The notes under the pieces are model-generated. The model did no database searches and was not told where the DNA came from. It saw nothing but the letters and a program-made list of their open reading frames with translations. Both the position numbers and the translations under genes were made by a program. A DNA stretch of 64,000 nt from a virus, in IMG/VR virus record IMGVR_UViG_3300046008_000291, positions 113,659-177,658 of that record. The stretch is one strand, 5' to 3'. Shown one piece after another: positions 1 through 64,000 of this stretch; the first letter of the stretch is position 1, and each line of letters starts with the position of its first letter.

Positions 1-1
1 T

Positions 2-3000
2 GCAGATGGTCCAAACGCTGTTGATGTTAACACCAGCGGAGTTGATTTAGAAAAAACCTATAATGTTGTTCGTAATGTAAGTTCGTCTCGTTACGAGTTT
101 ACATCTACTAGCCCGACAAAAAATACTCTTACTCTAGCACGTGGTGGCCGATACACATTTGAAGTTGATCAATTGGGTAATCAATTCTGGATACAAACTG
201 AATTAGGTGTAGATGGTCTAGTAAATGCAACTCCGACAGTTAGTACACGTGATGTATTCGGAGTTATTAACAACGGTGCAGACTCGGGTACAATTACATT
301 TAATGTGCCGCAGGCAAGTGCCCAAGACAGATATGTGTTAATGAATGTAGTGGCCAACGTAGAGTACGCAGTGCCTCTTGCCTATGCTGATATACAAAAT
401 CATACTGTTAGTCAATTCCTTGCTGCGTTTCCAGGCTATGCAGGTGTTGCTACTCAACTCAACGGTAAAACTGCAATATTCATTGATCAAAATTTATTAA
501 CAAACCGTGGTGAAGAAGCATGGACTGTACCTAATGTTTACGATGGCAACGGTGATATTGTGTCTGGCTATAATGCCGGCGAGGTAATACCCGAGGCACA
601 ACGTTACGGAGTTTGGCGTGTACAATTTGCAGACAGTGGTGATATCAACGATCCATTAATTCGATTGGCCTGTGTACAAGATGTACAAATCAACGAAAAG
701 GTCTATATCAGATCTGGTGTAGTTAATGCCAATAAAGAATTCTTTAAAGATTATGATGGATTTTTTCATGTTGTTCCTGTGATATCAAGTATACAAGATA
801 CTTTGTACTTTCAAGATGGTAACAATCCGTCTATCTATGGTACAATTAAACTAGTTGATATCGCTGGCTGGTCTATAGATGTTGAAAATGATATTTTAGG
901 AAAAACTACATACACCAGTCCCAATGGAGTGGTATTTACTAGCGGATTGAAAATAAGATTTGGTACTGATGCTATCCCAGCAACATATCAGGATAAGGAA
1001 TATTATGTAGAAGGAGTAGGGTCTGCTACAGGCATACAATTAGTTGATACAACATTATTAGTTACACCTGAACCCTACAATGATGAGATTATCACTAATT
1101 ATCCATTGAATAGAATTAGTTTAAGTGCAGTTACTACAGATGTAATCCCTGCAGGTACTGTTATTAACATTGGCACTATTGAAGTTGAAGTATATTATGA
1201 AGTTACAGTTGGATCTTTGTACATTGTTACATTGAGCGATGTATCTTCAATAGTAAATGGATCGGCTATAACTGGAACAGGCATTGCCAGCGGAACATCA
1301 GTAATCAATACACGTCGAGACACTGTGTATCCAGAATATATTACCATTAACAGAGCTAGTGTAGATTTAAATGCATGGTCGAGAAATAATCGATGGTTCC
1401 ATCGAGATATAATCACTGCCACTGCTACCTATAACAATGAACAATATATATTTGACCAAGACCTTCGCGCACGTCGTCCAATTGTACAGTTTGAATCAGA
1501 CCTGCAATTGTTCAATTACGGCAGGATTGGAAAAGCACCAGTTGATATATTAGATACTACAACACAAGATGCATTTAATAATTTGAATGGACAGGTATTT
1601 TCTGTAGCGTTTGGAGTCACATTATTTGATGGCATGCGAGTTATATTTGCCAACGATGTTGATCCGTTGGTTCGTAATAAAATTTTTGTACTTAATTTAG
1701 TGCAAACTGCAATTGATGGTGAAGGATTATTAACTGGGCCCAAATATATAAATTTAAATCCAGCTGCCGATGGTGCAGTTGAAACTTACGATTCTGTAGT
1801 TATAACTGATGGTGTTTACAAAGGCACTCAGTGGTGGTACAATGGTGATACTTGGATAGCTAGTCAGCAAAAAACTAGCCTACAACAAGATCCGTTATTT
1901 GACATGTACGATAGTGCTGAACAGAGTTTTTCGCTTTATCCGTTGAGTACGTTTACCGGCACACGATTATTTGGCTACAACAGATCAAGTACCGGCACTA
2001 TTTCTGATTCAGTATTGGCCTTTCCGCTGACTTACACATCATTCCAAACTCAGGGAAATATTGAATTCATCAATTACTTTGATACTGATACGTTTAGTTA
2101 TGTAGCTAATCAAACTCAACTTACTGAACGAATTGCCACAGGGTTCCTACATCAAATAGTAGATAGATACACATCACTACCAAAAAATAATTGGAATACA
2201 GTTACTGAAAAAAATAATCAATATCAATTGATTACCTATGTATACGATGGTATTAATAGTCCATTTAAAATTGATGTCACTGTACCAGATGCAGTTACGA
2301 TACCATATGTTAAAGTTTATAAAAATAATGTATTCTTAAAAACATCTCAATGGACTTTAACAAATGGAGCATTGACATTATCCACTGCACCTACTATAGG
2401 TGATAAGATCGACATTCTAGTCTATAGTAATGAAGTAAGTGCGCTTGGGCAATACCAGATACCAAAAAATCTAGAGCTCAATGCACAAAATACTGATTTA
2501 TCAACATTGACATTGGGTCAAATCAGAAATCACCTAGTGGAACTAAGTCAAAATAGTACAGAGTTAGTGGGTGATGTACTCAGTGATAGTAATCTTAGAG
2601 ATATTGAGATTAAATCACAAGGCGGCACCATATTACAACACAGTGCACCTTTATCGAATGCAGCATTATTTTTAGTAAATGACAGCACAAACTTTATTGA
2701 CGCCGTTCGTTACGCACAGCAAGAATATGCTAGATTTAAAAATAAATTTTTAGAGTTAAGTGTAACTTTGTCTGGCATACAACCGACTGATCCTGTGGCC
2801 AGTGTTGATTTAATCATAACCGAAATTAATAAGATTAAAAACAGTACGTTCCCTTGGTATTACAGTGACATGATACCGTATGGTACATTAAAAAATATTG
2901 TCAATGGCGTGGGCTATACAATATTTGACCCATTGGTTCGTTCATATGAAATTACTACAACATTCGATGCCCGTGCATTAAGTAATAAAGCAGTACTTGT

Positions 3001-6000
3001 TTATTTAAATGATGTACAGTTAATAATAGATATAGATTATACATTTGATACAGATCGTCCAGCAATAACGTTTACCGACACTGTTACTTTGGAAGTTGAT
3101 GACAATGTTAAAATTGTAGAATATGCAGATACTAATGGATCTTATGTACCAGAAACTCCAACTAAGTTAGGGTTATATCCTAAATTTATTCCTGAGATCT
3201 TTTTAGACGATACCTATCGTACATCCATTAATGTTATTCGCGGCCACGACGGTAGCATAACACCAGCATTTGATGATTATAGAGATGAATTTTTATTAGA
3301 GTTAGAAAAACGTATATACAATAACATCACGCTGCGTGATATCGGTAGCTATCAAGACATTTATAACGTAATGCCGGGTAAATTTAGAAATAATGATTAT
3401 TCGATAAATGAAATAAATCAATTAACGTCTAAGAATTTCCTTATATGGATAGGCAATAATAAAATTGATTTCACAGTCAACGACACATTTGACAGCAATG
3501 ATCCCTTTACATGGAATTACAGCCGTTTTGTGGATCGAATTGATAGTGAAGCATTACCAGGTAGTTGGAGAGCATGCTATCAATATTTCTATGATACATT
3601 ACGTCCGCATTTAACTCCGTGGGAGATGTTGGGTTTCTCTACCATGCCATCATGGTGGGTAGAAGAATACGGTCCTGCACCTTATACTGGCGGCAATAAA
3701 TTACTATGGGACGACCTAGAAGCTGGATTGATTAAACAAGGTACTCGCGCAGGTATAGATACAACCTTTGCACGCCCTGGATTGTCAGAAGTTATACCAG
3801 TTGATGCAAACGGATTTTTATTAAGTCCGGCAGCAATAATGACTGCATCATTTAATGCTACTCATGCGGCAACTGCATGGGCAGTAGGACAACAGGGACC
3901 GGTCGAAACAGCGTGGCGCCACAGCAGTGACTTTGCGTTTGCTGTACAACAAGCACTGGCATTGGCTAAACCAGCCAAGTATTTTAGTCTATTAATGGAT
4001 GTGTCACGTTATTCAAAAAATACTATGTTGGAGCAATATGTAACTGATACCAATGATCACATTAAACAAACATCACTGACATTCAATGGTGACACATCAG
4101 CTGGCACTGTGGTTAGAACCGCCGGTTATATAAACTGGATTGCTGACTTTTTAATACATCAAGGTGTAGATCCTGCTACTGTTATTACTCCGCTGATATC
4201 ACATTATCAAATTAATCTTGCATATAAACTGGCCGGATTTAGTGATCAAAAATATCTACAAATTTTAGCAGAACAAAGTTCACCGACCAGTACAAATGAT
4301 AGTATTATTGTACCAAATGAAAATTATAATGTACATTTGTATAAATCGACGCCTGTTGACAAACTAGTCTACAGTGGTGTGATTATTGAAAAGACCACAA
4401 ATGGCTATAGTGTACGTGGGTATAATTTAGCTAACCCGTACTTTACTATTATTCCAAGTGTGATAAATTCAAATGCATACAAAATTACTGTATTAACTAA
4501 TTCAGTAACAGTGTTTAAAGATTATCAAAACTTAAAATTAACCGTACCTTATGGGTATGAGTTTAATAGCCAACAACAAATAGCTGATTTCTTAATTAGC
4601 TACGAAAGATATTTAATGGCGCAGGGTTTTACCTTCAATGACACAGATGAACAACTAGGCGAAACACGCAACTGGAAACTATCAACTAAAGAATTCTTAT
4701 TCTGGGCACAGCAAGGTTGGGCACCGGGCAGTATCTTAGTATTATCACCGGTGGCTAACACAATAAATGCAGTTACAGTTGGTGCAATCACTGATGCAAT
4801 TACTGATAGTCAGCATGGTTCAAAAGTATTAGATCAAAATTTTGCCTTGGTTAAAACTACAAATTACAATGTGTTACGTAGCCCAACTGCATTTAAATTA
4901 ACATTGACCAATGATGCAGTTATTGGCTATATTGAATTAAATCTAGTACAATACGAGCATGTGTTAATTTTTGATAACACCACAGTGTTTAATGATATCA
5001 TTTACAAACCTGAACTTGGTAATAGACAATACAGGTTAAAATTGATTGGACAAAAAACCGCAGACTGGGATGGCAGTTTAAGTGCGCCAGGCTTCATCTA
5101 CAATTCTGGCAACATAGATGCGTGGTCCAGTAATAAAGATTATTTAAAAGGTGACCTAGTACAATATAAAAATCAATATTATGTTGCATTGAATAATGTT
5201 ACTCAAACAACTAATGCTGAATTTGCCTTTGCTTATTGGAAACAAATTGCCGCAAGTGAAATTAAAAAAGGGCTATTGCCAAACTTTGCCACCATTGCTG
5301 CTAAATCTCAGGTATATTATGATTCATATACAAATTTTAAAGATGCGGATCAAATCAACTACAGCCATGGATTAATTGGATTTAAAACACGTCAATATCT
5401 GTCAGATCTTGGTTTAAGTGATACGACACAAATTGAATTATACAAAGGATTCATTAAACAAAAAGGTTCTGCTAATGCAATTAATCAATTGACCAGTGCA
5501 GAATTTAATAATTTAAGCAGTGCCATAAATTTCTATGAAGAATGGGCAATACGTGTGGGCGAATATGGTGCATTAGATACAAACCCATACGTGGAAATTG
5601 CACTCGATGAAAAAGCATTTTCAGTTAATCCTGCAACTGCTACATTTGTAACTGATTCCAGCAGTGACGGTGTAACTACATTTAACAAATCACAATTATA
5701 TAAATCAACCGAGCAGTATAACGGAATTATTGCATTAGATAGAGATGCACAAAGTGATTACAATAACGATATCACTACTGCTGGATATGTAAATATCGAT
5801 GATGTTGATACTACTATATTTGATCTAGCCAACTTCACTGATTTGAACAATCAATTATCTGCAATCGGTACTGGCTATACTATATGGTGTGCAAAAGACT
5901 TTTCGCAAAACTGGAATGTATATCGAGTAACAGAAACTGATAATACAGTTACATCAGTGGCTAACTCGTTAGATGGATATGTAACATTTACCACCACTAA

Positions 6001-9000
6001 TCCTCATGGATTGGTTGCTGGCGACATATTTTTAGTTCGTAGTTTTGCCACTGAGTTCGACGGCTTCTATCAAGTCGACAGTGTAATAGACCTTGATAAC
6101 ATATTAGTCAGATACGCAGGTGACACTTCACAACTAACTACCTTAGATGGCGACGGCATGTTGTTTATTCTAGACAGTGTACGTTTTAACTACATGGAAA
6201 CTGCACGTTTATATACGCCGCCGCATCAATGGAAAGTCGGTGAAAAGATTTGGATCGATGAAGATGCGGAAACTAATGCTGTACAAGGCCAGCCATTTGG
6301 TACGCAACCAAGCGGTACATGGAAAGTATACGAAAAAACACACCCATGGGAAATGGATCAACGTCTAGTTAAAACCAATGATATGTACATTACATTTAGT
6401 AATGTGGCACTGGCCAATGCAACTAGTACATTAACCATTGGCGGAAATGCTGTGACTAATATCACAACTATTACAGGTAATGCAGTGGGCATTATATCAA
6501 ATTTCCTTACTAGTAGTAATGCATCTAATGTAAGCACAAGTCAGATAGTTAGTACTAATAATATATTTCCAGCAAACACTACAGTATCTTCATTAACAAC
6601 TAATAATGAATATTCTGCAAACATAGGCTACGGTCAAGCATTAAAAATGATTGACAACATCGAGCAAACTATTTTTGTCGGTACCACTTTGTATGCAAAC
6701 TTATCTGTTTCTACTAACACAGGTGCAGTAAATGTATTTGATAAAAATACTTCAAATGTCTATACTGAATCGACAACTATAACACCTGATGGTGCAAATA
6801 CATTTACTTACGGTTCGCACATTGATACAGCAGTTGATCCGTTCATTGATGATGGAGTTGCCGGAAGAGAAACGTTAGCAGTTAACGCACCAACAAGTTC
6901 TGGTGCCGGCGGCGCCGCTAATGTTGGTTTAATCTATACCTATAATAAACTTGAAGGCGAAACTGTATGGAATAGAGGACAGGTTATTACAGGCAATGTT
7001 AGTGCTGTCGATGGACAGTTTGGCTATGGCTTTGCGTTTGATGAGTTAGGCCACTGGTTGTATGTTGGCGCTCCGTACGAAGCAACTCCAAAAGTGTATG
7101 TATATGGCTTACAACGCTTTGTAACTAAAGCTACGGGAAATGTTACTACATCTGGTTCTGTATCTACAATAACAGTACCATTTACACCCGAAGTTACTAA
7201 TGATGCAAATGCACTAGTTGTGACTAGCTCAACACGTACATACATTCCAAATATTGATTACACATTATCTGGCACAACTATAACATTTATATCTGGAAAT
7301 GTTAATGGTACACTAACAATTTCACAAGGTCCGTACTACACATTAGTTAAAACTATTAACGGACCGGCGGGCAGTGAATTTGGTTTTTGTATTGATGCTA
7401 GTTTAAACGGTGCACAACTTGGTGTTGGCGCACCAGCTGACAGTGTAATTGGCTCTAGTGGCGACTTGCTCGATGAAGCCGGCGCAGTATACGCATACGA
7501 TCGTGTTATCGAAGCATTTACCAGTACAACTGGTACAGTGTATACCACAGTAGAAACAATTGCACCTGTGTATAAAGTAACTGTTGACGGAATTGAATTG
7601 CCTCGCAGCGAATATACTGCAACCCCGGGAACTAATACAGTTACATTAAATGTTCCATTAGGTGTTGGTAAAGTTGTCAATGTTGAAACAAATGAATTTA
7701 CTCTATTAGAAAGATTGATTGGCATTGACAGTTTAGATGGTAGTCTAAATGCTATTCAAGAAGGTGCACGATTTGGTACAGCCCTGACTATCTGTTCAAA
7801 CAACTGCGCATTCTATATTGGTGCTCCTTATTATAATGCCGGTACAATTTACAATACTGGTGCAGTATGGAAATTCCATAACAGAGGAACCTTGTACGGT
7901 ACTAACACAGGCTATACACAAAATCCAACGTTTACTCCAGGCAATACAATTCGACTAGATAACTTCCAAATTACTGTGACTGGTACAAGTTTAGATAGTT
8001 TAATCGAAGATATTAATGATGCTAACCTATTAGGTATCACCGCAGTTAATGAAAATGGATACTTAAGATTAGACAGTGATAAAACTGTAGCTAAAAATCG
8101 CTTACGTGTCTTATCAGGCAGTGGTACAGTGTATGAAGATGCAGGCTTGGCTATATTTGCGTTCATGCAGATTATTGTTAACCCATATCGTAGTAACAAT
8201 GAATATTTTGGTACTAAAGTTATCTTGGCTCGCAATGCATACATGCTGGTTATTAGTAGTGAACGTGGAACAACAAAACATTATGCTACATTTGATGCGC
8301 ATACAGACTTATTATATCCTAACGCACCTGAATATATTATTGACACTGACCCAACCAGTCTAACCTATAACGAATTAATAGTAAATCCAGAACAATATCT
8401 ATTAGATTCAACTAGCACACTGCACAATATTAACACAACACTCGATGATGATTCTACAGCACTATTAGACGAAGTTAAAGCAAGTGGTAGTGTTTACACA
8501 TATGAATTATATGATGACCCACGTGACCATGTTGAGAATCCAGGACGTTATGCATTCTGTCAACAACTCGATCCAACAGATTTAAACTCAGGCGACGGAT
8601 TTGGCGCGGCATTTGATGTAATCGGTGGACATATTGTAGTAAGTGCACCAACTGATGATACTACTATAGAAAATGGTGGCAGTATCTACTTGTTTAACAA
8701 TCCGACTGGTCGTCGTGGTTGGAGTTTAATTAGATATCAAGAGCCACGTGTAGACATCGAATCAGTTACTAGAATGTATCTATACAGTAATTTAACAAAT
8801 ACTATTTTAACATCATTGGAATTCATTGATCCTGCCAAAGGCAAAATCCTCGGTCGTGCAGATCAGGAAATATCATACAAAACTGGCTATGATCCGGCAA
8901 TATACAATCGCGGAACAAACACCGCAGTTAGCCTAAACGATAATATATTCTGGAGTACTACTCAAGTTGGTGAAGTGTGGTGGAATCTAAGTCAACTTAG

Positions 9001-12000
9001 TTACATAGATTATGAGCAAGATACATTAACATATCGCAGTATTAATTGGGGTAATTTATTCCCTGGATCAACTGTGGAAGTGTTAGAGTGGGTAGAAAGT
9101 ATATATCTACCTAGTGCTTATGTTGCCAACGGTGGTGATGGCGTGCCTAAATATGCCGATGATAGTGCTTATGTTGAACTTGTTTATGTTGATCAAGTTA
9201 CTAACATTATTAGTATTAAATATTTCTACTGGGTCAAAGATAAAACAACTGTTGATCCAACTAACGAAACTAGACAATTGACCACAACATCAATACAGGA
9301 TATAATACAAAATCCAAAAAATCAAGGCATTCCGTATGCGGCAGTTATACAGAATAATTCAGTTGTTGTATATAATGTAGCTGATTATCTGTCTGCGCAA
9401 ACTACTATATTGCACCTTGACTATAATACAGTTAAGAATACTAATATTATTCATAGTGAATATGAACTAGTACAAAAAGGAAATGCAGATAGTATAATAT
9501 CTCCTAAGATTATTAATAAATTAATTGATAGTCTGGCTGGTATCGATATACTGGGTGCAGAGGTGCCTGACCCAACACTAAGCGTTGCTGATAAATTTGG
9601 CTTAGGCACAAGACCACGTCAGGCTATATTTGCTGACAGAATTGCTGCCTATGCTAACTTAGTAGAATATGCTAACAGTATTTTGATAACTAAACCGATT
9701 ACAAGAAACTGTGACCTAACTACTATTAGTTCAGCTGAAGCAGAGCCTAGTTTTAAATTGGGAGAGTACGATTTAAAAATTGAAACAGAAATAGAATTAG
9801 ATTATCTCGATGTGGCATTATTAACCGCAGGATACAAAGTTTTAGTAAATCAAGATACTACCCAGGATAATTTATGGGTATTATATGAATTGTCTGCGGA
9901 TAAAACTTGGACCGCTATTAGAACACAAAGTTACAAAACCGACTTGTATTGGGATTATGTTGATTGGTATGCGCCCGGTTATGGTACAGATACTCAACTT
10001 GAATATGTAGTTGACACATTAACTGATGCATTAAAATTACCAGTAGCAGTCGGCGATGATGTTTTAGTCAGAGTTGCCAACGGAGTCAATCGCGGATGGA
10101 ATTTACTTGTTCTCAATGGCAATAATCAATTTGATGTAGTCGGTATACAAGACGGAACTATTCAATTAAAAACATCAAATGGTAATTTTGTTAACAATAA
10201 AACCCCAACTACTGAAATTCGTTATATAATTACTGCACTTAAAGATGATATTTTTGTTGGCGAGTTAGACACAGAATTTAATAAATTATTCTTTGTAATG
10301 ATTAACTATCTATTCAATGAACAAAAATATGTTGACTGGATATTTAAAACTAGTTTTATTAGTGTATCGCATAAATTGCGTTCACTATTACAATATCCTA
10401 ATTATATTAAAGATAATCAAACGTATTATGAAAGTTATATTACTGAGGTTAAACCGTATTCAACTAAAATACGTGAATACTCTATTAACTATGACAGTAC
10501 TGATGAATTTGCAGGCAGTGTAACTGACTTCGATCTATCTCCATATTACGATACGGATACTAAAATATTCCGTAGCCCTAGTGGTGAAGATGTAATCAAA
10601 GACGAGGCTCTATGGCAAACTGACACATACAATCAATGGTATGCAAATAGAAATCATCGTGTTGAAAGTATCGTAGTAGAATACGGTGGAAGTGGCTACA
10701 CATCAGAACCGATAGTTACTATTGTCGATGGTGGACTTGCAGCCACAGGCGCAACTGCCCGTGCAATTATTGATTTTGACTCAGGCGCAGTAACTAGCAT
10801 TGAACTTTTAACATCTGGCAGTGGATATTATATAACACCGACCGTGATTATTAATGGTGGATGCACTATACCTGCAACTGCGTATGCAATACTTAAAAAC
10901 AAACAAGTTAGAAGTGTTAATACAACATTAAAATTTGATAGAGTTAGTTACACTAGTTCTGTGCAGGAATGGGCCGCTAACACTGCTTATACTGCTGGTG
11001 ATATTGTAACTCATGTGGGTTCACTGGCCGGTGCTGTTCGTCATGCATTTATAGTAAATGCAAACATAACATCGGGATCTACGTTTGTACACACTGAGGA
11101 TTATACACGATACAGTTCGGCTAATTTTACCAATGCAAATGATCGTATTGTAGGATACTACGAACCAACTGCTGCCATGCCTGCAATCGAAACGATTAAT
11201 AAAGATATTACAATCGCGGCCTCTGTCACAAACTCCAATGTATTATTTGTAACAGCCACTCCTGGATTGCATAAAAATATGACTATTAGCAGTAATTCTG
11301 CTAATGCAACAATAATCACTGAAGCAGTATCTGGAATATTATTATTAAGTGGTAATATCTCTGCCAACGTCGGTGATTATTTAACTCAAACCAGGGTATC
11401 AAACATATATAATGTTACTAGCAATGTTGCTACATCATATTGGGCAAATGTATTTGTAACAGCTAATGTACAGATCCTCACAACTCTGCCTGCAATATTT
11501 GGAAATATAACCAATGCATATCGTGTAGGCGCATACTTAACTGAGCATGAGTTTAATTTAACCGATGTTATTAGTATTGTTGATAATTCAACAATCACAA
11601 CTACTAGCGTTTACCCACAGGCAACTAATCTGACAGCATTAAAATTAGAACGCCCCCAAACACAAACTCAGGGCAATGTTCTAATTGCATCTTATAGAAA
11701 TATGGGGCAATTACTACGCGGCATTGATTATCCGGGGGTACAAGTACAAGGAATCGAATTTAATCAAGCTCCGGAATTTGATGGAGCAACACCATTTGAT
11801 AACGGCTTGTTTGATAATATTCAATACGATGTTGACGGCTTGCCTATGCTAGATGATGCTGCTGTTGACACAATTATACAGAGTAACTATACCGATTTAG
11901 CTCTTGGTACACGTGCTGAAGATATCGATGTTGTCGGTGGTGCGTATGTTGATGCATACAGTTCACATGCTCCAGAAGAAATGGTTCCTGGTATTGTATT

Positions 12001-13111
12001 TGACACACTAGACATGCAGGTCTATACTAAAATTAACGGTAATGTTGATGTAATTGCCTATAGAATGTTTAGTAATATGATGCGTGAAGAAAGTTATTTA
12101 CGTATTGCTGATGCACATGCAACAACACTTGCTTCTAATTTAGCAATAACCGACACTACAATTGTTGTGGCAGATGCAAGTAAGTTAACTGCACCATTTA
12201 TCGACACAGTAGGATTAGGACAAATTGCTATCCCTGGCGTGATATTTATTAATGGTGAACGTATAACTTATTACACACGTAATCTATTAACAAATACACT
12301 TGGGCAAATACGTCGAGGCACACAAGGTACAGGTACACCAGCACTTTACACTGCTGGAACACTTATAACTGATGGTAGCATTGATCAACTTGTGCCAAAT
12401 GTAGTTTCTAATATTTCACTTAGCACAATTACACCATATACGGTAACAACAACTCGTTCGTACTATCTTTCATTAACTGGTAACGTAAGTGCCAATGTTG
12501 GTGATGTAATAACACAATCTGTATCTGGTGCGTCGATGACAGTAGCTGGTATTGATTCAGTTGCAAGAGTGTTGTTGGTTATACGCAATAATACAAATAG
12601 TCTAACATATCAAAATAATGATGTAGCTCTAAGTGGAAATGTTACTGTAACTGCTGGTGATTATATAACACAATCATCGACTGGTGCTAATTTAACAGTA
12701 TTAACAAGCGGTGCTAATGTTAGCAACATTTCATTAAGTTACTATGGAATTACAACATTAACTACTGGTAAAGCTGGTAGTAATATTGCAATTAATGGAT
12801 CTAATGTTGCAATCTATCCAACTACAATAACTAGCAATGTATCACTTAGTTCAGCGATAATAATAAATGGAACAAGCACAGGTAATGTGTATCCATTAAG
12901 TATTGTGCCGGTTGGTAGAAACGATGCTGGCAACCCATTTGTTGATAGCAACGGTAACGTAACTATTGTAGCTAATATATCATTGCATACAACCAACGTA
13001 TGGTATAATTTAGGTAGCGGAGTAGCAACAGATGGGACAGGATTTAATGGAGCAACAACTGAGCAAGTGACATTCTTAAAAGCTAGCACAGCAACATTAA
13101 TCGCACCTTAA
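2..13111 (+). CDS. Giant tail/virion structural protein, 5' end outside the window
   Basis: The frame is open from base 2 to the TAA at 13109-13111 (about 4,369 residues) and the start lies upstream. A TTG at 173 is only an internal codon. The block around 3180-3720 (YFYDTLRPH, PWEMLGFS, YGPAPYTGGN) matches what I remember of very large cyanomyophage tail proteins. Bases about 6850-8700 carry FG-GAP/integrin-alpha-like units (FAFDELGHWLYVGAP, FGFCIDAS, FGTALTIC, FGAAFDVIGGHIVVSAP), so a beta-propeller is likely. Around 10670-10900 there are two GSGY(T/Y) repeats. The C-terminal 1.8 kb repeats SANVGD-ITQ modules rich in Asn, Thr and Ser. It is probably a tail-associated adhesin or fibre; that role is inferred from size, composition and the structural genes downstream. 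Virion gene: confident. Exact location: unknown. Confidence 0.85.
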   Translation, partial: ADGPNAVDVNTSGVDLEKTYNVVRNVSSSRYEFTSTSPTKNTLTLARGGRYTFEVDQLGNQFWIQTELGVDGLVNATPTVSTRDVFGVINNGADSGTITFNVPQASAQDRYVLMNVVANVEYAVPLAYADIQNHTVSQFLAAFPGYAGVATQLNGKTAIFIDQNLLTNRGEEAWTVPNVYDGNGDIVSGYNAGEVIPEAQRYGVWRVQFADSGDINDPLIRLACVQDVQINEKVYIRSGVVNANKEFFKDYDGFFHVVPVISSIQDTLYFQDGNNPSIYGTIKLVDIAGWSIDVENDILGKTTYTSPNGVVFTSGLKIRFGTDAIPATYQDKEYYVEGVGSATGIQLVDTTLLVTPEPYNDEIITNYPLNRISLSAVTTDVIPAGTVINIGTIEVEVYYEVTVGSLYIVTLSDVSSIVNGSAITGTGIASGTSVINTRRDTVYPEYITINRASVDLNAWSRNNRWFHRDIITATATYNNEQYIFDQDLRARRPIVQFESDLQLFNYGRIGKAPVDILDTTTQDAFNNLNGQVFSVAFGVTLFDGMRVIFANDVDPLVRNKIFVLNLVQTAIDGEGLLTGPKYINLNPAADGAVETYDSVVITDGVYKGTQWWYNGDTWIASQQKTSLQQDPLFDMYDSAEQSFSLYPLSTFTGTRLFGYNRSSTGTISDSVLAFPLTYTSFQTQGNIEFINYFDTDTFSYVANQTQLTERIATGFLHQIVDRYTSLPKNNWNTVTEKNNQYQLITYVYDGINSPFKIDVTVPDAVTIPYVKVYKNNVFLKTSQWTLTNGALTLSTAPTIGDKIDILVYSNEVSALGQYQIPKNLELNAQNTDLSTLTLGQIRNHLVELSQNSTELVGDVLSDSNLRDIEIKSQGGTILQHSAPLSNAALFLVNDSTNFIDAVRYAQQEYARFKNKFLELSVTLSGIQPTDPVASVDLIITEINKIKNSTFPWYYSDMIPYGTLKNIVNGVGYTIFDPLVRSYEITTTFDARALSNKAVLVYLNDVQLIIDIDYTFDTDRPAITFTDTVTLEVDDNVKIVEYADTNGSYVPETPTKLGLYPKFIPEIFLDDTYRTSINVIRGHDGSITPAFDDYRDEFLLELEKRIYNNITLRDIGSYQDIYNVMPGKFRNNDYSINEINQLTSKNFLIWIGNNKIDFTVNDTFDSNDPFTWNYSRFVDRIDSEALPGSWRACYQYFYDTLRPHLTPWEMLGFSTMPSWWVEEYGPAPYTGGNKLLWDDLEAGLIKQGTRAGIDTTFARPGLSEVIPVDANGFLLSPAAIMTASFNATHAATAWAVGQQGPVETAWRHSSDFAFAVQQALALAKPAKYFSLLMDVSRYSKNTMLEQYVTDTNDHIKQTSLTFNGDTSAGTVVRTAGYINWIADFLIHQGVDPATVITPLISHYQINLAYKLAGFSDQKYLQILAEQSSPTSTNDSIIVPNENYNVHLYKSTPVDKLVYSGVIIEKTTNGYSVRGYNLANPYFTIIPSVINSNAYKITVLTNSVTVFKDYQNLKLTVPYGYEFNSQQQIADFLISYERYLMAQGFTFNDTDEQLGETRNWKLSTKEFLFWAQQGWAPGSILVLSPVANTINAVTVGAITDAITDSQHGSKVLDQNFALVKTTNYNVLRSPTAFKLTLTNDAVIGYIELNLVQYEHVLIFDNTTVFNDIIYKPELGNRQYRLKLIGQKTADWDGSLSAPGFIYNSGNIDAWSSNKDYLKGDLVQYKNQYYVALNNVTQTTNAEFAFAYWKQIAASEIKKGLLPNFATIAAKSQVYYDSYTNFKDADQINYSHGLIGFKTRQYLSDLGLSDTTQIELYKGFIKQKGSANAINQLTSAEFNNLSSAINFYEEWAIRVGEYGALDTNPYVEIALDEKAFSVNPATATFVTDSSSDGVTTFNKSQLYKSTEQYNGIIALDRDAQSDYNNDITTAGYVNIDDVDTTIFDLANFTDLNNQLSAIGTGYTIWCAKDFSQNWNVYRVTETDNTVTSVANSLDGYVTFTTTNPHGLVAGDIFLVRSFATEFDGFYQVDSVIDLDNILVRYAGDTSQLTTLDGDGMLFILDSVRFNYMETARLYTPPHQWKVGEKIWIDEDAETNAVQGQPFGTQPSGTWKVYEKTHPWEMDQRLVKTNDMYITFSNVALANATSTLTIGGNAVTNITTITGNAVGIISNFLTSSNASNVSTSQIVSTNNIFPANTTVSSLTTNNEYSANIGYGQALKMIDNIEQTIFVGTTLYANLSVSTNTGAVNVFDKNTSNVYTESTTITPDGANTFTYGSHIDTAVDPFIDDGVAGRETLAVNAPTSSGAGGAANVGLIYTYNKLEGETVWNRGQVITGNVSAVDGQFGYGFAFDELGHWLYVGAPYEATPKVYVYGLQRFVTKATGNVTTSGSVSTITVPFTPEVTNDANALVVTSSTRTYIPNIDYTLSGTTITFISGNVNGTLTISQGPYYTLVKTINGPAGSEFGFCIDASLNGAQLGVGAPADSVIGSSGDLLDEAGAVYAYDRVIEAFTSTTGTVYTTVETIAPVYKVTVDGIELPRSEYTATPGTNTVTLNVPLGVGKVVNVETNEFTLLERLIGIDSLDGSLNAIQEGARFGTALTICSNNCAFYIGAPYYNAGTIYNTGAVWKFHNRGTLYGTNTGYTQNPTFTPGNTIRLDNFQITVTGTSLDSLIEDINDANLLGITAVNENGYLRLDSDKTVAKNRLRVLSGSGTVYEDAGLAIFAFMQIIVNPYRSNNEYFGTKVILARNAYMLVISSERGTTKHYATFDAHTDLLYPNAPEYIIDTDPTSLTYNELIVNPEQYLLDSTSTLHNINTTLDDDSTALLDEVKASGSVYTYELYDDPRDHVENPGRYAFCQQLDPTDLNSGDGFGAAFDVIGGHIVVSAPTDDTTIENGGSIYLFNNPTGRRGWSLIRYQEPRVDIESVTRMYLYSNLTNTILTSLEFIDPAKGKILGRADQEISYKTGYDPAIYNRGTNTAVSLNDNIFWSTTQVGEVWWNLSQLSYIDYEQDTLTYRSINWGNLFPGSTVEVLEWVESIYLPSAYVANGGDGVPKYADDSAYVELVYVDQVTNIISIKYFYWVKDKTTVDPTNETRQLTTTSIQDIIQNPKNQGIPYAAVIQNNSVVVYNVADYLSAQTTILHLDYNTVKNTNIIHSEYELVQKGNADSIISPKIINKLIDSLAGIDILGAEVPDPTLSVADKFGLGTRPRQAIFADRIAAYANLVEYANSILITKPITRNCDLTTISSAEAEPSFKLGEYDLKIETEIELDYLDVALLTAGYKVLVNQDTTQDNLWVLYELSADKTWTAIRTQSYKTDLYWDYVDWYAPGYGTDTQLEYVVDTLTDALKLPVAVGDDVLVRVANGVNRGWNLLVLNGNNQFDVVGIQDGTIQLKTSNGNFVNNKTPTTEIRYIITALKDDIFVGELDTEFNKLFFVMINYLFNEQKYVDWIFKTSFISVSHKLRSLLQYPNYIKDNQTYYESYITEVKPYSTKIREYSINYDSTDEFAGSVTDFDLSPYYDTDTKIFRSPSGEDVIKDEALWQTDTYNQWYANRNHRVESIVVEYGGSGYTSEPIVTIVDGGLAATGATARAIIDFDSGAVTSIELLTSGSGYYITPTVIINGGCTIPATAYAILKNKQVRSVNTTLKFDRVSYTSSVQEWAANTAYTAGDIVTHVGSLAGAVRHAFIVNANITSGSTFVHTEDYTRYSSANFTNANDRIVGYYEPTAAMPAIETINKDITIAASVTNSNVLFVTATPGLHKNMTISSNSANATIITEAVSGILLLSGNISANVGDYLTQTRVSNIYNVTSNVATSYWANVFVTANVQILTTLPAIFGNITNAYRVGAYLTEHEFNLTDVISIVDNSTITTTSVYPQATNLTALKLERPQTQTQGNVLIASYRNMGQLLRGIDYPGVQVQGIEFNQAPEFDGATPFDNGLFDNIQYDVDGLPMLDDAAVDTIIQSNYTDLALGTRAEDIDVVGGAYVDAYSSHAPEEMVPGIVFDTLDMQVYTKINGNVDVIAYRMFSNMMREESYLRIADAHATTLASNLAITDTTIVVADASKLTAPFIDTVGLGQIAIPGVIFINGERITYYTRNLLTNTLGQIRRGTQGTGTPALYTAGTLITDGSIDQLVPNVVSNISLSTITPYTVTTTRSYYLSLTGNVSANVGDVITQSVSGASMTVAGIDSVARVLLVIRNNTNSLTYQNNDVALSGNVTVTAGDYITQSSTGANLTVLTSGANVSNISLSYYGITTLTTGKAGSNIAINGSNVAIYPTTITSNVSLSSAIIINGTSTGNVYPLSIVPVGRNDAGNPFVDSNGNVTIVANISLHTTNVWYNLGSGVATDGTGFNGATTEQVTFLKASTATLIAP

Positions 13112-13160
13112 GTATACGGTAAATACAATAACTGTTAGTAGGATTGAAATAAATAAGTAT

Positions 13161-13835
13161 ATGGATAAAAAAATGCAAGATTTAACAATGAAAACACAAA
13201 CAACTACTGCACCAGCTAAACAACCTGATGAGCGTGGTGGTATACACCTTCAAGGTCATATTAAGATATTTGATCCTGAGACTAATGAAGTGTACGTAAA
13301 CAAACGCAACGCTATTCATTATGAAAATATGAGTGAAGCAATTGCACAAAGTTTAAGTAATAAAGGCACACAATTTATTACTGAAATGCATTTTGGTAAT
13401 GGCGGTACTACAGTTGACCCCACTGGTGTTATTACATACTTGCCTACAAACACCAACGTACAAAATGCTGACTTGTATAGTCCACAATATTTTAAGATTA
13501 TCGATGACACAAATGCTGCCAACGGTGACCCATTGCGTAATAAAATGGTAATTATACACACTCCTGGACAGATCTATAGTGACATTATTGTAAGTTGTTT
13601 ATTAGACTACGGCGAGCCTAGCGGTCAAGCTGTGTTTGACAACAGTCAAGACTTGAACGGTCAATTTGTCTTTGACGAACTGGGCCTAAAAGGATTTACA
13701 TCGTCGGGTGAAGGACTTGGTAAACTATTGACACACGTGATTTTTAGTCCGGTGCAAAAATCCTTAAACAGATTGATTCAAATTGATTACACGGTGCGCA
13801 TACAAACACTGACTAATTTAAGTACTACTGCATAA
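13161..13835 (+). CDS. Putative virion structural protein (224 aa)
   Basis: Fits the conserved T4-like marine phage proteins found among tail genes; I cannot name its exact location in the particle. The N-terminal 25 residues are Lys/Thr/Gln rich. The core contains EMHFGNGGTTVDP (about residues 73-85) and ends in a beta-rich segment (IDYTVRIQTLT). It sits 49 bp after the giant tail gene and 13 bp before the first fibre-like gene, in the same direction. The start is uncertain: ATG 13161 has no good ribosome site, and ATG 13173 and 13191 are also in frame. There are no signal peptide or membrane segments. Role inferred from context. Confidence 0.7.
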   Translation: MDKKMQDLTMKTQTTTAPAKQPDERGGIHLQGHIKIFDPETNEVYVNKRNAIHYENMSEAIAQSLSNKGTQFITEMHFGNGGTTVDPTGVITYLPTNTNVQNADLYSPQYFKIIDDTNAANGDPLRNKMVIIHTPGQIYSDIIVSCLLDYGEPSGQAVFDNSQDLNGQFVFDELGLKGFTSSGEGLGKLLTHVIFSPVQKSLNRLIQIDYTVRIQTLTNLSTTA

Positions 13836-13848
13836 CTAGGATAATAAA

Positions 13849-15216
13849 ATGGCGTATATAATAAGAAAAACAAACGGAACAACACTTGGTACTATCCTAG
13901 ATGGTACTGTAGATACTGCGCAGACTAGTTTAACATTAGTTGGTCGTAACTACAGTAACTACGGTCAGATAATGACTGATAACCTAGTATCATTACTTGA
14001 AAATTTTGCCTATGACATTGAACCAAGCAATCCATTAAGTGGGCAATTGTGGTGGGACACATCGGCTAAATTATTAAAAGTATACACTGGTACATATTTT
14101 AAAATTATCAGTAGTGCCACTGCGCAGAATAGTGATATAGTTGGTGCACCATCGACAGTAGTCGCAGGCGACATATGGTGGGATACCTATGCTGAACAAC
14201 TATACGTATATGATGGCACAACTCCGTATGATGTCGATGGCTGGAAATTAGTTGGCCCAGTATGGAGCAAAGTAAACGGCAAGAGTGGTGCATTGTGGGA
14301 ACAAATTACAGACACTGGTTCTGCAATTCATAATGTTGTATCATTATACATAGATGGCACCCGCACAGCAATTATCAGCCAAGATAGTGAATTTACTCCA
14401 GGAACTGCGATTACTGGCTTTACCTCTATTAAAACTGGACACAATTTACGTAGTACTCAAACACTTTGGGGTACTGCTAATAATGCTAGTTACTTAGGTG
14501 GTGTTATTGCTAGTAACTATTTCCGTACAGATATTAACAATAGTACTACTGGTAATCTACGTATTGTAAATGATAGTGGCATTACTATTGGTGCAGGATT
14601 AGATTTAACATTATCTGTATCTGGTGTAGATGCATCGATAACAAATAATTCCGACGGTGATATTAATCTAGTTACAAACAGTACAACGTATCTAACAGTT
14701 AATGGTGCAACCGGAGTCGTTGAAGTGGCTGCTGACCCAACTACAACATTGGGTGTTGCTACAAAAAATTACGTTGACAGTAGTTTTGTTGATGCAACTT
14801 TAACAGGAGTATCAACTGCAATTACTATGCCAGCATCAACAGCAAATACTGCGATTGCTACTACAGAATTTGTCGTTAATAATTCTGGTTTCTTAAAAAA
14901 TAAAATATATCAAGCTAATAGTTTCTTAGAAATTATTGATAGTGGAACAGGTAGTGCAAATTTAGCAATAGATGGCACTAGTGTAATGACTGCTAGTGCA
15001 AGTGGTGTAAATTTACTCGCGGGTGCAACAGCAGCAACGCAGGCACAGACATATACCAGTACAGGTAATGCTGCAGTTGCAACTACACAATATGTAAGAA
15101 CAGCCGGAGCATGGTGGGACGGCAGTGCTAAATTTGTTAGTACAGATGCACCTGAGCTCGGAGTCAATGACACTGGATCACACGATGGCGATTTTTGGTT
15201 CCAATACACAGCTTAG
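13849..15216 (+). CDS. Tail-fibre-like protein, copy 1 (455 aa)
   Basis: The first 80 residues (TNGTTLGTILDGTVDT, SLLENFAYDIEPSNPL, GQLWWDTSAKLLKVY) are the conserved N-terminal module of fibre-like proteins in T4-type cyanophages and pelagiphages, probably the attachment end. A second GDIWWDT motif lies near residue 110. The rest is Ser/Thr/Asn/Gly rich with repeats typical of a fibre shaft, and the C-terminus is HDGDFWFQYT. The next gene has the same N-terminus and the same FTPGTAITGFTSIKTG-type block near residue 185, so the two are tandem paralogues with diverged distal halves. AGGATAATAAA before the ATG serves as ribosome site. Virion location and receptor role are inferred. Confidence 0.8.
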   Translation: MAYIIRKTNGTTLGTILDGTVDTAQTSLTLVGRNYSNYGQIMTDNLVSLLENFAYDIEPSNPLSGQLWWDTSAKLLKVYTGTYFKIISSATAQNSDIVGAPSTVVAGDIWWDTYAEQLYVYDGTTPYDVDGWKLVGPVWSKVNGKSGALWEQITDTGSAIHNVVSLYIDGTRTAIISQDSEFTPGTAITGFTSIKTGHNLRSTQTLWGTANNASYLGGVIASNYFRTDINNSTTGNLRIVNDSGITIGAGLDLTLSVSGVDASITNNSDGDINLVTNSTTYLTVNGATGVVEVAADPTTTLGVATKNYVDSSFVDATLTGVSTAITMPASTANTAIATTEFVVNNSGFLKNKIYQANSFLEIIDSGTGSANLAIDGTSVMTASASGVNLLAGATAATQAQTYTSTGNAAVATTQYVRTAGAWWDGSAKFVSTDAPELGVNDTGSHDGDFWFQYTA

Positions 15217-15220
15217 AACA

Positions 15221-15228
15221 GATAAATA
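15221..15228 (+). promoter_or_regulatory. Candidate T4-type late promoter (GATAAATA)
   Basis: GATAAATA lies 20 bp before the ATG of the second fibre-like gene and fits the NATAAATA late-promoter motif known from T4-like cyanophages (TATAAATA in T4). There is no -35 element. The window is AT-rich, so position is the main support. Confidence 0.5.
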
Positions 15229-15248
15229 ATACATAATAGGTAAAGATA

Positions 15249-16514
15249 ATGTCATATACAGTAACCACAACAGCCGGCGCAACACTTACACGTATTACGG
15301 ATGGTACGATTAATAATACCGTTACTAGTTTAACTTTAATCGGTAAAAACTATGCCGGATACGGGTTGTTCCTTAATGAAAATTATGTTAAGTTACTTGA
15401 AAATTTTGCAAACACATCCGAGCCGTCATACAGTCTTGATGGTCAACTATGGTATGATTCTACTAATAAAATAATTAAATTACGTAGAAATTCTTTGTGG
15501 AAAGCACTTACAGCAAGTACAAGTAGTTCTACAACTCCAGTGGATAACTATGTTGGCGATTTATGGTGGGACACTATTGTTTCACAACTCAAGGTATGGA
15601 GCGGAATAGAATGGGTAGCCATCGGACCAGCATATACATCGGCAGTAGGAACATCGGGCGCACTAGTTGAAACAATCTTAGACAGCAGTTCGATTAGCCA
15701 TGTGGTTGTTAAATTTTATATTTCAAACACTGTGATTGCTGTATTGAGTAAAGATAGTGAATTTACACCCCAAACATCAATTACTGGATTCACTACCCTT
15801 AAACCAGGATTAAATCTAATTAGTTCAACTTCATTGACTGGAGTACAATTTACCGGTAATGCTAGTAGTGCTCTGACACTTAATGGTGTTTCATCATACT
15901 TACGCAGTGATATTGATGCCACAGCTACTGGGAATTTAACCGTAGCCGCAGGATTGAATGTAAGTAGTGATTTAGAAGTTCGCACTCTTAGTGGTACTGT
16001 TAGTTTAACTAATGTAACAAATAATGGTGATTTGAATTTATGGGTTAATAAAGGTGGTGTAAATACCAAAGCCATCGGCATTAACGGTACAACGGCCGCA
16101 GTTACCTTACCTGGCAGTTTAGTTGCACAAGGTACAGCAAGTGTTACTGGTAATTTAACTACAACTGGCTATACATTAAGTCAAGGCATTACTATTGCAT
16201 CAAACCATATATTACCAAACGCAACTAATACAATTAATATTGGTGCAAGTGGCACTAAATTTGCTAACATGTATGTTACTACATTAACAGGTAATGTAAC
16301 AGGTAATTTAACAGGTAATGTAACAGGTAATTTAACAGGAAATGTAACGGCAACCAACGTAACTGCCAGCGGCTACGTAAAAAATGCTGTATATGCAACA
16401 ACTGTTGCACGTGATGCAGCAATAACTTCACCTACAGCAGGCATGCAAGTATTTGTAACTGCTGGCACAACATTTTATGGATATACCGGTTCTGCGTGGG
16501 TAGCATTAAATTAG
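15249..16514 (+). CDS. Tail-fibre-like protein, copy 2 (421 aa)
   Basis: Paralogue of the preceding gene: TTAGATLTRITDGTINN, LLENFANTSEPSYSLDGQLWY and a second GDLWWDT motif near residue 102, then the shared block FTPQTSITGFTTLKPG. The shaft contains a short periodic stretch (TGNVTGNL repeated) encoded by five 12-bp DNA repeats. The last 45 residues (TVARDAAITSPTAGMQVFVT, then YGYTGSAW) resemble the C-terminal tip domain of many phage fibre and collar proteins. It follows a candidate late promoter and an AATAGGTAAAG leader. It is likely a virion fibre or whisker component; the exact location is not known. Confidence 0.8.
   Translation: MSYTVTTTAGATLTRITDGTINNTVTSLTLIGKNYAGYGLFLNENYVKLLENFANTSEPSYSLDGQLWYDSTNKIIKLRRNSLWKALTASTSSSTTPVDNYVGDLWWDTIVSQLKVWSGIEWVAIGPAYTSAVGTSGALVETILDSSSISHVVVKFYISNTVIAVLSKDSEFTPQTSITGFTTLKPGLNLISSTSLTGVQFTGNASSALTLNGVSSYLRSDIDATATGNLTVAAGLNVSSDLEVRTLSGTVSLTNVTNNGDLNLWVNKGGVNTKAIGINGTTAAVTLPGSLVAQGTASVTGNLTTTGYTLSQGITIASNHILPNATNTINIGASGTKFANMYVTTLTGNVTGNLTGNVTGNLTGNVTATNVTASGYVKNAVYATTVARDAAITSPTAGMQVFVTAGTTFYGYTGSAWVALN
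16287..16346 (+). repeat. Five tandem 12-bp repeats inside the fibre gene
   Basis: Five copies of ACAGGTAATNTA with N alternating G and T; the last copy is slightly changed (ACAGGAAATGTA). The period is a multiple of three, so gain or loss of a unit keeps the frame and changes the number of TGN(V/L) units in the fibre shaft. Confidence 0.9.
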
Positions 16515-16516
16515 TA

Positions 16517-16524
16517 TATAAATA
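16517..16524 (+). promoter_or_regulatory. Candidate T4-type late promoter (TATAAATA)
   Basis: An exact TATAAATA lies in the 67-bp gap before the next structural gene, 57 bp upstream of its ATG. A weaker AATAAATA at 16544-16551 is closer to the start. It matches the T4 late consensus; function is inferred. Confidence 0.6.
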
Positions 16525-16581
16525 TTTTTTAATAATATATTATAATAAATACATAAAGTGTAAACAGTTAAGGAAATAAGA

Positions 16582-17523
16582 ATGGCATACGCATCGGCTG
16601 GCTTAATACAAGCTACAGACTATAACTATCTAGCATGGGGCGGCACTCAAGGTACCTATACCAATGTTACTAAAAACATTGCGTATGTTATGGGTGTAGG
16701 CACAGGTGCCACAGGATACGGACAGACTATTAGTGCAATCAATACAGTCTCTGCCGCTGGAACAGTAACAGCCACACAATGGAGTGGATTACTAACACTA
16801 CTTAATGGCGCATTGGGACATCAAAGTGGTGCAGGTGCACAATTAAGTGGTAACTATACTGCTGGACAGACTATTACATATTTTGCCAACGTAGCAACTG
16901 CGGTGACAACAATTAATACAAATGCGGCTTTATACAGTGCGCAAGGTGCTACAACTACTGGTGCTAACTTTGATGCAACTGTATCTAGTACAACTGGTTT
17001 AAGTAGTTATACAGTGAATCGTGTGGTAACTTTTGCTAGTGCGGATGCAGCACGTTATTTCTTTAATGCAGGTGGACAATTAAATTTAAGATTAAGTACA
17101 GTTAACTCAGCTGATAGTGGAGCAGAAAACAGTTTTGCTAGACTAGTAACTGGTTTGGGCGGCGTTGGATTTAAAAATACTACAAACACTGGTCGCACTG
17201 GGTCTGGTATTACCTTAAATACCAACAATACAGCACTTGGTTATAGAACTAACGTACTTAACACACCGGCTACTATAGTGCAAGTAACTGATACCACAGC
17301 AAGTTACACAGCAAGCACTGGGTATTTACAAGTGTATACAAGCAGTAGTGACACTACTAACGGCTCAAACGGATTAAACGTAGTTTTCCGCACTGTGTTC
17401 ACTGTTGCTGACAAAACTTGGGATGATACATTAAGTTTAACCTACAGAATGGCAGTTGATATTGTATTCCCAGAATCAACATACTTAACAACTAACTCAT
17501 GGGGTACACCAACCATTTCATAG
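16582..17523 (+). CDS. Putative virion structural protein (313 aa)
   Basis: Begins ASAGLIQATDYNYLAWGG, an N-terminus I recall from structural proteins of T4-like marine phages. The body is Thr/Ser/Gly/Asn rich and beta-predicted, and ends RMAVDIVFPESTYLTTNSWG. The ribosome site AAGGAAAT lies 7-8 bp before the ATG, and TATAAATA is upstream. It is the last gene of the late block: a promoter and a strong hairpin terminator follow the stop codon directly. No catalytic motif is visible. Its role as a small tail or head decoration protein is inferred. Confidence 0.7.
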   Translation: MAYASAGLIQATDYNYLAWGGTQGTYTNVTKNIAYVMGVGTGATGYGQTISAINTVSAAGTVTATQWSGLLTLLNGALGHQSGAGAQLSGNYTAGQTITYFANVATAVTTINTNAALYSAQGATTTGANFDATVSSTTGLSSYTVNRVVTFASADAARYFFNAGGQLNLRLSTVNSADSGAENSFARLVTGLGGVGFKNTTNTGRTGSGITLNTNNTALGYRTNVLNTPATIVQVTDTTASYTASTGYLQVYTSSSDTTNGSNGLNVVFRTVFTVADKTWDDTLSLTYRMAVDIVFPESTYLTTNSWGTPTIS

Positions 17524-17552
17524 TTGACAACTTAATACAAATGTCTTATACT
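17524..17552 (+). promoter_or_regulatory. Sigma70 promoter for the rightward decoration operon
   Basis: TTGACA (17524-17529), exactly 17 bp, TATACT (17547-17552). It begins one base after the stop codon of the last structural gene. Transcription should start near 17559, about 40 bases before the next ATG, inside the left arm of the adjoining terminator hairpin. Confidence 0.75.
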
Positions 17553-17584
17553 ATAGGTAAGTTATTTTGACTTACCTATTTTTA
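17553..17584 (+). terminator. Intrinsic terminator of the late structural block
   Basis: ATAGGTAAGT (17553-17562), a 7-base loop, then the perfect complement ACTTACCTAT (17570-17579), followed by a run of T. Transcripts arriving from the structural genes can form the full 10-bp stem. Transcripts begun at the overlapping promoter would lack most of the left arm. Confidence 0.8.
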
Positions 17585-17599
17585 TGGCTAATTACTATT

Positions 17600-17917
17600 A
17601 TGACAACAGAAATTACTCAACTAGTTGCTCAAATTAAACAAGCAACGGATTATCAAACCAACAAACGCATACTTAAAGAAAAAATACAAACGGATTTACA
17701 TGTTCCGTATAACAATGGACTCTTTAAAGTAACACCGGAACTTATAGCATTCCTATCAACTTGGACTGCTGATACTTTATATCTTGAAGATACCTACGAA
17801 AATCCTATAGAAATACAACGACTAGCATTTTTAGAATTGTGTCGGCAACACTATCAACAAGTTATGAACGAATGGCATATTCAATATGACGAAATCCGAC
17901 GTGCCCGCAAAGTCTAA
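17600..17917 (+). CDS. Conserved phage hypothetical protein (105 aa)
   Basis: Not recognised. It is a small soluble protein, mostly helical by composition (TEITQLVAQIKQATDYQTNK, then ERRARKV-like basic tail), with acidic stretches in the middle. The longer reading from TTG 17567 runs through the terminator loop, so ATG 17600 is preferred; no clear ribosome site is present for either. It is the first gene of the rightward operon and overlaps the next gene by 32 bp, which suggests translational coupling. There are no membrane segments. Confidence 0.65.
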   Translation: MTTEITQLVAQIKQATDYQTNKRILKEKIQTDLHVPYNNGLFKVTPELIAFLSTWTADTLYLEDTYENPIEIQRLAFLELCRQHYQQVMNEWHIQYDEIRRARKV

Positions 17918-18662
17918 AGGTGTTGTATTATTTGCTGTTAACACTGCCACAGTCGATTATGTTCGAATCGCTGAGCAGGCCGCACGTTTAATTAAACATA
18001 CTCTAAACTTACCTACTACCATTATCACAGATCCGGGCGTACCTAGTTTAAGTAACTATCGCACCGGCCATGCTGGCGGCACAGAATGGAAGAACGGTGG
18101 CAGATATCGTGCGTACGAACTTAGTCCCTATGATGAAACTATCTTACTTGACAGTGACTACCTACAGTTAGATACAAGTTTATTAACCATACTCGAAACC
18201 ACTGTCGATTATAAGTTAATGCACTACAACCAAAGCCCTCAACAGTCAATGTCGGGCAACATGGGTCAGTTAAGTTTAGATTATGTATGGGCCACTGCTA
18301 TAACATTTAAGCGTACAGATAAAACACAAATGTTATTTGATCTAGTTGGTCGTATCGAACGTAACTATGCTTACTATCAAAAACTATATCACTTAAGAGA
18401 ACGTAATTTCCGCAATGATTATGCGTTTGCCATTGCCAACAACATTATTAATGGGTACACTACTAACACTACACAAAGTATACCTTTTACCATGTTAACC
18501 TTGGATAAACTAATTAAAAACATTGAAATAACAGGCGAAAAGATGATTATACGCGAAGAAAATTCTGCACATGTCATTGCCCTGCAAAACATACACGTAA
18601 TGGATAAAGATTATTTGCTTAGTGAAAAGTTTGATCAATTGGTGGACACAGTATGCGCATAA
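17886..18662 (+). CDS. Glycosyltransferase-like protein (258 aa)
   Basis: Resembles GT-A fold transferases. A Rossmann-like N-terminus (VVLFAVNTATVDYVRIAE) is followed by a region ending in ETILLDSDYLQLD, where DSD at residues 89-91 fits the metal/nucleotide-sugar DxD motif. It would use a nucleotide sugar in the cytoplasm; neither donor nor acceptor is known. It overlaps the previous gene by 32 bp and the next by 10 bp. The following gene shows a similar layout with an ESD motif, so the two may be distant paralogues. Family assignment is inferred from motifs. Confidence 0.55.
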   Translation: MTKSDVPAKSKGVVLFAVNTATVDYVRIAEQAARLIKHTLNLPTTIITDPGVPSLSNYRTGHAGGTEWKNGGRYRAYELSPYDETILLDSDYLQLDTSLLTILETTVDYKLMHYNQSPQQSMSGNMGQLSLDYVWATAITFKRTDKTQMLFDLVGRIERNYAYYQKLYHLRERNFRNDYAFAIANNIINGYTTNTTQSIPFTMLTLDKLIKNIEITGEKMIIREENSAHVIALQNIHVMDKDYLLSEKFDQLVDTVCA

Positions 18663-19510
18663 CACCACATCAAGCACAGCAGGGGTTTATGACCATTGCG
18701 CAGAATACAGCAGAGGTTGATTACTTACAGCTTGCTTACGTACAAGCAATGAGTATTAAACTGACCATGCCTGGCAGTTCGTACGCAGTAGCAGTTGATA
18801 AGAATACACTTGAACAGGTAACAGAACAACATCGAAAGGTGTTTGATTATGTAGTTACTATTGACAATGACCTAGCCCAAGACGAAACTTGGAAGTTATC
18901 AAATGAATGGCAGGCATTTTATCTCACACCATTCAAAGAAACAATTAAACTCGAAAGTGACATTGTATTCACTAGAAGTATTGCGCATTGGTGGACTGCT
19001 TTTAGATTAAAGAATGTTGTACTAAGCACAGGATGTAGAGATTATCAGCAAGAGTTAAGCGCATCACGAGAATACAGAAAGTTATTCGACGATAATGAAT
19101 TGCCCGATACTTACAACGGGCTAATGTATTTTAGATACAGTCGTGAAGCCACTGAATTCTTTATGTTAGCAGAACAAATATTTAAAAATTGGGCCTATCT
19201 ACGTGACAACGTATTACTTAACTGTCGCGATGATAATCCTACTACCGATGTTGTTTATGCTCTAACTGCAAAGTTACTTGGTGTAGAAGATTGCACATTG
19301 CCCAGCTTAGATTTTATTAATTTTGTACATATGAAGCCGGCAATTAACGCATGGACCAGTACACCCTGGCCTGAGTTAGTTGTATGCGAAACAGACTTAC
19401 CAATGATACGTATTGCCAACACCAATCAATATCACCCCATACACTATCATGAAAAGTCCTGGGTAACACCTGAATTAATCAAGGAGTATGAACATGAACT
19501 CTTTAAGTGA
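18653..19510 (+). CDS. Glycosyltransferase-like protein (285 aa)
   Basis: Shares the layout of its upstream neighbour: MTIAQNTAEVDYLQLAYVQA at the N-terminus, then YVVTIDNDLA and LTPFKETIKLESDIVFTRS. ESD (residues 101-103) occupies the place of DSD in the neighbour, and DND (71-73) is a second acidic motif. It is probably a GT-A-type transferase or a relative that lost activity. There is no signal peptide. It overlaps both neighbours, and AAGGAG for the next gene lies within its 3' end. Confidence 0.5.
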   Translation: MRITPHQAQQGFMTIAQNTAEVDYLQLAYVQAMSIKLTMPGSSYAVAVDKNTLEQVTEQHRKVFDYVVTIDNDLAQDETWKLSNEWQAFYLTPFKETIKLESDIVFTRSIAHWWTAFRLKNVVLSTGCRDYQQELSASREYRKLFDDNELPDTYNGLMYFRYSREATEFFMLAEQIFKNWAYLRDNVLLNCRDDNPTTDVVYALTAKLLGVEDCTLPSLDFINFVHMKPAINAWTSTPWPELVVCETDLPMIRIANTNQYHPIHYHEKSWVTPELIKEYEHELFK

Positions 19511-19844
19511 ATTTGAAAAAGCATTGGCCATGCTCAAACCCATTGTAGAAGAAGTTAAAGAATATAGATTGCACTATGATGAACTTGGAATCATTACAAT
19601 GTGTACAATGATCAATCACCCAACGGATACTAACTATATTGTTGTTAGTCGAGATGAATATGACAACTATTTCCGTTATACAATTGTAGATAATAAGCTG
19701 AAAAAGATTGACAACAACCCTGGTTATCGTGTACAATTAGCTAGTAGTACCACTGGCTACGCCACAGTAAAGAAACATGCAGGAATACTAATAGAACCAA
19801 CTGACACCTATCAGGATATAGAATACTATGACACAAATCGTTGA
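19494..19844 (+). CDS. Hypothetical protein (116 aa)
   Basis: Not recognised. A helical N-terminus (SEFEKALAMLKPIVEEVKE) is followed by a beta-rich domain (TNYIVVSRDEYDNYFRYTIV). The start is placed at ATG 19494 because AAGGAG at 19481-19486 is 7 bp upstream; the ATG at 19488 is only 1 bp from it. It overlaps both neighbours, so it is part of the same operon. There are no cysteine motifs or membrane segments. Confidence 0.6.
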   Translation: MNSLSEFEKALAMLKPIVEEVKEYRLHYDELGIITMCTMINHPTDTNYIVVSRDEYDNYFRYTIVDNKLKKIDNNPGYRVQLASSTTGYATVKKHAGILIEPTDTYQDIEYYDTNR

Positions 19845-20724
19845 TATAGCAGATTTAGCCTGCATCTATCTAAGCTACGATGAACCTAAGAAAGAAGAAT
19901 TTTGGATCAAGATTCAAAACATGGTTCCGTGGGCTAAACGTGTAGATGGGGTTAAGGGCAGTGATGCTGCCCACAAAGCCGCGGCGGCTGCCAGCGACAC
20001 CGAACGCTTTGTATTAATAGATGGCGATAACTTGCCCGATCCAGAATTCTTCAACCTGCAACTTACACTGGATGATACCAATCGAGATGTAGTATTCCGT
20101 TGGAAGGCTCGTAATCACATCAACGGACTTATGTACGGCAATGGTGGCATGAGTTGTTGGACCAAGGACTTTGTCAACAACATGCGCACACACGAAGCCA
20201 GTGATGGTGCAGATGATACAGCTATCGAGTTTTGCTTTGACCCACGCTATTGGGCAATGAATGATTGCTACAGTACAACATACCCAAATCAAAGTTCATA
20301 TCAAGCCTGGCGAGCTGGATTCCGTGAAGGTGTTAAGATGTGCTTGGATCGTGGCACAAAGCCAAGCCTTGGTGAATTTGAGCGACGTGTACACGCACGC
20401 AACTATGATCACTTGAGCATATGGCACAATGTGGGCATGGATGTAGAGAATGGTGACTGGGCTATGTATGGTGCTAAACTAGGCACATATATGACCATGA
20501 TTACGGATTGGGACTACAGAGAAGTACAGGACTTTGATGCACTGAATCGTATCTGGGAGCAAAACAAAGTATTAAATCTAGTAGAAGAATGTAACGAAAT
20601 GTCACATACATTAAGTGTAAAATTAGGATTGCCTGCTCCGCATTTTACAGCGGCGCAGAGTAGATTTTTCAAACATCACTACAAGAGCGTATTTAAGAAC
20701 AAAGGTATAATGTCGAGAGAATGA
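19828..20724 (+). CDS. GT-A-like glycosyltransferase of a marine-phage family (298 aa)
   Basis: The N-terminus ACIYLSYDEPKKEEFWIKIQ, then AKRVDGVKGSDAAHKAA and FVLIDGDNLPDPEFF, with DGD at residues 65-67, is a family I recall as common in marine phages and often left unnamed or called glycosyltransferase. Later features are NGLMYGNGGMSCWTKDFV and QAWRAGFREGVKM. The same units recur, with the DGD lost, in the 802-aa protein at the end of this operon. It probably transfers a sugar from a nucleotide donor; donor and acceptor are unknown. It overlaps the genes on both sides. Confidence 0.6.
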   Translation: MTQIVDIADLACIYLSYDEPKKEEFWIKIQNMVPWAKRVDGVKGSDAAHKAAAAASDTERFVLIDGDNLPDPEFFNLQLTLDDTNRDVVFRWKARNHINGLMYGNGGMSCWTKDFVNNMRTHEASDGADDTAIEFCFDPRYWAMNDCYSTTYPNQSSYQAWRAGFREGVKMCLDRGTKPSLGEFERRVHARNYDHLSIWHNVGMDVENGDWAMYGAKLGTYMTMITDWDYREVQDFDALNRIWEQNKVLNLVEECNEMSHTLSVKLGLPAPHFTAAQSRFFKHHYKSVFKNKGIMSRE

Positions 20725-21593
20725 GATTACACGATACTAATTTAGTAAAGTATTTTTCATATATCCCAGAAGTTTGGCGAACTTATCCTGTTTATCCATA
20801 TAATTTCATTGATCGAAATTCAAATACATTAGTGGTTACCATTGGTGACAGCTGGACATTTGGTGCTGATATTTGTCTAGATGATTATGCAATGTCTCAG
20901 GAAAGATTAGACAAGATGTATGGAAACATCGTTGCATCTAACTTGGGTGCCGACTTCTTAAGCCTGGGACAGAGTGGTACTTGTAATTTATATATAATTA
21001 ATAAAATAACAGAATTAGACACCCTTATTCCGCAATTGGATTATACTAATATTATAATCATATGCACATTTACCGAAGCATGTCGAACATTCGATGGACC
21101 GTTTGACAAACACAACGATTATGTCACGTGGTTTAGTAACCAAACATTTGATTCAGTTGATAAGTTTGATTCTATTATAAAATATCATAATGGACTACAA
21201 CAGGATTCAATAGTTGAATTAGCTGCAAAATATCAACACGTTAAAGTAATAGTGGGTACTAACTTTGTTGATCCTATTGGCATGAATCCAGCTATAACAA
21301 TCTTATCTAAAAGTTGGCTGCAGGTATACAGCGAACAAATAATTAATCAAGAATATCTCGGTCATTGTTATATTATGTCGCATTGGGTATTGGACAAACT
21401 GCCCGGAATCATTACTGGATTTAAACCAGATATAGATCGAACTTTATTATTGCAGTGGATGTGTGGATTAACTGAATCAGCAATGACACGAAAACAATTA
21501 GTATCAGACTCCTGTTATTTTAGAGGAATCAATCATCCACTTGCTGAAGGTCATCGAGTATGGGCTGATTATCTATTAGAGCAACTGCAATGA
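20721..21593 (+). CDS. SGNH/GDSL-like hydrolase (290 aa), first of five
   Basis: Block I is VVTIGDSWTFGADI (Ser44), followed by SLGQSGTCN (Gly block) and IIIICTFTEACR (Asn-block position altered). The C-terminal NHPLAEGH (271-278) supplies His. These enzymes remove or transfer acyl groups from sugars and lipids. The usual block III Asn is not obvious. There is no signal peptide, so it acts in the infected cell or after lysis. It starts inside the stop of the glycosyltransferase gene (4-bp overlap) and ends overlapping the next transferase gene, which suggests action on the same glycan. Confidence 0.75.
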   Translation: MRLHDTNLVKYFSYIPEVWRTYPVYPYNFIDRNSNTLVVTIGDSWTFGADICLDDYAMSQERLDKMYGNIVASNLGADFLSLGQSGTCNLYIINKITELDTLIPQLDYTNIIIICTFTEACRTFDGPFDKHNDYVTWFSNQTFDSVDKFDSIIKYHNGLQQDSIVELAAKYQHVKVIVGTNFVDPIGMNPAITILSKSWLQVYSEQIINQEYLGHCYIMSHWVLDKLPGIITGFKPDIDRTLLLQWMCGLTESAMTRKQLVSDSCYFRGINHPLAEGHRVWADYLLEQLQ

Positions 21594-22555
21594 ATACGTA
21601 TACACTACAATTAGAAAATGATCAGTTGCACAATATTACTCCATTTATTAAATTCTGCCGTGATCACGAACATACAGATATTAAGTTAATTGTAAATCAA
21701 GAATCACATTGCTTGCAATTTTGTGGAGTGTATGCAATACTCGATTTATTTACATTTACCTCAGTTACTATTGTCACTGCTAATGCTGTTGAATGCCACG
21801 ATAGATATAGAATTGTTATTAATTGGGCATATTGGTTAAAACAATCTAGAAAATTTAAAACATCAAATGACTATACGTGGAATCAAACAAAAATATTTGG
21901 ATGTTTTTACGGAAGACCTAGTGCACCTCGGGTTGGCATTGCAGGCCATTTAGCGCAACATTATAATGACAAAAGTTTATTACAATTAAGATTTAATACA
22001 GACAGTGAAGATACACGCAAGTTGGTTGATATACAAAAACTATTTGCCTGGGATATAACTGGCGCAGCTAAATTAGATCAGTTGGTGCAAAATAAAGAAC
22101 AATATTTTCAACCTATACCTGCATACGAGTACACCACTGGTAGTTACGATTACAATAGTGATCTTAATAACCTATACAAAAATATTTTTGTAGATATTGT
22201 AGTCGAAGCTACAACTTTAGGTAATACATTTTATCCTACTGAAAAGATTGCACGTGCAATATTGTGTAGAAAACCTTTTATTGTCATGGCATCTAAATTT
22301 TATCTTGGCTATTTAAAACAAATAGGATTTAAAACGTTTGATGAATATTGGCCCGAGCTATATGATAACGCAGATGGTAAAGCACGATATCTTGCTATCT
22401 TAGAATTAATTGATCGTCTGGCAAAATTATCAACAGCAGAGTTGGTAGAGTTAAATATTAAAATGCAACACACTATAGAATATAATCGTCAGTTATTAAT
22501 AGCTCAACAATATAACAAGCAGGTTACAAGAATCATTCCGCATTATGAAAACTAA
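21590..22555 (+). CDS. GT10/fucosyltransferase-like glycosyltransferase (321 aa)
   Basis: The C-terminal half carries FVDIVVEATTL, FYPTEKIARAILCRKPFIV (TEK at 217-219) and GFKTFDEYWPELYDN. This pattern resembles the nucleotide-sugar-binding domain of GT10 alpha-1,3-fucosyltransferases and a phage family with the same motif. The N-terminal acceptor domain is not recognisable. It probably transfers fucose or another GDP-linked sugar, but the sugar is a guess. It overlaps the SGNH gene by 4 bp and the first radical-SAM gene by 11 bp. Confidence 0.6.
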   Translation: MNTYTLQLENDQLHNITPFIKFCRDHEHTDIKLIVNQESHCLQFCGVYAILDLFTFTSVTIVTANAVECHDRYRIVINWAYWLKQSRKFKTSNDYTWNQTKIFGCFYGRPSAPRVGIAGHLAQHYNDKSLLQLRFNTDSEDTRKLVDIQKLFAWDITGAAKLDQLVQNKEQYFQPIPAYEYTTGSYDYNSDLNNLYKNIFVDIVVEATTLGNTFYPTEKIARAILCRKPFIVMASKFYLGYLKQIGFKTFDEYWPELYDNADGKARYLAILELIDRLAKLSTAELVELNIKMQHTIEYNRQLLIAQQYNKQVTRIIPHYEN

Positions 22556-23939
22556 AAGCGACTTTATGTCAACGGCAGAAGAAATGAAGGACAAGTTAGG
22601 TCCTGCACTCTGCTTGGCTAAATGGCAACAGGTAAGTCTACACTTGCCTACAGGACTTACTAATAGTTGCTATCATCCACCGTTACATGAAATTGATAGT
22701 GCACCGCTAGTGTTTAACCCGGGTGCCTTACACAATACAGCACATAAAAAACAACAGCGTAAACTTATGTTAGAGCAACAACGTCCAACAGAATGTAGCT
22801 ACTGTTGGAGTGCAGAAGACAATAAGCAACTAAGTGATAGACACTATCGTAGTGGTGAGCCATGGGCAGCTGAACACTACGAAACTATAGTAAATGCACC
22901 TTGGGATCAAGACGTTGTACCAAGTTATGTTGAAGTAAACTTCAGTCACGGCTGTAACCTAGCCTGTAGCTATTGCAGTCCACAGTATAGTACAGAGTGG
23001 GGCAAAGATATTGACCGATGGGGAGCATATCCTACTAGCACTCCACACAATGCACCTGAACATTTTGAAGGCAGACGTAAGCCTATTCCTGTACGTGCGG
23101 AAAATCCCTATGTAGAAGCATTTTGGCGTTGGTGGCCAGAACTGTACGGCAGTTTAAAACACTTCCGTATGACGGGTGGCGAACCCCTGATGGATAAGAA
23201 TACGCATCGTGTGTTTGATTACATACTTGCCCTGCCTAAGAGTGATCTACACGTTGACGTAACCAGTAACTTTAGTGTGGATAGTAATCTGTTTAAGAAA
23301 TACATAGATAAAGTTAAGCAACTATGTGAAGGTGAACGCATTGAACATTTTATGCAGTATGTTAGCCTAGACACAGGCAACAGCGAGCATGCAGAATATA
23401 TTCGCGACGGTCTACATTATTTTAGATGTATGTCTTATGCGCATCAATTTCTAACTGACATTCCTTATCGCAATAGTCTAACGTTTATTATCACAATGAA
23501 TAATTTAAACATACTAGGATTGCGACAATTACTTGAATCGATATTAGAGATGCGTAAAAAATACAGTTCGACCTATCAACGTGTATGGTTTGATACACCG
23601 TTGTTACGCAGTCCAACATATCAAAGTTTACAAATATTACCAGCAAGTTATGTTCGCATATTAGAAGATGTTGTTACCTTTATGCGAGCAAATCAGGCAG
23701 ACGAAACAGCTGATAACTTCGAAGGCTTTAAAGATTATGAAATACAACGTATGGAACGTAATGTTGAATGGATGAAACAAGGTTGCGAACTTGCCGCAGA
23801 CTATGTTACAATACAAAGAGCAGACTTTTATAAGTTCTTCAATGAATACGATAAACGCAGAGGATTAATATTTTTGGAAACGTTCCCACAAATGAAAGAG
23901 TTTTGGCAGGAGTGCAAATATCATGCCGAAAATAGCTAA
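22545..23939 (+). CDS. Radical-SAM protein 1 with N-terminal cysteine (twitch-like) module (464 aa)
   Basis: Cys137, Cys141 and Cys144 form CX3CX2C (GCNLACSYC), the S-adenosylmethionine-binding 4Fe-4S site, and MTGGEPLMD is the GGEP motif. Before it lie Cys23, Cys42 and CX2C at 84/87, which fit an auxiliary cluster of twitch/SPASM type placed at the N-terminus rather than the usual C-terminus. The known phage family is named after that architecture; its substrate is not known. Related enzymes oxidise sugars (BtrN) or modify peptides. It is the first of five adjacent radical-SAM genes and closest to the second (same spacing of Cys pairs). ATG 22566 is an alternative start. Confidence 0.85.
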   Translation: MKTKSDFMSTAEEMKDKLGPALCLAKWQQVSLHLPTGLTNSCYHPPLHEIDSAPLVFNPGALHNTAHKKQQRKLMLEQQRPTECSYCWSAEDNKQLSDRHYRSGEPWAAEHYETIVNAPWDQDVVPSYVEVNFSHGCNLACSYCSPQYSTEWGKDIDRWGAYPTSTPHNAPEHFEGRRKPIPVRAENPYVEAFWRWWPELYGSLKHFRMTGGEPLMDKNTHRVFDYILALPKSDLHVDVTSNFSVDSNLFKKYIDKVKQLCEGERIEHFMQYVSLDTGNSEHAEYIRDGLHYFRCMSYAHQFLTDIPYRNSLTFIITMNNLNILGLRQLLESILEMRKKYSSTYQRVWFDTPLLRSPTYQSLQILPASYVRILEDVVTFMRANQADETADNFEGFKDYEIQRMERNVEWMKQGCELAADYVTIQRADFYKFFNEYDKRRGLIFLETFPQMKEFWQECKYHAENS

Positions 23940-25299
23940 CGAAACAGATTTAGAATATAAGCGCAGAGTAATTGACATTAAGTCAGAATCATTCTGCGCG
24001 GCTAAATGGTATAACGCTACTATATGGTTAGGGTCAGGACAGACTACCAGCTGTCATCACCCATTGCCGCATGCTATTGACCTAGAAGCAATTAAAACTA
24101 ATCCCAGTGCTATCCATAACACTCCGCAAAAGAAATTAGAGCGTAAACAGATGCAGGTAGGTGATCGTCCTAGCGGATGCGAATACTGCTGGAAGATTGA
24201 AGACATGTATAAAGATCCTAAGTATGATGGGGTTGATGTACCAACTCCTATTAGTGATCGTGTGTACAAAACTGTAATTTATAACGATGAGGATTTAAAC
24301 TATGCATACAATTTACCTTCGGATCAAGATGTTAACCTCCGGACTTTGGAAATCGCCTTTGACCGCACTTGTCAGTTTGCTTGTAGCTACTGTAACCCTG
24401 CATTTAGCACTACTTGGGTTAAAGACATTCGGAATAACGGTGCCTACACCGATTTGGTGTCGGATGGACGTAACCACTTTACTCATACTCATGATAGCAA
24501 TCAATTGTTTAAGCTCGATGAAGTTAATCCTTATGTCGAAGCGTTCTTCAAATGGTGGGAAACAGACCTGCACAAGACGTTAAAAGAACTGCGCATCACA
24601 GGTGGCGAACCGTTAATGTCAGGATACACCTGGCGTCTAATAGAATGGTTTCAAAAGAACAAAGGACAAAGTACTACACGTCTTGCTATCAATAGTAATT
24701 TAGGATTTGAGAAAGATAAATTAGAGAGGTTATTAGATGCTACACAAGGTATCGAATTGGATTTGTACACTAGCAATGAATCGTGGGGCCGTCATGCAAT
24801 GTATATACGTGATGGCTTGGATTGGGATCAATGGGTTAGCAATGTACAGTATCTATTGGATAGCAAGAAACTGCGAGGCCTACATGTTATGTGTACCATC
24901 AATGCTCTATGCTTACTAAGCCTTACTGATTTGTTATGGATGATAGTAAAACTTAAACGCACTTATGGCAAGGATGCAATTAACTTTAGTCTAAACATCT
25001 TACGATTCCCTAGTTTCCAAAGTCCGTTGATCTTGCCTATGGAGATACGTGAACAAATGGCCGAAGACCTACAACAATTTGGCGAAGCGGCACACAGTGA
25101 ACTACACGAATCTGAATATAATCAATTGACTAGATTGATTGAGTACTTACAGACTGTAGACAGCCCACACAGTGGAGCACTATCACGTGAGATTTTACAA
25201 CGTGACTTTAAGAACTTTTATCAGCAATACGACCAGCGGCGTGGTCTAGACTTTAAATATACATTTACACAATTAGCGGACTGGTACGACACACTATGA
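23923..25299 (+). CDS. Radical-SAM protein 2 with N-terminal cysteine module (458 aa)
   Basis: Cys150/154/157 (CQFACSYC) is the radical-SAM cluster site and RITGGEPLMSG the GGEP motif. The N-terminal Cys25, Cys44 and CX2C at 86/89 repeat the spacing of protein 1, as does the HNTPQKKLERKQM / HNTAHKKQQRKLM segment, so genes 1 and 2 arose by tandem duplication. The C-terminal FKNFYQQYDQRRGLDF block is also shared (FYKFFNEYDKRRGLIF in protein 1). Overlaps are 17 bp upstream and 4 bp downstream. Substrate unknown; cytoplasmic. Confidence 0.85.
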   Translation: MPKIANETDLEYKRRVIDIKSESFCAAKWYNATIWLGSGQTTSCHHPLPHAIDLEAIKTNPSAIHNTPQKKLERKQMQVGDRPSGCEYCWKIEDMYKDPKYDGVDVPTPISDRVYKTVIYNDEDLNYAYNLPSDQDVNLRTLEIAFDRTCQFACSYCNPAFSTTWVKDIRNNGAYTDLVSDGRNHFTHTHDSNQLFKLDEVNPYVEAFFKWWETDLHKTLKELRITGGEPLMSGYTWRLIEWFQKNKGQSTTRLAINSNLGFEKDKLERLLDATQGIELDLYTSNESWGRHAMYIRDGLDWDQWVSNVQYLLDSKKLRGLHVMCTINALCLLSLTDLLWMIVKLKRTYGKDAINFSLNILRFPSFQSPLILPMEIREQMAEDLQQFGEAAHSELHESEYNQLTRLIEYLQTVDSPHSGALSREILQRDFKNFYQQYDQRRGLDFKYTFTQLADWYDTL

Positions 25300-27854
25300 G
25301 CGATGAGCCAAGCAAGAAATTAACAGTACATCATAAAAATCACAATTACAATACTCGTAAACCTGTGTATATACATGAAGATGATTTAACAGAAGATCAT
25401 ACATATAAATTAATAGAAAGTAAACATTTCTGTATGATACCATGGACACACATGCACAGTATCCCTGACGGTCGTGCATACCCTTGCTGTCTGGGTGAAA
25501 TGCATTTGCCAATTGGCAACTTTAAAGAAAACACCATGGCCGAAGTATGGAACGGCACTCCATATAAACAGATGCGCATAAACATGCTTGAAGACAAGCC
25601 GAGTAAAGAATGTACTCGTTGTTACGAACAAGAAGACAACGGGTTCTTTAGTATGCGTAACAGTCAAAACAAAAACTTTGGCCATCATATTGCCCTGGCA
25701 GATAAAACTAATGCCGATGGCAGTTTAGATGACTTTAAACTACGCTACTATGACATACGCTTCTCTAATCTATGTAACTTCAGTTGCCGCACCTGCGGTA
25801 GCTTGTTCAGCAGCAGTTGGTTTGCGGAAGAAACTAAACTGTTTGGTAAATTAAATCATCCGCAAATTATGTTTTCTGGTAAAGATAAAAATGATATGTG
25901 GGAACAGATGCAGGAGCATATTCCGTACCTCGAACAGATATACTTTGCTGGTGGCGAACCACTGATCATGGAAGAACACTATCGCATCTTAGAAGAACTA
26001 GTGCGTCGTGAAATGTTCCATGTTAGACTAGTCTATAACACAAACTTTAGTCATATGCGTCTTAAAGATAAGATGGTATTTGAGTATTGGAAACTGTTTG
26101 ATGTGGTAAGTGTAGGTGCTAGTTTAGATGATTCATATCTTCGTGGAGAATACATTCGCAAGGGTCAAGACTGGGCAGAAACAGTAGAAAATCGTCGCAA
26201 AATGATTGAAATTTGCCCCAATGTTGACTTTTATGTTAGTAGTACAGTCAGTATACTCAATGCCTGGCATTTAACAGAATTCCATAAAGAATGGGTCGAG
26301 CTTGGCCTGATTAAAGCCAAGGATTGGAACGTAAACATTTTACAGAGTCCAGAGCGTGATCGTATTGACGTGTTGCCTATACAATTTAAAGATCGTATTA
26401 AGCAACGAGTCGAAGAACATATTGCATGGCTAGAACCACAGGATCAATTACAGCGAGCAGTGTCCGGTTATCGAGCTATTATCACATTTATGTATCAAGA
26501 TGATAAGAGTCATTTATTAAAAGAATTCTTTAAGGTCAATGATCAAACAGACGAGATGCGTAAGGAAACTTTTGAAGAAGTATTCCCTGAGTATCAAGAG
26601 TTGCGTGATCATTTAGGCATTAACAAGACGCATGATAATATCTGTATGTTACCCTGGGTTAGTATAGAAGCAAGTCCAGTGGGTACAGCTCGTCCATGTT
26701 GTCTAGCCAAAGACGAAATTACCAAGAGTGATGGTACTCCGTATAAACTTAGAGAAAGTTCATTGGCTGAGATTTATAATAGTGAATACATGCAGGACCT
26801 GCGCCAACAATTCCGCCGCGGTGAAAAACCAGCGACGTGTAATCGTTGTTGGAGTGAAGAAGATGCTGGTATAGTTAGTAAACGTATCAACAGTAGAATT
26901 AGACTTAAAGAGTTTTATCCTATTGTAGACTGGCGTAATGATACACCTGATCAACTATGGTTCATTGATCTTAAACTGGGTAATATTTGTAATCTTAAAT
27001 GTCGTATCTGCGGCAGTTGGAGCAGTAGTAAATGGGCCAAGGAAGAAATTGACTACGAAGCTATAAAATATAAAGACGTGGAAGGATATGACCGTAAGCA
27101 ACACGGAGCATACATGTTCCTACAAGAAGGTACGTGGCCCAGAGACAATGATATATTTTGGGATAACTTAAAAGCACTACTGCCAAACATTAAGTATTTT
27201 GAATTCACTGGTGGTGAACCATTCTTAATTGAAGAACACTTTAAACTATTGCGTTATGCAGTGGAGCACGGTTACAGTAGTCGTATTGATATACATTACA
27301 ATACCAACGGCACTGTGTATCCTAACGATGAAGAAGTTGCCCTATGGAGTAAATTTAGAAATGTTGAAATTGCAGTTAGCATTGACAACACCGAAGCACG
27401 TTTTGAATATGAACGTTATGGCGCAGTGTGGGAAGAAGTAACAGCCAATGTTGTGAAATTTAATGCCATGCGCACTGATTTAATTGCCACACAGGTCTGC
27501 ATGACTGTGAACATACAAAATGTTTATTATCTACCTGAACTATGTGATTGGGTCAATACCCAGGATTTTGACATGGTGCATTTTAATATGCTACATGACC
27601 CACATGTTATGTGTATTAACCGTATGACACCTGCGGCGCAACGATTAGTTATAGATCGATTAACTGCTTATCCATTCACAGTTAAACATCGTGTTGAGAT
27701 CGATAAAATAATTCAGTTTATTGAAAACGGCTCGGGCAGTGATGGCACTGAATTCCTACGTAAGATGCAGGAAACTGATCAATACCGTAATCAAAGCATG
27801 TTAACCACACATAGAGAAATTGCACTAGCAATGGGATATCATGACACCATCTAA
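25296..27854 (+). CDS. Double radical-SAM protein: two complete twitch-like/radical-SAM units in one chain (852 aa)
   Basis: Unit A has Cys46, Cys64/65 (PCC), CX2C 106/109, the radical-SAM site CX3CX2C at 160/164/167 and AGGEP at 218-222. Unit B has Cys450, Cys468/469 (PCC), CX2C 515/518, radical-SAM site 565/569/572 and TGGEP at 638-642. Both begin with a C-(M)-x-PW motif (FCMIPWTHMHS, ICMLPWVSIEAS) and share LAEIYN / MAEVWN before the CX2C. All predicted cluster ligands are kept in both halves, so two active sites are expected. Fusion may fix a 1:1 ratio or pass an intermediate. Substrate unknown. No frameshift seen between halves. Confidence 0.85.
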   Translation: MSDEPSKKLTVHHKNHNYNTRKPVYIHEDDLTEDHTYKLIESKHFCMIPWTHMHSIPDGRAYPCCLGEMHLPIGNFKENTMAEVWNGTPYKQMRINMLEDKPSKECTRCYEQEDNGFFSMRNSQNKNFGHHIALADKTNADGSLDDFKLRYYDIRFSNLCNFSCRTCGSLFSSSWFAEETKLFGKLNHPQIMFSGKDKNDMWEQMQEHIPYLEQIYFAGGEPLIMEEHYRILEELVRREMFHVRLVYNTNFSHMRLKDKMVFEYWKLFDVVSVGASLDDSYLRGEYIRKGQDWAETVENRRKMIEICPNVDFYVSSTVSILNAWHLTEFHKEWVELGLIKAKDWNVNILQSPERDRIDVLPIQFKDRIKQRVEEHIAWLEPQDQLQRAVSGYRAIITFMYQDDKSHLLKEFFKVNDQTDEMRKETFEEVFPEYQELRDHLGINKTHDNICMLPWVSIEASPVGTARPCCLAKDEITKSDGTPYKLRESSLAEIYNSEYMQDLRQQFRRGEKPATCNRCWSEEDAGIVSKRINSRIRLKEFYPIVDWRNDTPDQLWFIDLKLGNICNLKCRICGSWSSSKWAKEEIDYEAIKYKDVEGYDRKQHGAYMFLQEGTWPRDNDIFWDNLKALLPNIKYFEFTGGEPFLIEEHFKLLRYAVEHGYSSRIDIHYNTNGTVYPNDEEVALWSKFRNVEIAVSIDNTEARFEYERYGAVWEEVTANVVKFNAMRTDLIATQVCMTVNIQNVYYLPELCDWVNTQDFDMVHFNMLHDPHVMCINRMTPAAQRLVIDRLTAYPFTVKHRVEIDKIIQFIENGSGSDGTEFLRKMQETDQYRNQSMLTTHREIALAMGYHDTI

Positions 27855-28926
27855 TACATTTTGTTCAGCACCATGGATGAATAGGTATATTAATCCTATC
27901 GGTGAAATGTCACCTTGTTGTTTTACTACTAATATTGAAACTGAAGCAGACATAGCAGGTCTTAAACAATCATTTATAGACGGAGAACAAGCCCTAGCTT
28001 GTAAGTATTGCTGGCATAACGAACAGCATGCGATGCCTAGCCCAAGACTTGATTTCAATGCCGCCGCTGGTGGTAAACTATCATTTGATGACGATGTATA
28101 TTCTACGGCAGAAGTTAATCAGTTGTCGATTAACATAGGCAATTATTGTAATGCCGAATGTATCATATGTAATGGTATGTCTAGTAGCAAACGAAATAAT
28201 TGGTTAAAGCATCATAATAGTAAATTTCATAAAATTCATACTATACAACGTGCTAACGATAACATTGATGATTTACCGTACTTGAACATCAAGACGCTGA
28301 CTTTGCTCGGTGGCGAACCGACTATACATCCATCTACTTATAAAATTTTAGATTACTATATTAATAAAGGAATCTCAAAAAATATTTCTATTAGTCTAAA
28401 TACAAATGCAAGTAAATTAGATCCGAGTCTATTAGATAAATTAAAATTATTTGACATCCTGTCGATTACCCTGAGCATAGACGGCACCGGGTCATATTTT
28501 GAATATCAGAGAAGACCAATTAAATGGAAAATTGCAAAACAGGTAGCCGAACAATGGATGACTGCCGCCGACAATATTGTAATAAATTATGTTGTCACAG
28601 CAGTTAGTATATGGGGCTTTAATGAATTTCTCACATGGTTTTCTACATTGCCACAGTATGTATTAGATAAAAAACCTACGGTAATTTTAACTCCTGTGGG
28701 AAATAATCCTTGTTTATCACTAGCTGTATTAAACGACGAACAACGAACTAATTGGATTGATCAAGCAACTGATCACCCACTTAAACAACAGATAATTAAT
28801 ATCATTAACTCTACGGTATATGATAAATCATTGTTACCTCAACTAGCTGACAAAGTCAAACTTGAAGATACCACGTCGAAAATAAAATTTGCAGATATAT
28901 TCCCCAATTGGGATTTAAATGGATAA
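27841..28926 (+). CDS. Radical-SAM protein 4 with N-terminal cysteine module (361 aa)
   Basis: Cys103/107/110 (CNAECIIC) is the radical-SAM site and LGGEPTIHP the GGEP motif. The N-terminal module is shorter: Cys8 in CSAPWMNRYI, Cys26/27 (PCC) and CX2C 54/57. The whole protein is about 70-100 residues shorter than proteins 1, 2 and 5, mostly between the CX2C and the SAM domain. It overlaps the double radical-SAM gene by 14 bp and the next gene by 8 bp. The PW and PCC features group it with the double protein and protein 5. Function unknown beyond radical chemistry. Confidence 0.85.
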   Translation: MTPSNTFCSAPWMNRYINPIGEMSPCCFTTNIETEADIAGLKQSFIDGEQALACKYCWHNEQHAMPSPRLDFNAAAGGKLSFDDDVYSTAEVNQLSINIGNYCNAECIICNGMSSSKRNNWLKHHNSKFHKIHTIQRANDNIDDLPYLNIKTLTLLGGEPTIHPSTYKILDYYINKGISKNISISLNTNASKLDPSLLDKLKLFDILSITLSIDGTGSYFEYQRRPIKWKIAKQVAEQWMTAADNIVINYVVTAVSIWGFNEFLTWFSTLPQYVLDKKPTVILTPVGNNPCLSLAVLNDEQRTNWIDQATDHPLKQQIINIINSTVYDKSLLPQLADKVKLEDTTSKIKFADIFPNWDLNG

Positions 28927-30208
28927 ACCGCAAACACTTTGTCTAGCACCTTGGGTACATACATATCTTAGTCCGCAGACTGAGCGACGTATGTGTTGTG
29001 CTAGTCGCGAGCCTGCGCAGAACTTTGAACAGTATATAGATACCAAGGCCGGCACTGGTAAGTATATTCCTATTACACTTGAAGAACATTGGAATAGCGA
29101 GCACATGAAGTCAGTGCGCCAGCGTATGATGGCAGGTGAAACACTACCTGAGTGCGAAGTGTGCAATGACAAATTGTTAAACACATCCGTTTACCGTAGT
29201 TATTTTGATAGCATGTTTGGTCATAAGTATGATAGTATATGGGACACAACAGACGCAGACGGTGCTACCACAATGCGCCCAGTCAGTTGGGATTATCGAT
29301 TTAGCAATCTATGTAACTTCAAGTGTCGTATGTGCGGTGATATGTTGTCTAGCGCATGGGAAACTGAACAGAGACAACACAACATGATCAACTGGAGTAA
29401 TCCAAAGAATAATTGGATGCTACCAGAAATAAGAGATCAAATATCAGCATTCCAAGACAATCAAATTGAAAAAGAGTTTGCTGAAGCTGTTGAAAATCAT
29501 CAAGTAGAAGAAGTATATTGGGTAGGTGGAGAGCCACTAATGTATGAACAACATTGGCGTTATATGCGACGCATTGTTGAATTAGGAGATGGTAAAAATG
29601 TCTATGCTCGTTACAACACAAACCTCAGCCGTGTCACTTACCGTGGGGCCAATCTGTATACTGATATTCTTAGTGGGCTACGTGATTGGCAGATATGTGC
29701 AAGTCTTGATGGTACGCAAGAAATTGGAGAATATATTAGAACAGGACTTGACTATAATTCATGGCTTACAAACTTCCGTGAAGGAGTTAGAATTGCAAGT
29801 CACAGACGCCAAATGCGAATTGACTTCACTCTCACACTGCCCGGCATGTTTGAAGTCACAAACATTACCCAGCTTGCTGAAAAAGAAAACGTAGATATCT
29901 TGGCTAAGGTTGTTTTTAGCTTTAGCCCTGATATTATCCTTAGTCCACTTGCACTCCCACGCGAGTTATTACATCCATGGTTAGATGAGCTAATCCCACA
30001 AACTTCTGGAGCAATGCAGGATATACTTGTGCAGTTAAAATCACGACCAACGTTTGACGAGCAATGGCCCGATATATACAAAGTAAGTCTTGCAGAGGGC
30101 AAGGCTCGTGTGCTACGACTAGAAAGTATACGTAATGATACACTTACACTAGCAGACATATTAAAAGAGAGACCGGCTGTATATGAATGGTACCAAAACA
30201 TTGCTTGA
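28919..30208 (+). CDS. Radical-SAM protein 5 with N-terminal cysteine module (429 aa)
   Basis: Cys132/136/139 (CNFKCRMC) is the radical-SAM site and VGGEPLMYE the GGEP motif. Cys8 in CLAPWVHTYLS, Cys26/27 and CX2C 79/82 make the N-terminal auxiliary module. The RFSNLCNF segment and the EYIRTGLDY segment are nearly the same as in unit A of the double protein (RFSNLCNF, EYIRKGQDW), so they are close paralogues. It is the last of the radical-SAM run and overlaps the next gene by 26 bp. Substrate unknown. Confidence 0.85.
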   Translation: MDKPQTLCLAPWVHTYLSPQTERRMCCASREPAQNFEQYIDTKAGTGKYIPITLEEHWNSEHMKSVRQRMMAGETLPECEVCNDKLLNTSVYRSYFDSMFGHKYDSIWDTTDADGATTMRPVSWDYRFSNLCNFKCRMCGDMLSSAWETEQRQHNMINWSNPKNNWMLPEIRDQISAFQDNQIEKEFAEAVENHQVEEVYWVGGEPLMYEQHWRYMRRIVELGDGKNVYARYNTNLSRVTYRGANLYTDILSGLRDWQICASLDGTQEIGEYIRTGLDYNSWLTNFREGVRIASHRRQMRIDFTLTLPGMFEVTNITQLAEKENVDILAKVVFSFSPDIILSPLALPRELLHPWLDELIPQTSGAMQDILVQLKSRPTFDEQWPDIYKVSLAEGKARVLRLESIRNDTLTLADILKERPAVYEWYQNIA

Positions 30209-31283
30209 TCAACTTGAAATTGATCTAAAGAATGATGCAACAGGAGAATTACTGACAGTATATATTGATGTATTTGACAGTTCGCTCGGCCGTAAATGGT
30301 TATCGGCATTAAACAATCTAATAGAAAAGAACTATCACCTTGAGAAGAATTTTTGTTTTCATGGATTTGTTGAATCTGAACGTAATGCAGAATATATAAC
30401 TGATCAAATTAATCAATCAATTGCAGCAATTAATCAGGCAAATCTCGGCTATCATATCAACGATCATTTCACGGTGGCTAATACCATAGTGCCGGGAGAG
30501 ATTGGCGAATTTCTCGAAGGCGGAAAACTAGTACACGATAAATTAAATCAACTACATAGATATTTCGAAGATCTGCAGGGAGTTAGCGGTCACATGTCGG
30601 GTTATTACAATCAAGCTGATGACAGTACAAAATGGCATATCCGACAGTTAAATTTATTATGTCACGAATACGAATCTCTAGTACTAAGCATGCGCAAAGC
30701 TGTGCATGCACCCGAATGGCGTCGTCCTAGTCAATTGATGTGTTGGTTAAATGCACCACGCTTTGTATTAGACGCGGACGATTTTGAATTATTTGGAATT
30801 GAAAGTTTAAATCGTCCGGCTGGCGGCGTATTTGTAGGAGTTAATAAAGCTATTGGCAAACATCATTATGAAGTCTTTCGTGATGAAGGCGGTGCAGGCC
30901 ATAGGATTGATGAATTGACTACATCAGCAATGCGCTCGCAAACAGAAGCAGCAGGTGATTTTGATATTGAATGGGCAATTAGTCCGGGCCAGTACGATTG
31001 GATGAAAAAAGAATTAGCAGATTTTACTCAATGGTTAATAGACAATGGATTCGACCCCGACGATAAATCATTAACTATAGGACACCCACAGGTAGGACAG
31101 GTTGATCTACAGCGAACATTCGGATCACAAGACCATAATGTAATATGGTCACAACTGGGCCTACATCTAAACGTATATAAGTTGAGAACTAGTCAAGCGT
31201 CTGCCATTTATGAATATAATTGGTCAGATTCTGATTATCGAGATCAACAGATACTACAGATTAAACGAGGACAAATAGCCTAA
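30183..31283 (+). CDS. Hypothetical protein following the radical-SAM run (366 aa)
   Basis: Not recognised, although I believe related proteins occur in other marine phages. It is soluble, with a helical middle (residues about 110-185, including HDKLNQLHRYFEDLQG and NLLCHEYESLVLSMRKA) and a C-terminal third rich in Asp, Trp and Gln. There is no metal-binding Cys cluster, P-loop or signal peptide. Its start lies within the end of radical-SAM gene 5 (26-bp overlap) and its stop touches the SGNH gene. This conserved coupling suggests a partner or scaffold for those enzymes; that is inference only. Confidence 0.6.
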   Translation: MNGTKTLLDQLEIDLKNDATGELLTVYIDVFDSSLGRKWLSALNNLIEKNYHLEKNFCFHGFVESERNAEYITDQINQSIAAINQANLGYHINDHFTVANTIVPGEIGEFLEGGKLVHDKLNQLHRYFEDLQGVSGHMSGYYNQADDSTKWHIRQLNLLCHEYESLVLSMRKAVHAPEWRRPSQLMCWLNAPRFVLDADDFELFGIESLNRPAGGVFVGVNKAIGKHHYEVFRDEGGAGHRIDELTTSAMRSQTEAAGDFDIEWAISPGQYDWMKKELADFTQWLIDNGFDPDDKSLTIGHPQVGQVDLQRTFGSQDHNVIWSQLGLHLNVYKLRTSQASAIYEYNWSDSDYRDQQILQIKRGQIA

Positions 31284-32101
31284 TGATTTTATTATCCGGC
31301 GGCGATAGTTTTACCTATGGTAGTGAACTTGCTGATGGAGTGTCGCCACATGACCCTAACGGTACAGAACCAGCATACCCGATTGTCAGTCAGAGTACTT
31401 TTCCTGCACTACTAGCTCGAGACTTTGGTATGCACTATGAATGTGCAGCCTACCCGGGATTTAGTAACAGTGCAATTCGACGTACTGTAATGAATAGCTG
31501 TGAAAGTCTGTTAGACGTAGGGTTGGTAATAGTAACATGGACATTTCCTGGTAGATACGAATTTAGATTTGATTATAACACAGGAGAACGATGGGGTAAC
31601 TGGTATAATTTAAACCCTTGGTCTATAATAGATAATGTAGAAGACATAAAAAAAGAATTTAAAACTGATAATACAACAATATTACAACATCATACTAATC
31701 ATTTGCTACGAGCCAAACAAACAGGCACAGCAGATTTTGCTAAAACATTTTACAAACATGTTGGTTCAACTGCCTATTGGGAAACATACAATTCACTAGT
31801 AGAAATAATTATGTTACAGCAATACCTACAGTTAAAAAAGATACCATATATATTTTCCATGGTTGATGAAGCATTGTTAAATAACTGTACATATCTAATG
31901 AATGATGAAAATATAATAACATTGTATAATCAACTTGATTTCGATCGATGGGCAACCTTTCCGAATAATCAAGGATTTTTTACATGGGCTCGAGATTTTA
32001 AATATCCATTTGCCACAACTCATCCATTAGAACCAGCGCACATTGATGCTGCAAAGTATATTCGGGAGAACTACAATGAATTGGTTAAAGACTTTATATA
32101 A
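31283..32101 (+). CDS. SGNH/GDSL-like hydrolase (272 aa), second of five
   Basis: Block I is LLSGGDSFTYGSEL with Ser9 as nucleophile, followed by AYPGFSNSAIRR (Gly/Asn block) and VIVTWTFPGRYEF. The C-terminal THPLEPAHIDAAKY gives the His (His247 or His253). Probably a cytoplasmic esterase or acyltransferase acting on a glycan. Its neighbour two genes on is another SGNH protein of the same phage type. A 33-residue gene starts within its 3' end. Confidence 0.75.
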   Translation: MILLSGGDSFTYGSELADGVSPHDPNGTEPAYPIVSQSTFPALLARDFGMHYECAAYPGFSNSAIRRTVMNSCESLLDVGLVIVTWTFPGRYEFRFDYNTGERWGNWYNLNPWSIIDNVEDIKKEFKTDNTTILQHHTNHLLRAKQTGTADFAKTFYKHVGSTAYWETYNSLVEIIMLQQYLQLKKIPYIFSMVDEALLNNCTYLMNDENIITLYNQLDFDRWATFPNNQGFFTWARDFKYPFATTHPLEPAHIDAAKYIRENYNELVKDFI

Positions 32102-32177
32102 CAGAATTAAATTAGAAATAACTTATCGTAAAAAATTAAAAGCATTACGTAAGCGTGATCCATTTATCTATAAGTAA
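32076..32177 (+). CDS. Very small basic protein (33 aa)
   Basis: ATG 32076 to TAA 32177 encodes MNWLKTLYNRIK, then KLKALRKRDPFIYK at the C-terminus. GGGAG at 32064-32068 is 7 bp upstream, and the stop overlaps the next ATG (TAATG). It overlaps the SGNH gene by 26 bp. Strongly basic and probably a single helix with an aromatic start. I recall short phage proteins ending in a similar RKRDPFIYK, which supports a real gene. Function unknown; a nucleic-acid, membrane-surface or enzyme-partner role is possible. Confidence 0.7.
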   Translation: MNWLKTLYNRIKLEITYRKKLKALRKRDPFIYK

Positions 32178-32827
32178 TGCGAATATTAACCATTGGCGAT
32201 AGCTTTACCTACGGCGATGAACTAGTTGATATTCAGCAGGCATGGCCGTATGTATTACAAAATAAGTTATCCTGTGAGTTAACAAATTTAGGAAAGCCTG
32301 CTACAGGTAATACCAGCATGGTTCGAAATGTAGTAGAACATGCTAGAGATTATGATTTAATTATCGTCGCCTGGAGTCATTTTGCCCGTATTGAATTTGC
32401 CGACGAGCATGGCATTTTTGATACATGGCCCGGACATCGTGGCGTGGCGTTTACTAATAATATTGCATATAGAATGGAGTTGTTAAATTATATAAATCGT
32501 CACCACAACGATGAATATTTGTATAAACAATATCTATTGAATATAATTTTATTACAAACTTATGCAGATCACCTAGGCAAAAAATTGCTTATGCTTAATA
32601 CGCAGATTAATTGGAATAAACTATCAGAAGATTCATACATGGAAAAGTTTGCATCTACGATTAATCGAATCGATACTCAATATTTTATTGGATGGCCAAA
32701 TGAATCGATGATGGAGTGGACATTTGGCACTCCCAAAGGACCAAACGGTCACTTTTTAGCAGCAGGACATACAATAGTAGCGGATAAAATTTATGAATAT
32801 ATTAGGCATCTCGGCTGGGTTTCATGA
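32177..32827 (+). CDS. SGNH/GDSL-like hydrolase (216 aa), third of five
   Basis: Block I is MRILTIGDSFTYGDEL (Ser9), the Gly/Asn block is LGKPATGNTSM, and IIVAWSHFARIEF follows. The C-terminal GHFLAAGH (191-198) carries the catalytic His candidates. It is shorter than the gene before it but has the same order of blocks. It begins at the stop of the 33-aa gene and overlaps the carbamoyltransferase gene by 35 bp. This overlap suggests the acyl chemistry and carbamoylation act on one substrate (inference). Confidence 0.75.
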   Translation: MRILTIGDSFTYGDELVDIQQAWPYVLQNKLSCELTNLGKPATGNTSMVRNVVEHARDYDLIIVAWSHFARIEFADEHGIFDTWPGHRGVAFTNNIAYRMELLNYINRHHNDEYLYKQYLLNIILLQTYADHLGKKLLMLNTQINWNKLSEDSYMEKFASTINRIDTQYFIGWPNESMMEWTFGTPKGPNGHFLAAGHTIVADKIYEYIRHLGWVS

Positions 32828-34292
32828 CGCAGCTGTAACAGTCATTCAAAATGACGAAATTGTATTTGCTGGGCATAGTGAACGCTACAGCAAAATTAAA
32901 CATGACCCAAACTTATGTTCAAGTTTACTAGCAGATGCAATTTTAGAATCGGGTGCATATCCACATCAAATAGCCTACTATGAAAGACCTTGGGTTAAGA
33001 AGACACGTCAACTCTACGCTGGCCAATACAGTGAGCTAACCAAAGGCTGGAGTGTACGCAATATGATTTCCAAGGCTGCACCGTGGTTCAATCATCGAGA
33101 CATTCCACTTAAAACATACAATCATCATTTAAGTCATGCGGCCGCAGGCTTTCAAACAAGTCCGTTTGACAATGCAACAGTTGTGGTAATTGATGCTATC
33201 GGTGAGTGGGACACTATTAGTATTTGGACAGCAAAGTATGTCAATGGTAAGGCACAATATACAAGAGTATGGCGCCAATTATACCCACACAGTATCGGCT
33301 TGATGTACAGTGCGTTTACCAAAGAAGTTGGACTTAAACCCTTAGACGAAGAATACATTCTAATGGGCATGGCTGGTTGGGCACAAAAAAATACAGGACG
33401 ATTGAGTGACGAACTTTCTAATTGGTTAGTTGATCACGAGTTTGATCTGACATTAAAACACAATCTACATATCGGCCTGCCCGAGAATGACATGCGAGCT
33501 CGCTGGAACGACTTCGAAATTGCCGCGGCAGCTCAGACATTAGCGGAACAATTGATACATAATATTATGTACAAGGCAATGAAGTTAGCACCTAACCGTA
33601 ATTTAGTATATGCTGGTGGCGTTGCTCTTAATTGTAGTGCTAATAGAGACTTGGGAGAATACTTTGATGAAATATGGATTATGCCTAATCCTGGTGATGC
33701 TGGTAGCAGCCTTGGAGCGGCGGCCTTGGCACACGGGGGTCGACTTAATTGGAATAATGCTTTTCTTGGCCATAATATTAGTGGCCCTTATCCTGTCACC
33801 GATGTTGTCTCCGAATTAATGACCAATAAGATCGTTGGTGTTGCTAGCGGTCGTGCAGAATTTGGACCAAGAGCATTGGGTAATCGTAGCCTATTGGCGG
33901 ACCCGCGCGGTCATGATATTAAAGATCGAGTTAACTTAATTAAACATAGACAAAAGTTTAGACCTTTTGCTCCTATCATACTTGAAGAATTCGCCGATGA
34001 ATATTTTGAAATGCCCAACGGCTTTGCCACAAGCAGATATATGCAGACAACTGCAAAATGCTTGCGTCCTGATGAATTTCCTGCTATAATACATGTTGAT
34101 GGTACAAGTCGAGTACAGACTGTTCCACGAGATGGCAGTGGTATACGTGAACTATTATGCTTATGGTATACTTGGACGGGTTGCCCGATGTTGCTTAATA
34201 CAAGTTTAAACATCAGAGGCGAGCCCATGGTAAATGATCGCGCTGACGCAGATCGCTTTGAAGAATTATACGGAGTTCGTGTTTTATCATGA
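32793..34292 (+). CDS. Carbamoyltransferase, NodU/CmcH/TobZ family (499 aa)
   Basis: MNILGISAGFHDAAV starts the Kae1-like domain, with HHLSH at 111-115 (metal/carbamoyl-adenylate site) and AGGVALN at 274-280. The C-terminal YrdC-like part has FGPRALGNRSLLADPRG at 357-373. Family members make carbamoyl-AMP from carbamoyl phosphate and ATP, then carbamoylate a sugar or antibiotic hydroxyl. At 499 residues it is somewhat shorter than the usual 560-600. In this operon the likely acceptor is the sugar made by the neighbouring transferases and radical-SAM enzymes. Confident in family, not in substrate. Confidence 0.9.
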   Translation: MNILGISAGFHDAAVTVIQNDEIVFAGHSERYSKIKHDPNLCSSLLADAILESGAYPHQIAYYERPWVKKTRQLYAGQYSELTKGWSVRNMISKAAPWFNHRDIPLKTYNHHLSHAAAGFQTSPFDNATVVVIDAIGEWDTISIWTAKYVNGKAQYTRVWRQLYPHSIGLMYSAFTKEVGLKPLDEEYILMGMAGWAQKNTGRLSDELSNWLVDHEFDLTLKHNLHIGLPENDMRARWNDFEIAAAAQTLAEQLIHNIMYKAMKLAPNRNLVYAGGVALNCSANRDLGEYFDEIWIMPNPGDAGSSLGAAALAHGGRLNWNNAFLGHNISGPYPVTDVVSELMTNKIVGVASGRAEFGPRALGNRSLLADPRGHDIKDRVNLIKHRQKFRPFAPIILEEFADEYFEMPNGFATSRYMQTTAKCLRPDEFPAIIHVDGTSRVQTVPRDGSGIRELLCLWYTWTGCPMLLNTSLNIRGEPMVNDRADADRFEELYGVRVLS

Positions 34293-34690
34293 GAATATTA
34301 ATTTGTGGTCTGCCAGGCTCGGGTAAAACTACACTAGCACATGCATTATCAACATTGATAGATTGTATATGGTACAATGCTGATGCAGTTAGAAGCAAGT
34401 ATAATGATTGGGATTTTTCTGAAGAAGGCAGACTACGTCAGGCAACACGTATGAAAAAGTTAGCCGATGACAGCAACGGTCACATTGTATGTGACTTTGT
34501 TGCTCCTACCAAAGAGATACGTGATATCTTTGATGCTGACTATGTTGTATGGATAGATACAATTAAACTAGGTAGATTCGAAGATACAAATAAAGTATTT
34601 GAGCCACCGGAGCATTACGATATACGGGTAACAGAACAAGATGCCGCACGTTGGGCAGCTATTATTGCCAAGGAAATAAATGAAGCCTAA
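34289..34690 (+). CDS. Small P-loop kinase, adenylylsulfate-kinase-like (133 aa)
   Basis: GLPGSGKTTLA (Walker A, residues 7-17) opens a compact P-loop protein with WYNADAVRSKYNDWDFS, which resembles the substrate loop of APS kinase (NADxxR). It ends HYDIRVTEQDAARWA. Adenylylsulfate kinases are usually about 180-200 residues, so this is a short phage form. It probably phosphorylates a small molecule; APS is possible but unproven. It overlaps the carbamoyltransferase by 4 bp and the deaminase by 11 bp. Confidence 0.7.
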   Translation: MRILICGLPGSGKTTLAHALSTLIDCIWYNADAVRSKYNDWDFSEEGRLRQATRMKKLADDSNGHIVCDFVAPTKEIRDIFDADYVVWIDTIKLGRFEDTNKVFEPPEHYDIRVTEQDAARWAAIIAKEINEA

Positions 34691-35102
34691 ACACCAAACA
34701 GCACACATGCGAGCCGCACATATCTACGCTGAACTAAGCACAGCACGTAGACTTAAAGTGGGCGCACTTGTAGTTAAAGATGATAGAATTGTATCAATTG
34801 GCTACAACGGTATGCCCAGTGGATGGGACAACAACTGTGAATATGATTTAGAAGATGGAAATATTAAAACTAGACCGGAGGTATTACATGCAGAAACTAA
34901 CGCACTTGCGAAATTGGCTAGAAGTACTGAGTCTGGTCTTGATGCTGATTTATTTGTTACTCATAGTCCTTGCTTGGATTGTGCCAAGCTCATATATCAG
35001 AGTGGTATTAAACGAGTATTCTATGCTACTGCTTACCGCGATAATTCCGGGATTAATTTCCTTAAATCTTCGGGTATTGACGTAGAGCAACTAGATGTTT
35101 GA
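34680..35102 (+). CDS. Deoxycytidylate (dCMP) deaminase (140 aa)
   Basis: Zinc site HAE at 70-72 (Glu72 as proton shuttle) and PCLDC with Cys98/101, plus the substrate-loop GYNGMPSGWDNNCE at 41-54. It converts dCMP to dUMP, feeding the ThyA encoded on the other strand at 43438-44316. The length fits phage dCMP deaminases after their short N-terminus. It is odd to find it inside the decoration operon rather than beside thyA. Overlaps are 11 bp upstream and 8 bp downstream. Confidence 0.85.
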   Translation: MKPKHQTAHMRAAHIYAELSTARRLKVGALVVKDDRIVSIGYNGMPSGWDNNCEYDLEDGNIKTRPEVLHAETNALAKLARSTESGLDADLFVTHSPCLDCAKLIYQSGIKRVFYATAYRDNSGINFLKSSGIDVEQLDV

Positions 35103-37503
35103 TGTGTTCTACACGGGCCCAAAGCCTGGCTTATTTCCATTTGAACTGCCAGCTGATACACTAGCGGAAGCTGCTAGTTTAAGTCGTACTAAGTTTTTTT
35201 GGTTCGTCGATGGACAAAATGATTACACAGGATTTGATTTTAATTTTCAGGCAGTGCCTTGGGAAGAACATCAAATACACACATGGCCAAATCAATGGCA
35301 GGTTGACGGAGGTGTATATTTTGCTAACAAATATACTATACAAGATCGTATACATAATTACCATTCAGACACCTATACACATCGACTACCCAACTTAGAT
35401 TATTGGGATTATCGTGACTGTGACCCTGCTAGTGTAGATCAACGGTGGGCACCAGATCCATTGGATCCTCCTTACATCTATCAGTTTCCTGTTAAGTGGG
35501 GGCGCGAGCAAGTAGATGGACCACGGTATTGCGTACCAGGTGCCGCAGAAGTAAAATACCTATACGACTTTACAGCAGAGTTTAATCCACAGTTAGAATT
35601 ATGGACTGTACCAGAAGAAATTAATGCTGAAGATATTGATTTTACCTGGCGACCTGATCCTGACCATCCTCCTTACATCTATCACTTTAGTTCAGAGTTC
35701 CAAGTGAGTTCTGGATTAACCTATACAGTGCCTGGTGCAGTCGATGTCAAGTTTGTGGACATGATGCCCACTAAGACGGGCAATGCTATACAGGTCTTGG
35801 ACATATTCTTTATTGATAAAAGCAATGCCAGCGCGGCTGTGCGTTATGAAATGTTAGTAGATGAATATCCGCATGCACAAAAGATACGCTATGCCAATTC
35901 AATGATGGATACTATTGCTCGATGTGTTACACGCAGTAAGACCAGTAAGTTTTGGATAGTCAGTAGTGAAAACATTTACACAGACTTTAACTTTAGTTGG
36001 CACGCTGAACCTTGGCAAGGCCACATGATGCATGTGTTTGGATCACAGCATCAAAAGTGGAGCGATACCTACTTAATTAATCGCAGTGAATTTACTCGCT
36101 GTAGGGCGTGGGCTCGGAATCTAGAAGAGTTTCCTAATCTGCATTTTGTCACAGATCAGCCTGTGTATATTCCTGATGACCTGCATGACATATACTTTGT
36201 TGATCACGGTAATGACAATGATCAACTTGAACAACTGCAAAAGAAACACCCCGATATCAAATCAACTCGTTATGTTGATAACTACCTCGATACCTTTAAG
36301 CGTATTATGTCAACTGCTTCAACAGAACATGTATGGATAATCAGTAGCCTATGTGATTATACACGCTTTGACTTTAGTTGGCAACCGGAACCCTGGCAGA
36401 AAGAAATGATACATGTGTTTCCTAGTGCTAACCAAGCTCGTGGTGATACATTCTATATACATGTTGAATCATTTAAACAACAGATGGTTGAACTTGCTCT
36501 GTTAGATTGGTTCAACGTTATTAACTACTGTGAAGAACAGCGTGTTCCAAGACTACCTATGCCCGTGCATACTTACCAAGGAGATAATTTAATCACTGCG
36601 GTTAGCGAACACGAGTTTAAACATCCATATACTTGGTTTTGTAAACGAGATCGTGGTATAGTGTATAACCCTAGCATTTGGTACGCAAAAGATAAGAAAA
36701 TCGTCTCGTTTACGCCCGATAATAGCTATGTTTTGGCACCGAGAGAGGCCAAAAACTATATCAGTACACAAGTATACTATTATCCATATATTGATAAAAT
36801 ACCGACGTTTTATAGCCCTCAACAGGATATTATTTTTATCAGTTATGACGAAGTTGAAGCCGATGCTAACTGGGCCAAGCTAGGTAGTAAATATCCTAAT
36901 GCTAAAAGACTGCATGGTGTAGAGGGAATGGAAAATGCTCTACGTGCGGCTGCTGAATTAAGCGAAACTGAATGGTACTACGCTGTATTTGCTAAAACAG
37001 AAATACATCCTGGGTTTGAATTTGATTTTAGTCCTGATTACTTTCAATTGCCCAAGCATTATATATTCTATGCACACAATGAAGCCAACGGATTAGAGTA
37101 TGGTTATGCAGGAGTTATATTATACAATGTTAACCTTGTTAAGACTGTGACTGAATTTGGTATTGATTATACTATGAGTGCACCGCATGCTGTTATACCT
37201 AAACTAAGTGCTATTGCACATATAGGCGCAACTCCGTATCAAGCCTGGCGCAGTGCATTTCGTGAATGTGCAAAACTTGCACAGATACATGAAGAAACTG
37301 GCTGTATTGAAACTAAACATAGACTACACACATGGACAACCACAGCCCGTGGGCCTAATGCTGAATGGATATTAAAAGGTGCCAACGATGGTGTTGCCTT
37401 TTATTCAGCCAATAAAAATTCCCATCAAACACTTAAACAAGCATTTAGATGGGAATGGTTAGCTAGGCAGTTTGCGGAATTGTATCCCGAAGTTGATCGA
37501 TAA
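35095..37503 (+). CDS. Four-unit repeat protein built from degenerate glycosyltransferase-like modules (802 aa)
   Basis: Four related units lie at about residues 1-85, 235-335, 365-460 and 578-700. Each has a DIxFxS/D strand, a (V/I)-containing spacer, a FWxV core and a PW...HxFPS-type end. The last unit (FISYDEVEADANWAKLGSKY, AKRLHGVEG, YQAWRSAFRECAK) closely matches the single-unit protein at 19828-20724. The DGD of that protein is replaced here by DGQ, SSE, SSL and FAK, so catalysis is doubtful. A second repeat, PDPxxPPYIY, occurs at about 120-130 and 187-196. It may be a glycan-binding or scaffold protein. It ends tail-to-tail with the leftward cassette, overlapping it by 41 bp. Confidence 0.65.
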   Translation: MFDVFYTGPKPGLFPFELPADTLAEAASLSRTKFFWFVDGQNDYTGFDFNFQAVPWEEHQIHTWPNQWQVDGGVYFANKYTIQDRIHNYHSDTYTHRLPNLDYWDYRDCDPASVDQRWAPDPLDPPYIYQFPVKWGREQVDGPRYCVPGAAEVKYLYDFTAEFNPQLELWTVPEEINAEDIDFTWRPDPDHPPYIYHFSSEFQVSSGLTYTVPGAVDVKFVDMMPTKTGNAIQVLDIFFIDKSNASAAVRYEMLVDEYPHAQKIRYANSMMDTIARCVTRSKTSKFWIVSSENIYTDFNFSWHAEPWQGHMMHVFGSQHQKWSDTYLINRSEFTRCRAWARNLEEFPNLHFVTDQPVYIPDDLHDIYFVDHGNDNDQLEQLQKKHPDIKSTRYVDNYLDTFKRIMSTASTEHVWIISSLCDYTRFDFSWQPEPWQKEMIHVFPSANQARGDTFYIHVESFKQQMVELALLDWFNVINYCEEQRVPRLPMPVHTYQGDNLITAVSEHEFKHPYTWFCKRDRGIVYNPSIWYAKDKKIVSFTPDNSYVLAPREAKNYISTQVYYYPYIDKIPTFYSPQQDIIFISYDEVEADANWAKLGSKYPNAKRLHGVEGMENALRAAAELSETEWYYAVFAKTEIHPGFEFDFSPDYFQLPKHYIFYAHNEANGLEYGYAGVILYNVNLVKTVTEFGIDYTMSAPHAVIPKLSAIAHIGATPYQAWRSAFRECAKLAQIHEETGCIETKHRLHTWTTTARGPNAEWILKGANDGVAFYSANKNSHQTLKQAFRWEWLARQFAELYPEVDR

Positions 37504-38449
37504 AATCCTGCGCTAATAACCAATCAAGATATGCAGGAATGCCCTGTTCGATATCCCATACAGGTGTATAGTCTAGCATGTGTTTAATCTTATCGCTGTT
37601 AAGTGTATCGCGATTAGGATAAAACGCATCATGTGGTTTAATAATAATTTCACCACCTAATCTTTGTTGTACAAGTTCAGCGGCTTCTAAAATAGTGCGC
37701 CCACGGCCACGTGTACAGTTAAAGATTTGATTAACTGCTGCCGGATTCAATGCGGCTTCTGTAAAATACCCTGCAACATCTTCTACAAAACTAAAATCTA
37801 GTCGATTATCTGGACCCTGTACTGTGATAGCACCATTGCGCAATGAACCTGCAGCCATTTGACTTATAACACGTACTACCATATCGCGTGTACCATACAA
37901 AGCACTTGGTCGCATAATAACATATTCTAAGTCATGATCCTGTGCCCAGATCTTAACCATACGCTCACCTTGCAATTTGTAACTACCGTATAGGGTTAAT
38001 GGATCACAGTCAGCAGTTTCATCCGGTGCGGCAGTTTTAAATTCACCGTAGACCATACTACTAGACGCAAATACAAGTCGTTTAACGTGATGTTGTGTGC
38101 AATTTAATAATATGTTAGCAGTAGCACTAACCATGTTATTGGCGGCATCAACAGGATTACGGTGCACCATCTTAGCATTGGGATATGTTGCCACATGAAT
38201 AACAACATCTGGTTTAAAATCATTAAACACACCATTAATAAACAACTGATCTTCGATGCGTCCTTTGAATACTTGGTCGGCATCAGCTAGTGCAATACGC
38301 TGTGCCAGTACTGGGTTATATTCCCAGTCTGGAAATGTATAGTATTGATGATAGCAGTCCACTACACCGATAGTATGTCCTAATGCTTTGAGTTTACTAC
38401 TGGTATGACTACCAATAAAGCCGTGTCCGCCTAAAATTAATATTTTCAT
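37463..38449 (-). CDS. NAD-dependent sugar epimerase/dehydratase, copy A (328 aa)
   Basis: Extended short-chain dehydrogenase: GGHGFIG (7-13) binds NAD(P), SSS at 129-131 and Tyr154-x3-Lys158 (YGSYK) form the catalytic site, and RPSALYG follows. It acts on nucleotide sugars such as GDP- or UDP-hexoses; the exact substrate is not visible. It is a paralogue of the epimerase at 42047-43009, at the other end of the six-gene cassette. It is the last gene of the leftward cassette, its start overlapping the stop of the DegT gene by 4 bp. Its 3' end overlaps the rightward 802-aa gene. Confidence 0.85.
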   Translation of the reverse strand: MKILILGGHGFIGSHTSSKLKALGHTIGVVDCYHQYYTFPDWEYNPVLAQRIALADADQVFKGRIEDQLFINGVFNDFKPDVVIHVATYPNAKMVHRNPVDAANNMVSATANILLNCTQHHVKRLVFASSSMVYGEFKTAAPDETADCDPLTLYGSYKLQGERMVKIWAQDHDLEYVIMRPSALYGTRDMVVRVISQMAAGSLRNGAITVQGPDNRLDFSFVEDVAGYFTEAALNPAAVNQIFNCTRGRGRTILEAAELVQQRLGGEIIIKPHDAFYPNRDTLNSDKIKHMLDYTPVWDIEQGIPAYLDWLLAQDFIDQLRDTIPQTA

Positions 38450-39504
38450 TTGAATGTCCTTAATGCATTAGTGATAGTGTTAATTTCTTCATCGGTTAAT
38501 GTGTGTTGACAGGGTATGCCTAGACTACGTTCACTTAACCATGTGCTATTATGTAATACAACATCACACAGATATAATTCTTCTTCGTGTACCAGTGGTT
38601 GGTAATACACTTGACTATCAACTCCGTGGGCTGTTAAATGATCTCTTAATTGCTGTCTAACTTCTAAATCTGCACATCGAATAATAAATTTATGCCAGGT
38701 ATGTTGACCTCTAGTAGTGGGAGCAATTAGTCTATCACTGGTAATGTTTATTATAAACTCTTCTGCTATGGATTGTCTACGGTCACGCCATTGTTGATGA
38801 TGATCGACACAACACAACACCTGTGCCGCTTCTAGGCTACTCATCATACTATTAGCACCAGCAGTAATAGCCACATCGCTATTGATGTTCTTACCATGTG
38901 TGCGCCACTTACGTGCCCACACAGCAAATTCATCATCATCTGTTAGTATTGCACCGCCACTGCCAAATGCTGGAATTGTTTTTGTTGGACTAAAGCTAAC
39001 TGCACTGGCTATACCCTGGGCAAGACTACTACGACCTTGTCTATCAAACGTTTCTATGCTTTGTGCAGCATCCATAACAAACGGAATGTCTAGGTCAGCT
39101 ATCTTATCATAATCTTGTGCTAGTCCAAACAGGTCAACACCTACAATACCATTTAATCCGCCAATGTCATTTAGTTTTACATGATAGTTAGCATCCACAT
39201 CAAGGAATATAGGAACTAGTCCGGCTCGTTCGATGGCATTAACTGTGGCAATAAATGTATAGCTAGGTACACCTATAAGAGATTCTTCAGGGAAATGGTA
39301 CTCTAAAATGCAACGTAAGGCGTCTGTACAGCTAGCAACTGTGATAGCATGCTTGCGACCACTATAATCGCATAACCACTGCTCTAACGCTAAAGTGCTA
39401 GGACCTTTTTGAGCCCATCCTTGACTGGCAACTAGATCCATACCGGCAAGTGCGGCATGTCTGATCTCAGACCAGATACGATCTAATTGAAATAGCTTGA
39501 TCAT
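38446..39504 (-). CDS. DegT/DnrJ/EryC1-type PLP aminotransferase, copy A (352 aa)
   Basis: Sugar aminotransferase family: SCTDAL near 59-64 (phosphate-binding), DVDANYHV, DAAQSIE and the PLP lysine at 175 in SFSPTKTIPAFGSGG. It would add an amino group to a keto-sugar nucleotide using glutamate or glutamine. It is a paralogue of the gene at 40995-42050. 4-bp overlaps with both neighbours indicate one operon with PIG-L deacetylase and epimerase. Sugar unknown. Confidence 0.88.
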   Translation of the reverse strand: MIKLFQLDRIWSEIRHAALAGMDLVASQGWAQKGPSTLALEQWLCDYSGRKHAITVASCTDALRCILEYHFPEESLIGVPSYTFIATVNAIERAGLVPIFLDVDANYHVKLNDIGGLNGIVGVDLFGLAQDYDKIADLDIPFVMDAAQSIETFDRQGRSSLAQGIASAVSFSPTKTIPAFGSGGAILTDDDEFAVWARKWRTHGKNINSDVAITAGANSMMSSLEAAQVLCCVDHHQQWRDRRQSIAEEFIINITSDRLIAPTTRGQHTWHKFIIRCADLEVRQQLRDHLTAHGVDSQVYYQPLVHEEELYLCDVVLHNSTWLSERSLGIPCQHTLTDEEINTITNALRTFK

Positions 39505-40142
39505 TTAATACAACGATACCGAACTTCGAAAGATTCTGCATAGGTACTACCCAACATCTGTCCACGTAGTGCAGATTGGCCTTTGATATTGTGCAGTAAT
39601 GTATCACTAAAGTAGCTATCATAACATTGGATAGCTTGAATTTTTGTATCGATGTATGGAGCAATGTCTACAAATATATTAGGTACGAATTCCTTGTTAC
39701 GATTAGTATAAGGTCCGCCTTCCATGCACCATAGTTCGCCTTGATAACGACGTAGACTACTGTTGACGATATGGAAAGTATTTACATGATCCTGATGATG
39801 ATCGCCCGGGCTGTGTGTGATGACTAAATCATACTCTTTGCCCTGCATGTAGGAATCAAGTTGTTCTACAGTGGCACTATCCCATTCCAATACAGGGCGA
39901 CCAGTTGCATCTAATCGATTATTGAGAAAGGTAAACTTAGTACCAATGACCCGTTCACTTGCTGAATATTCAGCAACCATTTTATCCTTGTCACGCCACA
40001 CGCTTGGACGCGGCACATTGTCATTACGTGCTACTACAATATCAAATTCTGCACCTTGATCACGGAATTTTAATAACGTACCCAAGCAACCTAATTCAAT
40101 ATCATCTGGATGTGCGCCCACTGCTAAAATACGTTTATACAT
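39501..40142 (-). CDS. PIG-L/LmbE-type zinc N-deacetylase (213 aa)
   Basis: Zinc motifs AVGAHPDDIELG (His11, Asp13/14) and HSPGDHHQDH (His110, Asp114, His115/116, Asp118, His119). Family members remove acetyl groups from GlcNAc-type sugars, as in GPI, mycothiol and bacillithiol synthesis. Here it would free an amine on the sugar built by the flanking oxidoreductase, aminotransferases and epimerases. 213 residues is a typical length. Overlaps are 8 bp upstream and 4 bp downstream. Confidence 0.88.
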   Translation of the reverse strand: MYKRILAVGAHPDDIELGCLGTLLKFRDQGAEFDIVVARNDNVPRPSVWRDKDKMVAEYSASERVIGTKFTFLNNRLDATGRPVLEWDSATVEQLDSYMQGKEYDLVITHSPGDHHQDHVNTFHIVNSSLRRYQGELWCMEGGPYTNRNKEFVPNIFVDIAPYIDTKIQAIQCYDSYFSDTLLHNIKGQSALRGQMLGSTYAESFEVRYRCIK

Positions 40143-40998
40143 TTAATTTCCTTGACATTAATTCTACCGTTTGTGTTACTCTTAACATATGATCCATATC
40201 TGCTCTTGGCTTATCACCACTATCAACACAGCGCATAAAGTCTTGTATCTGCGCTTCTAGTGGCGACTGCTTGGGATTAAGCTGCACCACCGAAGTCTTT
40301 GCTTCTTTAAGATTGCCCTCGGCATACCCGCCTTCAGTAATATGCAACGCTGTGTCATCTAACCATATCTGGCATTCATCACAGGTAATAACAAATTCTC
40401 TAACTTTAGTAGGCCACTGCCATCCTAATATTATTGTAGCACCTTTATTAGGATATGTCAATCCAAATTGTGCATAATCATATTGCGGACTATTATTTAA
40501 ATGAGTACCGTTCCCGTCAATAGTCAGCGGTAAACTATTGGTTAACTTATCGATTACACTGATATCATGCGGAGCCAAGTGCCAGGCTAGATCTATATTA
40601 GTCTGTAGTCTACCCCAATTTAGTCTGCGACTTTCTACGTGACGCACATTTAATGTTGACACAAGTTTTAACATATATTCTATGTTTGGTTGGAATAAAA
40701 GTATATGACCAGCTTGGTAGACTAGGTCCTGTGATCTAGCTAGCTCATTTAATTCTTGTTGTTCCGCTACGCTCATACAAGTAGGTTTCTCGCACAATAC
40801 GTGAATGCCCTGTTCAAGATACCATTTGGTCATTGTGTAATGTTGATCGGCTGGTGTGGCAATAATAACAGCATCTAATGTTTTATTCTGCCAACTGTCG
40901 CCGTTCTTAATATCCATGATGACAATAATAGCCTGATTACTAGCACTATTAACAATTTTGCTACCCCAATAACCTGCACCTGCTATGCCTAGTTTCAT
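40135..40998 (-). CDS. Gfo/Idh/MocA-family oxidoreductase (287 aa)
   Basis: NAD(P) site GAGYWG (7-12) and the family signature CEKPTCM with Lys71 of EKP. Members oxidise a sugar hydroxyl to a ketone, which is what a DegT aminotransferase needs next. WHLAPHDISVIDKL carries the family histidine region. It sits between the two DegT genes with 4- to 8-bp overlaps. A moderate sigma70-like sequence lies within it at 40433-40461. Substrate not visible; slightly short for the family (usually 320-350). Confidence 0.85.
   Translation of the reverse strand: MKLGIAGAGYWGSKIVNSASNQAIIVIMDIKNGDSWQNKTLDAVIIATPADQHYTMTKWYLEQGIHVLCEKPTCMSVAEQQELNELARSQDLVYQAGHILLFQPNIEYMLKLVSTLNVRHVESRRLNWGRLQTNIDLAWHLAPHDISVIDKLTNSLPLTIDGNGTHLNNSPQYDYAQFGLTYPNKGATIILGWQWPTKVREFVITCDECQIWLDDTALHITEGGYAEGNLKEAKTSVVQLNPKQSPLEAQIQDFMRCVDSGDKPRADMDHMLRVTQTVELMSRKLNV
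40433..40461 (-). promoter_or_regulatory. Possible internal promoter in the sugar cassette
   Basis: On the minus strand: TTGACA (40461-40456), 17 bp, TACAAT (40438-40433). It fits well but lies inside a gene, about 290 bp before the PIG-L start, so chance is possible. Confidence 0.3.
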
Positions 40999-42050
40999 TT
41001 GAATTCTCTTTTAACAGTAGTGGCAATTAATTCAACTTCACTATCAGTTAGAAACTGATGTGTAGGTATGGCTAAATTCATTCGACTATAATATTCTGTA
41101 TTAGGCAACTGAGCATTGATATTATATGCAGGCTGTTTGTAGGCAAGATTGCTGTAATATCTACGTGATTCGATATCTTTTGCTTTAAGTGCGGCTTCGA
41201 TTTGTTCTGACTGTTCACTTAATACAATATATTGATGCCGTACATTGTACCCTTGCGCAAATTGCGGAATAACCTCAAACAAGTTTTTAAATTGTTCGTC
41301 GTAGTATGCAGATATTTCTCTGCGACGACTGTTCCATTGATCTAAATGTGGTAATTTGTTATCAAGTAATTCTGCTTGTATACTGTCCAATCGACTATTA
41401 TATCCTACATGACTGACATTGAATTTACTTTCTTGTCCGTGATTGCGTAGCTTTTTAATAGTAGCGGCATAGTCTGCATTGTTAGTAGTAACTGCACCAC
41501 CATCACCCAAGCAACCTAAATTCTTAGTAGGATAGAAACTAAAGCAGGTTAGATCAGTAACACTGCCAACCATGCGATCTTTATATCTGGCACCAGTGGC
41601 CTGTGCCGCATCGCTGATAGTAGCTACTGGAAACTTAACCTTATCCCAATCACATGGCTGACCAAACAGATCCACACCGATTATGGCCTTGGTACGACTA
41701 TCTACAGCAGCCAAGGCATCATCCATGTTCATGGTTAGATATTGATCAACATCAACTAGGCGTATCTCTGCACCTAAGTTAGCAATAACTTCGTATGAGC
41801 TTAACCAAGTAAGTCCTACAGTAATAACATTGTCGCCGGGCTTAACACCTACTGCATCTAAACTTAATCGTAGTGCGTCTGTGCAATTGCCTACGGCAAT
41901 AGCATGTTCTGCTTGTGTATAAGCGGCAAAGTTGCTTTCAAAGTCGCGCACTGCTTTGCCTAAAATAAAGTCCTGTCTAGTTAATGTGCCTGCACATAAT
42001 TTATCTAAACTATGTTCGCGCTCATAATGAAAATCACTTAATTTAATCAT
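40995..42050 (-). CDS. DegT/DnrJ/EryC1-type PLP aminotransferase, copy B (351 aa)
   Basis: GNCTDALR (54-61), DAAQATGAR, and the PLP lysine at 176 in SFYPTKNLGCLGDGG, followed by RNHGQ and YNSRLDSIQA typical of sugar aminotransferases such as those making Qui3N/Fuc3N or perosamine. It is a paralogue of the gene at 38446-39504. It overlaps the epimerase B gene by 4 bp and the oxidoreductase by 4 bp. A soluble enzyme needing an amino donor and a keto-sugar nucleotide. Confidence 0.9.
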   Translation of the reverse strand: MIKLSDFHYEREHSLDKLCAGTLTRQDFILGKAVRDFESNFAAYTQAEHAIAVGNCTDALRLSLDAVGVKPGDNVITVGLTWLSSYEVIANLGAEIRLVDVDQYLTMNMDDALAAVDSRTKAIIGVDLFGQPCDWDKVKFPVATISDAAQATGARYKDRMVGSVTDLTCFSFYPTKNLGCLGDGGAVTTNNADYAATIKKLRNHGQESKFNVSHVGYNSRLDSIQAELLDNKLPHLDQWNSRRREISAYYDEQFKNLFEVIPQFAQGYNVRHQYIVLSEQSEQIEAALKAKDIESRRYYSNLAYKQPAYNINAQLPNTEYYSRMNLAIPTHQFLTDSEVELIATTVKREFK

Positions 42051-43009
42051 ATTTTATAATACTCAGAATTAATAAACCAGTTATAATATTTGTAAAAACC
42101 TTGTTCTACATCTACTGTAGGTGTGTAGCCTAAATCTTGTTGAGCACGGCTAATATCTAATTGACCGCGTTTAGGAAAACTCAAATCTCGTGGACCAACT
42201 ACTAATTGCCCTTGACCGGCAATTTTAATAGCAAGTTCGGCAGCATCTTTAAGTGTCCATTGACGTTGCTCACTGCGTGTGATATTATAGATGTTACCAT
42301 TGGCCTTATCAAGTGTTGCGGCCAATACAATACCTTGAGCAGTATCTTCTACATAGGTAAAGTCCAGAACTTCATCTGGACCATGCACCTTAAGAGTCTG
42401 ACCTCGCATGGCAGCCAGCATGAACTTACTGACCACACGGTCTTCGACATCCCACTCACCATATACAGCACTAGGACGAATAATCACATGCTCAAAGCAT
42501 CCACGTCGACTATAGTCTTCTACAAGTTTCTCGCCCATGTATTTCATAATACCATATTGGCCCTGCGGAGTACAATGAGCTGATTCTGTAACATCTGAGG
42601 TAAAGTCACCGTATACCATACTAGAACTTATATAGACAAACTTTTTAATATTATGTTCTTTGCTTAATTCTAGTAGGTTGATCAACCCAGTAGTCATAAC
42701 TTCACTGGCTAGTGCAGGATCTTGTTCTACTACTTTTTGTCTAGGAAAGCTGGCCATATGAATAATCACATCTGGCTGTTCAGTAGCAAACAAGCTGTTT
42801 AATCGTGTTTGGTCACGTATATCAATTTTATACGTTTCGCTGGTGTAGCGAGTGCGTCTGTGCGCAGCCAAGTATATAATCTCTGCAGTAGGGATAAAAC
42901 CGTAGTTAGTAAATGTGTCTACTACAACACATTCATGACCTAGTGCTTCTAAGAAACGTGTAACATTGTGCCCAATAAAGCCAGCACCACCTGTGATAAG
43001 ATATTTCAT
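42047..43009 (-). CDS. NAD-dependent sugar epimerase/dehydratase, copy B (320 aa)
   Basis: GGAGFIG (7-13), SSSMVYG at 128-134, and Tyr152-x3-Lys156 (YGIMK) give the extended-SDR active site, with RPSAVYG after it. It is a paralogue of the epimerase at 37463-38449 (shared SSSMVYG(D/E)F, GFIGH/S). It is the first gene of the sugar cassette: its start overlaps the stop of a 53-aa gene (ATGA), which ties the cassette to the early operon. Substrate sugar unknown. Confidence 0.88.
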   Translation of the reverse strand: MKYLITGGAGFIGHNVTRFLEALGHECVVVDTFTNYGFIPTAEIIYLAAHRRTRYTSETYKIDIRDQTRLNSLFATEQPDVIIHMASFPRQKVVEQDPALASEVMTTGLINLLELSKEHNIKKFVYISSSMVYGDFTSDVTESAHCTPQGQYGIMKYMGEKLVEDYSRRGCFEHVIIRPSAVYGEWDVEDRVVSKFMLAAMRGQTLKVHGPDEVLDFTYVEDTAQGIVLAATLDKANGNIYNITRSEQRQWTLKDAAELAIKIAGQGQLVVGPRDLSFPKRGQLDISRAQQDLGYTPTVDVEQGFYKYYNWFINSEYYKI

Positions 43010-43167
43010 CTACCGCGGCCCGCTGATTTTTTAGTAGGCTTGTTACTAGCAACTTTACCTTTAGGTGTGCCCTTGCCAGTATCAACGGTTAAGTTGGTAT
43101 GAGTGATGTTTTGTTCTGCTTGTTTCTTTTCTAATGCCTGCTTGACTAAATCTTTAAGTGATGCCAT
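43006..43167 (-). CDS. Small basic protein (53 aa)
   Basis: ATG at 43167 to TGA at 43008-43006, whose bases overlap the epimerase ATG. AAGGA lies 8 bp upstream of the start. The N-terminal helix MASLKDLVKQALEKKQAEQ is followed by a Gly/Lys/Thr-rich tail ending KKSAGRGR. No homologue recognised. The basic tail suggests binding to nucleic acid or an acidic partner. The ribosome site and stop-start coupling make it a credible gene. Confidence 0.7.
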   Translation of the reverse strand: MASLKDLVKQALEKKQAEQNITHTNLTVDTGKGTPKGKVASNKPTKKSAGRGR

Positions 43168-43187
43168 TGTTCTATTCCTTAGATAGT

Positions 43188-43484
43188 TTATAAAAATCTT
43201 AGTGCATAATCTGTATATTGTATTTGAGACACGTCACCGTAGAATACAATTTGTTTTAGATCGAGCATATAATTATCGTCAGCAGCCCACTGTAACTTTA
43301 CTCCGTTGTCTTCTACCCATTGTGCCTGCGGCGTAAGATTAAATTTTTCTGCCACCTTACGAAATATTTCGTATTCACTGGCTTCATTATTAGGCACTGA
43401 GCCGATGAAAAATCGAACACGTCGAGTGTTTTCAGTCTTAGACTGCCATTGGTGCTGATATTGGTGCAAGTGAGTTATAGCCAT
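43188..43484 (-). CDS. Hypothetical protein overlapping thyA (98 aa)
   Basis: Not recognised. Begins MAITHLHQYQHQWQSK (His/Gln rich) and has a mixed alpha/beta body (RRVRFFIGSVPNNEASEYEI, LDLKQIVFYGDV). Its start overlaps the 3' end of thyA by 47 bp in another frame. No strong ribosome site, so coupling to thyA translation is likely. No cysteines, signal peptide or membrane segment. Confidence 0.6.
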   Translation of the reverse strand: MAITHLHQYQHQWQSKTENTRRVRFFIGSVPNNEASEYEIFRKVAEKFNLTPQAQWVEDNGVKLQWAADDNYMLDLKQIVFYGDVSQIQYTDYALRFL

Positions 43485-44316
43485 CTAGTCTAAAGTCTTC
43501 CATGGTAAATTTAGTAATATCAGTAACAGCTGGATTGATCCAAAGTTGTGGTGCAGGTAAGGGTTCACGTGATAGTTGTTCTTTTACCTGATCTACATGA
43601 TTCAAATATATGTGTGCGTCACCGAGTACGTGAACAAACTCGCCTACCCCAAGGCCACACACTTGGGCTACCATATGCGTTAGCAGGCTGTAGGACGCTA
43701 TATTAAAAGGCACGCCTAAAAACATATCGCATGATCGTTGATACATTTGACACGACAACTTATTATCTGCACTTACGTAAAACTGTGCAAAACAATGACA
43801 CGGTGGTAGAGCCATAGAGCTTAATTCTCCCGGATTCCACGCAGTTAATATGTGTCTACGTCCATACGGATCTGTTTTGATATTGTGAATAAGTTCTGCT
43901 AATTGATCTATTTCTACTGGCTCACTTTCACTCGAGCTAACCCAACGTTTTAATTGTGTACGCCAGTGACGCCACTGTACACCGTATACACGACCTAGAT
44001 CACCCGGAAACTTAGCATTGGGTTTCCAATATGGTGATGTTGCATTGTCTGTCCATATAGTACGTTTACCACTATCGCGTGTACCGTGTAGTATTTCTGC
44101 TAGTCTGCGTTCATCACCACTACCTTCAATAAACCAAAGTAGTTCACTGAGACAGGCTTTGAATGCTAGTTTTTTGGTAGTAACAGCTGGAAAGCCCTTG
44201 CTCAAGTCATAGCGTTGTTGCATACCAAATATGCCAATTGTGCCAGTGCCTGTGCGATCTTCTCGTACAGTGCCATTATTTAAAACTGTATGTAATGCGT
44301 CAAGATATGTTTTCAT
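43438..44316 (-). CDS. thyA: Thymidylate synthase (292 aa)
   Basis: Makes dTMP from dUMP with methylenetetrahydrofolate. RTGTGTIGIFG near the N-terminus, the catalytic Cys173 in LPPCHCFAQFY, YQRSCDMFLGVPFNIASY with Asn205 (Asn marks thymidylate synthase; dCMP hydroxymethylases have Asp there), and GDAHIYLNH. Length slightly above the bacterial 264 because of a loop near 120-135. Works with DHFR at 44995-45498 and the dCMP deaminase at 34680-35102. Its start overlaps the SGNH gene upstream by 17 bp; a consensus promoter lies 107 bp before the start, inside that gene. Confidence 0.95.
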   Translation of the reverse strand: MKTYLDALHTVLNNGTVREDRTGTGTIGIFGMQQRYDLSKGFPAVTTKKLAFKACLSELLWFIEGSGDERRLAEILHGTRDSGKRTIWTDNATSPYWKPNAKFPGDLGRVYGVQWRHWRTQLKRWVSSSESEPVEIDQLAELIHNIKTDPYGRRHILTAWNPGELSSMALPPCHCFAQFYVSADNKLSCQMYQRSCDMFLGVPFNIASYSLLTHMVAQVCGLGVGEFVHVLGDAHIYLNHVDQVKEQLSREPLPAPQLWINPAVTDITKFTMEDFRLDGYNSLAPISAPMAV

Positions 44317-44995
44317 GTGTAATTAGATATTCAAAAAGTTTTCGATGGGCATGCCGATTTGGGTGTCTTCCGTCGGGCCAAAATAATTCTTTATTATCAA
44401 AAATTGAGTCCTGTAATGTTTTATTATATATTAGATTGTCCAAGCTGTCAACATCGAAATGCCGCCAGGATTGATCGATCCAGTCCGAAAACCAAATTTT
44501 AGGATGAATAAACGCGGGCATTAACAATTCGGGTATGCTGGGAATAACAGGAGATAAATTTGTATACTGTTCAATTAATTCTAGATTTAATTTGCTACAT
44601 CCGCCTAGGCATATAATTTTTTTATCAAATGAATTTAATATTTTATAGGTATTATCTATTAGACTATTCTGTTTGGTAAGTAAATTCTCAAATGTATCAA
44701 CCCATTTATCTCCATATGGACGTAGATCGCGGATAGGATCTGTTTGAAACCATATAATATGATCGTAGCATCGTAACTCTAATTGTTGTAATTTTACTAA
44801 TATTTCTTTATTAGATGCACCACCTTGGGAAATATTAGTAACAGCATGACCTAGTTCTAATAGATAGTACTCTAAACCACGGTGAGTAATAATATAAGAC
44901 TCATCTAATTCATCACCATCTTCCCACTTCCGTTCGCCGGCTCCCCACCCCCATTCGCCACACCCCCACGAATCGCCTGCAATTAATATTTTCAT
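44300..44995 (-). CDS. SGNH/GDSL-like hydrolase (231 aa), fourth of five
   Basis: Block I is MKILIAGDSWGCGEWGWG with Ser9; then NISQGGASNKE (Gly/Asn block) and IIWFQTDPIRDLR. C-terminal DGRHPNRHAHRKLFEYL gives Asp208 and His211 for the catalytic pair. The N-terminal Trp/Gly run after GDSW is unusual. It lies between DHFR and ThyA, far from the other decoration genes, with which it shares only the fold. Substrate unknown; no signal peptide. Confidence 0.7.
   Translation of the reverse strand: MKILIAGDSWGCGEWGWGAGERKWEDGDELDESYIITHRGLEYYLLELGHAVTNISQGGASNKEILVKLQQLELRCYDHIIWFQTDPIRDLRPYGDKWVDTFENLLTKQNSLIDNTYKILNSFDKKIICLGGCSKLNLELIEQYTNLSPVIPSIPELLMPAFIHPKIWFSDWIDQSWRHFDVDSLDNLIYNKTLQDSIFDNKELFWPDGRHPNRHAHRKLFEYLITHENIS
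44423..44451 (-). promoter_or_regulatory. Sigma70 promoter inside the SGNH gene, upstream of thyA
   Basis: On the minus strand: TTGACA (44451-44446), 17 bp, TATAAT (44428-44423), a full consensus match. It is about 100 bp before the thyA start and would give thyA its own transcript. Being intragenic, it needs testing. Confidence 0.6.
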
Positions 44996-45498
44996 TATTT
45001 AAAAAACATTACTCGATCCCACGTTTCGTAGGTGCAGTTGTCACCGGGCTTAACTGATTTAATTTGAAAGCATGCCAGCATACTTTCCAACTGAATACGT
45101 GTGTCAGTAAACCAAGCACCTTTGATTCGTGTAAGTAATACTCTATCAACAATACTTTCTGTTGCTTCGTATAACTGTCGACCACCAATAACATACACAT
45201 CTTTAGAGGGATTATCCTTTTGTAACTGTAGTATATTCTCTACAGGGTTACTAGGAATCCATTTAACCAGGTGTTGATATTGTTGTGCTACATGTCGGCT
45301 ACTAACAACATAGTTTTCACGATTGGGCAATGGCTTAGGCATCTTAGGATCATCCCAAGTGTTACGACCCATGACTACAATATTACCTGTAGTGTGTTGA
45401 GCAAACCAACGCATATCTTCTTTATTATGTGGCCAAGGCAAGGTACCTCTGTTACCAATACCTCCAGTATTGGTAGAAGCTAAAATTGATATAATCAT
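44995..45498 (-). CDS. Dihydrofolate reductase (167 aa)
   Basis: MIISILASTNTGGIGNRGTLPWP is the conserved start: substrate loop, then the LPW motif; VVMGRNTWDD is the NADPH/substrate helix, YVIGGRQLYEA the second nucleotide motif, and LLTRIKG follows. It regenerates tetrahydrofolate after ThyA, and forms a pair with it one gene apart. Length fits bacterial and T4-type DHFRs. Stop and start overlap with neighbours by 1-4 bp. Confidence 0.93.
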   Translation of the reverse strand: MIISILASTNTGGIGNRGTLPWPHNKEDMRWFAQHTTGNIVVMGRNTWDDPKMPKPLPNRENYVVSSRHVAQQYQHLVKWIPSNPVENILQLQKDNPSKDVYVIGGRQLYEATESIVDRVLLTRIKGAWFTDTRIQLESMLACFQIKSVKPGDNCTYETWDRVMFFK

Positions 45499-45851
45499 AG
45501 GTTCTTAAGTACCTTGTCTGTCTCGGGTTGAACAGCGCCAACTACTTTATCAATGTCAATAAAGAAGTCTACAGTTTCAATATACTCGTCTAGGTCTTGA
45601 AACTTAGCATTGAGCAAATCTTCAATATCATCTGGGTCCTGTCCGTCATCGAGTAATTGTTTAACATCAATTGAAAGGTCAGTGCCATCAACGAGCTTAA
45701 CGATAATACGTTGTAGCACGGTAACTGGCACTTCCTTTTTATCAACGTCTCTAACAATATCTTGCCAACGTTTCTTAACACTCATGTTAAGTTTCTTGCC
45801 TGGTGTAGCTTTACGCCGCGGCTTTTTTGGTTGTGGTAGGTTTTCTGGCAT
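45495..45851 (-). CDS. Conserved phage hypothetical protein (118 aa)
   Basis: A basic N-terminus (PQPKKPRRKATPGKKLN) is followed by an acidic domain (LLDDGQDPDDIEDLLNAKFQ, then VDFFIDIDKVVGAV). Function not recognised. Charge separation suggests a DNA- or protein-binding tail plus a folded core. It overlaps the 233-aa gene upstream by 41 bp and DHFR by 4 bp, so it is in the nucleotide-metabolism operon. Confidence 0.65.
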   Translation of the reverse strand: MPENLPQPKKPRRKATPGKKLNMSVKKRWQDIVRDVDKKEVPVTVLQRIIVKLVDGTDLSIDVKQLLDDGQDPDDIEDLLNAKFQDLDEYIETVDFFIDIDKVVGAVQPETDKVLKNL

Positions 45852-46512
45852 TTGTTTTCTTCGCAGGAGTTGTTGTTGTAGTTGCTTTTGCTACTTTTGC
45901 CTTAGTTACCTTAGGTGCTAGTGCGTTTGCTTCTTCTTTTAATCTTTTAGCTTCAGCCAATAAACTCTTAGCTTCAGATTCCATTTTATTGGCCTGTGCT
46001 ATGCGTTGATTTGCAATATCAGCATCGGACAATACACCATCTGTGTTAACACTAGCTGATGTAGTATTTACACTTTCTGCCGTAGTTCTTGCCGGCTCAC
46101 CTAACTCTCTACCTTCCCATCTTTGCCCTTGATCTGCCTTGGCTAATTTTTCAGTTGCGGCTTCACCTTTAGCAATTTCATTTAGTAAAGTGTTTAATTC
46201 ATCTAAGCGTACTGAACTAGCTGAAGTTGGTGTTACAATAACTTGGTTAGTTGGTACTTTTGACATCAACCCACCGCGGTGAATTGTAGTTAAACAATTT
46301 TGACCATCTGCCATAGTATGACGGAATAGTGCATCAGCAAAGTCATTGGCCTGTTGACCAATGTCGCTTTCTAACACCTTCATTAATTCATCATGAATGC
46401 GCATTGGTAATGTTTCACTGTAGATCACTAAACACATGTGATCTTCGTCCGGTACTTGTCTATATGCAATAACAACTCGCTTGTTATTGTGTCTACCTAC
46501 GTGCTTAATCAT
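45811..46512 (-). CDS. Conserved phage protein with Lys/Ala/Thr-rich tail (233 aa)
   Basis: Start placed at ATG 46512 because AGGAGT lies 6 bp before it; the open frame runs 15 codons further upstream without a site. The N-terminal domain (RHNNKRVVIAYRQVPDEDHM, LVIYSETLPMRIHDELMKVL, HTMADGQNCLTTIHR) fits a family I recall from cyanophages and pelagiphages, unnamed. Residues about 150-205 form a coiled coil (SEAKSLLAEAKRLKEEANA), and the tail is a histone-like Ala/Lys/Thr repeat ending KKAAA. The tail suggests DNA binding. Function not known. Confidence 0.7.
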   Translation of the reverse strand: MIKHVGRHNNKRVVIAYRQVPDEDHMCLVIYSETLPMRIHDELMKVLESDIGQQANDFADALFRHTMADGQNCLTTIHRGGLMSKVPTNQVIVTPTSASSVRLDELNTLLNEIAKGEAATEKLAKADQGQRWEGRELGEPARTTAESVNTTSASVNTDGVLSDADIANQRIAQANKMESEAKSLLAEAKRLKEEANALAPKVTKAKVAKATTTTTPAKKTNARKPTTTKKAAA

Positions 46513-46516
46513 AGTA

Positions 46517-46768
46517 TTACTCCTGTGCAGCAGTTTCTGGTTTAGAAATTGCACCAACGCTGTCTAAAAATGCAATTAATTTATTGTATAACGTGCCAAC
46601 GTTGGCTAACTCTTCGGCCCGATATGCGCCGCGTTGTGAGGTAAGTTGGATGATTTGTGCAACAAGAACTAAATCTTGAATTGTTAAACTTGGTACTTGT
46701 GGTTGTTGTGTTTCGTTAGATTCAACAGGCGTTGAATTTTCTGTTGCGGTTGTTTCTGCTTTGGCCAT
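46517..46768 (-). CDS. Conserved small phage protein (83 aa)
   Basis: A low-complexity Thr/Glu/Gln N-terminus (TTATENSTPVESNETQQ) precedes a helical domain (SLTIQDLVLVAQIIQLTSQR, then EELANVGTLYNKLIAFLDSV). Pattern familiar from T4-like marine phages, unnamed. AAGGAG stands 8-9 bp before the ATG (CCAAGGAGAAC). It is followed after 4 bp by the next gene. No catalytic motif. Confidence 0.65.
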   Translation of the reverse strand: MAKAETTATENSTPVESNETQQPQVPSLTIQDLVLVAQIIQLTSQRGAYRAEELANVGTLYNKLIAFLDSVGAISKPETAAQE

Positions 46769-46828
46769 TAAAAAGTTCTCCTTGGGATAACTTTATTTAC
46801 CATGGTCTTAACAGGTGGAAATATTTTA

Positions 46829-47119
46829 TTACCACATAATATTAGATTGATTAAGTTGAGGTAGAAACAAGGCAAAATAACTAGCTTCACTAGCCAATTC
46901 AAATGCGATGCAATATTGTCGTGCGATAACACCAGACTCTTGCTTGACATCAATCTGTCCAGAGTAGAAGCGTCCTTCTAAGTTCTCATAGAGCCAGTCA
47001 ACCAGATCCTTGTCTTGTACAGCAAGGTCGAATATTACAGGAGTAAAGTGAGGCGGGCAATGACTAAGTTGTCTTAGTCCGTGTACATTGAGTGGGTTAG
47101 GTTCGTTATGTTTTAACAT
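46829..47119 (-). CDS. Conserved phage hypothetical protein (96 aa)
   Basis: MLKHNEPNPLNVHGLRQL, then HFTPVIFDLAVQDKDLVDWL and GRFYSGQIDV, and a C-terminus LFLPQLNQSNIMW. I recall this family from T4-like marine phages, without a function. The ATG overlaps the stop of a 56-aa gene (TAATG) and has no ribosome site of its own, so translation is probably coupled. The region 46769-46828 between it and the next gene holds only the ribosome site. Confidence 0.65.
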   Translation of the reverse strand: MLKHNEPNPLNVHGLRQLSHCPPHFTPVIFDLAVQDKDLVDWLYENLEGRFYSGQIDVKQESGVIARQYCIAFELASEASYFALFLPQLNQSNIMW

Positions 47120-47289
47120 TATTTTAACTGCATAATACGACTAATTTCTGCGTGGGCTTCTGTGCAGTCTAACTGTTCTTCAAAAATATCAGCCCAGGTT
47201 GTTTCTTCCATCATATTGTATGCTGGAGTTGAGATAACATGTTTGTATGTAATGGACCAAACTCCCCAAGTGTTTTCATTTGGATTCAT
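47119..47289 (-). CDS. Small acidic protein (56 aa)
   Basis: ATG 47289 to TAA 47121-47119. Reads MNPNENTWGVWSITYKHV, then a middle with MMEETTWADIFEE, and ends EAHAEISRIMQLK. AAGGAA 7 bp before the ATG and TAATG coupling to the next gene make it a credible gene. No family recognised. Mixed sheet/helix by composition. Confidence 0.7.
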   Translation of the reverse strand: MNPNENTWGVWSITYKHVISTPAYNMMEETTWADIFEEQLDCTEAHAEISRIMQLK

Positions 47290-47299
47290 TTATTTTTCC

Positions 47300-47755
47300 T
47301 TAATCTCTAGCATCGCCAAAGTCACTATACCATTTATTTACTTCGTCGTAGGCATCACCGATTCCTTTGCTCTTATAATTACCCAAGTGAGGAATAACAT
47401 TACGCACACCACCACGTGGATCAGTGACATCACCCTTGCGTCGAGGAATCATATGTACATGTGGCCAAGCAACTGTTTGTCCGGCCGCTTCACCAACATT
47501 AATGCCAATGTTATATCCATCACAGTTACCTTCGGCAACCATACGTTGTCCTTGCGCAATGGCATCAGCTACTGCGTCGGCTAACACATCTACGGTATTA
47601 TACTTAGGCACAAACAGCAGGTGCCCGTAGCTGACAGGAAAGCCATCTTTAAAAATAGCAATGTGAAAGTCTTCTTCTACTAATGTAGTCCACGGTGCTT
47701 GTTCGGGTGTACATTCGCTTAATTCATAGGGCAATGATTCAATTATTTTTGTCAT
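47300..47755 (-). CDS. HIT-family nucleotide hydrolase with altered triad (151 aa)
   Basis: HIT fold: FKDGFPVSYGHLLFVPK and AGQTVAWPHVHMIPR. HIT proteins normally have HxHxH; here the first His is Trp97 and the second and third are kept (His99, His101), including the nucleophile. They cleave dinucleotide polyphosphates or AMP-conjugates, so it may clear Ap4A-type signals. The start at ATG 47755 has AGGAAA before it; the longer open frame (to 47989) overlaps a real gene and is rejected. Activity is likely but not assured. Confidence 0.8.
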   Translation of the reverse strand: MTKIIESLPYELSECTPEQAPWTTLVEEDFHIAIFKDGFPVSYGHLLFVPKYNTVDVLADAVADAIAQGQRMVAEGNCDGYNIGINVGEAAGQTVAWPHVHMIPRRKGDVTDPRGGVRNVIPHLGNYKSKGIGDAYDEVNKWYSDFGDARD

Positions 47756-47765
47756 AGTATTTTTC

Positions 47766-48212
47766 CTAAAATGGTATTGCACTGTAATCAACTTCGTCGT
47801 CAATATCGTACTCTTCTTCAAGATGCAAGCGCCATTCGTCAACACTGGTACATCCGACAGTGCCTTTAACTTCACGACCAGTTTTAATGGTGCGTAGTAA
47901 TTGCCGATTACGTTCGACTTGTTCTTTTTCCTTACGTTTCTTATCATTGCCAAGTTTAAGCATCTCTTCGTAGCCGCGAGCCCATTCAACGCCAGTTAAC
48001 CAGGTATTGATCTCCTCAAGTGTACCTATAAAGATATCGGCATCACGACTGTAGTGTGGTAAACAATCTTCCTTAGGTTTTAAACAGATATAACTTATAA
48101 TGTTGTTAGCACCATAGTTATAATTAGCTGAAGAAGAAAACTTAAACCCAAGCTCTTCTGCTCGAGCTTCTACACGTTTCATACGCTGTACATCATCCCA
48201 ACCTAAGGCCAT
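47766..48212 (-). CDS. Conserved phage hypothetical protein (148 aa)
   Basis: MALGWDDVQRMKRVEARAEE opens a helical segment; a central beta/loop domain (NYNYGANNIISYICLKPKED) is followed by a charged helix (KKRKEKEQVERNRQLLR) and an acidic C-terminus (EEEYDIDDEVDYSAIPF). No family recognised. It is coupled to the next gene (shared base at 48212) and the whole row 47300-49005 is one operon. Confidence 0.6.
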   Translation of the reverse strand: MALGWDDVQRMKRVEARAEELGFKFSSSANYNYGANNIISYICLKPKEDCLPHYSRDADIFIGTLEEINTWLTGVEWARGYEEMLKLGNDKKRKEKEQVERNRQLLRTIKTGREVKGTVGCTSVDEWRLHLEEEYDIDDEVDYSAIPF

Positions 48213-48670
48213 TATCGTTTTTCCAATTCTTTTATGAAGTCTTCAGCAAGCATACCAGAACTTGCGCCTTTATAGTTAGGATCATCACCGGCACTCCAAC
48301 TTGGACCCCACATAGGAGTTGGTTTAGAAGTAGTTGGTGTACCGATCGGACCAAACGGACTGCCCGGATTGTATGGTGGTGTAAATGGTTCAACTTGACG
48401 CTTTTGTTGATCCCATTTAATCTTGTTTAGATCATCTTCTAAACGACCTAATCGTTGATTAAGATTGCGCATATCCTCAAACACACGTGCTAGCGGACCG
48501 TTGCGTAGCATTTGATCAGGATGTTCTGATGTACACAGCACAGTTATAGTCATAAGCGCACGTAAGGAGTCCTTAATGCGTTGATCGTCTGACTCTAGTG
48601 CAGAATCAATGACTCGAATAATCTGTTCAAGATCAAAGTCTTTTTGGTCTTTTAGCCTACCTGTACTCAT
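48212..48670 (-). CDS. Conserved phage hypothetical protein with coiled coil and Pro/Gly tail (152 aa)
   Basis: A helical N-terminal half (DLEQIIRVIDSALESDDQR, VFEDMRNLNQRLGRLEDD) probably forms a coiled coil. The C-terminal half is Pro/Gly-rich (PPYNPGSPFGPIGTPT) and ends MLAEDFIKELEKR, a short helix. The layout suggests an adaptor with a flexible linker. Function unknown. Shares single-base stop/start junctions with both neighbours. Confidence 0.6.
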   Translation of the reverse strand: MSTGRLKDQKDFDLEQIIRVIDSALESDDQRIKDSLRALMTITVLCTSEHPDQMLRNGPLARVFEDMRNLNQRLGRLEDDLNKIKWDQQKRQVEPFTPPYNPGSPFGPIGTPTTSKPTPMWGPSWSAGDDPNYKGASSGMLAEDFIKELEKR

Positions 48671-49005
48671 TACTCAACCACCTCTAACTTAGGTTTGGTT
48701 TTAAGTCGAGTTACATTCTTTGGCTTTTCTGGAGTAGCAGGTCTATAGTGGGTTGCTACTTCCACAATAGGAAAAACCCAAGAATTCTCTTCTTTATTAT
48801 CACCAAAGAAGTATTCTAACAATTTCTTACCAAACCCTTTACGGTTTGGCACAGCCATAACCATTATTTTACCCGACAATTCATTATACTGTTCGGTGGT
48901 GATGTATTTGTACTTCCATAGATAAGCAAGTGTGTCGTGTGTAGCACTAGACATTTGCTCTGCTAACTCTGTAGGACTATAACTAAAACTTTGATATACT
49001 GACAT
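48670..49005 (-). CDS. Conserved phage hypothetical protein (111 aa)
   Basis: SVYQSFSYSPTELAEQMSS, then YLWKYKYITTEQYNELSGK and a basic C-terminus (VTRLKTKPKLEVVE). No family recognised. It lies directly downstream of the VWA-domain gene (shared base at 49005), so may be part of the MoxR/VWA module. No membrane segment or Cys motif. Confidence 0.6.
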   Translation of the reverse strand: MSVYQSFSYSPTELAEQMSSATHDTLAYLWKYKYITTEQYNELSGKIMVMAVPNRKGFGKKLLEYFFGDNKEENSWVFPIVEVATHYRPATPEKPKNVTRLKTKPKLEVVE

Positions 49006-50279
49006 TAATTGGATCCTTTCGATAAATCATAATAAGCTGTAATACCAAACGGCGCTTCGATACTAGTAGTACCGTGTATTACAAATAATGTGTCTGCGTA
49101 ACTCTCGTCACCCCAACCACCACCTGGGTAACCATCTGTAAACATAATAAACAATTTTGGCGCAATTTCATTTTCACGCATAAATTCCCAATTACATTCA
49201 AAGTCTGTACCACCGCCACCTTGTAATTCGTAAGTGTCAATGTCGTCAATGTTATCTGGCGTGAATTTTTCGTAACCATAAACATCTGTATCAAATGACC
49301 ATACATCAAGTTTAAAGTCGTCAAACGCCTCCATAATACCTTTAACTTCACTTAAGATATCACGCAACATACCTTCACTCATACTGCCCGACGCATCAAT
49401 GCTAACACTAACATCAATTGTTTCTGCAAAGTTGCTACCTGGCAAAATTGCATCTAAATGTTGCCCTTTTCTATTCATACGTGCCCAGGTAAAGTCAGCA
49501 CGTACTAAACTCTGTACCTGTTGTCTAATCAGTTCACGCCAGTTTAGTTGTGGGTTTGTTAGCTTATTAATCAAACGTTTAACACCCATTGGCAAGTTAC
49601 CTGCACCTGCCGCTTCTGCCGCTTGTAGTACAGCTTCGCGTATTTCGTCACGCAATGCTTTCTTTTCTTCAGCAGTCATTTTAGCAGGGCGACCATCTTT
49701 GCCCTCGCCGTTGCCGTCACTATCGCCTTCACCAGCATCGTCATCATCATCTAAGTGTTCATCTAACAATTGTTTAAGCAAATCATTAACGTTAATTTTT
49801 TCAGCGTTTTCATACAGCAAGTCATACACTTCTTCTGAGCTCATTCCTGCATATTTTTTATCATACAAAATCGGCACACTTGTAATTTTCTCACCGATCT
49901 TGCTGTTAATTAAATCAGCATTAACACAATAGTCTGCCGCAACGTTATACAATTGCGCATCTCTATCTTGTCTACGTCCCATGTGATCGTAAACTACATG
50001 CAACACTTCATGCCCAACTAAAAACTCCACTTGTTTCTGTGGCAGTTTGTTTACAAATTCACTGTTATAGTAAAAATTACGTCCGTCTGTAGCCGCAGTA
50101 CTACACCACTCATCAGCGTTAACTAATTTTAAGCGTGTTGCTAAGTTGCCAAAAAATGGCGCCTTAAGCAATAGCGCAATACGTGCCGTAATAAGTTTTT
50201 CACGTACAGCCGCATCAATACGTGCGTCTGTTACTGTTACAACTTTTTTCTTTTCTGCGCTAGTTGTTGCTGTTGCCAT
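49005..50279 (-). CDS. VWA-like protein with N-terminal metallopeptidase-like domain (424 aa)
   Basis: Two domains. The N-terminal half has HEVLH (90-94), a zinc-protease motif in a family of putative peptidases (DUF2201 type). An acidic linker (DDDDDAGEGDSDGN) follows. The C-terminal VWA-like domain has the metal site DASGS at 295-299 and GGGGTD (ELQGGGGTDFEC). Such proteins pair with MoxR ATPases, here encoded at 50683-51780, as chaperone-like assembly or activation machines. A consensus promoter stands 32 bp before the start with AGGAGC leader. Substrate unknown. Confidence 0.85.
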   Translation of the reverse strand: MATATTSAEKKKVVTVTDARIDAAVREKLITARIALLLKAPFFGNLATRLKLVNADEWCSTAATDGRNFYYNSEFVNKLPQKQVEFLVGHEVLHVVYDHMGRRQDRDAQLYNVAADYCVNADLINSKIGEKITSVPILYDKKYAGMSSEEVYDLLYENAEKINVNDLLKQLLDEHLDDDDDAGEGDSDGNGEGKDGRPAKMTAEEKKALRDEIREAVLQAAEAAGAGNLPMGVKRLINKLTNPQLNWRELIRQQVQSLVRADFTWARMNRKGQHLDAILPGSNFAETIDVSVSIDASGSMSEGMLRDILSEVKGIMEAFDDFKLDVWSFDTDVYGYEKFTPDNIDDIDTYELQGGGGTDFECNWEFMRENEIAPKLFIMFTDGYPGGGWGDESYADTLFVIHGTTSIEAPFGITAYYDLSKGSN

Positions 50280-50310
50280 TACCTGCTCCTAATTGTTTAC
50301 TATAACAGCT

Positions 50311-50339
50311 ATTATACATTCAAATGTGGTGTTTGTCAA
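50311..50339 (-). promoter_or_regulatory. Consensus sigma70 promoter for the VWA operon
   Basis: On the minus strand: TTGACA (50339-50334), 17 bp, TATAAT (50316-50311), G just before the -10. It lies in the 56-bp gap between the VWA gene and the 103-aa gene. Confidence 0.85.
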
Positions 50340-50647
50340 GTGCTGTGTGCCAAGGTGAAGAATGCCAATGCTTCTTCCGTTACATAAATTCTTAATAGGT
50401 GGTGATCAGATTGCCAAGCCCACTTTGGAGTTTGGTGGGTAAGACTGTTTATTCGATGACACTTACCAAGTTCGGCGCTTGGACCAAACTTCTCCCAAAA
50501 CCAAACACGGTGTTTGAGAAAATTTAATTCGTTATCTGATATATTACTAAACCCACGTCGAACATAAACATTATAATTTATATAATGATTAAACAGTTCG
50601 TGACCAGTATGTCTACGGTCCATCTTAGTTATTTTGAAATCACTCAT
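50336..50647 (-). CDS. Hypothetical protein (103 aa) starting beside a terminator
   Basis: MSDFKITKMDRRHTGHEL, NYNVYVRRGFSNISDNEL, FLKHRVWFWEKFGP and HHLLRIYVTEEALAFFTL. No family recognised; mixed alpha/beta. Its ATG lies only 8 bp after the hairpin terminator of moxR, and no ribosome site is visible between them. Its 3' end overlaps the -35 of the VWA promoter. Either it uses read-through transcription or an undetected promoter. It may be expressed poorly. Confidence 0.5.
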   Translation of the reverse strand: MSDFKITKMDRRHTGHELFNHYINYNVYVRRGFSNISDNELNFLKHRVWFWEKFGPSAELGKCHRINSLTHQTPKWAWQSDHHLLRIYVTEEALAFFTLAHST

Positions 50648-50654
50648 CGAATGT

Positions 50655-50677
50655 AAAAAGCCCCTTGCGGGGCTTTT
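50655..50677 (-). terminator. Intrinsic terminator after moxR
   Basis: AAAAGCCCC (minus strand), loop GCAA, GGGGCTTTTT. A 9-bp stem with a GC-rich base and a T-run on the minus strand. It lies 6 bp after the moxR stop. The stem's mirror A-run means it could also act on the plus strand. Confidence 0.85.
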
Positions 50678-50682
50678 CCTTA

Positions 50683-51780
50683 TTATGCTACTGCCGCTAC
50701 TACGTACTTGCCAAAGCGTTTGTGGAACTCATCAAAGTTTTTCAACTTGTTAGGCACAAAAGGCAAGTTAAAAGTTGTTAACGCTACACGTGCGCCCATA
50801 ACAGTAACTTCTGTTGTAAAGTTTTCCATCATAAACTTAAAGAAGTAATCTGCCATAGTGTGCCATTTAGCATTATCTTCCTTGCCAATCTTAGTGTACG
50901 CATCTTTCAACTCGTAACACATACTCATTGTCAAACTGTACATAGCACTAATTTCTTTAACAGCAAGTTCTGTAACCTTGCCATTTAAAATGTCTGTTGG
51001 GTTAGGCATTTTAGCAGAAATCTTTCTATGCGCCATAAACTTAACAGCAGTACCTTCACCAATAGTACCTGCTACAATATCTGTAGTAGTGCTATCTGCC
51101 ATGCCGTCGTCTAACAACTCACTAACAAACGTCCAGCTACGAGGTGTTGCAAAACTACGACTTGAACTTTTTGGATCAAAGTCATACAAATCTTGTTTAG
51201 CAAAACTAATGTAACCAATAACGTCTTTGTTAATGCGATTTTCAGTAGCCCATTGTAACCAGCTATCAAAGTCTACACGCATTTCTAAATGCACAAACCT
51301 GTTAGCAAGTGGACTTGGCATTCTGTAGCTAACACCTTTGTCACCATCCCTGTTACCTGCCGCTACCAACACAACGTTATCAGGCAGTTTATACTTGCCT
51401 ACACGTCTGTTCAATACAAGTTGATAAGCAACTGCCTGCACACTCGGCGCCGCACTGTTCATCTCATCTAAAAACAATACCACAATCGGATATTGTGCAG
51501 CCATTTCTTCTGTGGGCAAATCAATTGGCGGAGCCCAATCCATCACGCCCAAGTCTTTGTTAAAGTAAGGAATACCACGTATGTCCGTCGGGTCCATTTG
51601 TGCCAAGCGTAAGTCAATCATCAACCCGCCCATGTCCTTAGTAATACCTTCTACTAATTCACTTTTACCAATACCTGGAGGACCCCATAAAAATAATGGG
51701 CGTTGTTTTGTAAAGCAACGTAAAATTGCCGCCTTTGCTTCTGTTGCTGTAACAGTTCTATTTTCAGTCATTGCCGCCAT
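50683..51780 (-). CDS. MoxR-like AAA+ ATPase (365 aa)
   Basis: Walker A GPPGIGKS (33-40), Walker B VVLFLDEMN (Asp105-Glu106) and sensor VAAGNRDGD. MoxR ATPases work with VWA proteins to remodel or insert metal into substrates; the VWA partner follows at 49005-50279. AGGAAGGAT leads the start; ATG 51771 is a second option. Has its own consensus promoter (51822-51850) and ends at a terminator, so it is a single-gene unit. Family certain, target protein unknown. Confidence 0.92.
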   Translation of the reverse strand: MAAMTENRTVTATEAKAAILRCFTKQRPLFLWGPPGIGKSELVEGITKDMGGLMIDLRLAQMDPTDIRGIPYFNKDLGVMDWAPPIDLPTEEMAAQYPIVVLFLDEMNSAAPSVQAVAYQLVLNRRVGKYKLPDNVVLVAAGNRDGDKGVSYRMPSPLANRFVHLEMRVDFDSWLQWATENRINKDVIGYISFAKQDLYDFDPKSSSRSFATPRSWTFVSELLDDGMADSTTTDIVAGTIGEGTAVKFMAHRKISAKMPNPTDILNGKVTELAVKEISAMYSLTMSMCYELKDAYTKIGKEDNAKWHTMADYFFKFMMENFTTEVTVMGARVALTTFNLPFVPNKLKNFDEFHKRFGKYVVAAVA

Positions 51781-51821
51781 TTTAAATCCTTCCTAATTAA
51801 TTATTAAATGTAACAAAACAG

Positions 51822-51850
51822 ATTATACTATCAAATTCTTGTTTTGTCAA
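51822..51850 (-). promoter_or_regulatory. Consensus sigma70 promoter for moxR
   Basis: On the minus strand: TTGACA (51850-51845), 17 bp, TATAAT (51827-51822). The -35 is next to the stop of the 54-aa gene. A 41-bp leader precedes the ATG. Confidence 0.85.
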
Positions 51851-51857
51851 GTGCTGA

Positions 51858-52022
51858 TTAATCACCAACAATACCTGCGGCAATTTCCCAAACTACCCAA
51901 CCAACAGCAAAGTTACCTAATAGGTCATGTAACGCCGATCCATTCTCACCAAGTAATCCTAATGTTACATAACCGATGATTAACATTATTGAAATTAAAA
52001 TACGTTGTAAATTTTTACTCAT
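51858..52022 (-). CDS. Small membrane protein (54 aa)
   Basis: ATG 52022 to TAA 51860-51858. MSKNLQRILISIMLIIGYV begins a hydrophobic helix (about residues 8-24); a second helix spans about 37-52 (GNFAVGWVVWEIAAGIV). The start overlaps the stop of the upstream LPD29 gene (TAATG), and GGAG lies 8-9 bp upstream. A two-helix membrane peptide could act on host envelope or lysis timing, but nothing proves that. No family recognised. Confidence 0.7.
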   Translation of the reverse strand: MSKNLQRILISIMLIIGYVTLGLLGENGSALHDLLGNFAVGWVVWEIAAGIVGD

Positions 52023-52432
52023 TACGCAAACTCCTTTTCTTTTGTGCAGGTATATGGCTCATCCCATTCACCTACGTTTAAATGAATGTAATAGGCAATG
52101 TGGAAATAATCTATTTGCGAATCACTTTTATCAAACCAAGCACGACCACCGGCACGAGCCGGGGCACACTTGATAATTTCTAATACCTGTTCAAAGAACG
52201 CTTCGTACTTGCCATAGTTATATAAATGATATTCGTTAATTTGAACATATTTACGTTTAGTAGGTAAATGACCATCGTCAAACACTTCAGCAAAGTCAAC
52301 TGGACCTTGTTTAATAGTTACATCAACTGAACTGCCCGCATAACCTTTACGTACACCAAATTTGAATTTAGGAAATGTTGCTTTAAGTTCGTCACGTATT
52401 GCTTTTACATCTTGTGCGCTAATATAAGCCAT
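52022..52432 (-). CDS. LPD29-domain-like protein (136 aa)
   Basis: DVKAIRDELKATFPKFKFGV, then GYAGSSVDVTIKQGPVDFAE and VQINEYHLYNYGKYEAFFEQ match the Large Polyvalent Protein-associated domain 29 as I recall it, which is found in phage and plasmid proteins, often alone. Its function is unknown. It follows a consensus promoter (52466-52494) and is first in a two-gene unit with the small membrane protein. Soluble. Confidence 0.65.
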   Translation of the reverse strand: MAYISAQDVKAIRDELKATFPKFKFGVRKGYAGSSVDVTIKQGPVDFAEVFDDGHLPTKRKYVQINEYHLYNYGKYEAFFEQVLEIIKCAPARAGGRAWFDKSDSQIDYFHIAYYIHLNVGEWDEPYTCTKEKEFA

Positions 52433-52465
52433 TTATTACTCCTGTGTTGTTAGTGTATGTGTAAC

Positions 52466-52494
52466 ATTATACAGTCAATTTACCAAAATGTCAA
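52466..52494 (-). promoter_or_regulatory. Consensus sigma70 promoter for the LPD29 gene
   Basis: On the minus strand: TTGACA (52494-52489), 17 bp, TATAAT (52471-52466), in a 65-bp gap. The start is 34 bp downstream. Confidence 0.85.
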
Positions 52495-52497
52495 CCG

Positions 52498-53028
52498 TTA
52501 TTTGCCATCCAATTTAGCAAGTCCAGCCGCTAGTGTAGCTTTAGCACGAGCCAACAGTGTTGCATCACCGTCAGTCATTACTTCAAGCATTGCGGCTTTC
52601 TCTTTAAGGTACACCCTGGCAAAGCCCGGATCATGCTCAACAATACTAGCAGTGTTTGACAACAAGTCAGCAAGTTTGATTGTTTTAGCATCGGCACACG
52701 CACTAGCAGTGTGTGCTAAATCAATAGCCTTGCGCACTGCTCTGTTACCGTCGGCGGTAGTACTAACATCAGTCAAGTCTGCTACGTACATTGCAACAAT
52801 TGGACCAAACTCTGCACGGATAGCCTCGATAGTAACACCAGTATCTTCTACGGTGTCATGCAACCAAGCGGCCGCTAGCATTTCGTCTGTGTGGGGAACA
52901 GTGGCAACAATAGCCGCAACTTCGGCAGGATGAACAATGTAGTCTTCACCTGTGTATTTTCGTTTATGACCGATTGCGCGATGCGCATGTGCAGCAAATG
53001 CTCTTGCTCTGCTTACTAATGATGACAT
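52498..53028 (-). CDS. HD-type hydrolase, RelA/SpoT-like (176 aa)
   Basis: RARAFAAHAHRAIGHKRKYT, then YIVHPAEVA (His33), WLHDTVEDTG (His57-Asp58, Glu61-Asp62), and KLADLLSNT follow the HD order of (p)ppGpp hydrolases and of small alarmone hydrolases (Mesh1-like). No synthetase domain. Likely cleaves (p)ppGpp, so the phage may blunt the stringent response; another nucleotide substrate is possible. It has its own consensus promoter. The C-terminus is Ala-rich (ATLAAGLAKLDGK). Confidence 0.82.
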   Translation of the reverse strand: MSSLVSRARAFAAHAHRAIGHKRKYTGEDYIVHPAEVAAIVATVPHTDEMLAAAWLHDTVEDTGVTIEAIRAEFGPIVAMYVADLTDVSTTADGNRAVRKAIDLAHTASACADAKTIKLADLLSNTASIVEHDPGFARVYLKEKAAMLEVMTDGDATLLARAKATLAAGLAKLDGK

Positions 53029-53053
53029 GTTTGACTCCTAACTATTAAGTGCT

Positions 53054-53082
53054 ATTATACACTCTTAATAGGTAAAAGTCAA
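53054..53082 (-). promoter_or_regulatory. Sigma70 promoter for the HD hydrolase gene
   Basis: On the minus strand: TTGACT (53082-53077), 17 bp, TATAAT (53059-53054). Starts immediately after the stop of the small lipoprotein gene. Confidence 0.8.
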
Positions 53083-53085
53083 TCG

Positions 53086-53196
53086 TTAATTTGGATTATT
53101 ATATGAGGAGGCGTGTCGACAGTTAAAACACGTATTAAATTTTGCACAACCACTGAGAACTGCAACTGCTACTGCCATTGCAATAAGATACCGCAT
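53086..53196 (-). CDS. Small lipoprotein (36 aa)
   Basis: ATG 53196 to TAA 53088-53086. A lipoprotein signal (MRYLIAMAVAVAVLSGC) with Cys17 at an LSGC lipobox. Mature part is 20 residues with a CFNC pair (residues 23-26). AAGGA lies 5 bp before the ATG. Short phage lipoproteins are often envelope or lysis proteins (Rz1-like) or surface exclusion proteins; none can be assigned. Next to another secreted gene, so the two may act together at the envelope. Confidence 0.75.
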   Translation of the reverse strand: MRYLIAMAVAVAVLSGCAKFNTCFNCRHASSYNNPN

Positions 53197-53208
53197 ATAG
53201 GTCCTTTC

Positions 53209-53502
53209 TTAGTTGATTTGAACTAAAACACGACGATAACAAGCACAATTACCATCATAAATGTTCTGATATTGGTAGATTGGTTCGTTGTTAGCTGGAA
53301 CATAACTTGGTAGTGGTGTATACTGTGGTTGCTGTACCACTACAGTACGAGGTTGTGCAATAATATAACCTAGTGTACCACCAACAATTAATGGAAGTAA
53401 TACGTCATTACCGTTGCTATGATAGTATCGATTGTAATAACCATCTGCGGCTGCAGTGGTGCTAAGTGATAATAACAGTGTTGCTAGTAATAGCTTCTTC
53501 AT
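53209..53502 (-). CDS. Secreted protein with signal peptide (97 aa)
   Basis: MKKLLLATLLLSLSTTAAADG is a clear signal peptide with cleavage after AAA near residue 19. The mature part is Tyr/Gln/Pro-rich (YYNRYYHSNGND, VVVQQPQYTPLPSYVP), with one hydrophobic stretch (VLLPLIVGGTLGYIIA) that could be a glycine-zipper-like segment, and a CAC pair near the C-terminus. It should lie in the periplasm or outer membrane. Similar small secreted proteins exist in marine phages. It follows a consensus promoter with an AAGGAG site. Confidence 0.75.
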   Translation of the reverse strand: MKKLLLATLLLSLSTTAAADGYYNRYYHSNGNDVLLPLIVGGTLGYIIAQPRTVVVQQPQYTPLPSYVPANNEPIYQYQNIYDGNCACYRRVLVQIN

Positions 53503-53526
53503 GTCTTACTCCTTATTAATGTCTAT

Positions 53527-53555
53527 ATTATACTATTAAAGTTCTTGATTGTCAA
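53527..53555 (-). promoter_or_regulatory. Consensus sigma70 promoter for the secreted-protein pair
   Basis: On the minus strand: TTGACA (53555-53550), 17 bp, TATAAT (53532-53527). The -35 lies inside the last codons of the upstream gene. Confidence 0.85.
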
Positions 53556-53865
53556 GATATTGTTGTAGGTTGTTAGCATGTAGGCTTAACATCATAGCAT
53601 CACGGTCGCTGACAATGTGTATGGTCTTACGATTTTGTACGTAATACGGCTCCTTAAACCAACGCTCTAGCTGTACAAACGTTTTAGGACGTATATCGTG
53701 ACTAAGTTCAAACTTATAGAATTTAACATGTTTACGTACTTCCAAATAGGCTCTTTGGGTCAATCGTAAACTGTTGTGATTAGTTGGATTATACCACCAA
53801 CTGCTAGGACTTACTGAGTATGGAGTTAAAGCGTAAAACTTAGCCTGCCATTCTGCTTGTAACAT
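53536..53865 (-). CDS. Hypothetical protein (109 aa)
   Basis: MLQAEWQAKFYALTPY, RLTQRAYLEVRKHVKFYKFE, KTFVQLERWFKEPYYVQNRK and IHIVSDRDAMMLSLHAN. Rich in aromatic and basic residues; no recognised family. The fold looks alpha/beta. It is 2 bp from the upstream gene, and its 3' end holds a promoter for the next unit. Confidence 0.6.
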   Translation of the reverse strand: MLQAEWQAKFYALTPYSVSPSSWWYNPTNHNSLRLTQRAYLEVRKHVKFYKFELSHDIRPKTFVQLERWFKEPYYVQNRKTIHIVSDRDAMMLSLHANNLQQYLDNQEL

Positions 53866-53867
53866 GA

Positions 53868-54155
53868 TTATGGATAGATGATATCGCCAGCTTTAAGTAG
53901 TACAACTGAAAACTTTTCTGACTTAAACAGCGTATTAAGTTTCTTAGCGAGATTGATTGCGTGACCGGGGTTACTAAATGACACTTTCTTGTATTTTGGA
54001 CCAGGGTAGGCTACAAGTATGTTTTGCGTTTTTAGATTGATTGGTTGATTGTCAAAGAAGACTGCCCAGATACCTTCTGAATCCAGAATCTGATCACTCT
54101 TGTAATTTGTTTTATTAACATGCTCTAATAGTACTGTCGGCTTTGGTCTTGACAT
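53868..54155 (-). CDS. Hypothetical protein (95 aa)
   Basis: MSRPKPTVLLEHVNKTNYK, SEGIWAVFFDNQPINLKTQN, KYKKVSFSNPGHAINLAKKL. Compact alpha/beta protein, not recognised. AAGGAT lies 6-7 bp before the ATG. A CATAAATA motif 20 bp upstream on the same strand may be a late-type promoter. Confidence 0.6.
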   Translation of the reverse strand: MSRPKPTVLLEHVNKTNYKSDQILDSEGIWAVFFDNQPINLKTQNILVAYPGPKYKKVSFSNPGHAINLAKKLNTLFKSEKFSVVLLKAGDIIYP

Positions 54156-54174
54156 AAAGTATCCTTGCTACGTT

Positions 54175-54182
54175 TATTTATG
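54175..54182 (-). promoter_or_regulatory. Possible late-type promoter (CATAAATA) on the minus strand
   Basis: Minus-strand CATAAATA, 19-20 bp before the ATG at 54155, the same spacing as the candidate at 15221. Chance is possible in AT-rich sequence. Confidence 0.35.
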
Positions 54183-54204
54183 CCAATTAACTACATATAT
54201 AATT

Positions 54205-54426
54205 CTAAAAACCTCCGCCATCCATCTCAATATTAACTACTGCTTCGGCTTCTTCTGCTTCTTTAATAGCAGTTAATGCTGCAATTTGTGCTAGTAATTC
54301 AAATATATCGTTGTGTAAATTTCTAACATCTGTGGCAGATAGTGTTAGATCTTTACTGTTAGTTTGATTCATTACCTTAACTCGGTTGTTAAATGCCTTT
54401 AAATGCAGGCTAAGTTGATTCTCCAT
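54205..54426 (-). CDS. Conserved small phage protein (73 aa)
   Basis: ENQLSLHLKAFNNRVKVMNQ, then LTLSATDVRNLHNDIFELLA, forms a helical protein, and the C-terminus is EMDGGGF. Pattern known to me from T4-like marine phages, without function. The start is set at ATG 54426 because GGGGG is 5 bp before it; ATG 54429 and 54438 are alternatives. Overlaps the upstream gene by 17 bp. Confidence 0.6.
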   Translation of the reverse strand: MENQLSLHLKAFNNRVKVMNQTNSKDLTLSATDVRNLHNDIFELLAQIAALTAIKEAEEAEAVVNIEMDGGGF

Positions 54427-54976
54427 CATGACCCCCATTTGCTATTTTTAATTGAATATTTCGTTCTTCTTGTGTTTTGAATGGACCTTGATATGGATAC
54501 CTATTTAAAGTAATTAATTTTGGACAATAGCTTTTTACCCATCCATTATTAAACTGTACAATATAGTATCCTGCACAGAAGAAACTCTTACTTTTGCTAC
54601 CTTTAGTAAACACTGGCAACTTATGTTGTACGTCCCATAAAGCATTTTGCGGTTTATTTTCGCAAGGGTATCCGTATACTTCGTGGGTTTCTTTTGCTAC
54701 TTTAGTTACTTTGGTTTTATCAATAATAATGTTATATCGATCGCTTAACAGTTTTAGACTACTAAACTGTTCACGCTGGCCGTCATGTACTAATGTAACA
54801 CCTTTGTTACCGTCATTGGCAAGAATAGTAGCAACTTTGGTACCGTCACTTTCAACTACCCAACATTTATTCTTTACAATGGTTCGTGCTAATAAATTAA
54901 ATACTGGTCCTTCACAACTATCTGCACCTACGCAGGTTTTTTCAAATTGACAAAAGCGTTTATACTGTTCCGACAT
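54410..54976 (-). CDS. Conserved phage hypothetical protein, Cys-rich (188 aa)
   Basis: SEQYKRFCQFEKTCVGADSCE at the N-terminus, KNKCWVVESDGTK, GYPCENKPQNALWDVQHKLP, and AGYYIVQFNNGWVKSYCPK give a Cys-rich, beta-rich protein. I believe it is widespread in cyanophages, unnamed. The start at ATG 54976 is preferred over the TTG at 54988. Overlaps the DUF3307 gene by 17 bp. Metal binding possible but no regular motif. Confidence 0.65.
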   Translation of the reverse strand: MSEQYKRFCQFEKTCVGADSCEGPVFNLLARTIVKNKCWVVESDGTKVATILANDGNKGVTLVHDGQREQFSSLKLLSDRYNIIIDKTKVTKVAKETHEVYGYPCENKPQNALWDVQHKLPVFTKGSKSKSFFCAGYYIVQFNNGWVKSYCPKLITLNRYPYQGPFKTQEERNIQLKIANGGHDGEST

Positions 54977-55325
54977 AGATAATTCCAATATATGTTAAGT
55001 AATGCAGTCCTTGATCTGCACCCATCCAAACCCAAAACATGCGATCTGTGGTGCTTAGGCCCTTATTTAGTTGTTGTTTTGCCCAATCGATGTGATAGTG
55101 TAGAACAAAGTCTAAGAACGCTAGACCAATAATAACGTTAGCATGATTGACAAAGCACACTAGGATTAAGAATGTCCAGCTAGCATGCACTAATGAGTGA
55201 TGAATACCACCCGTGGCACCGTATATACCTTTTTCACGCAGCATGTAATCATACTGCATAATAAAATCAGCAATAAAATGTTTAATGCCAAACAATGCCA
55301 ATAAGACAAAGACGGTAGTAGTCAT
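54960..55325 (-). CDS. DUF3307-type membrane protein (121 aa)
   Basis: Four hydrophobic helices: about 2-16, 44-60, 62-78 and 103-121. Signature GIKHFIADFIMQYDYMLREK (residues about 13-32) and FLDFVLHYHIDWAKQQL, with paired His and Asp in the membrane typical of DUF3307. The family's function is unknown; phage copies are common. Overlaps the Cys-rich gene downstream and lies 2 bp from QueD upstream. Confidence 0.75.
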   Translation of the reverse strand: MTTTVFVLLALFGIKHFIADFIMQYDYMLREKGIYGATGGIHHSLVHASWTFLILVCFVNHANVIIGLAFLDFVLHYHIDWAKQQLNKGLSTTDRMFWVWMGADQGLHYLTYIGIIYVGTV

Positions 55326-55327
55326 AG

Positions 55328-55879
55328 TTAGCCTCTAATAAAAGTACTGCGTGACTTAGGAGTTTCCCACCAATCAATACGATCCACGGTTACATTTAAC
55401 TTTTTCATCTTAGCGTCGACTAACTCTGCCATCCAGCTGGATAAGTTTTCGCTAGTAGGAACAAAGTCTACAATAAAGAAACCTTCGTAGTATTCATACT
55501 CCGGTGTGTTCGGTTCCAAGTCACTCAAATCAAGCGTACTACCTGCGTATTGATCTGTTTCTGGAATATACACTGGAATCATTGCACGTGTGCCAATTAA
55601 TTGACCAAACAATGGGTCATTAACATCCAGCATAAACTGATGATCAATATATTCATTAATCCATTTCTTCAACCATTCTAAATGACGAAAGTCTGTTACC
55701 ATACCTGTTGCATCTAATGTGCCAGTCGGGCTCTTTAAGAACACTTGCATCTTGCCCTCGTGTCCATGTAAATGTCTGCAAGCGCATTTCAAATCTGCAG
55801 CATACTCGCCATTTAATTGCTGGCTCCACACCCGATGACCGTAGCAAAACTCGAACGTCTTATCTATTACATGTGCCAT
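55328..55879 (-). CDS. queD: 6-carboxy-tetrahydropterin synthase, QueD-like (183 aa)
   Basis: FCYGHRVW (His15), then CRHLHGH (Cys34, His38, His40), the zinc and catalytic motif of the 6-pyruvoyl-tetrahydropterin synthase fold; DFRHLEW and a C-terminal acidic motif follow. It converts dihydroneopterin triphosphate (from FolE, 63053-63766) to 6-carboxy-tetrahydropterin, the substrate of QueE (58792-59640). Longer than E. coli QueD (121 aa), like many phage copies. Consensus promoter upstream, GGAG leader. Confidence 0.88.
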   Translation of the reverse strand: MAHVIDKTFEFCYGHRVWSQQLNGEYAADLKCACRHLHGHEGKMQVFLKSPTGTLDATGMVTDFRHLEWLKKWINEYIDHQFMLDVNDPLFGQLIGTRAMIPVYIPETDQYAGSTLDLSDLEPNTPEYEYYEGFFIVDFVPTSENLSSWMAELVDAKMKKLNVTVDRIDWWETPKSRSTFIRG

Positions 55880-55904
55880 ATTATTTTCTCCATATTGTTA
55901 TATT

Positions 55905-55933
55905 AGTATACATATTTTTTAATTTATTGTCAA
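55905..55933 (-). promoter_or_regulatory. Sigma70 promoter for queD
   Basis: On the minus strand: TTGACA (55933-55928), 17 bp, TATACT (55910-55905). In a 98-bp gap; the rest of the gap (55934-55977) shows only a weak GCCT/AGGC inverted repeat. Confidence 0.8.
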
Positions 55934-55977
55934 ACTCTAATTCAGTGCCTATAATTTTACAGGCCAGTATAAGATAA

Positions 55978-56562
55978 CTAGATAATTTTAGCATCATGTA
56001 ATAAGTTTTCAAGCCCACGTTGTCGCTCTAAGAACTTAAAGAATAGTGCGAGAGTATTAACTGCATCAATGTCTGCTCTGTGCGCTGTGCCTTTGAACTG
56101 TAGTTTAAACGTGCCCATAGCACTAGCAAGCCCGCCACTAGGATTCTTGCCACGTGCAAACATCATAAACGTATAGAACGTTTTACAATCAATCCAACGA
56201 CGACCGAAGTGTGGAAAGTCTGCATAATTTTTACAGAACTCATCTAACAGTTCTCTACTATCACCACCACCCCAAGTGATTGGGTTGATCCAAGTGTTAT
56301 GTTGTTTGATTAAGTCACTGAGTTCACGTGCAACTGTAGCATGACTTACACAGTTTAATCTAATATCGTGATCAGTAATACCAGTCAAATCGATAATAAA
56401 TTGATCAATCGGCTCGTTTGGATCGATATACCATTTCTTAGTTATGTAATTTTCAAACTTATCATTGGCACTGCCAATGGCAATACCAACCTGAATGATC
56501 TTACCACTGGGTTGGTTTAATTCTAAGTCTAGTGCTAAAAACTTCTGTGATTTATCTATCAA
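55978..56562 (-). CDS. DEDDh 3'-5' exonuclease (194 aa)
   Basis: ALDLEL (Asp12, Glu14), GGGDSRELL (Asp101) and HRADID (His161, Asp166) are the four acidic residues and His of DEDDh nucleases. Similar to phage exonucleases and ExoX/DnaQ-type enzymes; it would trim DNA or RNA ends. The start is TTG 56562: ATT and then TAA lie just upstream in frame, so no ATG is possible near the fold start. This unusual start and a weak ribosome site may keep expression low. 10 bp follow RNase H. Confidence 0.85.
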   Translation of the reverse strand: MIDKSQKFLALDLELNQPSGKIIQVGIAIGSANDKFENYITKKWYIDPNEPIDQFIIDLTGITDHDIRLNCVSHATVARELSDLIKQHNTWINPITWGGGDSRELLDEFCKNYADFPHFGRRWIDCKTFYTFMMFARGKNPSGGLASAMGTFKLQFKGTAHRADIDAVNTLALFFKFLERQRGLENLLHDAKII

Positions 56563-56572
56563 AATTTACTTT

Positions 56573-57592
56573 CTAATTAATTAAATGATACAATGTTACT
56601 GCTTGCGCAGGATAACTAGCACACATCCATTCTGCCATGTTGCTGGCATTGTCGCTTAGTTTAACTAGGTCATACTTGCCGCAGAACTTTAAGAACTGCG
56701 CACCTACCATAGGACGATTAAGTGCAGTTGCATTAGCTTTGATAGTTTCTTCTATCATAAGTTTATACTCTTTAGGCTGTGCTGCTAAGTCTACTAACGT
56801 AACGTTACGATTGTAGTCATCTAGCACACGATGCTCATCACCGTTATGATCAGTCCAACGTTGTAGCATTAGGTTATTCCAAGCATAACCTTGTTTGTCT
56901 TTGTCACCAAACGCTTCTTCTAGACCTACTTTGTTCTTAGTGCCTTTAGTACGTACACCGGGATACGCACTAAAGATATTATCAGTAGGGTCGCCACGTA
57001 CACATTTTTCAAATAAGATGAACTTAGGATCTGGAATCTTTTTAGGTTCTTTAGTTTTCTTGTCTATAACAAGTTTACCTTTCTTATCGTATATACCGGT
57101 AAGGGTGTGTAATTCATCACTAATACCGTTGTATTGATTAACGTTATCACTTAATAATTGATAAAAGTCCGTGTCACTTGACACAATAGTGTGATGGTCA
57201 GTTGGATGTGTTTGTATCCACCCTGCTACCAAGTCATCTGCTTCTAAGTTAGCATGTTGTAATACAGTGCAATTAGTCCGTTCAGCTAAGAACGTCTTCA
57301 TAGCGTCAAAAGCGTCCCAGAACATTTGCTCTTCTTCTTGTTCTGCTTCAGTCTTGGCAGCACGTGCCACAGCGCGATTGGCTTTATACGGAGTATAAAA
57401 GTCTTTGCGCCAACTACGACCTTCTAGACACACGATAACGTGGTCTGCTTTTTGATCGCGCCATGCTTTGTTAATTGATGCTAGGGTAACGTGTATAGCA
57501 AAGCCTAACTTATCCCAGGTATCGCTTTGTCTATGTGCGCTGTGTCTAGCACGGAAAAATGTGTTTGCTGCATCTACGATTAAGTATCTCAT
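56573..57592 (-). CDS. rnh: T4-type RNase H / 5'-3' exonuclease (339 aa)
   Basis: FEN-family nuclease: VDAANTFFRAR (Asp7), CLEGRSWRK, NLEADDLVAG (Glu117, Asp119/120), SSDTDFYQLL (Asp140/142) and RGDPTDNI (helical metal site). Removes RNA primers and 5' flaps in replication, like T4 Rnh. The -10 TATAAT of a consensus promoter ends 6 bp before the ATG, so transcripts from it would be leaderless, with the A of ATG at about +1. The upstream SGNH gene overlaps by 4 bp, giving a second route to translation. Confidence 0.88.
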   Translation of the reverse strand: MRYLIVDAANTFFRARHSAHRQSDTWDKLGFAIHVTLASINKAWRDQKADHVIVCLEGRSWRKDFYTPYKANRAVARAAKTEAEQEEEQMFWDAFDAMKTFLAERTNCTVLQHANLEADDLVAGWIQTHPTDHHTIVSSDTDFYQLLSDNVNQYNGISDELHTLTGIYDKKGKLVIDKKTKEPKKIPDPKFILFEKCVRGDPTDNIFSAYPGVRTKGTKNKVGLEEAFGDKDKQGYAWNNLMLQRWTDHNGDEHRVLDDYNRNVTLVDLAAQPKEYKLMIEETIKANATALNRPMVGAQFLKFCGKYDLVKLSDNASNMAEWMCASYPAQAVTLYHLIN

Positions 57593-58317
57593 GTAGTTAT
57601 TATACTTTCATTTATGATTTTTGTCAAGTGATTTGCCCATGCTTGATGTGCATCTGCACCATAATGATAACTTGTTGGGGTAACAGGTGTGTAACCCTGT
57701 GATTTTAATAAATTAAAAAATGAACCAGCATGGGTGTATGGTTCATAATATGAATTACACCATGACAATTGGGTAGAAGTAGTCAACCCACTAAAGGTAT
57801 TAAAGAATAAATGTGGTATGCTTTCAGCAACTAATCGCTGATGCAAATTCCATATTGCTTCTTGAGCTTGATCACAGTATTGTTGTACACTATGTCTATC
57901 CAATACCCAATGCTTATAAGCTAGTACTGCATCATCGGACAATCCATCGGTGGACATGTTTGCGCTAAACTGATGCCAATATCCATCAATGAAAAACTCT
58001 TCGCGTTCCCAAGTTGCCCAACCGATTATTATTAAATCTGGATTAGGATTGGTTTCTAAATATTCGTAGGTTGTTCGTAGCATACGTTGATTGCTACTGC
58101 CACTTTCGGCTTGACAGACAAGGGTAGCATTGTATTGATCTGCTATTCGTTGCCCATAACTAACTTTGACATTATCGGGGTGTGGAACCCTACCAGCTGC
58201 AGTCTGCGTACGGTCATAATGATCCCAACCCATAGCTGGATCATCGGATAAAAAACAGTATGCATTGGCCGCTTCTGCTCCTGCACTGTGGCTGTCACCG
58301 TTTACATATACTATCAA
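57589..58317 (-). CDS. SGNH/GDSL-like hydrolase (242 aa), fifth of five
   Basis: Block I is VNGDSHSAGAEA (Ser9), then AESGSSNQRMLR (Gly/Asn block) and IIIGWATWEREEF. C-terminal YGADAHQAWANHL has Asp222 and His224. The GDSH form differs from the GDS(F/W) of the other four. It sits among replication genes, overlapping RNase H and the 158-aa gene by 4 bp each. Substrate unknown. Confidence 0.7.
   Translation of the reverse strand: MIVYVNGDSHSAGAEAANAYCFLSDDPAMGWDHYDRTQTAAGRVPHPDNVKVSYGQRIADQYNATLVCQAESGSSNQRMLRTTYEYLETNPNPDLIIIGWATWEREEFFIDGYWHQFSANMSTDGLSDDAVLAYKHWVLDRHSVQQYCDQAQEAIWNLHQRLVAESIPHLFFNTFSGLTTSTQLSWCNSYYEPYTHAGSFFNLLKSQGYTPVTPTSYHYGADAHQAWANHLTKIINESIITT
57599..57627 (-). promoter_or_regulatory. 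Consensus sigma70 promoter for rnh, leaderless spacing
   Basis: On the minus strand: TTGACA (57627-57622), 17 bp, TATAAT (57604-57599). The -10 is inside the end of the SGNH gene, 6 bp before the rnh ATG. Confidence 0.8.
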
Positions 58318-58790
58318 CTTACTTCCGTTCTACCATTGCCCAGATCACGTCTACGTTCATTGCGTTTTGATGGATCGGCTTGATCTTGTTCGTATGATTC
58401 TGTGATTACATTGCGACATATTGCTTTGAACCAATTATCTACAATATCAGCATCTGTTCGACCTTGATAGCCTGCACGTATTAAGTTGGCTACAAATTTA
58501 TCATTCCAATCTAATTCAAATGCACCATTACCTGGATCATCGGGATCTAAATCCATACTTAATATCTTTACCCAAGGTTCGCCATTTTTAGTAGCAAGTT
58601 TTTTGTCTGGATCTTCTACTACTTTCTTTTTACTAGCACGTGGCTTTTTAGGTTTAATAGCCGCTGGATCTGCACTAGCAACCTTGGGTGTTTTAACCTG
58701 TGTACGTTTCTTGCCTTCGGTTATAGGCGCAATCTTACCTGTTTCAGGCTGAGCTATATTTGTTAATACATTTTTAATTTTATTCCACAT
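58314..58790 (-). CDS. Conserved phage hypothetical protein (158 aa)
   Basis: A helical start (MWNKIKNVLTNIAQPETG), a Lys/Pro/Ala linker (IKPKKPRASKKKVVEDPDKK) and a folded C-terminal domain (WVKILSMDLDPDDPGNGAFE, then NWFKAICRNVITESYEQDQ). The C-terminal domain pattern is familiar from T4-like marine phages; no function known. Start ATG 58790 is preferred, since the longer frame enters queE. Basic linker suggests nucleic-acid contact. Confidence 0.65.
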   Translation of the reverse strand: MWNKIKNVLTNIAQPETGKIAPITEGKKRTQVKTPKVASADPAAIKPKKPRASKKKVVEDPDKKLATKNGEPWVKILSMDLDPDDPGNGAFELDWNDKFVANLIRAGYQGRTDADIVDNWFKAICRNVITESYEQDQADPSKRNERRRDLGNGRTEVS

Positions 58791-58791
58791 A

Positions 58792-59640
58792 CTATTTCCC
58801 CCAACTGTTGCCCCAAAGATCAACATGTAATCTTGGGCTGTAATAATAACCGCGTAGCATTGCTTCGTCTGCTATATGAAACTTGTTACCATCATACACA
58901 CTAACAACACCACCAACTGGCATAACATAAACTACGCCTGTAAAGCCTGCAGCCCTGTATGCTGCCACAGCACGATCAACTTCATCAAAGTCATTGGGCG
59001 TTTCGATAACAAACTTGAGATAAGTTGTACCAACCTTTTCATAGCTTGCTACAATCTCAGGTTTAATAGCATCTTCCCAAGTTTCACCGCTAGCACTTAA
59101 CTTTGGACTTACACTAAATGTAATTTCACGTGCTTGTCTTTTCCATAGTTTCAAGTATGCGGCAAAGTCATCATGCAATGCCTGGGTGCCATTTGTTTCA
59201 AATGTTAAGTTAAGCAAGTTAAACATGTCATCATGTGCTAACAACTTAGGAAATGACCGTTGCCATCCTAATAGTGGCTCACCACCTGTTATAACTAAAT
59301 GTACGTTGTTGCCATTAGCCTGTTGCCAATTGTTATTGGGCACAACATCTAGCATCTGCTTGACTGTTTCGTCTATGGATAACAATGGACTTAAACTTTT
59401 AAAGCGTGGATCCCAACTAGCATAGCTATCACAGCCTGTATTAACAAGTGGCAGGTCGTTGTAGGTTTTGTACTGCTCAACTTTAACTACATTACGTTCT
59501 GTACTAATCTCACCACGTGGCATACCAAAGCCGCCGCAGGTAAAGTTACAGCCAAATGTACGTAGAAACAACGACGGGACACCAATAAAGCGTCCTTCGC
59601 CCTGCGCACTATAAAATATCTCACTGACTTTTAATTTCAT
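58792..59640 (-). CDS. queE: 7-carboxy-7-deazaguanine synthase, QueE-like, non-canonical cluster (282 aa)
   Basis: FYSAQGEGRFIGVPSLFLR opens the QueE fold and VITGGEPLLG is the SAM-binding GGEP. The 4Fe-4S site is unusual: Cys31 and Cys35 (CNFTC) are kept, but the third position of CX3CX2C is Phe38. Cys70 in NTGCDSYASWD is the likely third ligand, giving CX3CX34C. I recall phage QueE proteins with a similar GCDS motif, and Burkholderia QueE also has a displaced cysteine. Start at ATG 59640; the longer frame runs into the upstream gene. Makes 7-carboxy-7-deazaguanine from QueD product. Confidence 0.85.
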   Translation of the reverse strand: MKLKVSEIFYSAQGEGRFIGVPSLFLRTFGCNFTCGGFGMPRGEISTERNVVKVEQYKTYNDLPLVNTGCDSYASWDPRFKSLSPLLSIDETVKQMLDVVPNNNWQQANGNNVHLVITGGEPLLGWQRSFPKLLAHDDMFNLLNLTFETNGTQALHDDFAAYLKLWKRQAREITFSVSPKLSASGETWEDAIKPEIVASYEKVGTTYLKFVIETPNDFDEVDRAVAAYRAAGFTGVVYVMPVGGVVSVYDGNKFHIADEAMLRGYYYSPRLHVDLWGNSWGK

Positions 59641-60134
59641 TATCTTTCCCAAGGGTAAACAATCCAAACATCTTTTTCTGCTTTATTGATAGATACTGCA
59701 CAGTAATCAACACAGCGACTAAATTTACTAGACAAATTATCAACTAATACAGCTATTTTAACATTATTCCCCCAAACTTGCAACCAGTGTGCATCGGATG
59801 GATGGCAGCTATTTTGCCAATCGTTAGTAATCCAATCTAACGTAGCACCAGTATCGTTAATGTCATCTACAATAAGAATGTTTTTACCATTGTATGCATC
59901 TTCTGCCATCCATAAATTACTTTCTGGACCGTTATCACTGTCGCGTAGACTAACCTTAAGTGTTTCCATAGGAATACCTAATGTATTACTCATGATAACA
60001 GCAGGTATTAGCCCTCCACGAGTAAGACCAACAATGTAGTCTGGACGCCAATTATCTTTATACATTTTAAATGAGATATCATTAACCATCTCATGAACGT
60101 GTACATAATCATAATACTTTTTATTAATATCCAT
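59640..60134 (-). CDS. Phosphoribosyltransferase (164 aa)
   Basis: PRPP loop ILIVDDINDTGATLD (86-100) and GLTRGGLIPAVIMSN (36-50) mark a type I PRTase, close to hypoxanthine/xanthine enzymes. It couples a base to PRPP. In this phage it could salvage purines or process a deazapurine base, since it lies between QueE and the other genes; that is inference. AAGGAAG precedes the start. It shares one base with queE. Confidence 0.85.
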   Translation of the reverse strand: MDINKKYYDYVHVHEMVNDISFKMYKDNWRPDYIVGLTRGGLIPAVIMSNTLGIPMETLKVSLRDSDNGPESNLWMAEDAYNGKNILIVDDINDTGATLDWITNDWQNSCHPSDAHWLQVWGNNVKIAVLVDNLSSKFSRCVDYCAVSINKAEKDVWIVYPWER

Positions 60135-60151
60135 AGTTCTTTACTTCCTTA

Positions 60152-62191
60152 TTAAAATGCCTTGACTAAACTTAGCCCAACTACGTTGTTTGATACACCA
60201 CTTTGGTTTAGGTAATTCATTTGGTGTTCACCGTAGGCAATTACGTTCATTGATGCAGTGCGATATTTGTAGTATGCGCCAACATCGTATTCATTTACAG
60301 ATGGAGTAATGCTAACTTTTTCCTTAGAATAATTAACAGTACCGTTGGCATTATATCCTGTTGGTATATCCACATTAACCGTGCCTTGATAGACTGTAAC
60401 TGGTTGACTTAAGGTAGCACCGTAGCTGTGTGCATCTTGCGACCAATCTAATCCAACATTCCAACTGTAGCTTTGAGTTGCACTTACATTAGTAATCAAC
60501 CCAGTGGACTGCATATTAGTTTCGGTTTGTCCTAACCAAACACTACCAAATGCACTCATATGTTTATTTAGGTCATAATGTCCAGTGAAGTTAGAAAATG
60601 TAGTAAAACTACTCTGTACTTGTCCTAACGCACCACTAATACTATTACCTACCCAAGTGTTTTGTTCATTTAACATACCAAAACCAACACGCACGTTAGC
60701 CCTGTCATTTAACTTGGTAGTCTTACCAATTTCAGCTAGGCCTAAAGACGCAACATCGTTGGCACTGAACTTAAAGTCGTATTCGCCAGACTGTAGTTTG
60801 GCATTAGCTGTGTAAAAGTTTAACTTATTATACGGATTAAATTCCTCGTAGAAGTTAGCTTTGGTATTTGGGTTAAAGTCGGCTCTAGCACGTTTTGTAT
60901 TTGCGGCCTTGCTCATGTCAACATAGTAATCACGTTCAAAATCATCAGTAACCATAACACTGCTTAATTTACTGCTGATTGCTGTTAACCCGCTGGATGT
61001 ATTGGTACTGAACCCGCCCGACAATGCAATCTTATTAACCCTGCCAGTAGTGGGAATGCCTAATGCACCCACAGGTCGAGTGGCACGTTCTAAGTCAAGT
61101 AGGCCTTGACCGTGTATTTCTTTATTATAACCTGCAATATTCTTATTAGCCGTTACCATTAACAGTTTAACAATATTTTCAGCCTTCATAGTCGGCCACA
61201 TTTGATTGATAACTGCAACACTGCCAGATACTACAGCCGCCGCTTGGCTAGTGCCTGTTTGTATATTATATGCATCACCAGTCTTACTTGCTGTGAACGC
61301 ATTACCTGGCGCTAAGATATAGAAATCACTTACCCGATATAGATCCTTACACTGTCCGTTAACTACACTCCGACATATACTGCCTGCTCGGTTACTATAA
61401 CCAGCAACAGCATCCTTATCAACGTCCCATGCACCTGCAATAATAACGCGACCGCCTAGAATTAACTTACCGTTAGCATCTGTGGCTGTGGCCAACGTAC
61501 CCGGTTGCTCTGCATAAGCTCGTCCGCTATTACCGGCACTGTTGACTAATACCATGTTAGGACTTAATGCTGCGGCCCAGGTGTTAGGATTTTCATTCAT
61601 AAAAAATCTACCAACGTATCTCGGATCTTTGTTGGCCCAGGTTACGCCGTCACTTAACCTATACATATTTTTAAGATATGCCGCATCATAGGTATAGTTT
61701 GCTGAGATGTTAGCTACAATTGCACCAAGATCGCTGCCCCATTTTAATGCATTACGTGCCTGAGTAAAGTTAAACGCAGTATTATCTGTTACTTTAGCAA
61801 TAGCCAATTGTGCATCTGGTGCAACACCAGCCATACCAATACCATCCCAATTACCTGCGGCAATGCCAGCAAGTCCAGTACCATGTCCCTGTACATCAAC
61901 TATGCCATTTTTACTTTTGATAAAGTCTCGAGTAGCAAATATACTACCTGCAAACTCTCGATGGTTGGCGTTAATACCACTATCGATAATAAGAATTAAA
62001 CTACCTTTACCTGTATAACCACGTGCCCATGCGGAACTGGCATTGATCTCTTTGAGAAAATCGTCACCAGTTTTGCCTTTGGCAATAGTGTCAGCGGTAT
62101 ATTCGCTGGTGTTATAGGGAGTTAAGTTTAACGTTTCGGCATTAGCACCAACCGATGCCGCTAGCAATAACGATAATATAGTACGTTTCAT
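60152..62191 (-). CDS. Subtilase (S8) with autotransporter-like C-terminal domain (679 aa)
   Basis: Signal peptide KRTILSLLLAASVGANA, then a subtilisin domain with Asp70 (IIDSGINANH), His103 (GHGTGLAG), Asn221 (NSAGNSG) and Ser315 (GTSQAAAV). From about residue 400 the chain turns to amphipathic beta-strands (FNPYNKLNFYTANAK, SYSWNVGLDWSQD, YDVGAYYKYRT) ending in VVGLSLVKAF with terminal Phe, as in outer-membrane autotransporter barrels. Expected to reach the host outer membrane and expose a protease. Start ATG 62191 with AAGGA 5 bp before. Own promoter at 62222-62249. Confidence 0.85.
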   Translation of the reverse strand: MKRTILSLLLAASVGANAETLNLTPYNTSEYTADTIAKGKTGDDFLKEINASSAWARGYTGKGSLILIIDSGINANHREFAGSIFATRDFIKSKNGIVDVQGHGTGLAGIAAGNWDGIGMAGVAPDAQLAIAKVTDNTAFNFTQARNALKWGSDLGAIVANISANYTYDAAYLKNMYRLSDGVTWANKDPRYVGRFFMNENPNTWAAALSPNMVLVNSAGNSGRAYAEQPGTLATATDANGKLILGGRVIIAGAWDVDKDAVAGYSNRAGSICRSVVNGQCKDLYRVSDFYILAPGNAFTASKTGDAYNIQTGTSQAAAVVSGSVAVINQMWPTMKAENIVKLLMVTANKNIAGYNKEIHGQGLLDLERATRPVGALGIPTTGRVNKIALSGGFSTNTSSGLTAISSKLSSVMVTDDFERDYYVDMSKAANTKRARADFNPNTKANFYEEFNPYNKLNFYTANAKLQSGEYDFKFSANDVASLGLAEIGKTTKLNDRANVRVGFGMLNEQNTWVGNSISGALGQVQSSFTTFSNFTGHYDLNKHMSAFGSVWLGQTETNMQSTGLITNVSATQSYSWNVGLDWSQDAHSYGATLSQPVTVYQGTVNVDIPTGYNANGTVNYSKEKVSITPSVNEYDVGAYYKYRTASMNVIAYGEHQMNYLNQSGVSNNVVGLSLVKAF

Positions 62192-62221
62192 ACACATCCT
62201 TTGAGGGTTAAGCGTATACAC

Positions 62222-62249
62222 ATTATACACTAATTTACAGAAAAGTCAA
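62222..62249 (-). promoter_or_regulatory. Sigma70 promoter for the subtilase gene
   Basis: On the minus strand: TTGACT (62249-62244), 16 bp, TATAAT (62227-62222). About 30 bp from -10 to the ATG. Confidence 0.75.
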
Positions 62250-62257
62250 CCGCTATA

Positions 62258-62599
62258 TTAGCGCATATACTCCATAGTAACAATCTTACTTAAACTTTCT
62301 GCCATATCTGCGTTCTCGTCAATGACATAACGCCTGATACTTTCGTTATCTTTCTTTTCATCCCAGCGTGATGTTTCTACAATCTTACCACCATTAGCGC
62401 CGTAGATTTTAAAAGTAATAACACTGTCATCATCATAGTTATGCTCTACTCTGCGTGTACCGGAACTTATAGGTCCTCCTTTATCAAGGCGCCCACGACG
62501 ACTACGTTTTGGTTCATCCCAATCATCAACTTCAATAAGTTCATCACGCTCACGAGCACGATTATAACAACGTTGTATAAAACTATCTAACCATTTCAT
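62258..62599 (-). CDS. Conserved phage hypothetical protein (113 aa)
   Basis: WLDSFIQRCYNRARERDELI (basic helix), a Lys/Arg/Gly linker and a beta domain (VEHNYDDDSVITFKIYGANG) ending MEYMR. AAGGAA lies 6 bp before ATG 62599, so the longer frame to 62644 is rejected. Pattern known from T4-like marine phages. It overlaps the upstream gene by 17 bp. Function unknown. Confidence 0.65.
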   Translation of the reverse strand: MKWLDSFIQRCYNRARERDELIEVDDWDEPKRSRRGRLDKGGPISSGTRRVEHNYDDDSVITFKIYGANGGKIVETSRWDEKKDNESIRRYVIDENADMAESLSKIVTMEYMR

Positions 62600-63056
62600 T
62601 GGAAATTCCTTTATACTCATTATATTTTGCTTCGTTGTACGCATATATTTCTGCTAACAATCCTTTGAGGATGGCAGACTTGTGCCATTCTCTATCGCGT
62701 TTATCATAGGTATCCTTGTACTTTTTGTACACCGGATCACTCAGCGACGCATATTTCTTATTTTGAAGTTGCTGATATAACTCAACAATCACACTATCTT
62801 CATAATCTAAAATTTCTTTTGGCGCACGTAACTCAGCTAACCTAGATTTTCTTCTAAGTTTTTCTTCGTATTTTTTGTTTAATTCATCACGAGTCAATTG
62901 GGGAGGTTCTGCATGATCACCCATAAAGATTTTATACGCTTCGTCTAATATAACATCACCTCGTTCAGACAACTCGTCGTAGAGTGCTTCATTTTCTTCA
63001 TATAGTTTATAGTCAACGCTGTTAGGGCCAACCCCTAAATGTGTCAATGGTCTCAT
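62583..63056 (-). CDS. Conserved phage hypothetical protein, helical (157 aa)
   Basis: YEENEALYDELSERGDVILD, then a highly charged helical middle (ELNKKYEEKLRRKSRLAELR) that should form a coiled coil, and a C-terminal helix with Tyr/Lys repeats (KKYKDTYDKRDREWHK). No catalytic motif or family. 4-bp overlap with folE. A structural or scaffold role is possible. Confidence 0.6.
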   Translation of the reverse strand: MRPLTHLGVGPNSVDYKLYEENEALYDELSERGDVILDEAYKIFMGDHAEPPQLTRDELNKKYEEKLRRKSRLAELRAPKEILDYEDSVIVELYQQLQNKKYASLSDPVYKKYKDTYDKRDREWHKSAILKGLLAEIYAYNEAKYNEYKGISNEMVR

Positions 63057-63766
63057 CGTGGTGCAAACTGTTGTTGAAGTTTTACATTATCAAAGAATTC
63101 TTGTTTAGTACCTGGGTCATTATTAAATGCACCTTTGAGTACTGTAGTTTGTGTGAGCGAGCTATGTGCTAAAATACCACGATTCTCACAGCAACCATGT
63201 GTTGCTTGAATATATACAGCAACATCATTACTGCCCGTAGCCTTCATAATCTCTCTTGAAATATCATTACATAATTCTTCTTGTAATGTGCCACGTGTAG
63301 CACACCATTGCGCGATACGTGTATACTTACTAAGTCCAATTAGTTTTTGTGCAGCAATAATACCAATATAGGCTACACCTTTAACTGGTTGATGATGATG
63401 ACTACACATACTACGCAGTTCACTACGTACCACTAGCATACCTTCATAGCGATCCGTGCTATCATTTGGAAATGCAGTTGCATCTGGCGCCGGATCATAT
63501 CTACCTGCCATAATTTCATGATAGTACATCTTAGCAAGTCTACGTGCTGTACCTTTACTGTTAGGATCATTTTCACGGTCAATTAGTAGTGCATCTAGCA
63601 CTCCTTCAAAAGCCAATGTGGCTTCGTCGATTAAATGATCGACTGTTGATTCGTTAATATATTCACTAACGTTGTCGCCAGCCCAAAAGCGTTTTCCTGA
63701 AGCTTTCATGCTTGCACGTAGGGTTTGGTGTAGTGGTGGTACGTGGGTATATTTAATTTCTGACAT
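63053..63766 (-). CDS. folE: GTP cyclohydrolase I (237 aa)
   Basis: Zinc ligands Cys121 and His124 in SMCSHHHQPVKG, and Cys192 or 193 in HGCCENRGI; GLSKYTRIAQW is the conserved dimer/tunnel segment. It opens GTP to dihydroneopterin triphosphate, the first step towards folate and towards preQ0 through QueD and QueE, both encoded nearby. The N-terminal 30 residues are phage-specific. AGGAGC precedes the start. Driven by the promoter at 63813-63842. Confidence 0.93.
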   Translation of the reverse strand: MSEIKYTHVPPLHQTLRASMKASGKRFWAGDNVSEYINESTVDHLIDEATLAFEGVLDALLIDRENDPNSKGTARRLAKMYYHEIMAGRYDPAPDATAFPNDSTDRYEGMLVVRSELRSMCSHHHQPVKGVAYIGIIAAQKLIGLSKYTRIAQWCATRGTLQEELCNDISREIMKATGSNDVAVYIQATHGCCENRGILAHSSLTQTTVLKGAFNNDPGTKQEFFDNVKLQQQFAPR

Positions 63767-63812
63767 TTACTGCTCCTATGTTAAGCCAGTGGATATTGGC
63801 GATTGATAAATT

Positions 63813-63842
63813 AGTATAACACTATTATTTAGGCGGTGTCAA
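63813..63842 (-). promoter_or_regulatory. Sigma70 promoter for folE
   Basis: On the minus strand: TTGACA (63842-63837), 18 bp, TATACT (63818-63813), with a 46-bp leader. The -35 lies 1 bp from the stop of the next upstream gene. Confidence 0.7.
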
Positions 63843-63843
63843 A

Positions 63844-64000
63844 CTATTTGATAATAATTTCACGTAGGTCCGGATATTCATAGTATTTAGGTGATTGATC
63901 TACTGAGGGTAATTTTTCTAGTGCTTGTTCGGCTTCTTCTATAGTTGGGCGATAGTGATACCCAACTTCAAATACTTTTTGTGATTCCCACGGTGTTTCT
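63844..64000 (-). CDS. Unidentified protein, C-terminal 51 residues only
   Basis: Frame open from 63999 to TAG at 63846-63844. Reads ETPWESQKVFEVGYHYRPT, then EEAEQALEKLPS, and ends YYEYPDLREIIIK. No family recognised from so short a piece. Same direction as folE and its stop touches the folE promoter. Confidence 0.65.
   Translation of the reverse strand, partial: ETPWESQKVFEVGYHYRPTIEEAEQALEKLPSVDQSPKYYEYPDLREIIIK

Follow-up and report, generated by a model that had tools for sequence, protein, structure and literature searches.

What would a phage do with six radical-SAM domains encoded side by side? The window analyzed here is a 64,000-nucleotide stretch of a viral record (IMGVR_UViG_3300046008_000291, positions 113,659 to 177,658) that belongs to a large, uncultured aquatic phage. 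Five consecutive plus-strand ORFs at 22545-30208, all with overlapping junctions, encode six radical-SAM domains, each preceded by a module of four cysteines (Table 1). This arrangement, which was described in the first-pass annotation, is borne out by the ORFs, the cysteine map, and the family profile. The profile check placed all six domains in one family, N_Twi_rSAM (NCBIfam NF033640), with scores of 199.8–391.6 bits over model positions ~1–398 and a curated whole-protein cut-off of 170 bits. Domains R1, R2, R3b, R5, and R6 also exceeded the Pfam Radical_SAM cut-off (R3b at 8.1e-9), with R3a slightly under (28.2 vs. 29.5), and Pfam SPASM matched R3a (1.1e-12, residues 46–110) and R3b (2.7e-7). 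The CX3CX2C and GGE motifs are present in all six domains, and, judging from the cysteine map, all six sites appear intact, as had been claimed. A predicted structure of R3a (AF2; pLDDT 83.6, pTM 0.83) retrieved the radical-SAM structures BlsE, viperin, MoaA, SuiB, and AnSME with Foldseek. A seventh N_Twi_rSAM is encoded outside the cluster at record position 100372-101508 on the minus strand, and Pfam Radical_SAM matches at nine places in the whole record, at two of them under the cut-off.

Table 1. Coordinates of the radical-SAM cassette and neighboring genes in the window. Cysteine positions follow the numbering of each domain.
Feature	Position	Strand	Length	Basis
Probable GT-A protein with DSD motif, neighbor of the GT8-like gene	17886-18662	+	258 aa	conserved SPYDETLLLDxDY motif
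GT8-like (glycogenin-like) glycosyltransferase, core	18653-19510	+		family profile vs. glycogenin-1, E=1e-5
G, GT-A-like glycosyltransferase	19828-20724	+		DGDN motif; AF2 model (pLDDT 75.7) and Foldseek
SGNH-hydrolase-like protein, weak	20721-21593	+		GDSW sequence motif alone; no Pfam match
F, TEK...PFIV motif family	21590-22555	+		family alignment
R1, N-terminal-twitch radical-SAM, core	22545-23939	+	464 aa	NF033640 273.5 bits; C23, C42, C84xxC87, C137x3Cx2C; GGEP 211
R2, N-terminal-twitch radical-SAM, core	23923-25299	+	458 aa	NF033640 286.2 bits; C25, C44, C86xxC
Two-domain protein R3a+R3b	25296-27854	+	852 aa	
R3a, first domain of two-domain protein, core	25296-26603	+		NF033640 391.6 bits; C46, C64/65, C106xxC, C160x3Cx2C; GGEP 219
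R3b, second domain of two-domain protein, core	26604-27854	+		NF033640 334.8 bits; C14, C33, C79xxC
R5, N-terminal-twitch radical-SAM, accessory	27841-28926	+	361 aa	NF033640 199.8 bits; C8, C27, C54xxC
R6, N-terminal-twitch radical-SAM, core	28919-30208	+	429 aa	NF033640 285.7 bits; C8, C27, C79xxC
u, conserved protein directly 3' of R6	30183-31283	+		family alignment; kept in many relatives
SGNH-hydrolase-like protein, weak	31283-32101	+		GGDSFTYG motif; no informative Pfam match
SGNH/DUF6071-like protein	32177-32827	+		DUF6071 E=1.1e-3, Lipase_GDSL_2 E=0.049, both under cut-off
NodU/CmcH-type O-carbamoyltransferase	32793-34292	+		Pfam Carbam_trans_C 3.2e-47, Carbam_trans_N 1.7e-39
Protein with G-like C-terminal part, degenerate DXD motif	35095-37503	+	802 aa	from translation
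Nucleotide-sugar gene block	37463-42050	-		
Epimerase	37463-38449	-		Pfam Epimerase 4.9e-38
DegT aminotransferase	38446-39504	-		Pfam DegT 8.7e-56
DegT aminotransferase	40995-42050	-		Pfam DegT 1.2e-88

R1, R2, R3a, R3b, and R5 carry the twitch/SPASM signature (C-x9-15-G-x4-C ... CxxC, then CX3CX2C), and R6 has all of it except the glycine; the signature occurred in 0/6,840 shuffled domains. The six domains have no cysteine pattern in common after GGEP and thus no C-terminal twitch. The twitch domain of BtrN, a radical-SAM dehydrogenase of butirosin biosynthesis, aligned to the radical-SAM family profile (E=1.7e-8, profile positions 8–81) with its C...PC...CxxC ligand cysteines matched, although the BtrN radical-SAM core aligns weakly. 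By this profile comparison, the N-terminal module is a homologue of the C-terminal twitch domain of BtrN, which supports the earlier twitch-type assignment. In BtrN, four cysteines fully ligate the auxiliary cluster (PMC6231123, PMC9012708). Because the BtrN-type ligand cysteines align, a fully ligated auxiliary [4Fe-4S] cluster and a two-electron oxidation are plausible in the phage domains. The first-pass statement that BtrN oxidizes sugars was roughly right, the substrate being the aminocyclitol 2-deoxy-scyllo-inosamine (PMC9012708). The same annotation considered the N-terminal position of the module unusual, and the solved twitch/SPASM enzymes (BtrN, MoaA, SkfB, AnSME, PqqE, SuiB, and CteB) do carry it at the C-terminus (PMC6231123), unlike the phage domains. 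On the other hand, this domain order is already catalogued, as all six domains pass the NF033640 cut-off; they fit essentially the whole model, yet the family carries no function.

The new part is the system, an ordered set of glycosyltransferase and radical-SAM genes that recurs in a phage lineage. The set consists of the GT8-like gene, the GT-A-like gene, and then R1-R2-R3a-R3b-R6, in a lineage of largely uncultured phages; G is present on at least 576 IMG/VR contigs and in 0/50,697 GenBank phages. R1, R2, R3a, R3b, and R6 form separate paralogue clades with a fixed order (the R1 clade has 84 loci, nearly all viral, and the R2 and R6 clades have 70 and 38 viral members). The exact order G-R1-R2-R3a-R3b-R6 occurs in 26 complete loci, and in pairwise comparisons R1 precedes R2 by 72:3 and R3b precedes R6 by 35:4. 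R3a is a stand-alone gene in loci L024 and L025. The bacterial N_Twi_rSAM members sampled mostly occur singly at a locus, whereas the phage lineage carries ordered sets of five to eleven. All 342 sampled viral domains keep CX3CX2C, the auxiliary CxxC, the cysteine at 64/65, and GGE, and C46 is kept in every one of them covering that position. The dN/dS values across radical-SAM comparisons are 0.035–0.131 (R1, 0.065–0.10; R2, 0.064–0.13; R6, 0.065–0.13).

Independent paralogues with unrelated substrates could in principle have piled up in a hypervariable region. The pelagimyophage host-recognition cluster is such a region, which gains radical-SAM cassettes and combines them with glycosyltransferases and tail fibers (PMC7029224); loci L027-L030 encode 9–11 radical-SAM domains in other orders, and other genes are inserted between the radical-SAM genes. 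However, the five separate clades in a shared order, the strong purifying selection, and the count of 0/342 dead copies make a pile-up very improbable. The first-pass annotation had instead taken the run for one multi-step pathway. The five domains that form an ordered, separately maintained set fit this idea; the sixth, R5, is accessory: its clade has only four viral members and it is missing from most relatives (L017-L020 and L022-L025). Radical-SAM enzymes are oxygen-sensitive and costly in iron-sulfur cluster supply, and since five specialized, intact copies are kept in a fixed order despite this cost, the phage lineage must gain from the product.

The glycan-related neighborhood noted earlier holds up in the carbamoyltransferase, epimerase, and DegT genes, the predicted GT-A fold of G, and the glycogenin match. 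The family profiles of the DSD-motif GT-A-like protein, whose family has no sequence match in the PDB, and of the GT8-like protein, which also matches 18 further glycogenin sequences, were each found in 80/80 G loci. G is the most conserved partner and is located 5' of the radical-SAM genes in relatives. Its medium-confidence model matched SunS best (E=1.8e-3), and almost every Foldseek match listed is a GT-A glycosyltransferase or a nucleotidyltransferase, consistent with a GT-A-like protein. F is possibly a fucosyltransferase-like glycosyltransferase, given a weak PDB match (E=0.55); its relatives lie in among the radical-SAM genes, and in locus L026 an F domain is fused to a radical-SAM domain (leave-one-out E=2.9e-17). 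Neither Pfam nor the PDB gave a noteworthy match for u. The 802-aa protein has no Pfam match and shares 28% identity over 475 columns with L026 5548-6891. Among 141 interleaved and near-downstream genes, there are carbamoyltransferases (six), epimerases (five), DegT (three), FkbM (two), hexapeptide transferases (two), and a UDP-sugar dehydrogenase (one); against this, a carbamoyltransferase occurs in only 3/80 wider loci, many of those loci ending early. The only families matched among 118 upstream genes are of tail-fiber type (Peptidase_G2, seven times, Collagen, Peptidase_S74, and Gly_rich_2), and the cassette is located directly 3' of these genes.

We give somewhat better than even odds to the reading that the phage encodes a glycan-tailoring cassette in its host-recognition region, with a role in host recognition or superinfection exclusion. 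The GT8-like, GT-A-like, and F-family glycosyltransferases would assemble or transfer a sugar, on which R1, R2, R3a, R3b, R6, and the optional R5 may each perform one radical step. In each step, the 5'-deoxyadenosyl radical would abstract a hydrogen atom and the fully ligated auxiliary cluster would take the electron, a route modeled on the dehydrogenation proposed for BtrN; epimerization or deoxygenation may occur instead. The carbamoyltransferase, SGNH-like, and nucleotide-sugar genes may decorate or supply the sugar. The product would most likely be displayed on the outer-membrane glycan of the infected cell, where it would alter the receptor and shut out competing phages, or, as the main variant, would decorate the phage's own tail fibers. 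More tentatively, and in our judgment with less than even odds, the cassette could be an assembly line of at least five N-terminal-auxiliary-cluster radical enzymes making a previously unseen sugar for host recognition or exclusion in abundant uncultured aquatic phages. If the product is a glycan, the cassette would represent an unusually elaborate pathway of phage surface chemistry and provide a function for a large uncharacterized enzyme family.

The gene neighbors of bacterial N_Twi_rSAM members include only two GT2 and two carbamoyltransferase genes among 111, with no clear glycan enrichment, and therefore the chemistry of the family need not be on sugars. The target might instead be a protein or peptide (the upstream tail fibers, for instance), which would be epimerized, cross-linked, or altered by glycosylation-coupled chemistry, much as SPASM/twitch peptide enzymes do. 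Peptides are the substrates of many characterized SPASM/twitch enzymes (SkfB, SuiB, CteB, and AnSME; PMC6231123), and the position next to tail-fiber-type genes would suit such a role, as would the best fold match of G, SunS, which is a peptide S-glycosyltransferase, and glycogenin, which glycosylates a protein. We nevertheless regard peptide modification as unlikely, because the NCBIfam peptide-maturase matches are weak compared with NF033640, nucleotide-sugar genes are interleaved, and an unsystematic look at the ORFs noticed no small precursor-like gene between the tightly overlapping genes.

The glycan-tailoring reading can also be weighed against auxiliary metabolism, in which cofactor or host-metabolite enzymes would sustain the infected cell, a role previously put forward for Fe-S-rich T4-like phages. 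A 183-kb T4-like environmental genome carries 12 radical-SAM genes, a complement that occurs together with an A-type carrier in T4-like genomes (PMC5332604), and a metabolic advantage was suggested for Campylobacter phage CP220 (PMC2853527). This role is improbable here, as searches of the phage record turned up neither an A-type carrier nor a FeS_assembly_P gene and the linkage of these specialized, fixed-order paralogues is to tail-fiber-type and glycosyltransferase genes. The record likewise yielded no flavodoxin to reduce the clusters, which counts against the glycan-tailoring reading. Genes for a dCMP deaminase and a small P-loop kinase are located 3' of the cassette and would suit the hypermodification of phage DNA bases. 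Some thymidine-hypermodification pathways are known to use radical-SAM enzymes. TET/JBP proteins and thymidylate-synthase-type hydroxymethylases were sought, but none was convincing: the record gave no TET/JBP (PF12851) match in a search whose control was likewise silent, and the sole thymidylate-synthase homologue carries FLGVPFNIASY, the canonical motif. Moreover, the cassette tracks tail-fiber-type genes rather than replication genes, and we regard base hypermodification as the most doubtful of the readings considered.

A run of radical-SAM genes in a phage is not novel in itself, as clusters in T4-like phages have been on record since 2010 (PMC2853527, PMC5332604, PMC7029224). The virulent, T4-like Campylobacter phages CP220 and CPt10 encode 11–12 radical-SAM proteins, with a module of five radical-SAM genes adjoining nucleotide-sugar-transferase-like genes (PMC2853527). 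CP220 was rejected as the same system because its radical-SAM proteins fall outside the N_Twi_rSAM family profile; the best local profile score for the CP220/CPt10 proteins was 13 bits, and the two that were scanned with NF033640 reached at most 30.7 bits. Their translations have the extra cysteines at the C-terminal end, and an amidinotransferase is encoded alongside. The accessible portions of the pelagimyophage and T4-like accounts describe no ordered N-terminal-twitch core or wider spread (PMC7029224, PMC5332604).

A looser relative is found in the cultured Vibrio phages K566 and K567, in which the island VPK566_0302-0314 contains four N_Twi-like radical-SAM genes, two of them over the NF033640 cut-off. 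The genes G, F, and u were not found in the island, and VPK566_0307 had no match in a phmmer search of the PDB. The radical-SAM genes are interleaved with glycosyltransferase-like genes, including a WbbM-like gene (E=0.0038), and pagP (PagP) adjoins them. The accessible text of the original report connects the island with glycosyltransferase and lipid A genes and functions, describes it as a replaced anti-defense island, and makes no mention of radical-SAM enzymes (PMC12028318). Since this looser version of the cassette occurs in cultured phages, the question of its function is open to experiment now.

The five genes and six domains of the first-pass annotation are confirmed. All six radical-SAM domains in the window (R1, R2, R3a, R3b, R5, and R6, with R3a and R3b in one protein) score above the curated threshold set for NCBIfam NF033640 (N_Twi_rSAM), the entry under which the N-terminal-twitch family is already named. 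Pfam Radical_SAM also matches all six, R3a slightly below cut-off, and Pfam SPASM is above cut-off in R3a and R3b. A seventh N_Twi_rSAM gene lies beyond the window (G000:C1:100309-101625(-), L014), near sulfotransferase-like (Sulfotransfer_3, E=2e-5, under cut-off), SbcD-like, and SGNH-like genes. The full virus record has 177,658 bases (window, 113659-177658), and its packaging terminase shows 54-55% identity to PA5oct-type Pseudomonas jumbo phages, with T4-like phages also matching widely.

Features of the cassette and its surroundings in the window
Feature	Position	Strand	Evidence
Open reading frame, >4,300 aa	173-13111		residues 1-941 match virion structural family phrog_10938, E=3e-61
Neighbour of 18653 gene	17886		
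18653 gene, 285 aa	18653		family profile matches glycogenin, E=1e-5
G, GT-A-like gene	19828-20724		three genes 5' of R1
F-family gene	21590-22555		TEK...PFIV motif
Five overlapping genes, six radical-SAM domains	22545-30208	plus	NF033640
Carbamoyltransferase, 3' of cassette	32793		Pfam search
802-aa protein	35095-37503		seeming G-related repeats, DXD motif apparently lost (translation judged by eye)
Epimerase and aminotransferases		opposite to radical-SAM genes	Pfam search

The N-terminal cysteine module, previously described as an auxiliary-cluster module, is twitch-type, as a profile of R3-type orthologues matches BtrN in the PDB (E=1.7e-8), with N-terminal profile positions 8-81 aligned to BtrN chain residues 184-258 and the cysteine pattern C...PC...CxxC matched. 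This segment is the C-terminal twitch of BtrN, whereas the homologous phage module is N-terminal. The auxiliary [4Fe-4S] cluster of BtrN takes all of its ligands from four cysteines and is the probable acceptor of the substrate electron (PMC9012708, PMC6231123). By inference, relocation to the N-terminus looks structurally easy because the C-terminal twitch strand packs against barrel strand 1 in the solved SkfB structure (PMC6231123). The R3a model (pLDDT 83.6, pTM 0.83) is similar to BlsE, viperin, MoaA, SuiB, and AnSME by structure comparison. As a chance control, the twitch/SPASM signature occurred in 0 of 6,840 shuffled domains.

All 342 viral domains compared retain the radical-SAM cysteines, the auxiliary CxxC, a Cys at position 64/65, and GGE, and C46 is kept in 339 of the 339 having a residue there; judged by sequence, the window sites appear equally intact, as first proposed. 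Approximate dN/dS values, since dS was mostly >0.8, were 0.035-0.131 for the radical-SAM genes and 0.028-0.088 for G.

G, which adjoins R1 in several relatives, was found in at least 576 IMG/VR contigs and was absent from all 50,697 GenBank phage records searched. Among the best 80 of these loci, 72 carry at least one radical-SAM domain, and five of the other eight end <2 kb past G; the contigs of L082 and L085, without radical-SAM, end inside the G match, and L093 has 3.1 kb more past G. In a tree of 453 domains, R1, R2, R3a, R3b, and R6 form separate clades, those of R1 and R2 almost wholly viral. The exact order G-R1-R2-R3a-R3b-R6 occurs in 26 loci, and pairwise orders were also counted (R1 before R2, 72:3; R2 before R3a, 65:7; R3b before R6, 35:4). 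Four loci (L027-L030) have 9-11 domains in other orders; genes in related loci were called with a simple open-reading-frame caller, and such counts are lower bounds because 17 more Radical_SAM proteins were among neighbours supposed to be non-radical-SAM. Three contigs (L113, L157, L178) that were placed by binning in genomes of Pelagibacter, Rickettsiales, and Gammaproteobacteria have the G/radical-SAM arrangement and are phage-like in appearance.

Profiles of the 18653 and 17886 families match all 80 best G loci, with cross-matching between the profiles possible, and the G model resembles GT-A glycosyltransferases (best match SunS, E=1.8e-3). In relatives, carbamoyltransferases, nucleotide-sugar epimerases, DegT aminotransferases, and FkbM methyltransferases lie among or just after the radical-SAM genes, and genes upstream in the same loci match tail-fibre-type families only. 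The F family has a weak likeness to fucosyltransferases (E=0.55), and in one relative (L026) an F domain and a radical-SAM domain form a single fused protein (leave-one-out E=2.9e-17). No comparable sugar-related signal was found in the neighbourhoods of bacterial N_Twi_rSAM members. The earlier proposal of one multi-step carbohydrate-type pathway is partly supported: with somewhat better than even confidence, the cassette (glycosyltransferase genes plus the core domains R1, R2, R3a, R3b, and R6, with R5 optional) is best read as encoding a coordinated glycan pathway, and peptide modification by the radical-SAM enzymes is the strongest competitor to this reading. A related cassette also encodes a radical-SAM protein of 756 aa that includes a B12-binding domain (L026:12307-14574).

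Multiple radical-SAM genes have been reported in the T4-like phages CP220/CPt10 (PMC2853527) and in a 183-kb environmental T4-like genome (PMC5332604), and the host-recognition clusters of pelagimyophages contain them as cassettes (PMC7029224). Unlike the window set, the CP220 proteins tested fall outside N_Twi_rSAM. No description of the ordered cassette was found in the literature searched, a body outside which most subscription journals fall. In the cultured Vibrio phage K566, VPK566_0302-0314 includes four N_Twi-like radical-SAM genes, two exceeding the family cut-off, together with a WbbM-like glycosyltransferase, a second gene reading like a glycosyltransferase, and pagP; K567 gives the same matches. 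This region has been described as an anti-defence island with glycosyltransferase and lipid A functions, swapped in as K566/K567 emerged (PMC12028318).

Several adjoining N_Twi_rSAM-matching proteins of 670-1008 aa occur in Elusimicrobia MAG bin-0981 (L123, L171), in an apparently more elaborate set than that of the phage. A 539-aa protein without a PHROG match (L009:6678-8294(-)) has ~49-53% identity to proteins of unannotated phage records, many human-faecal.
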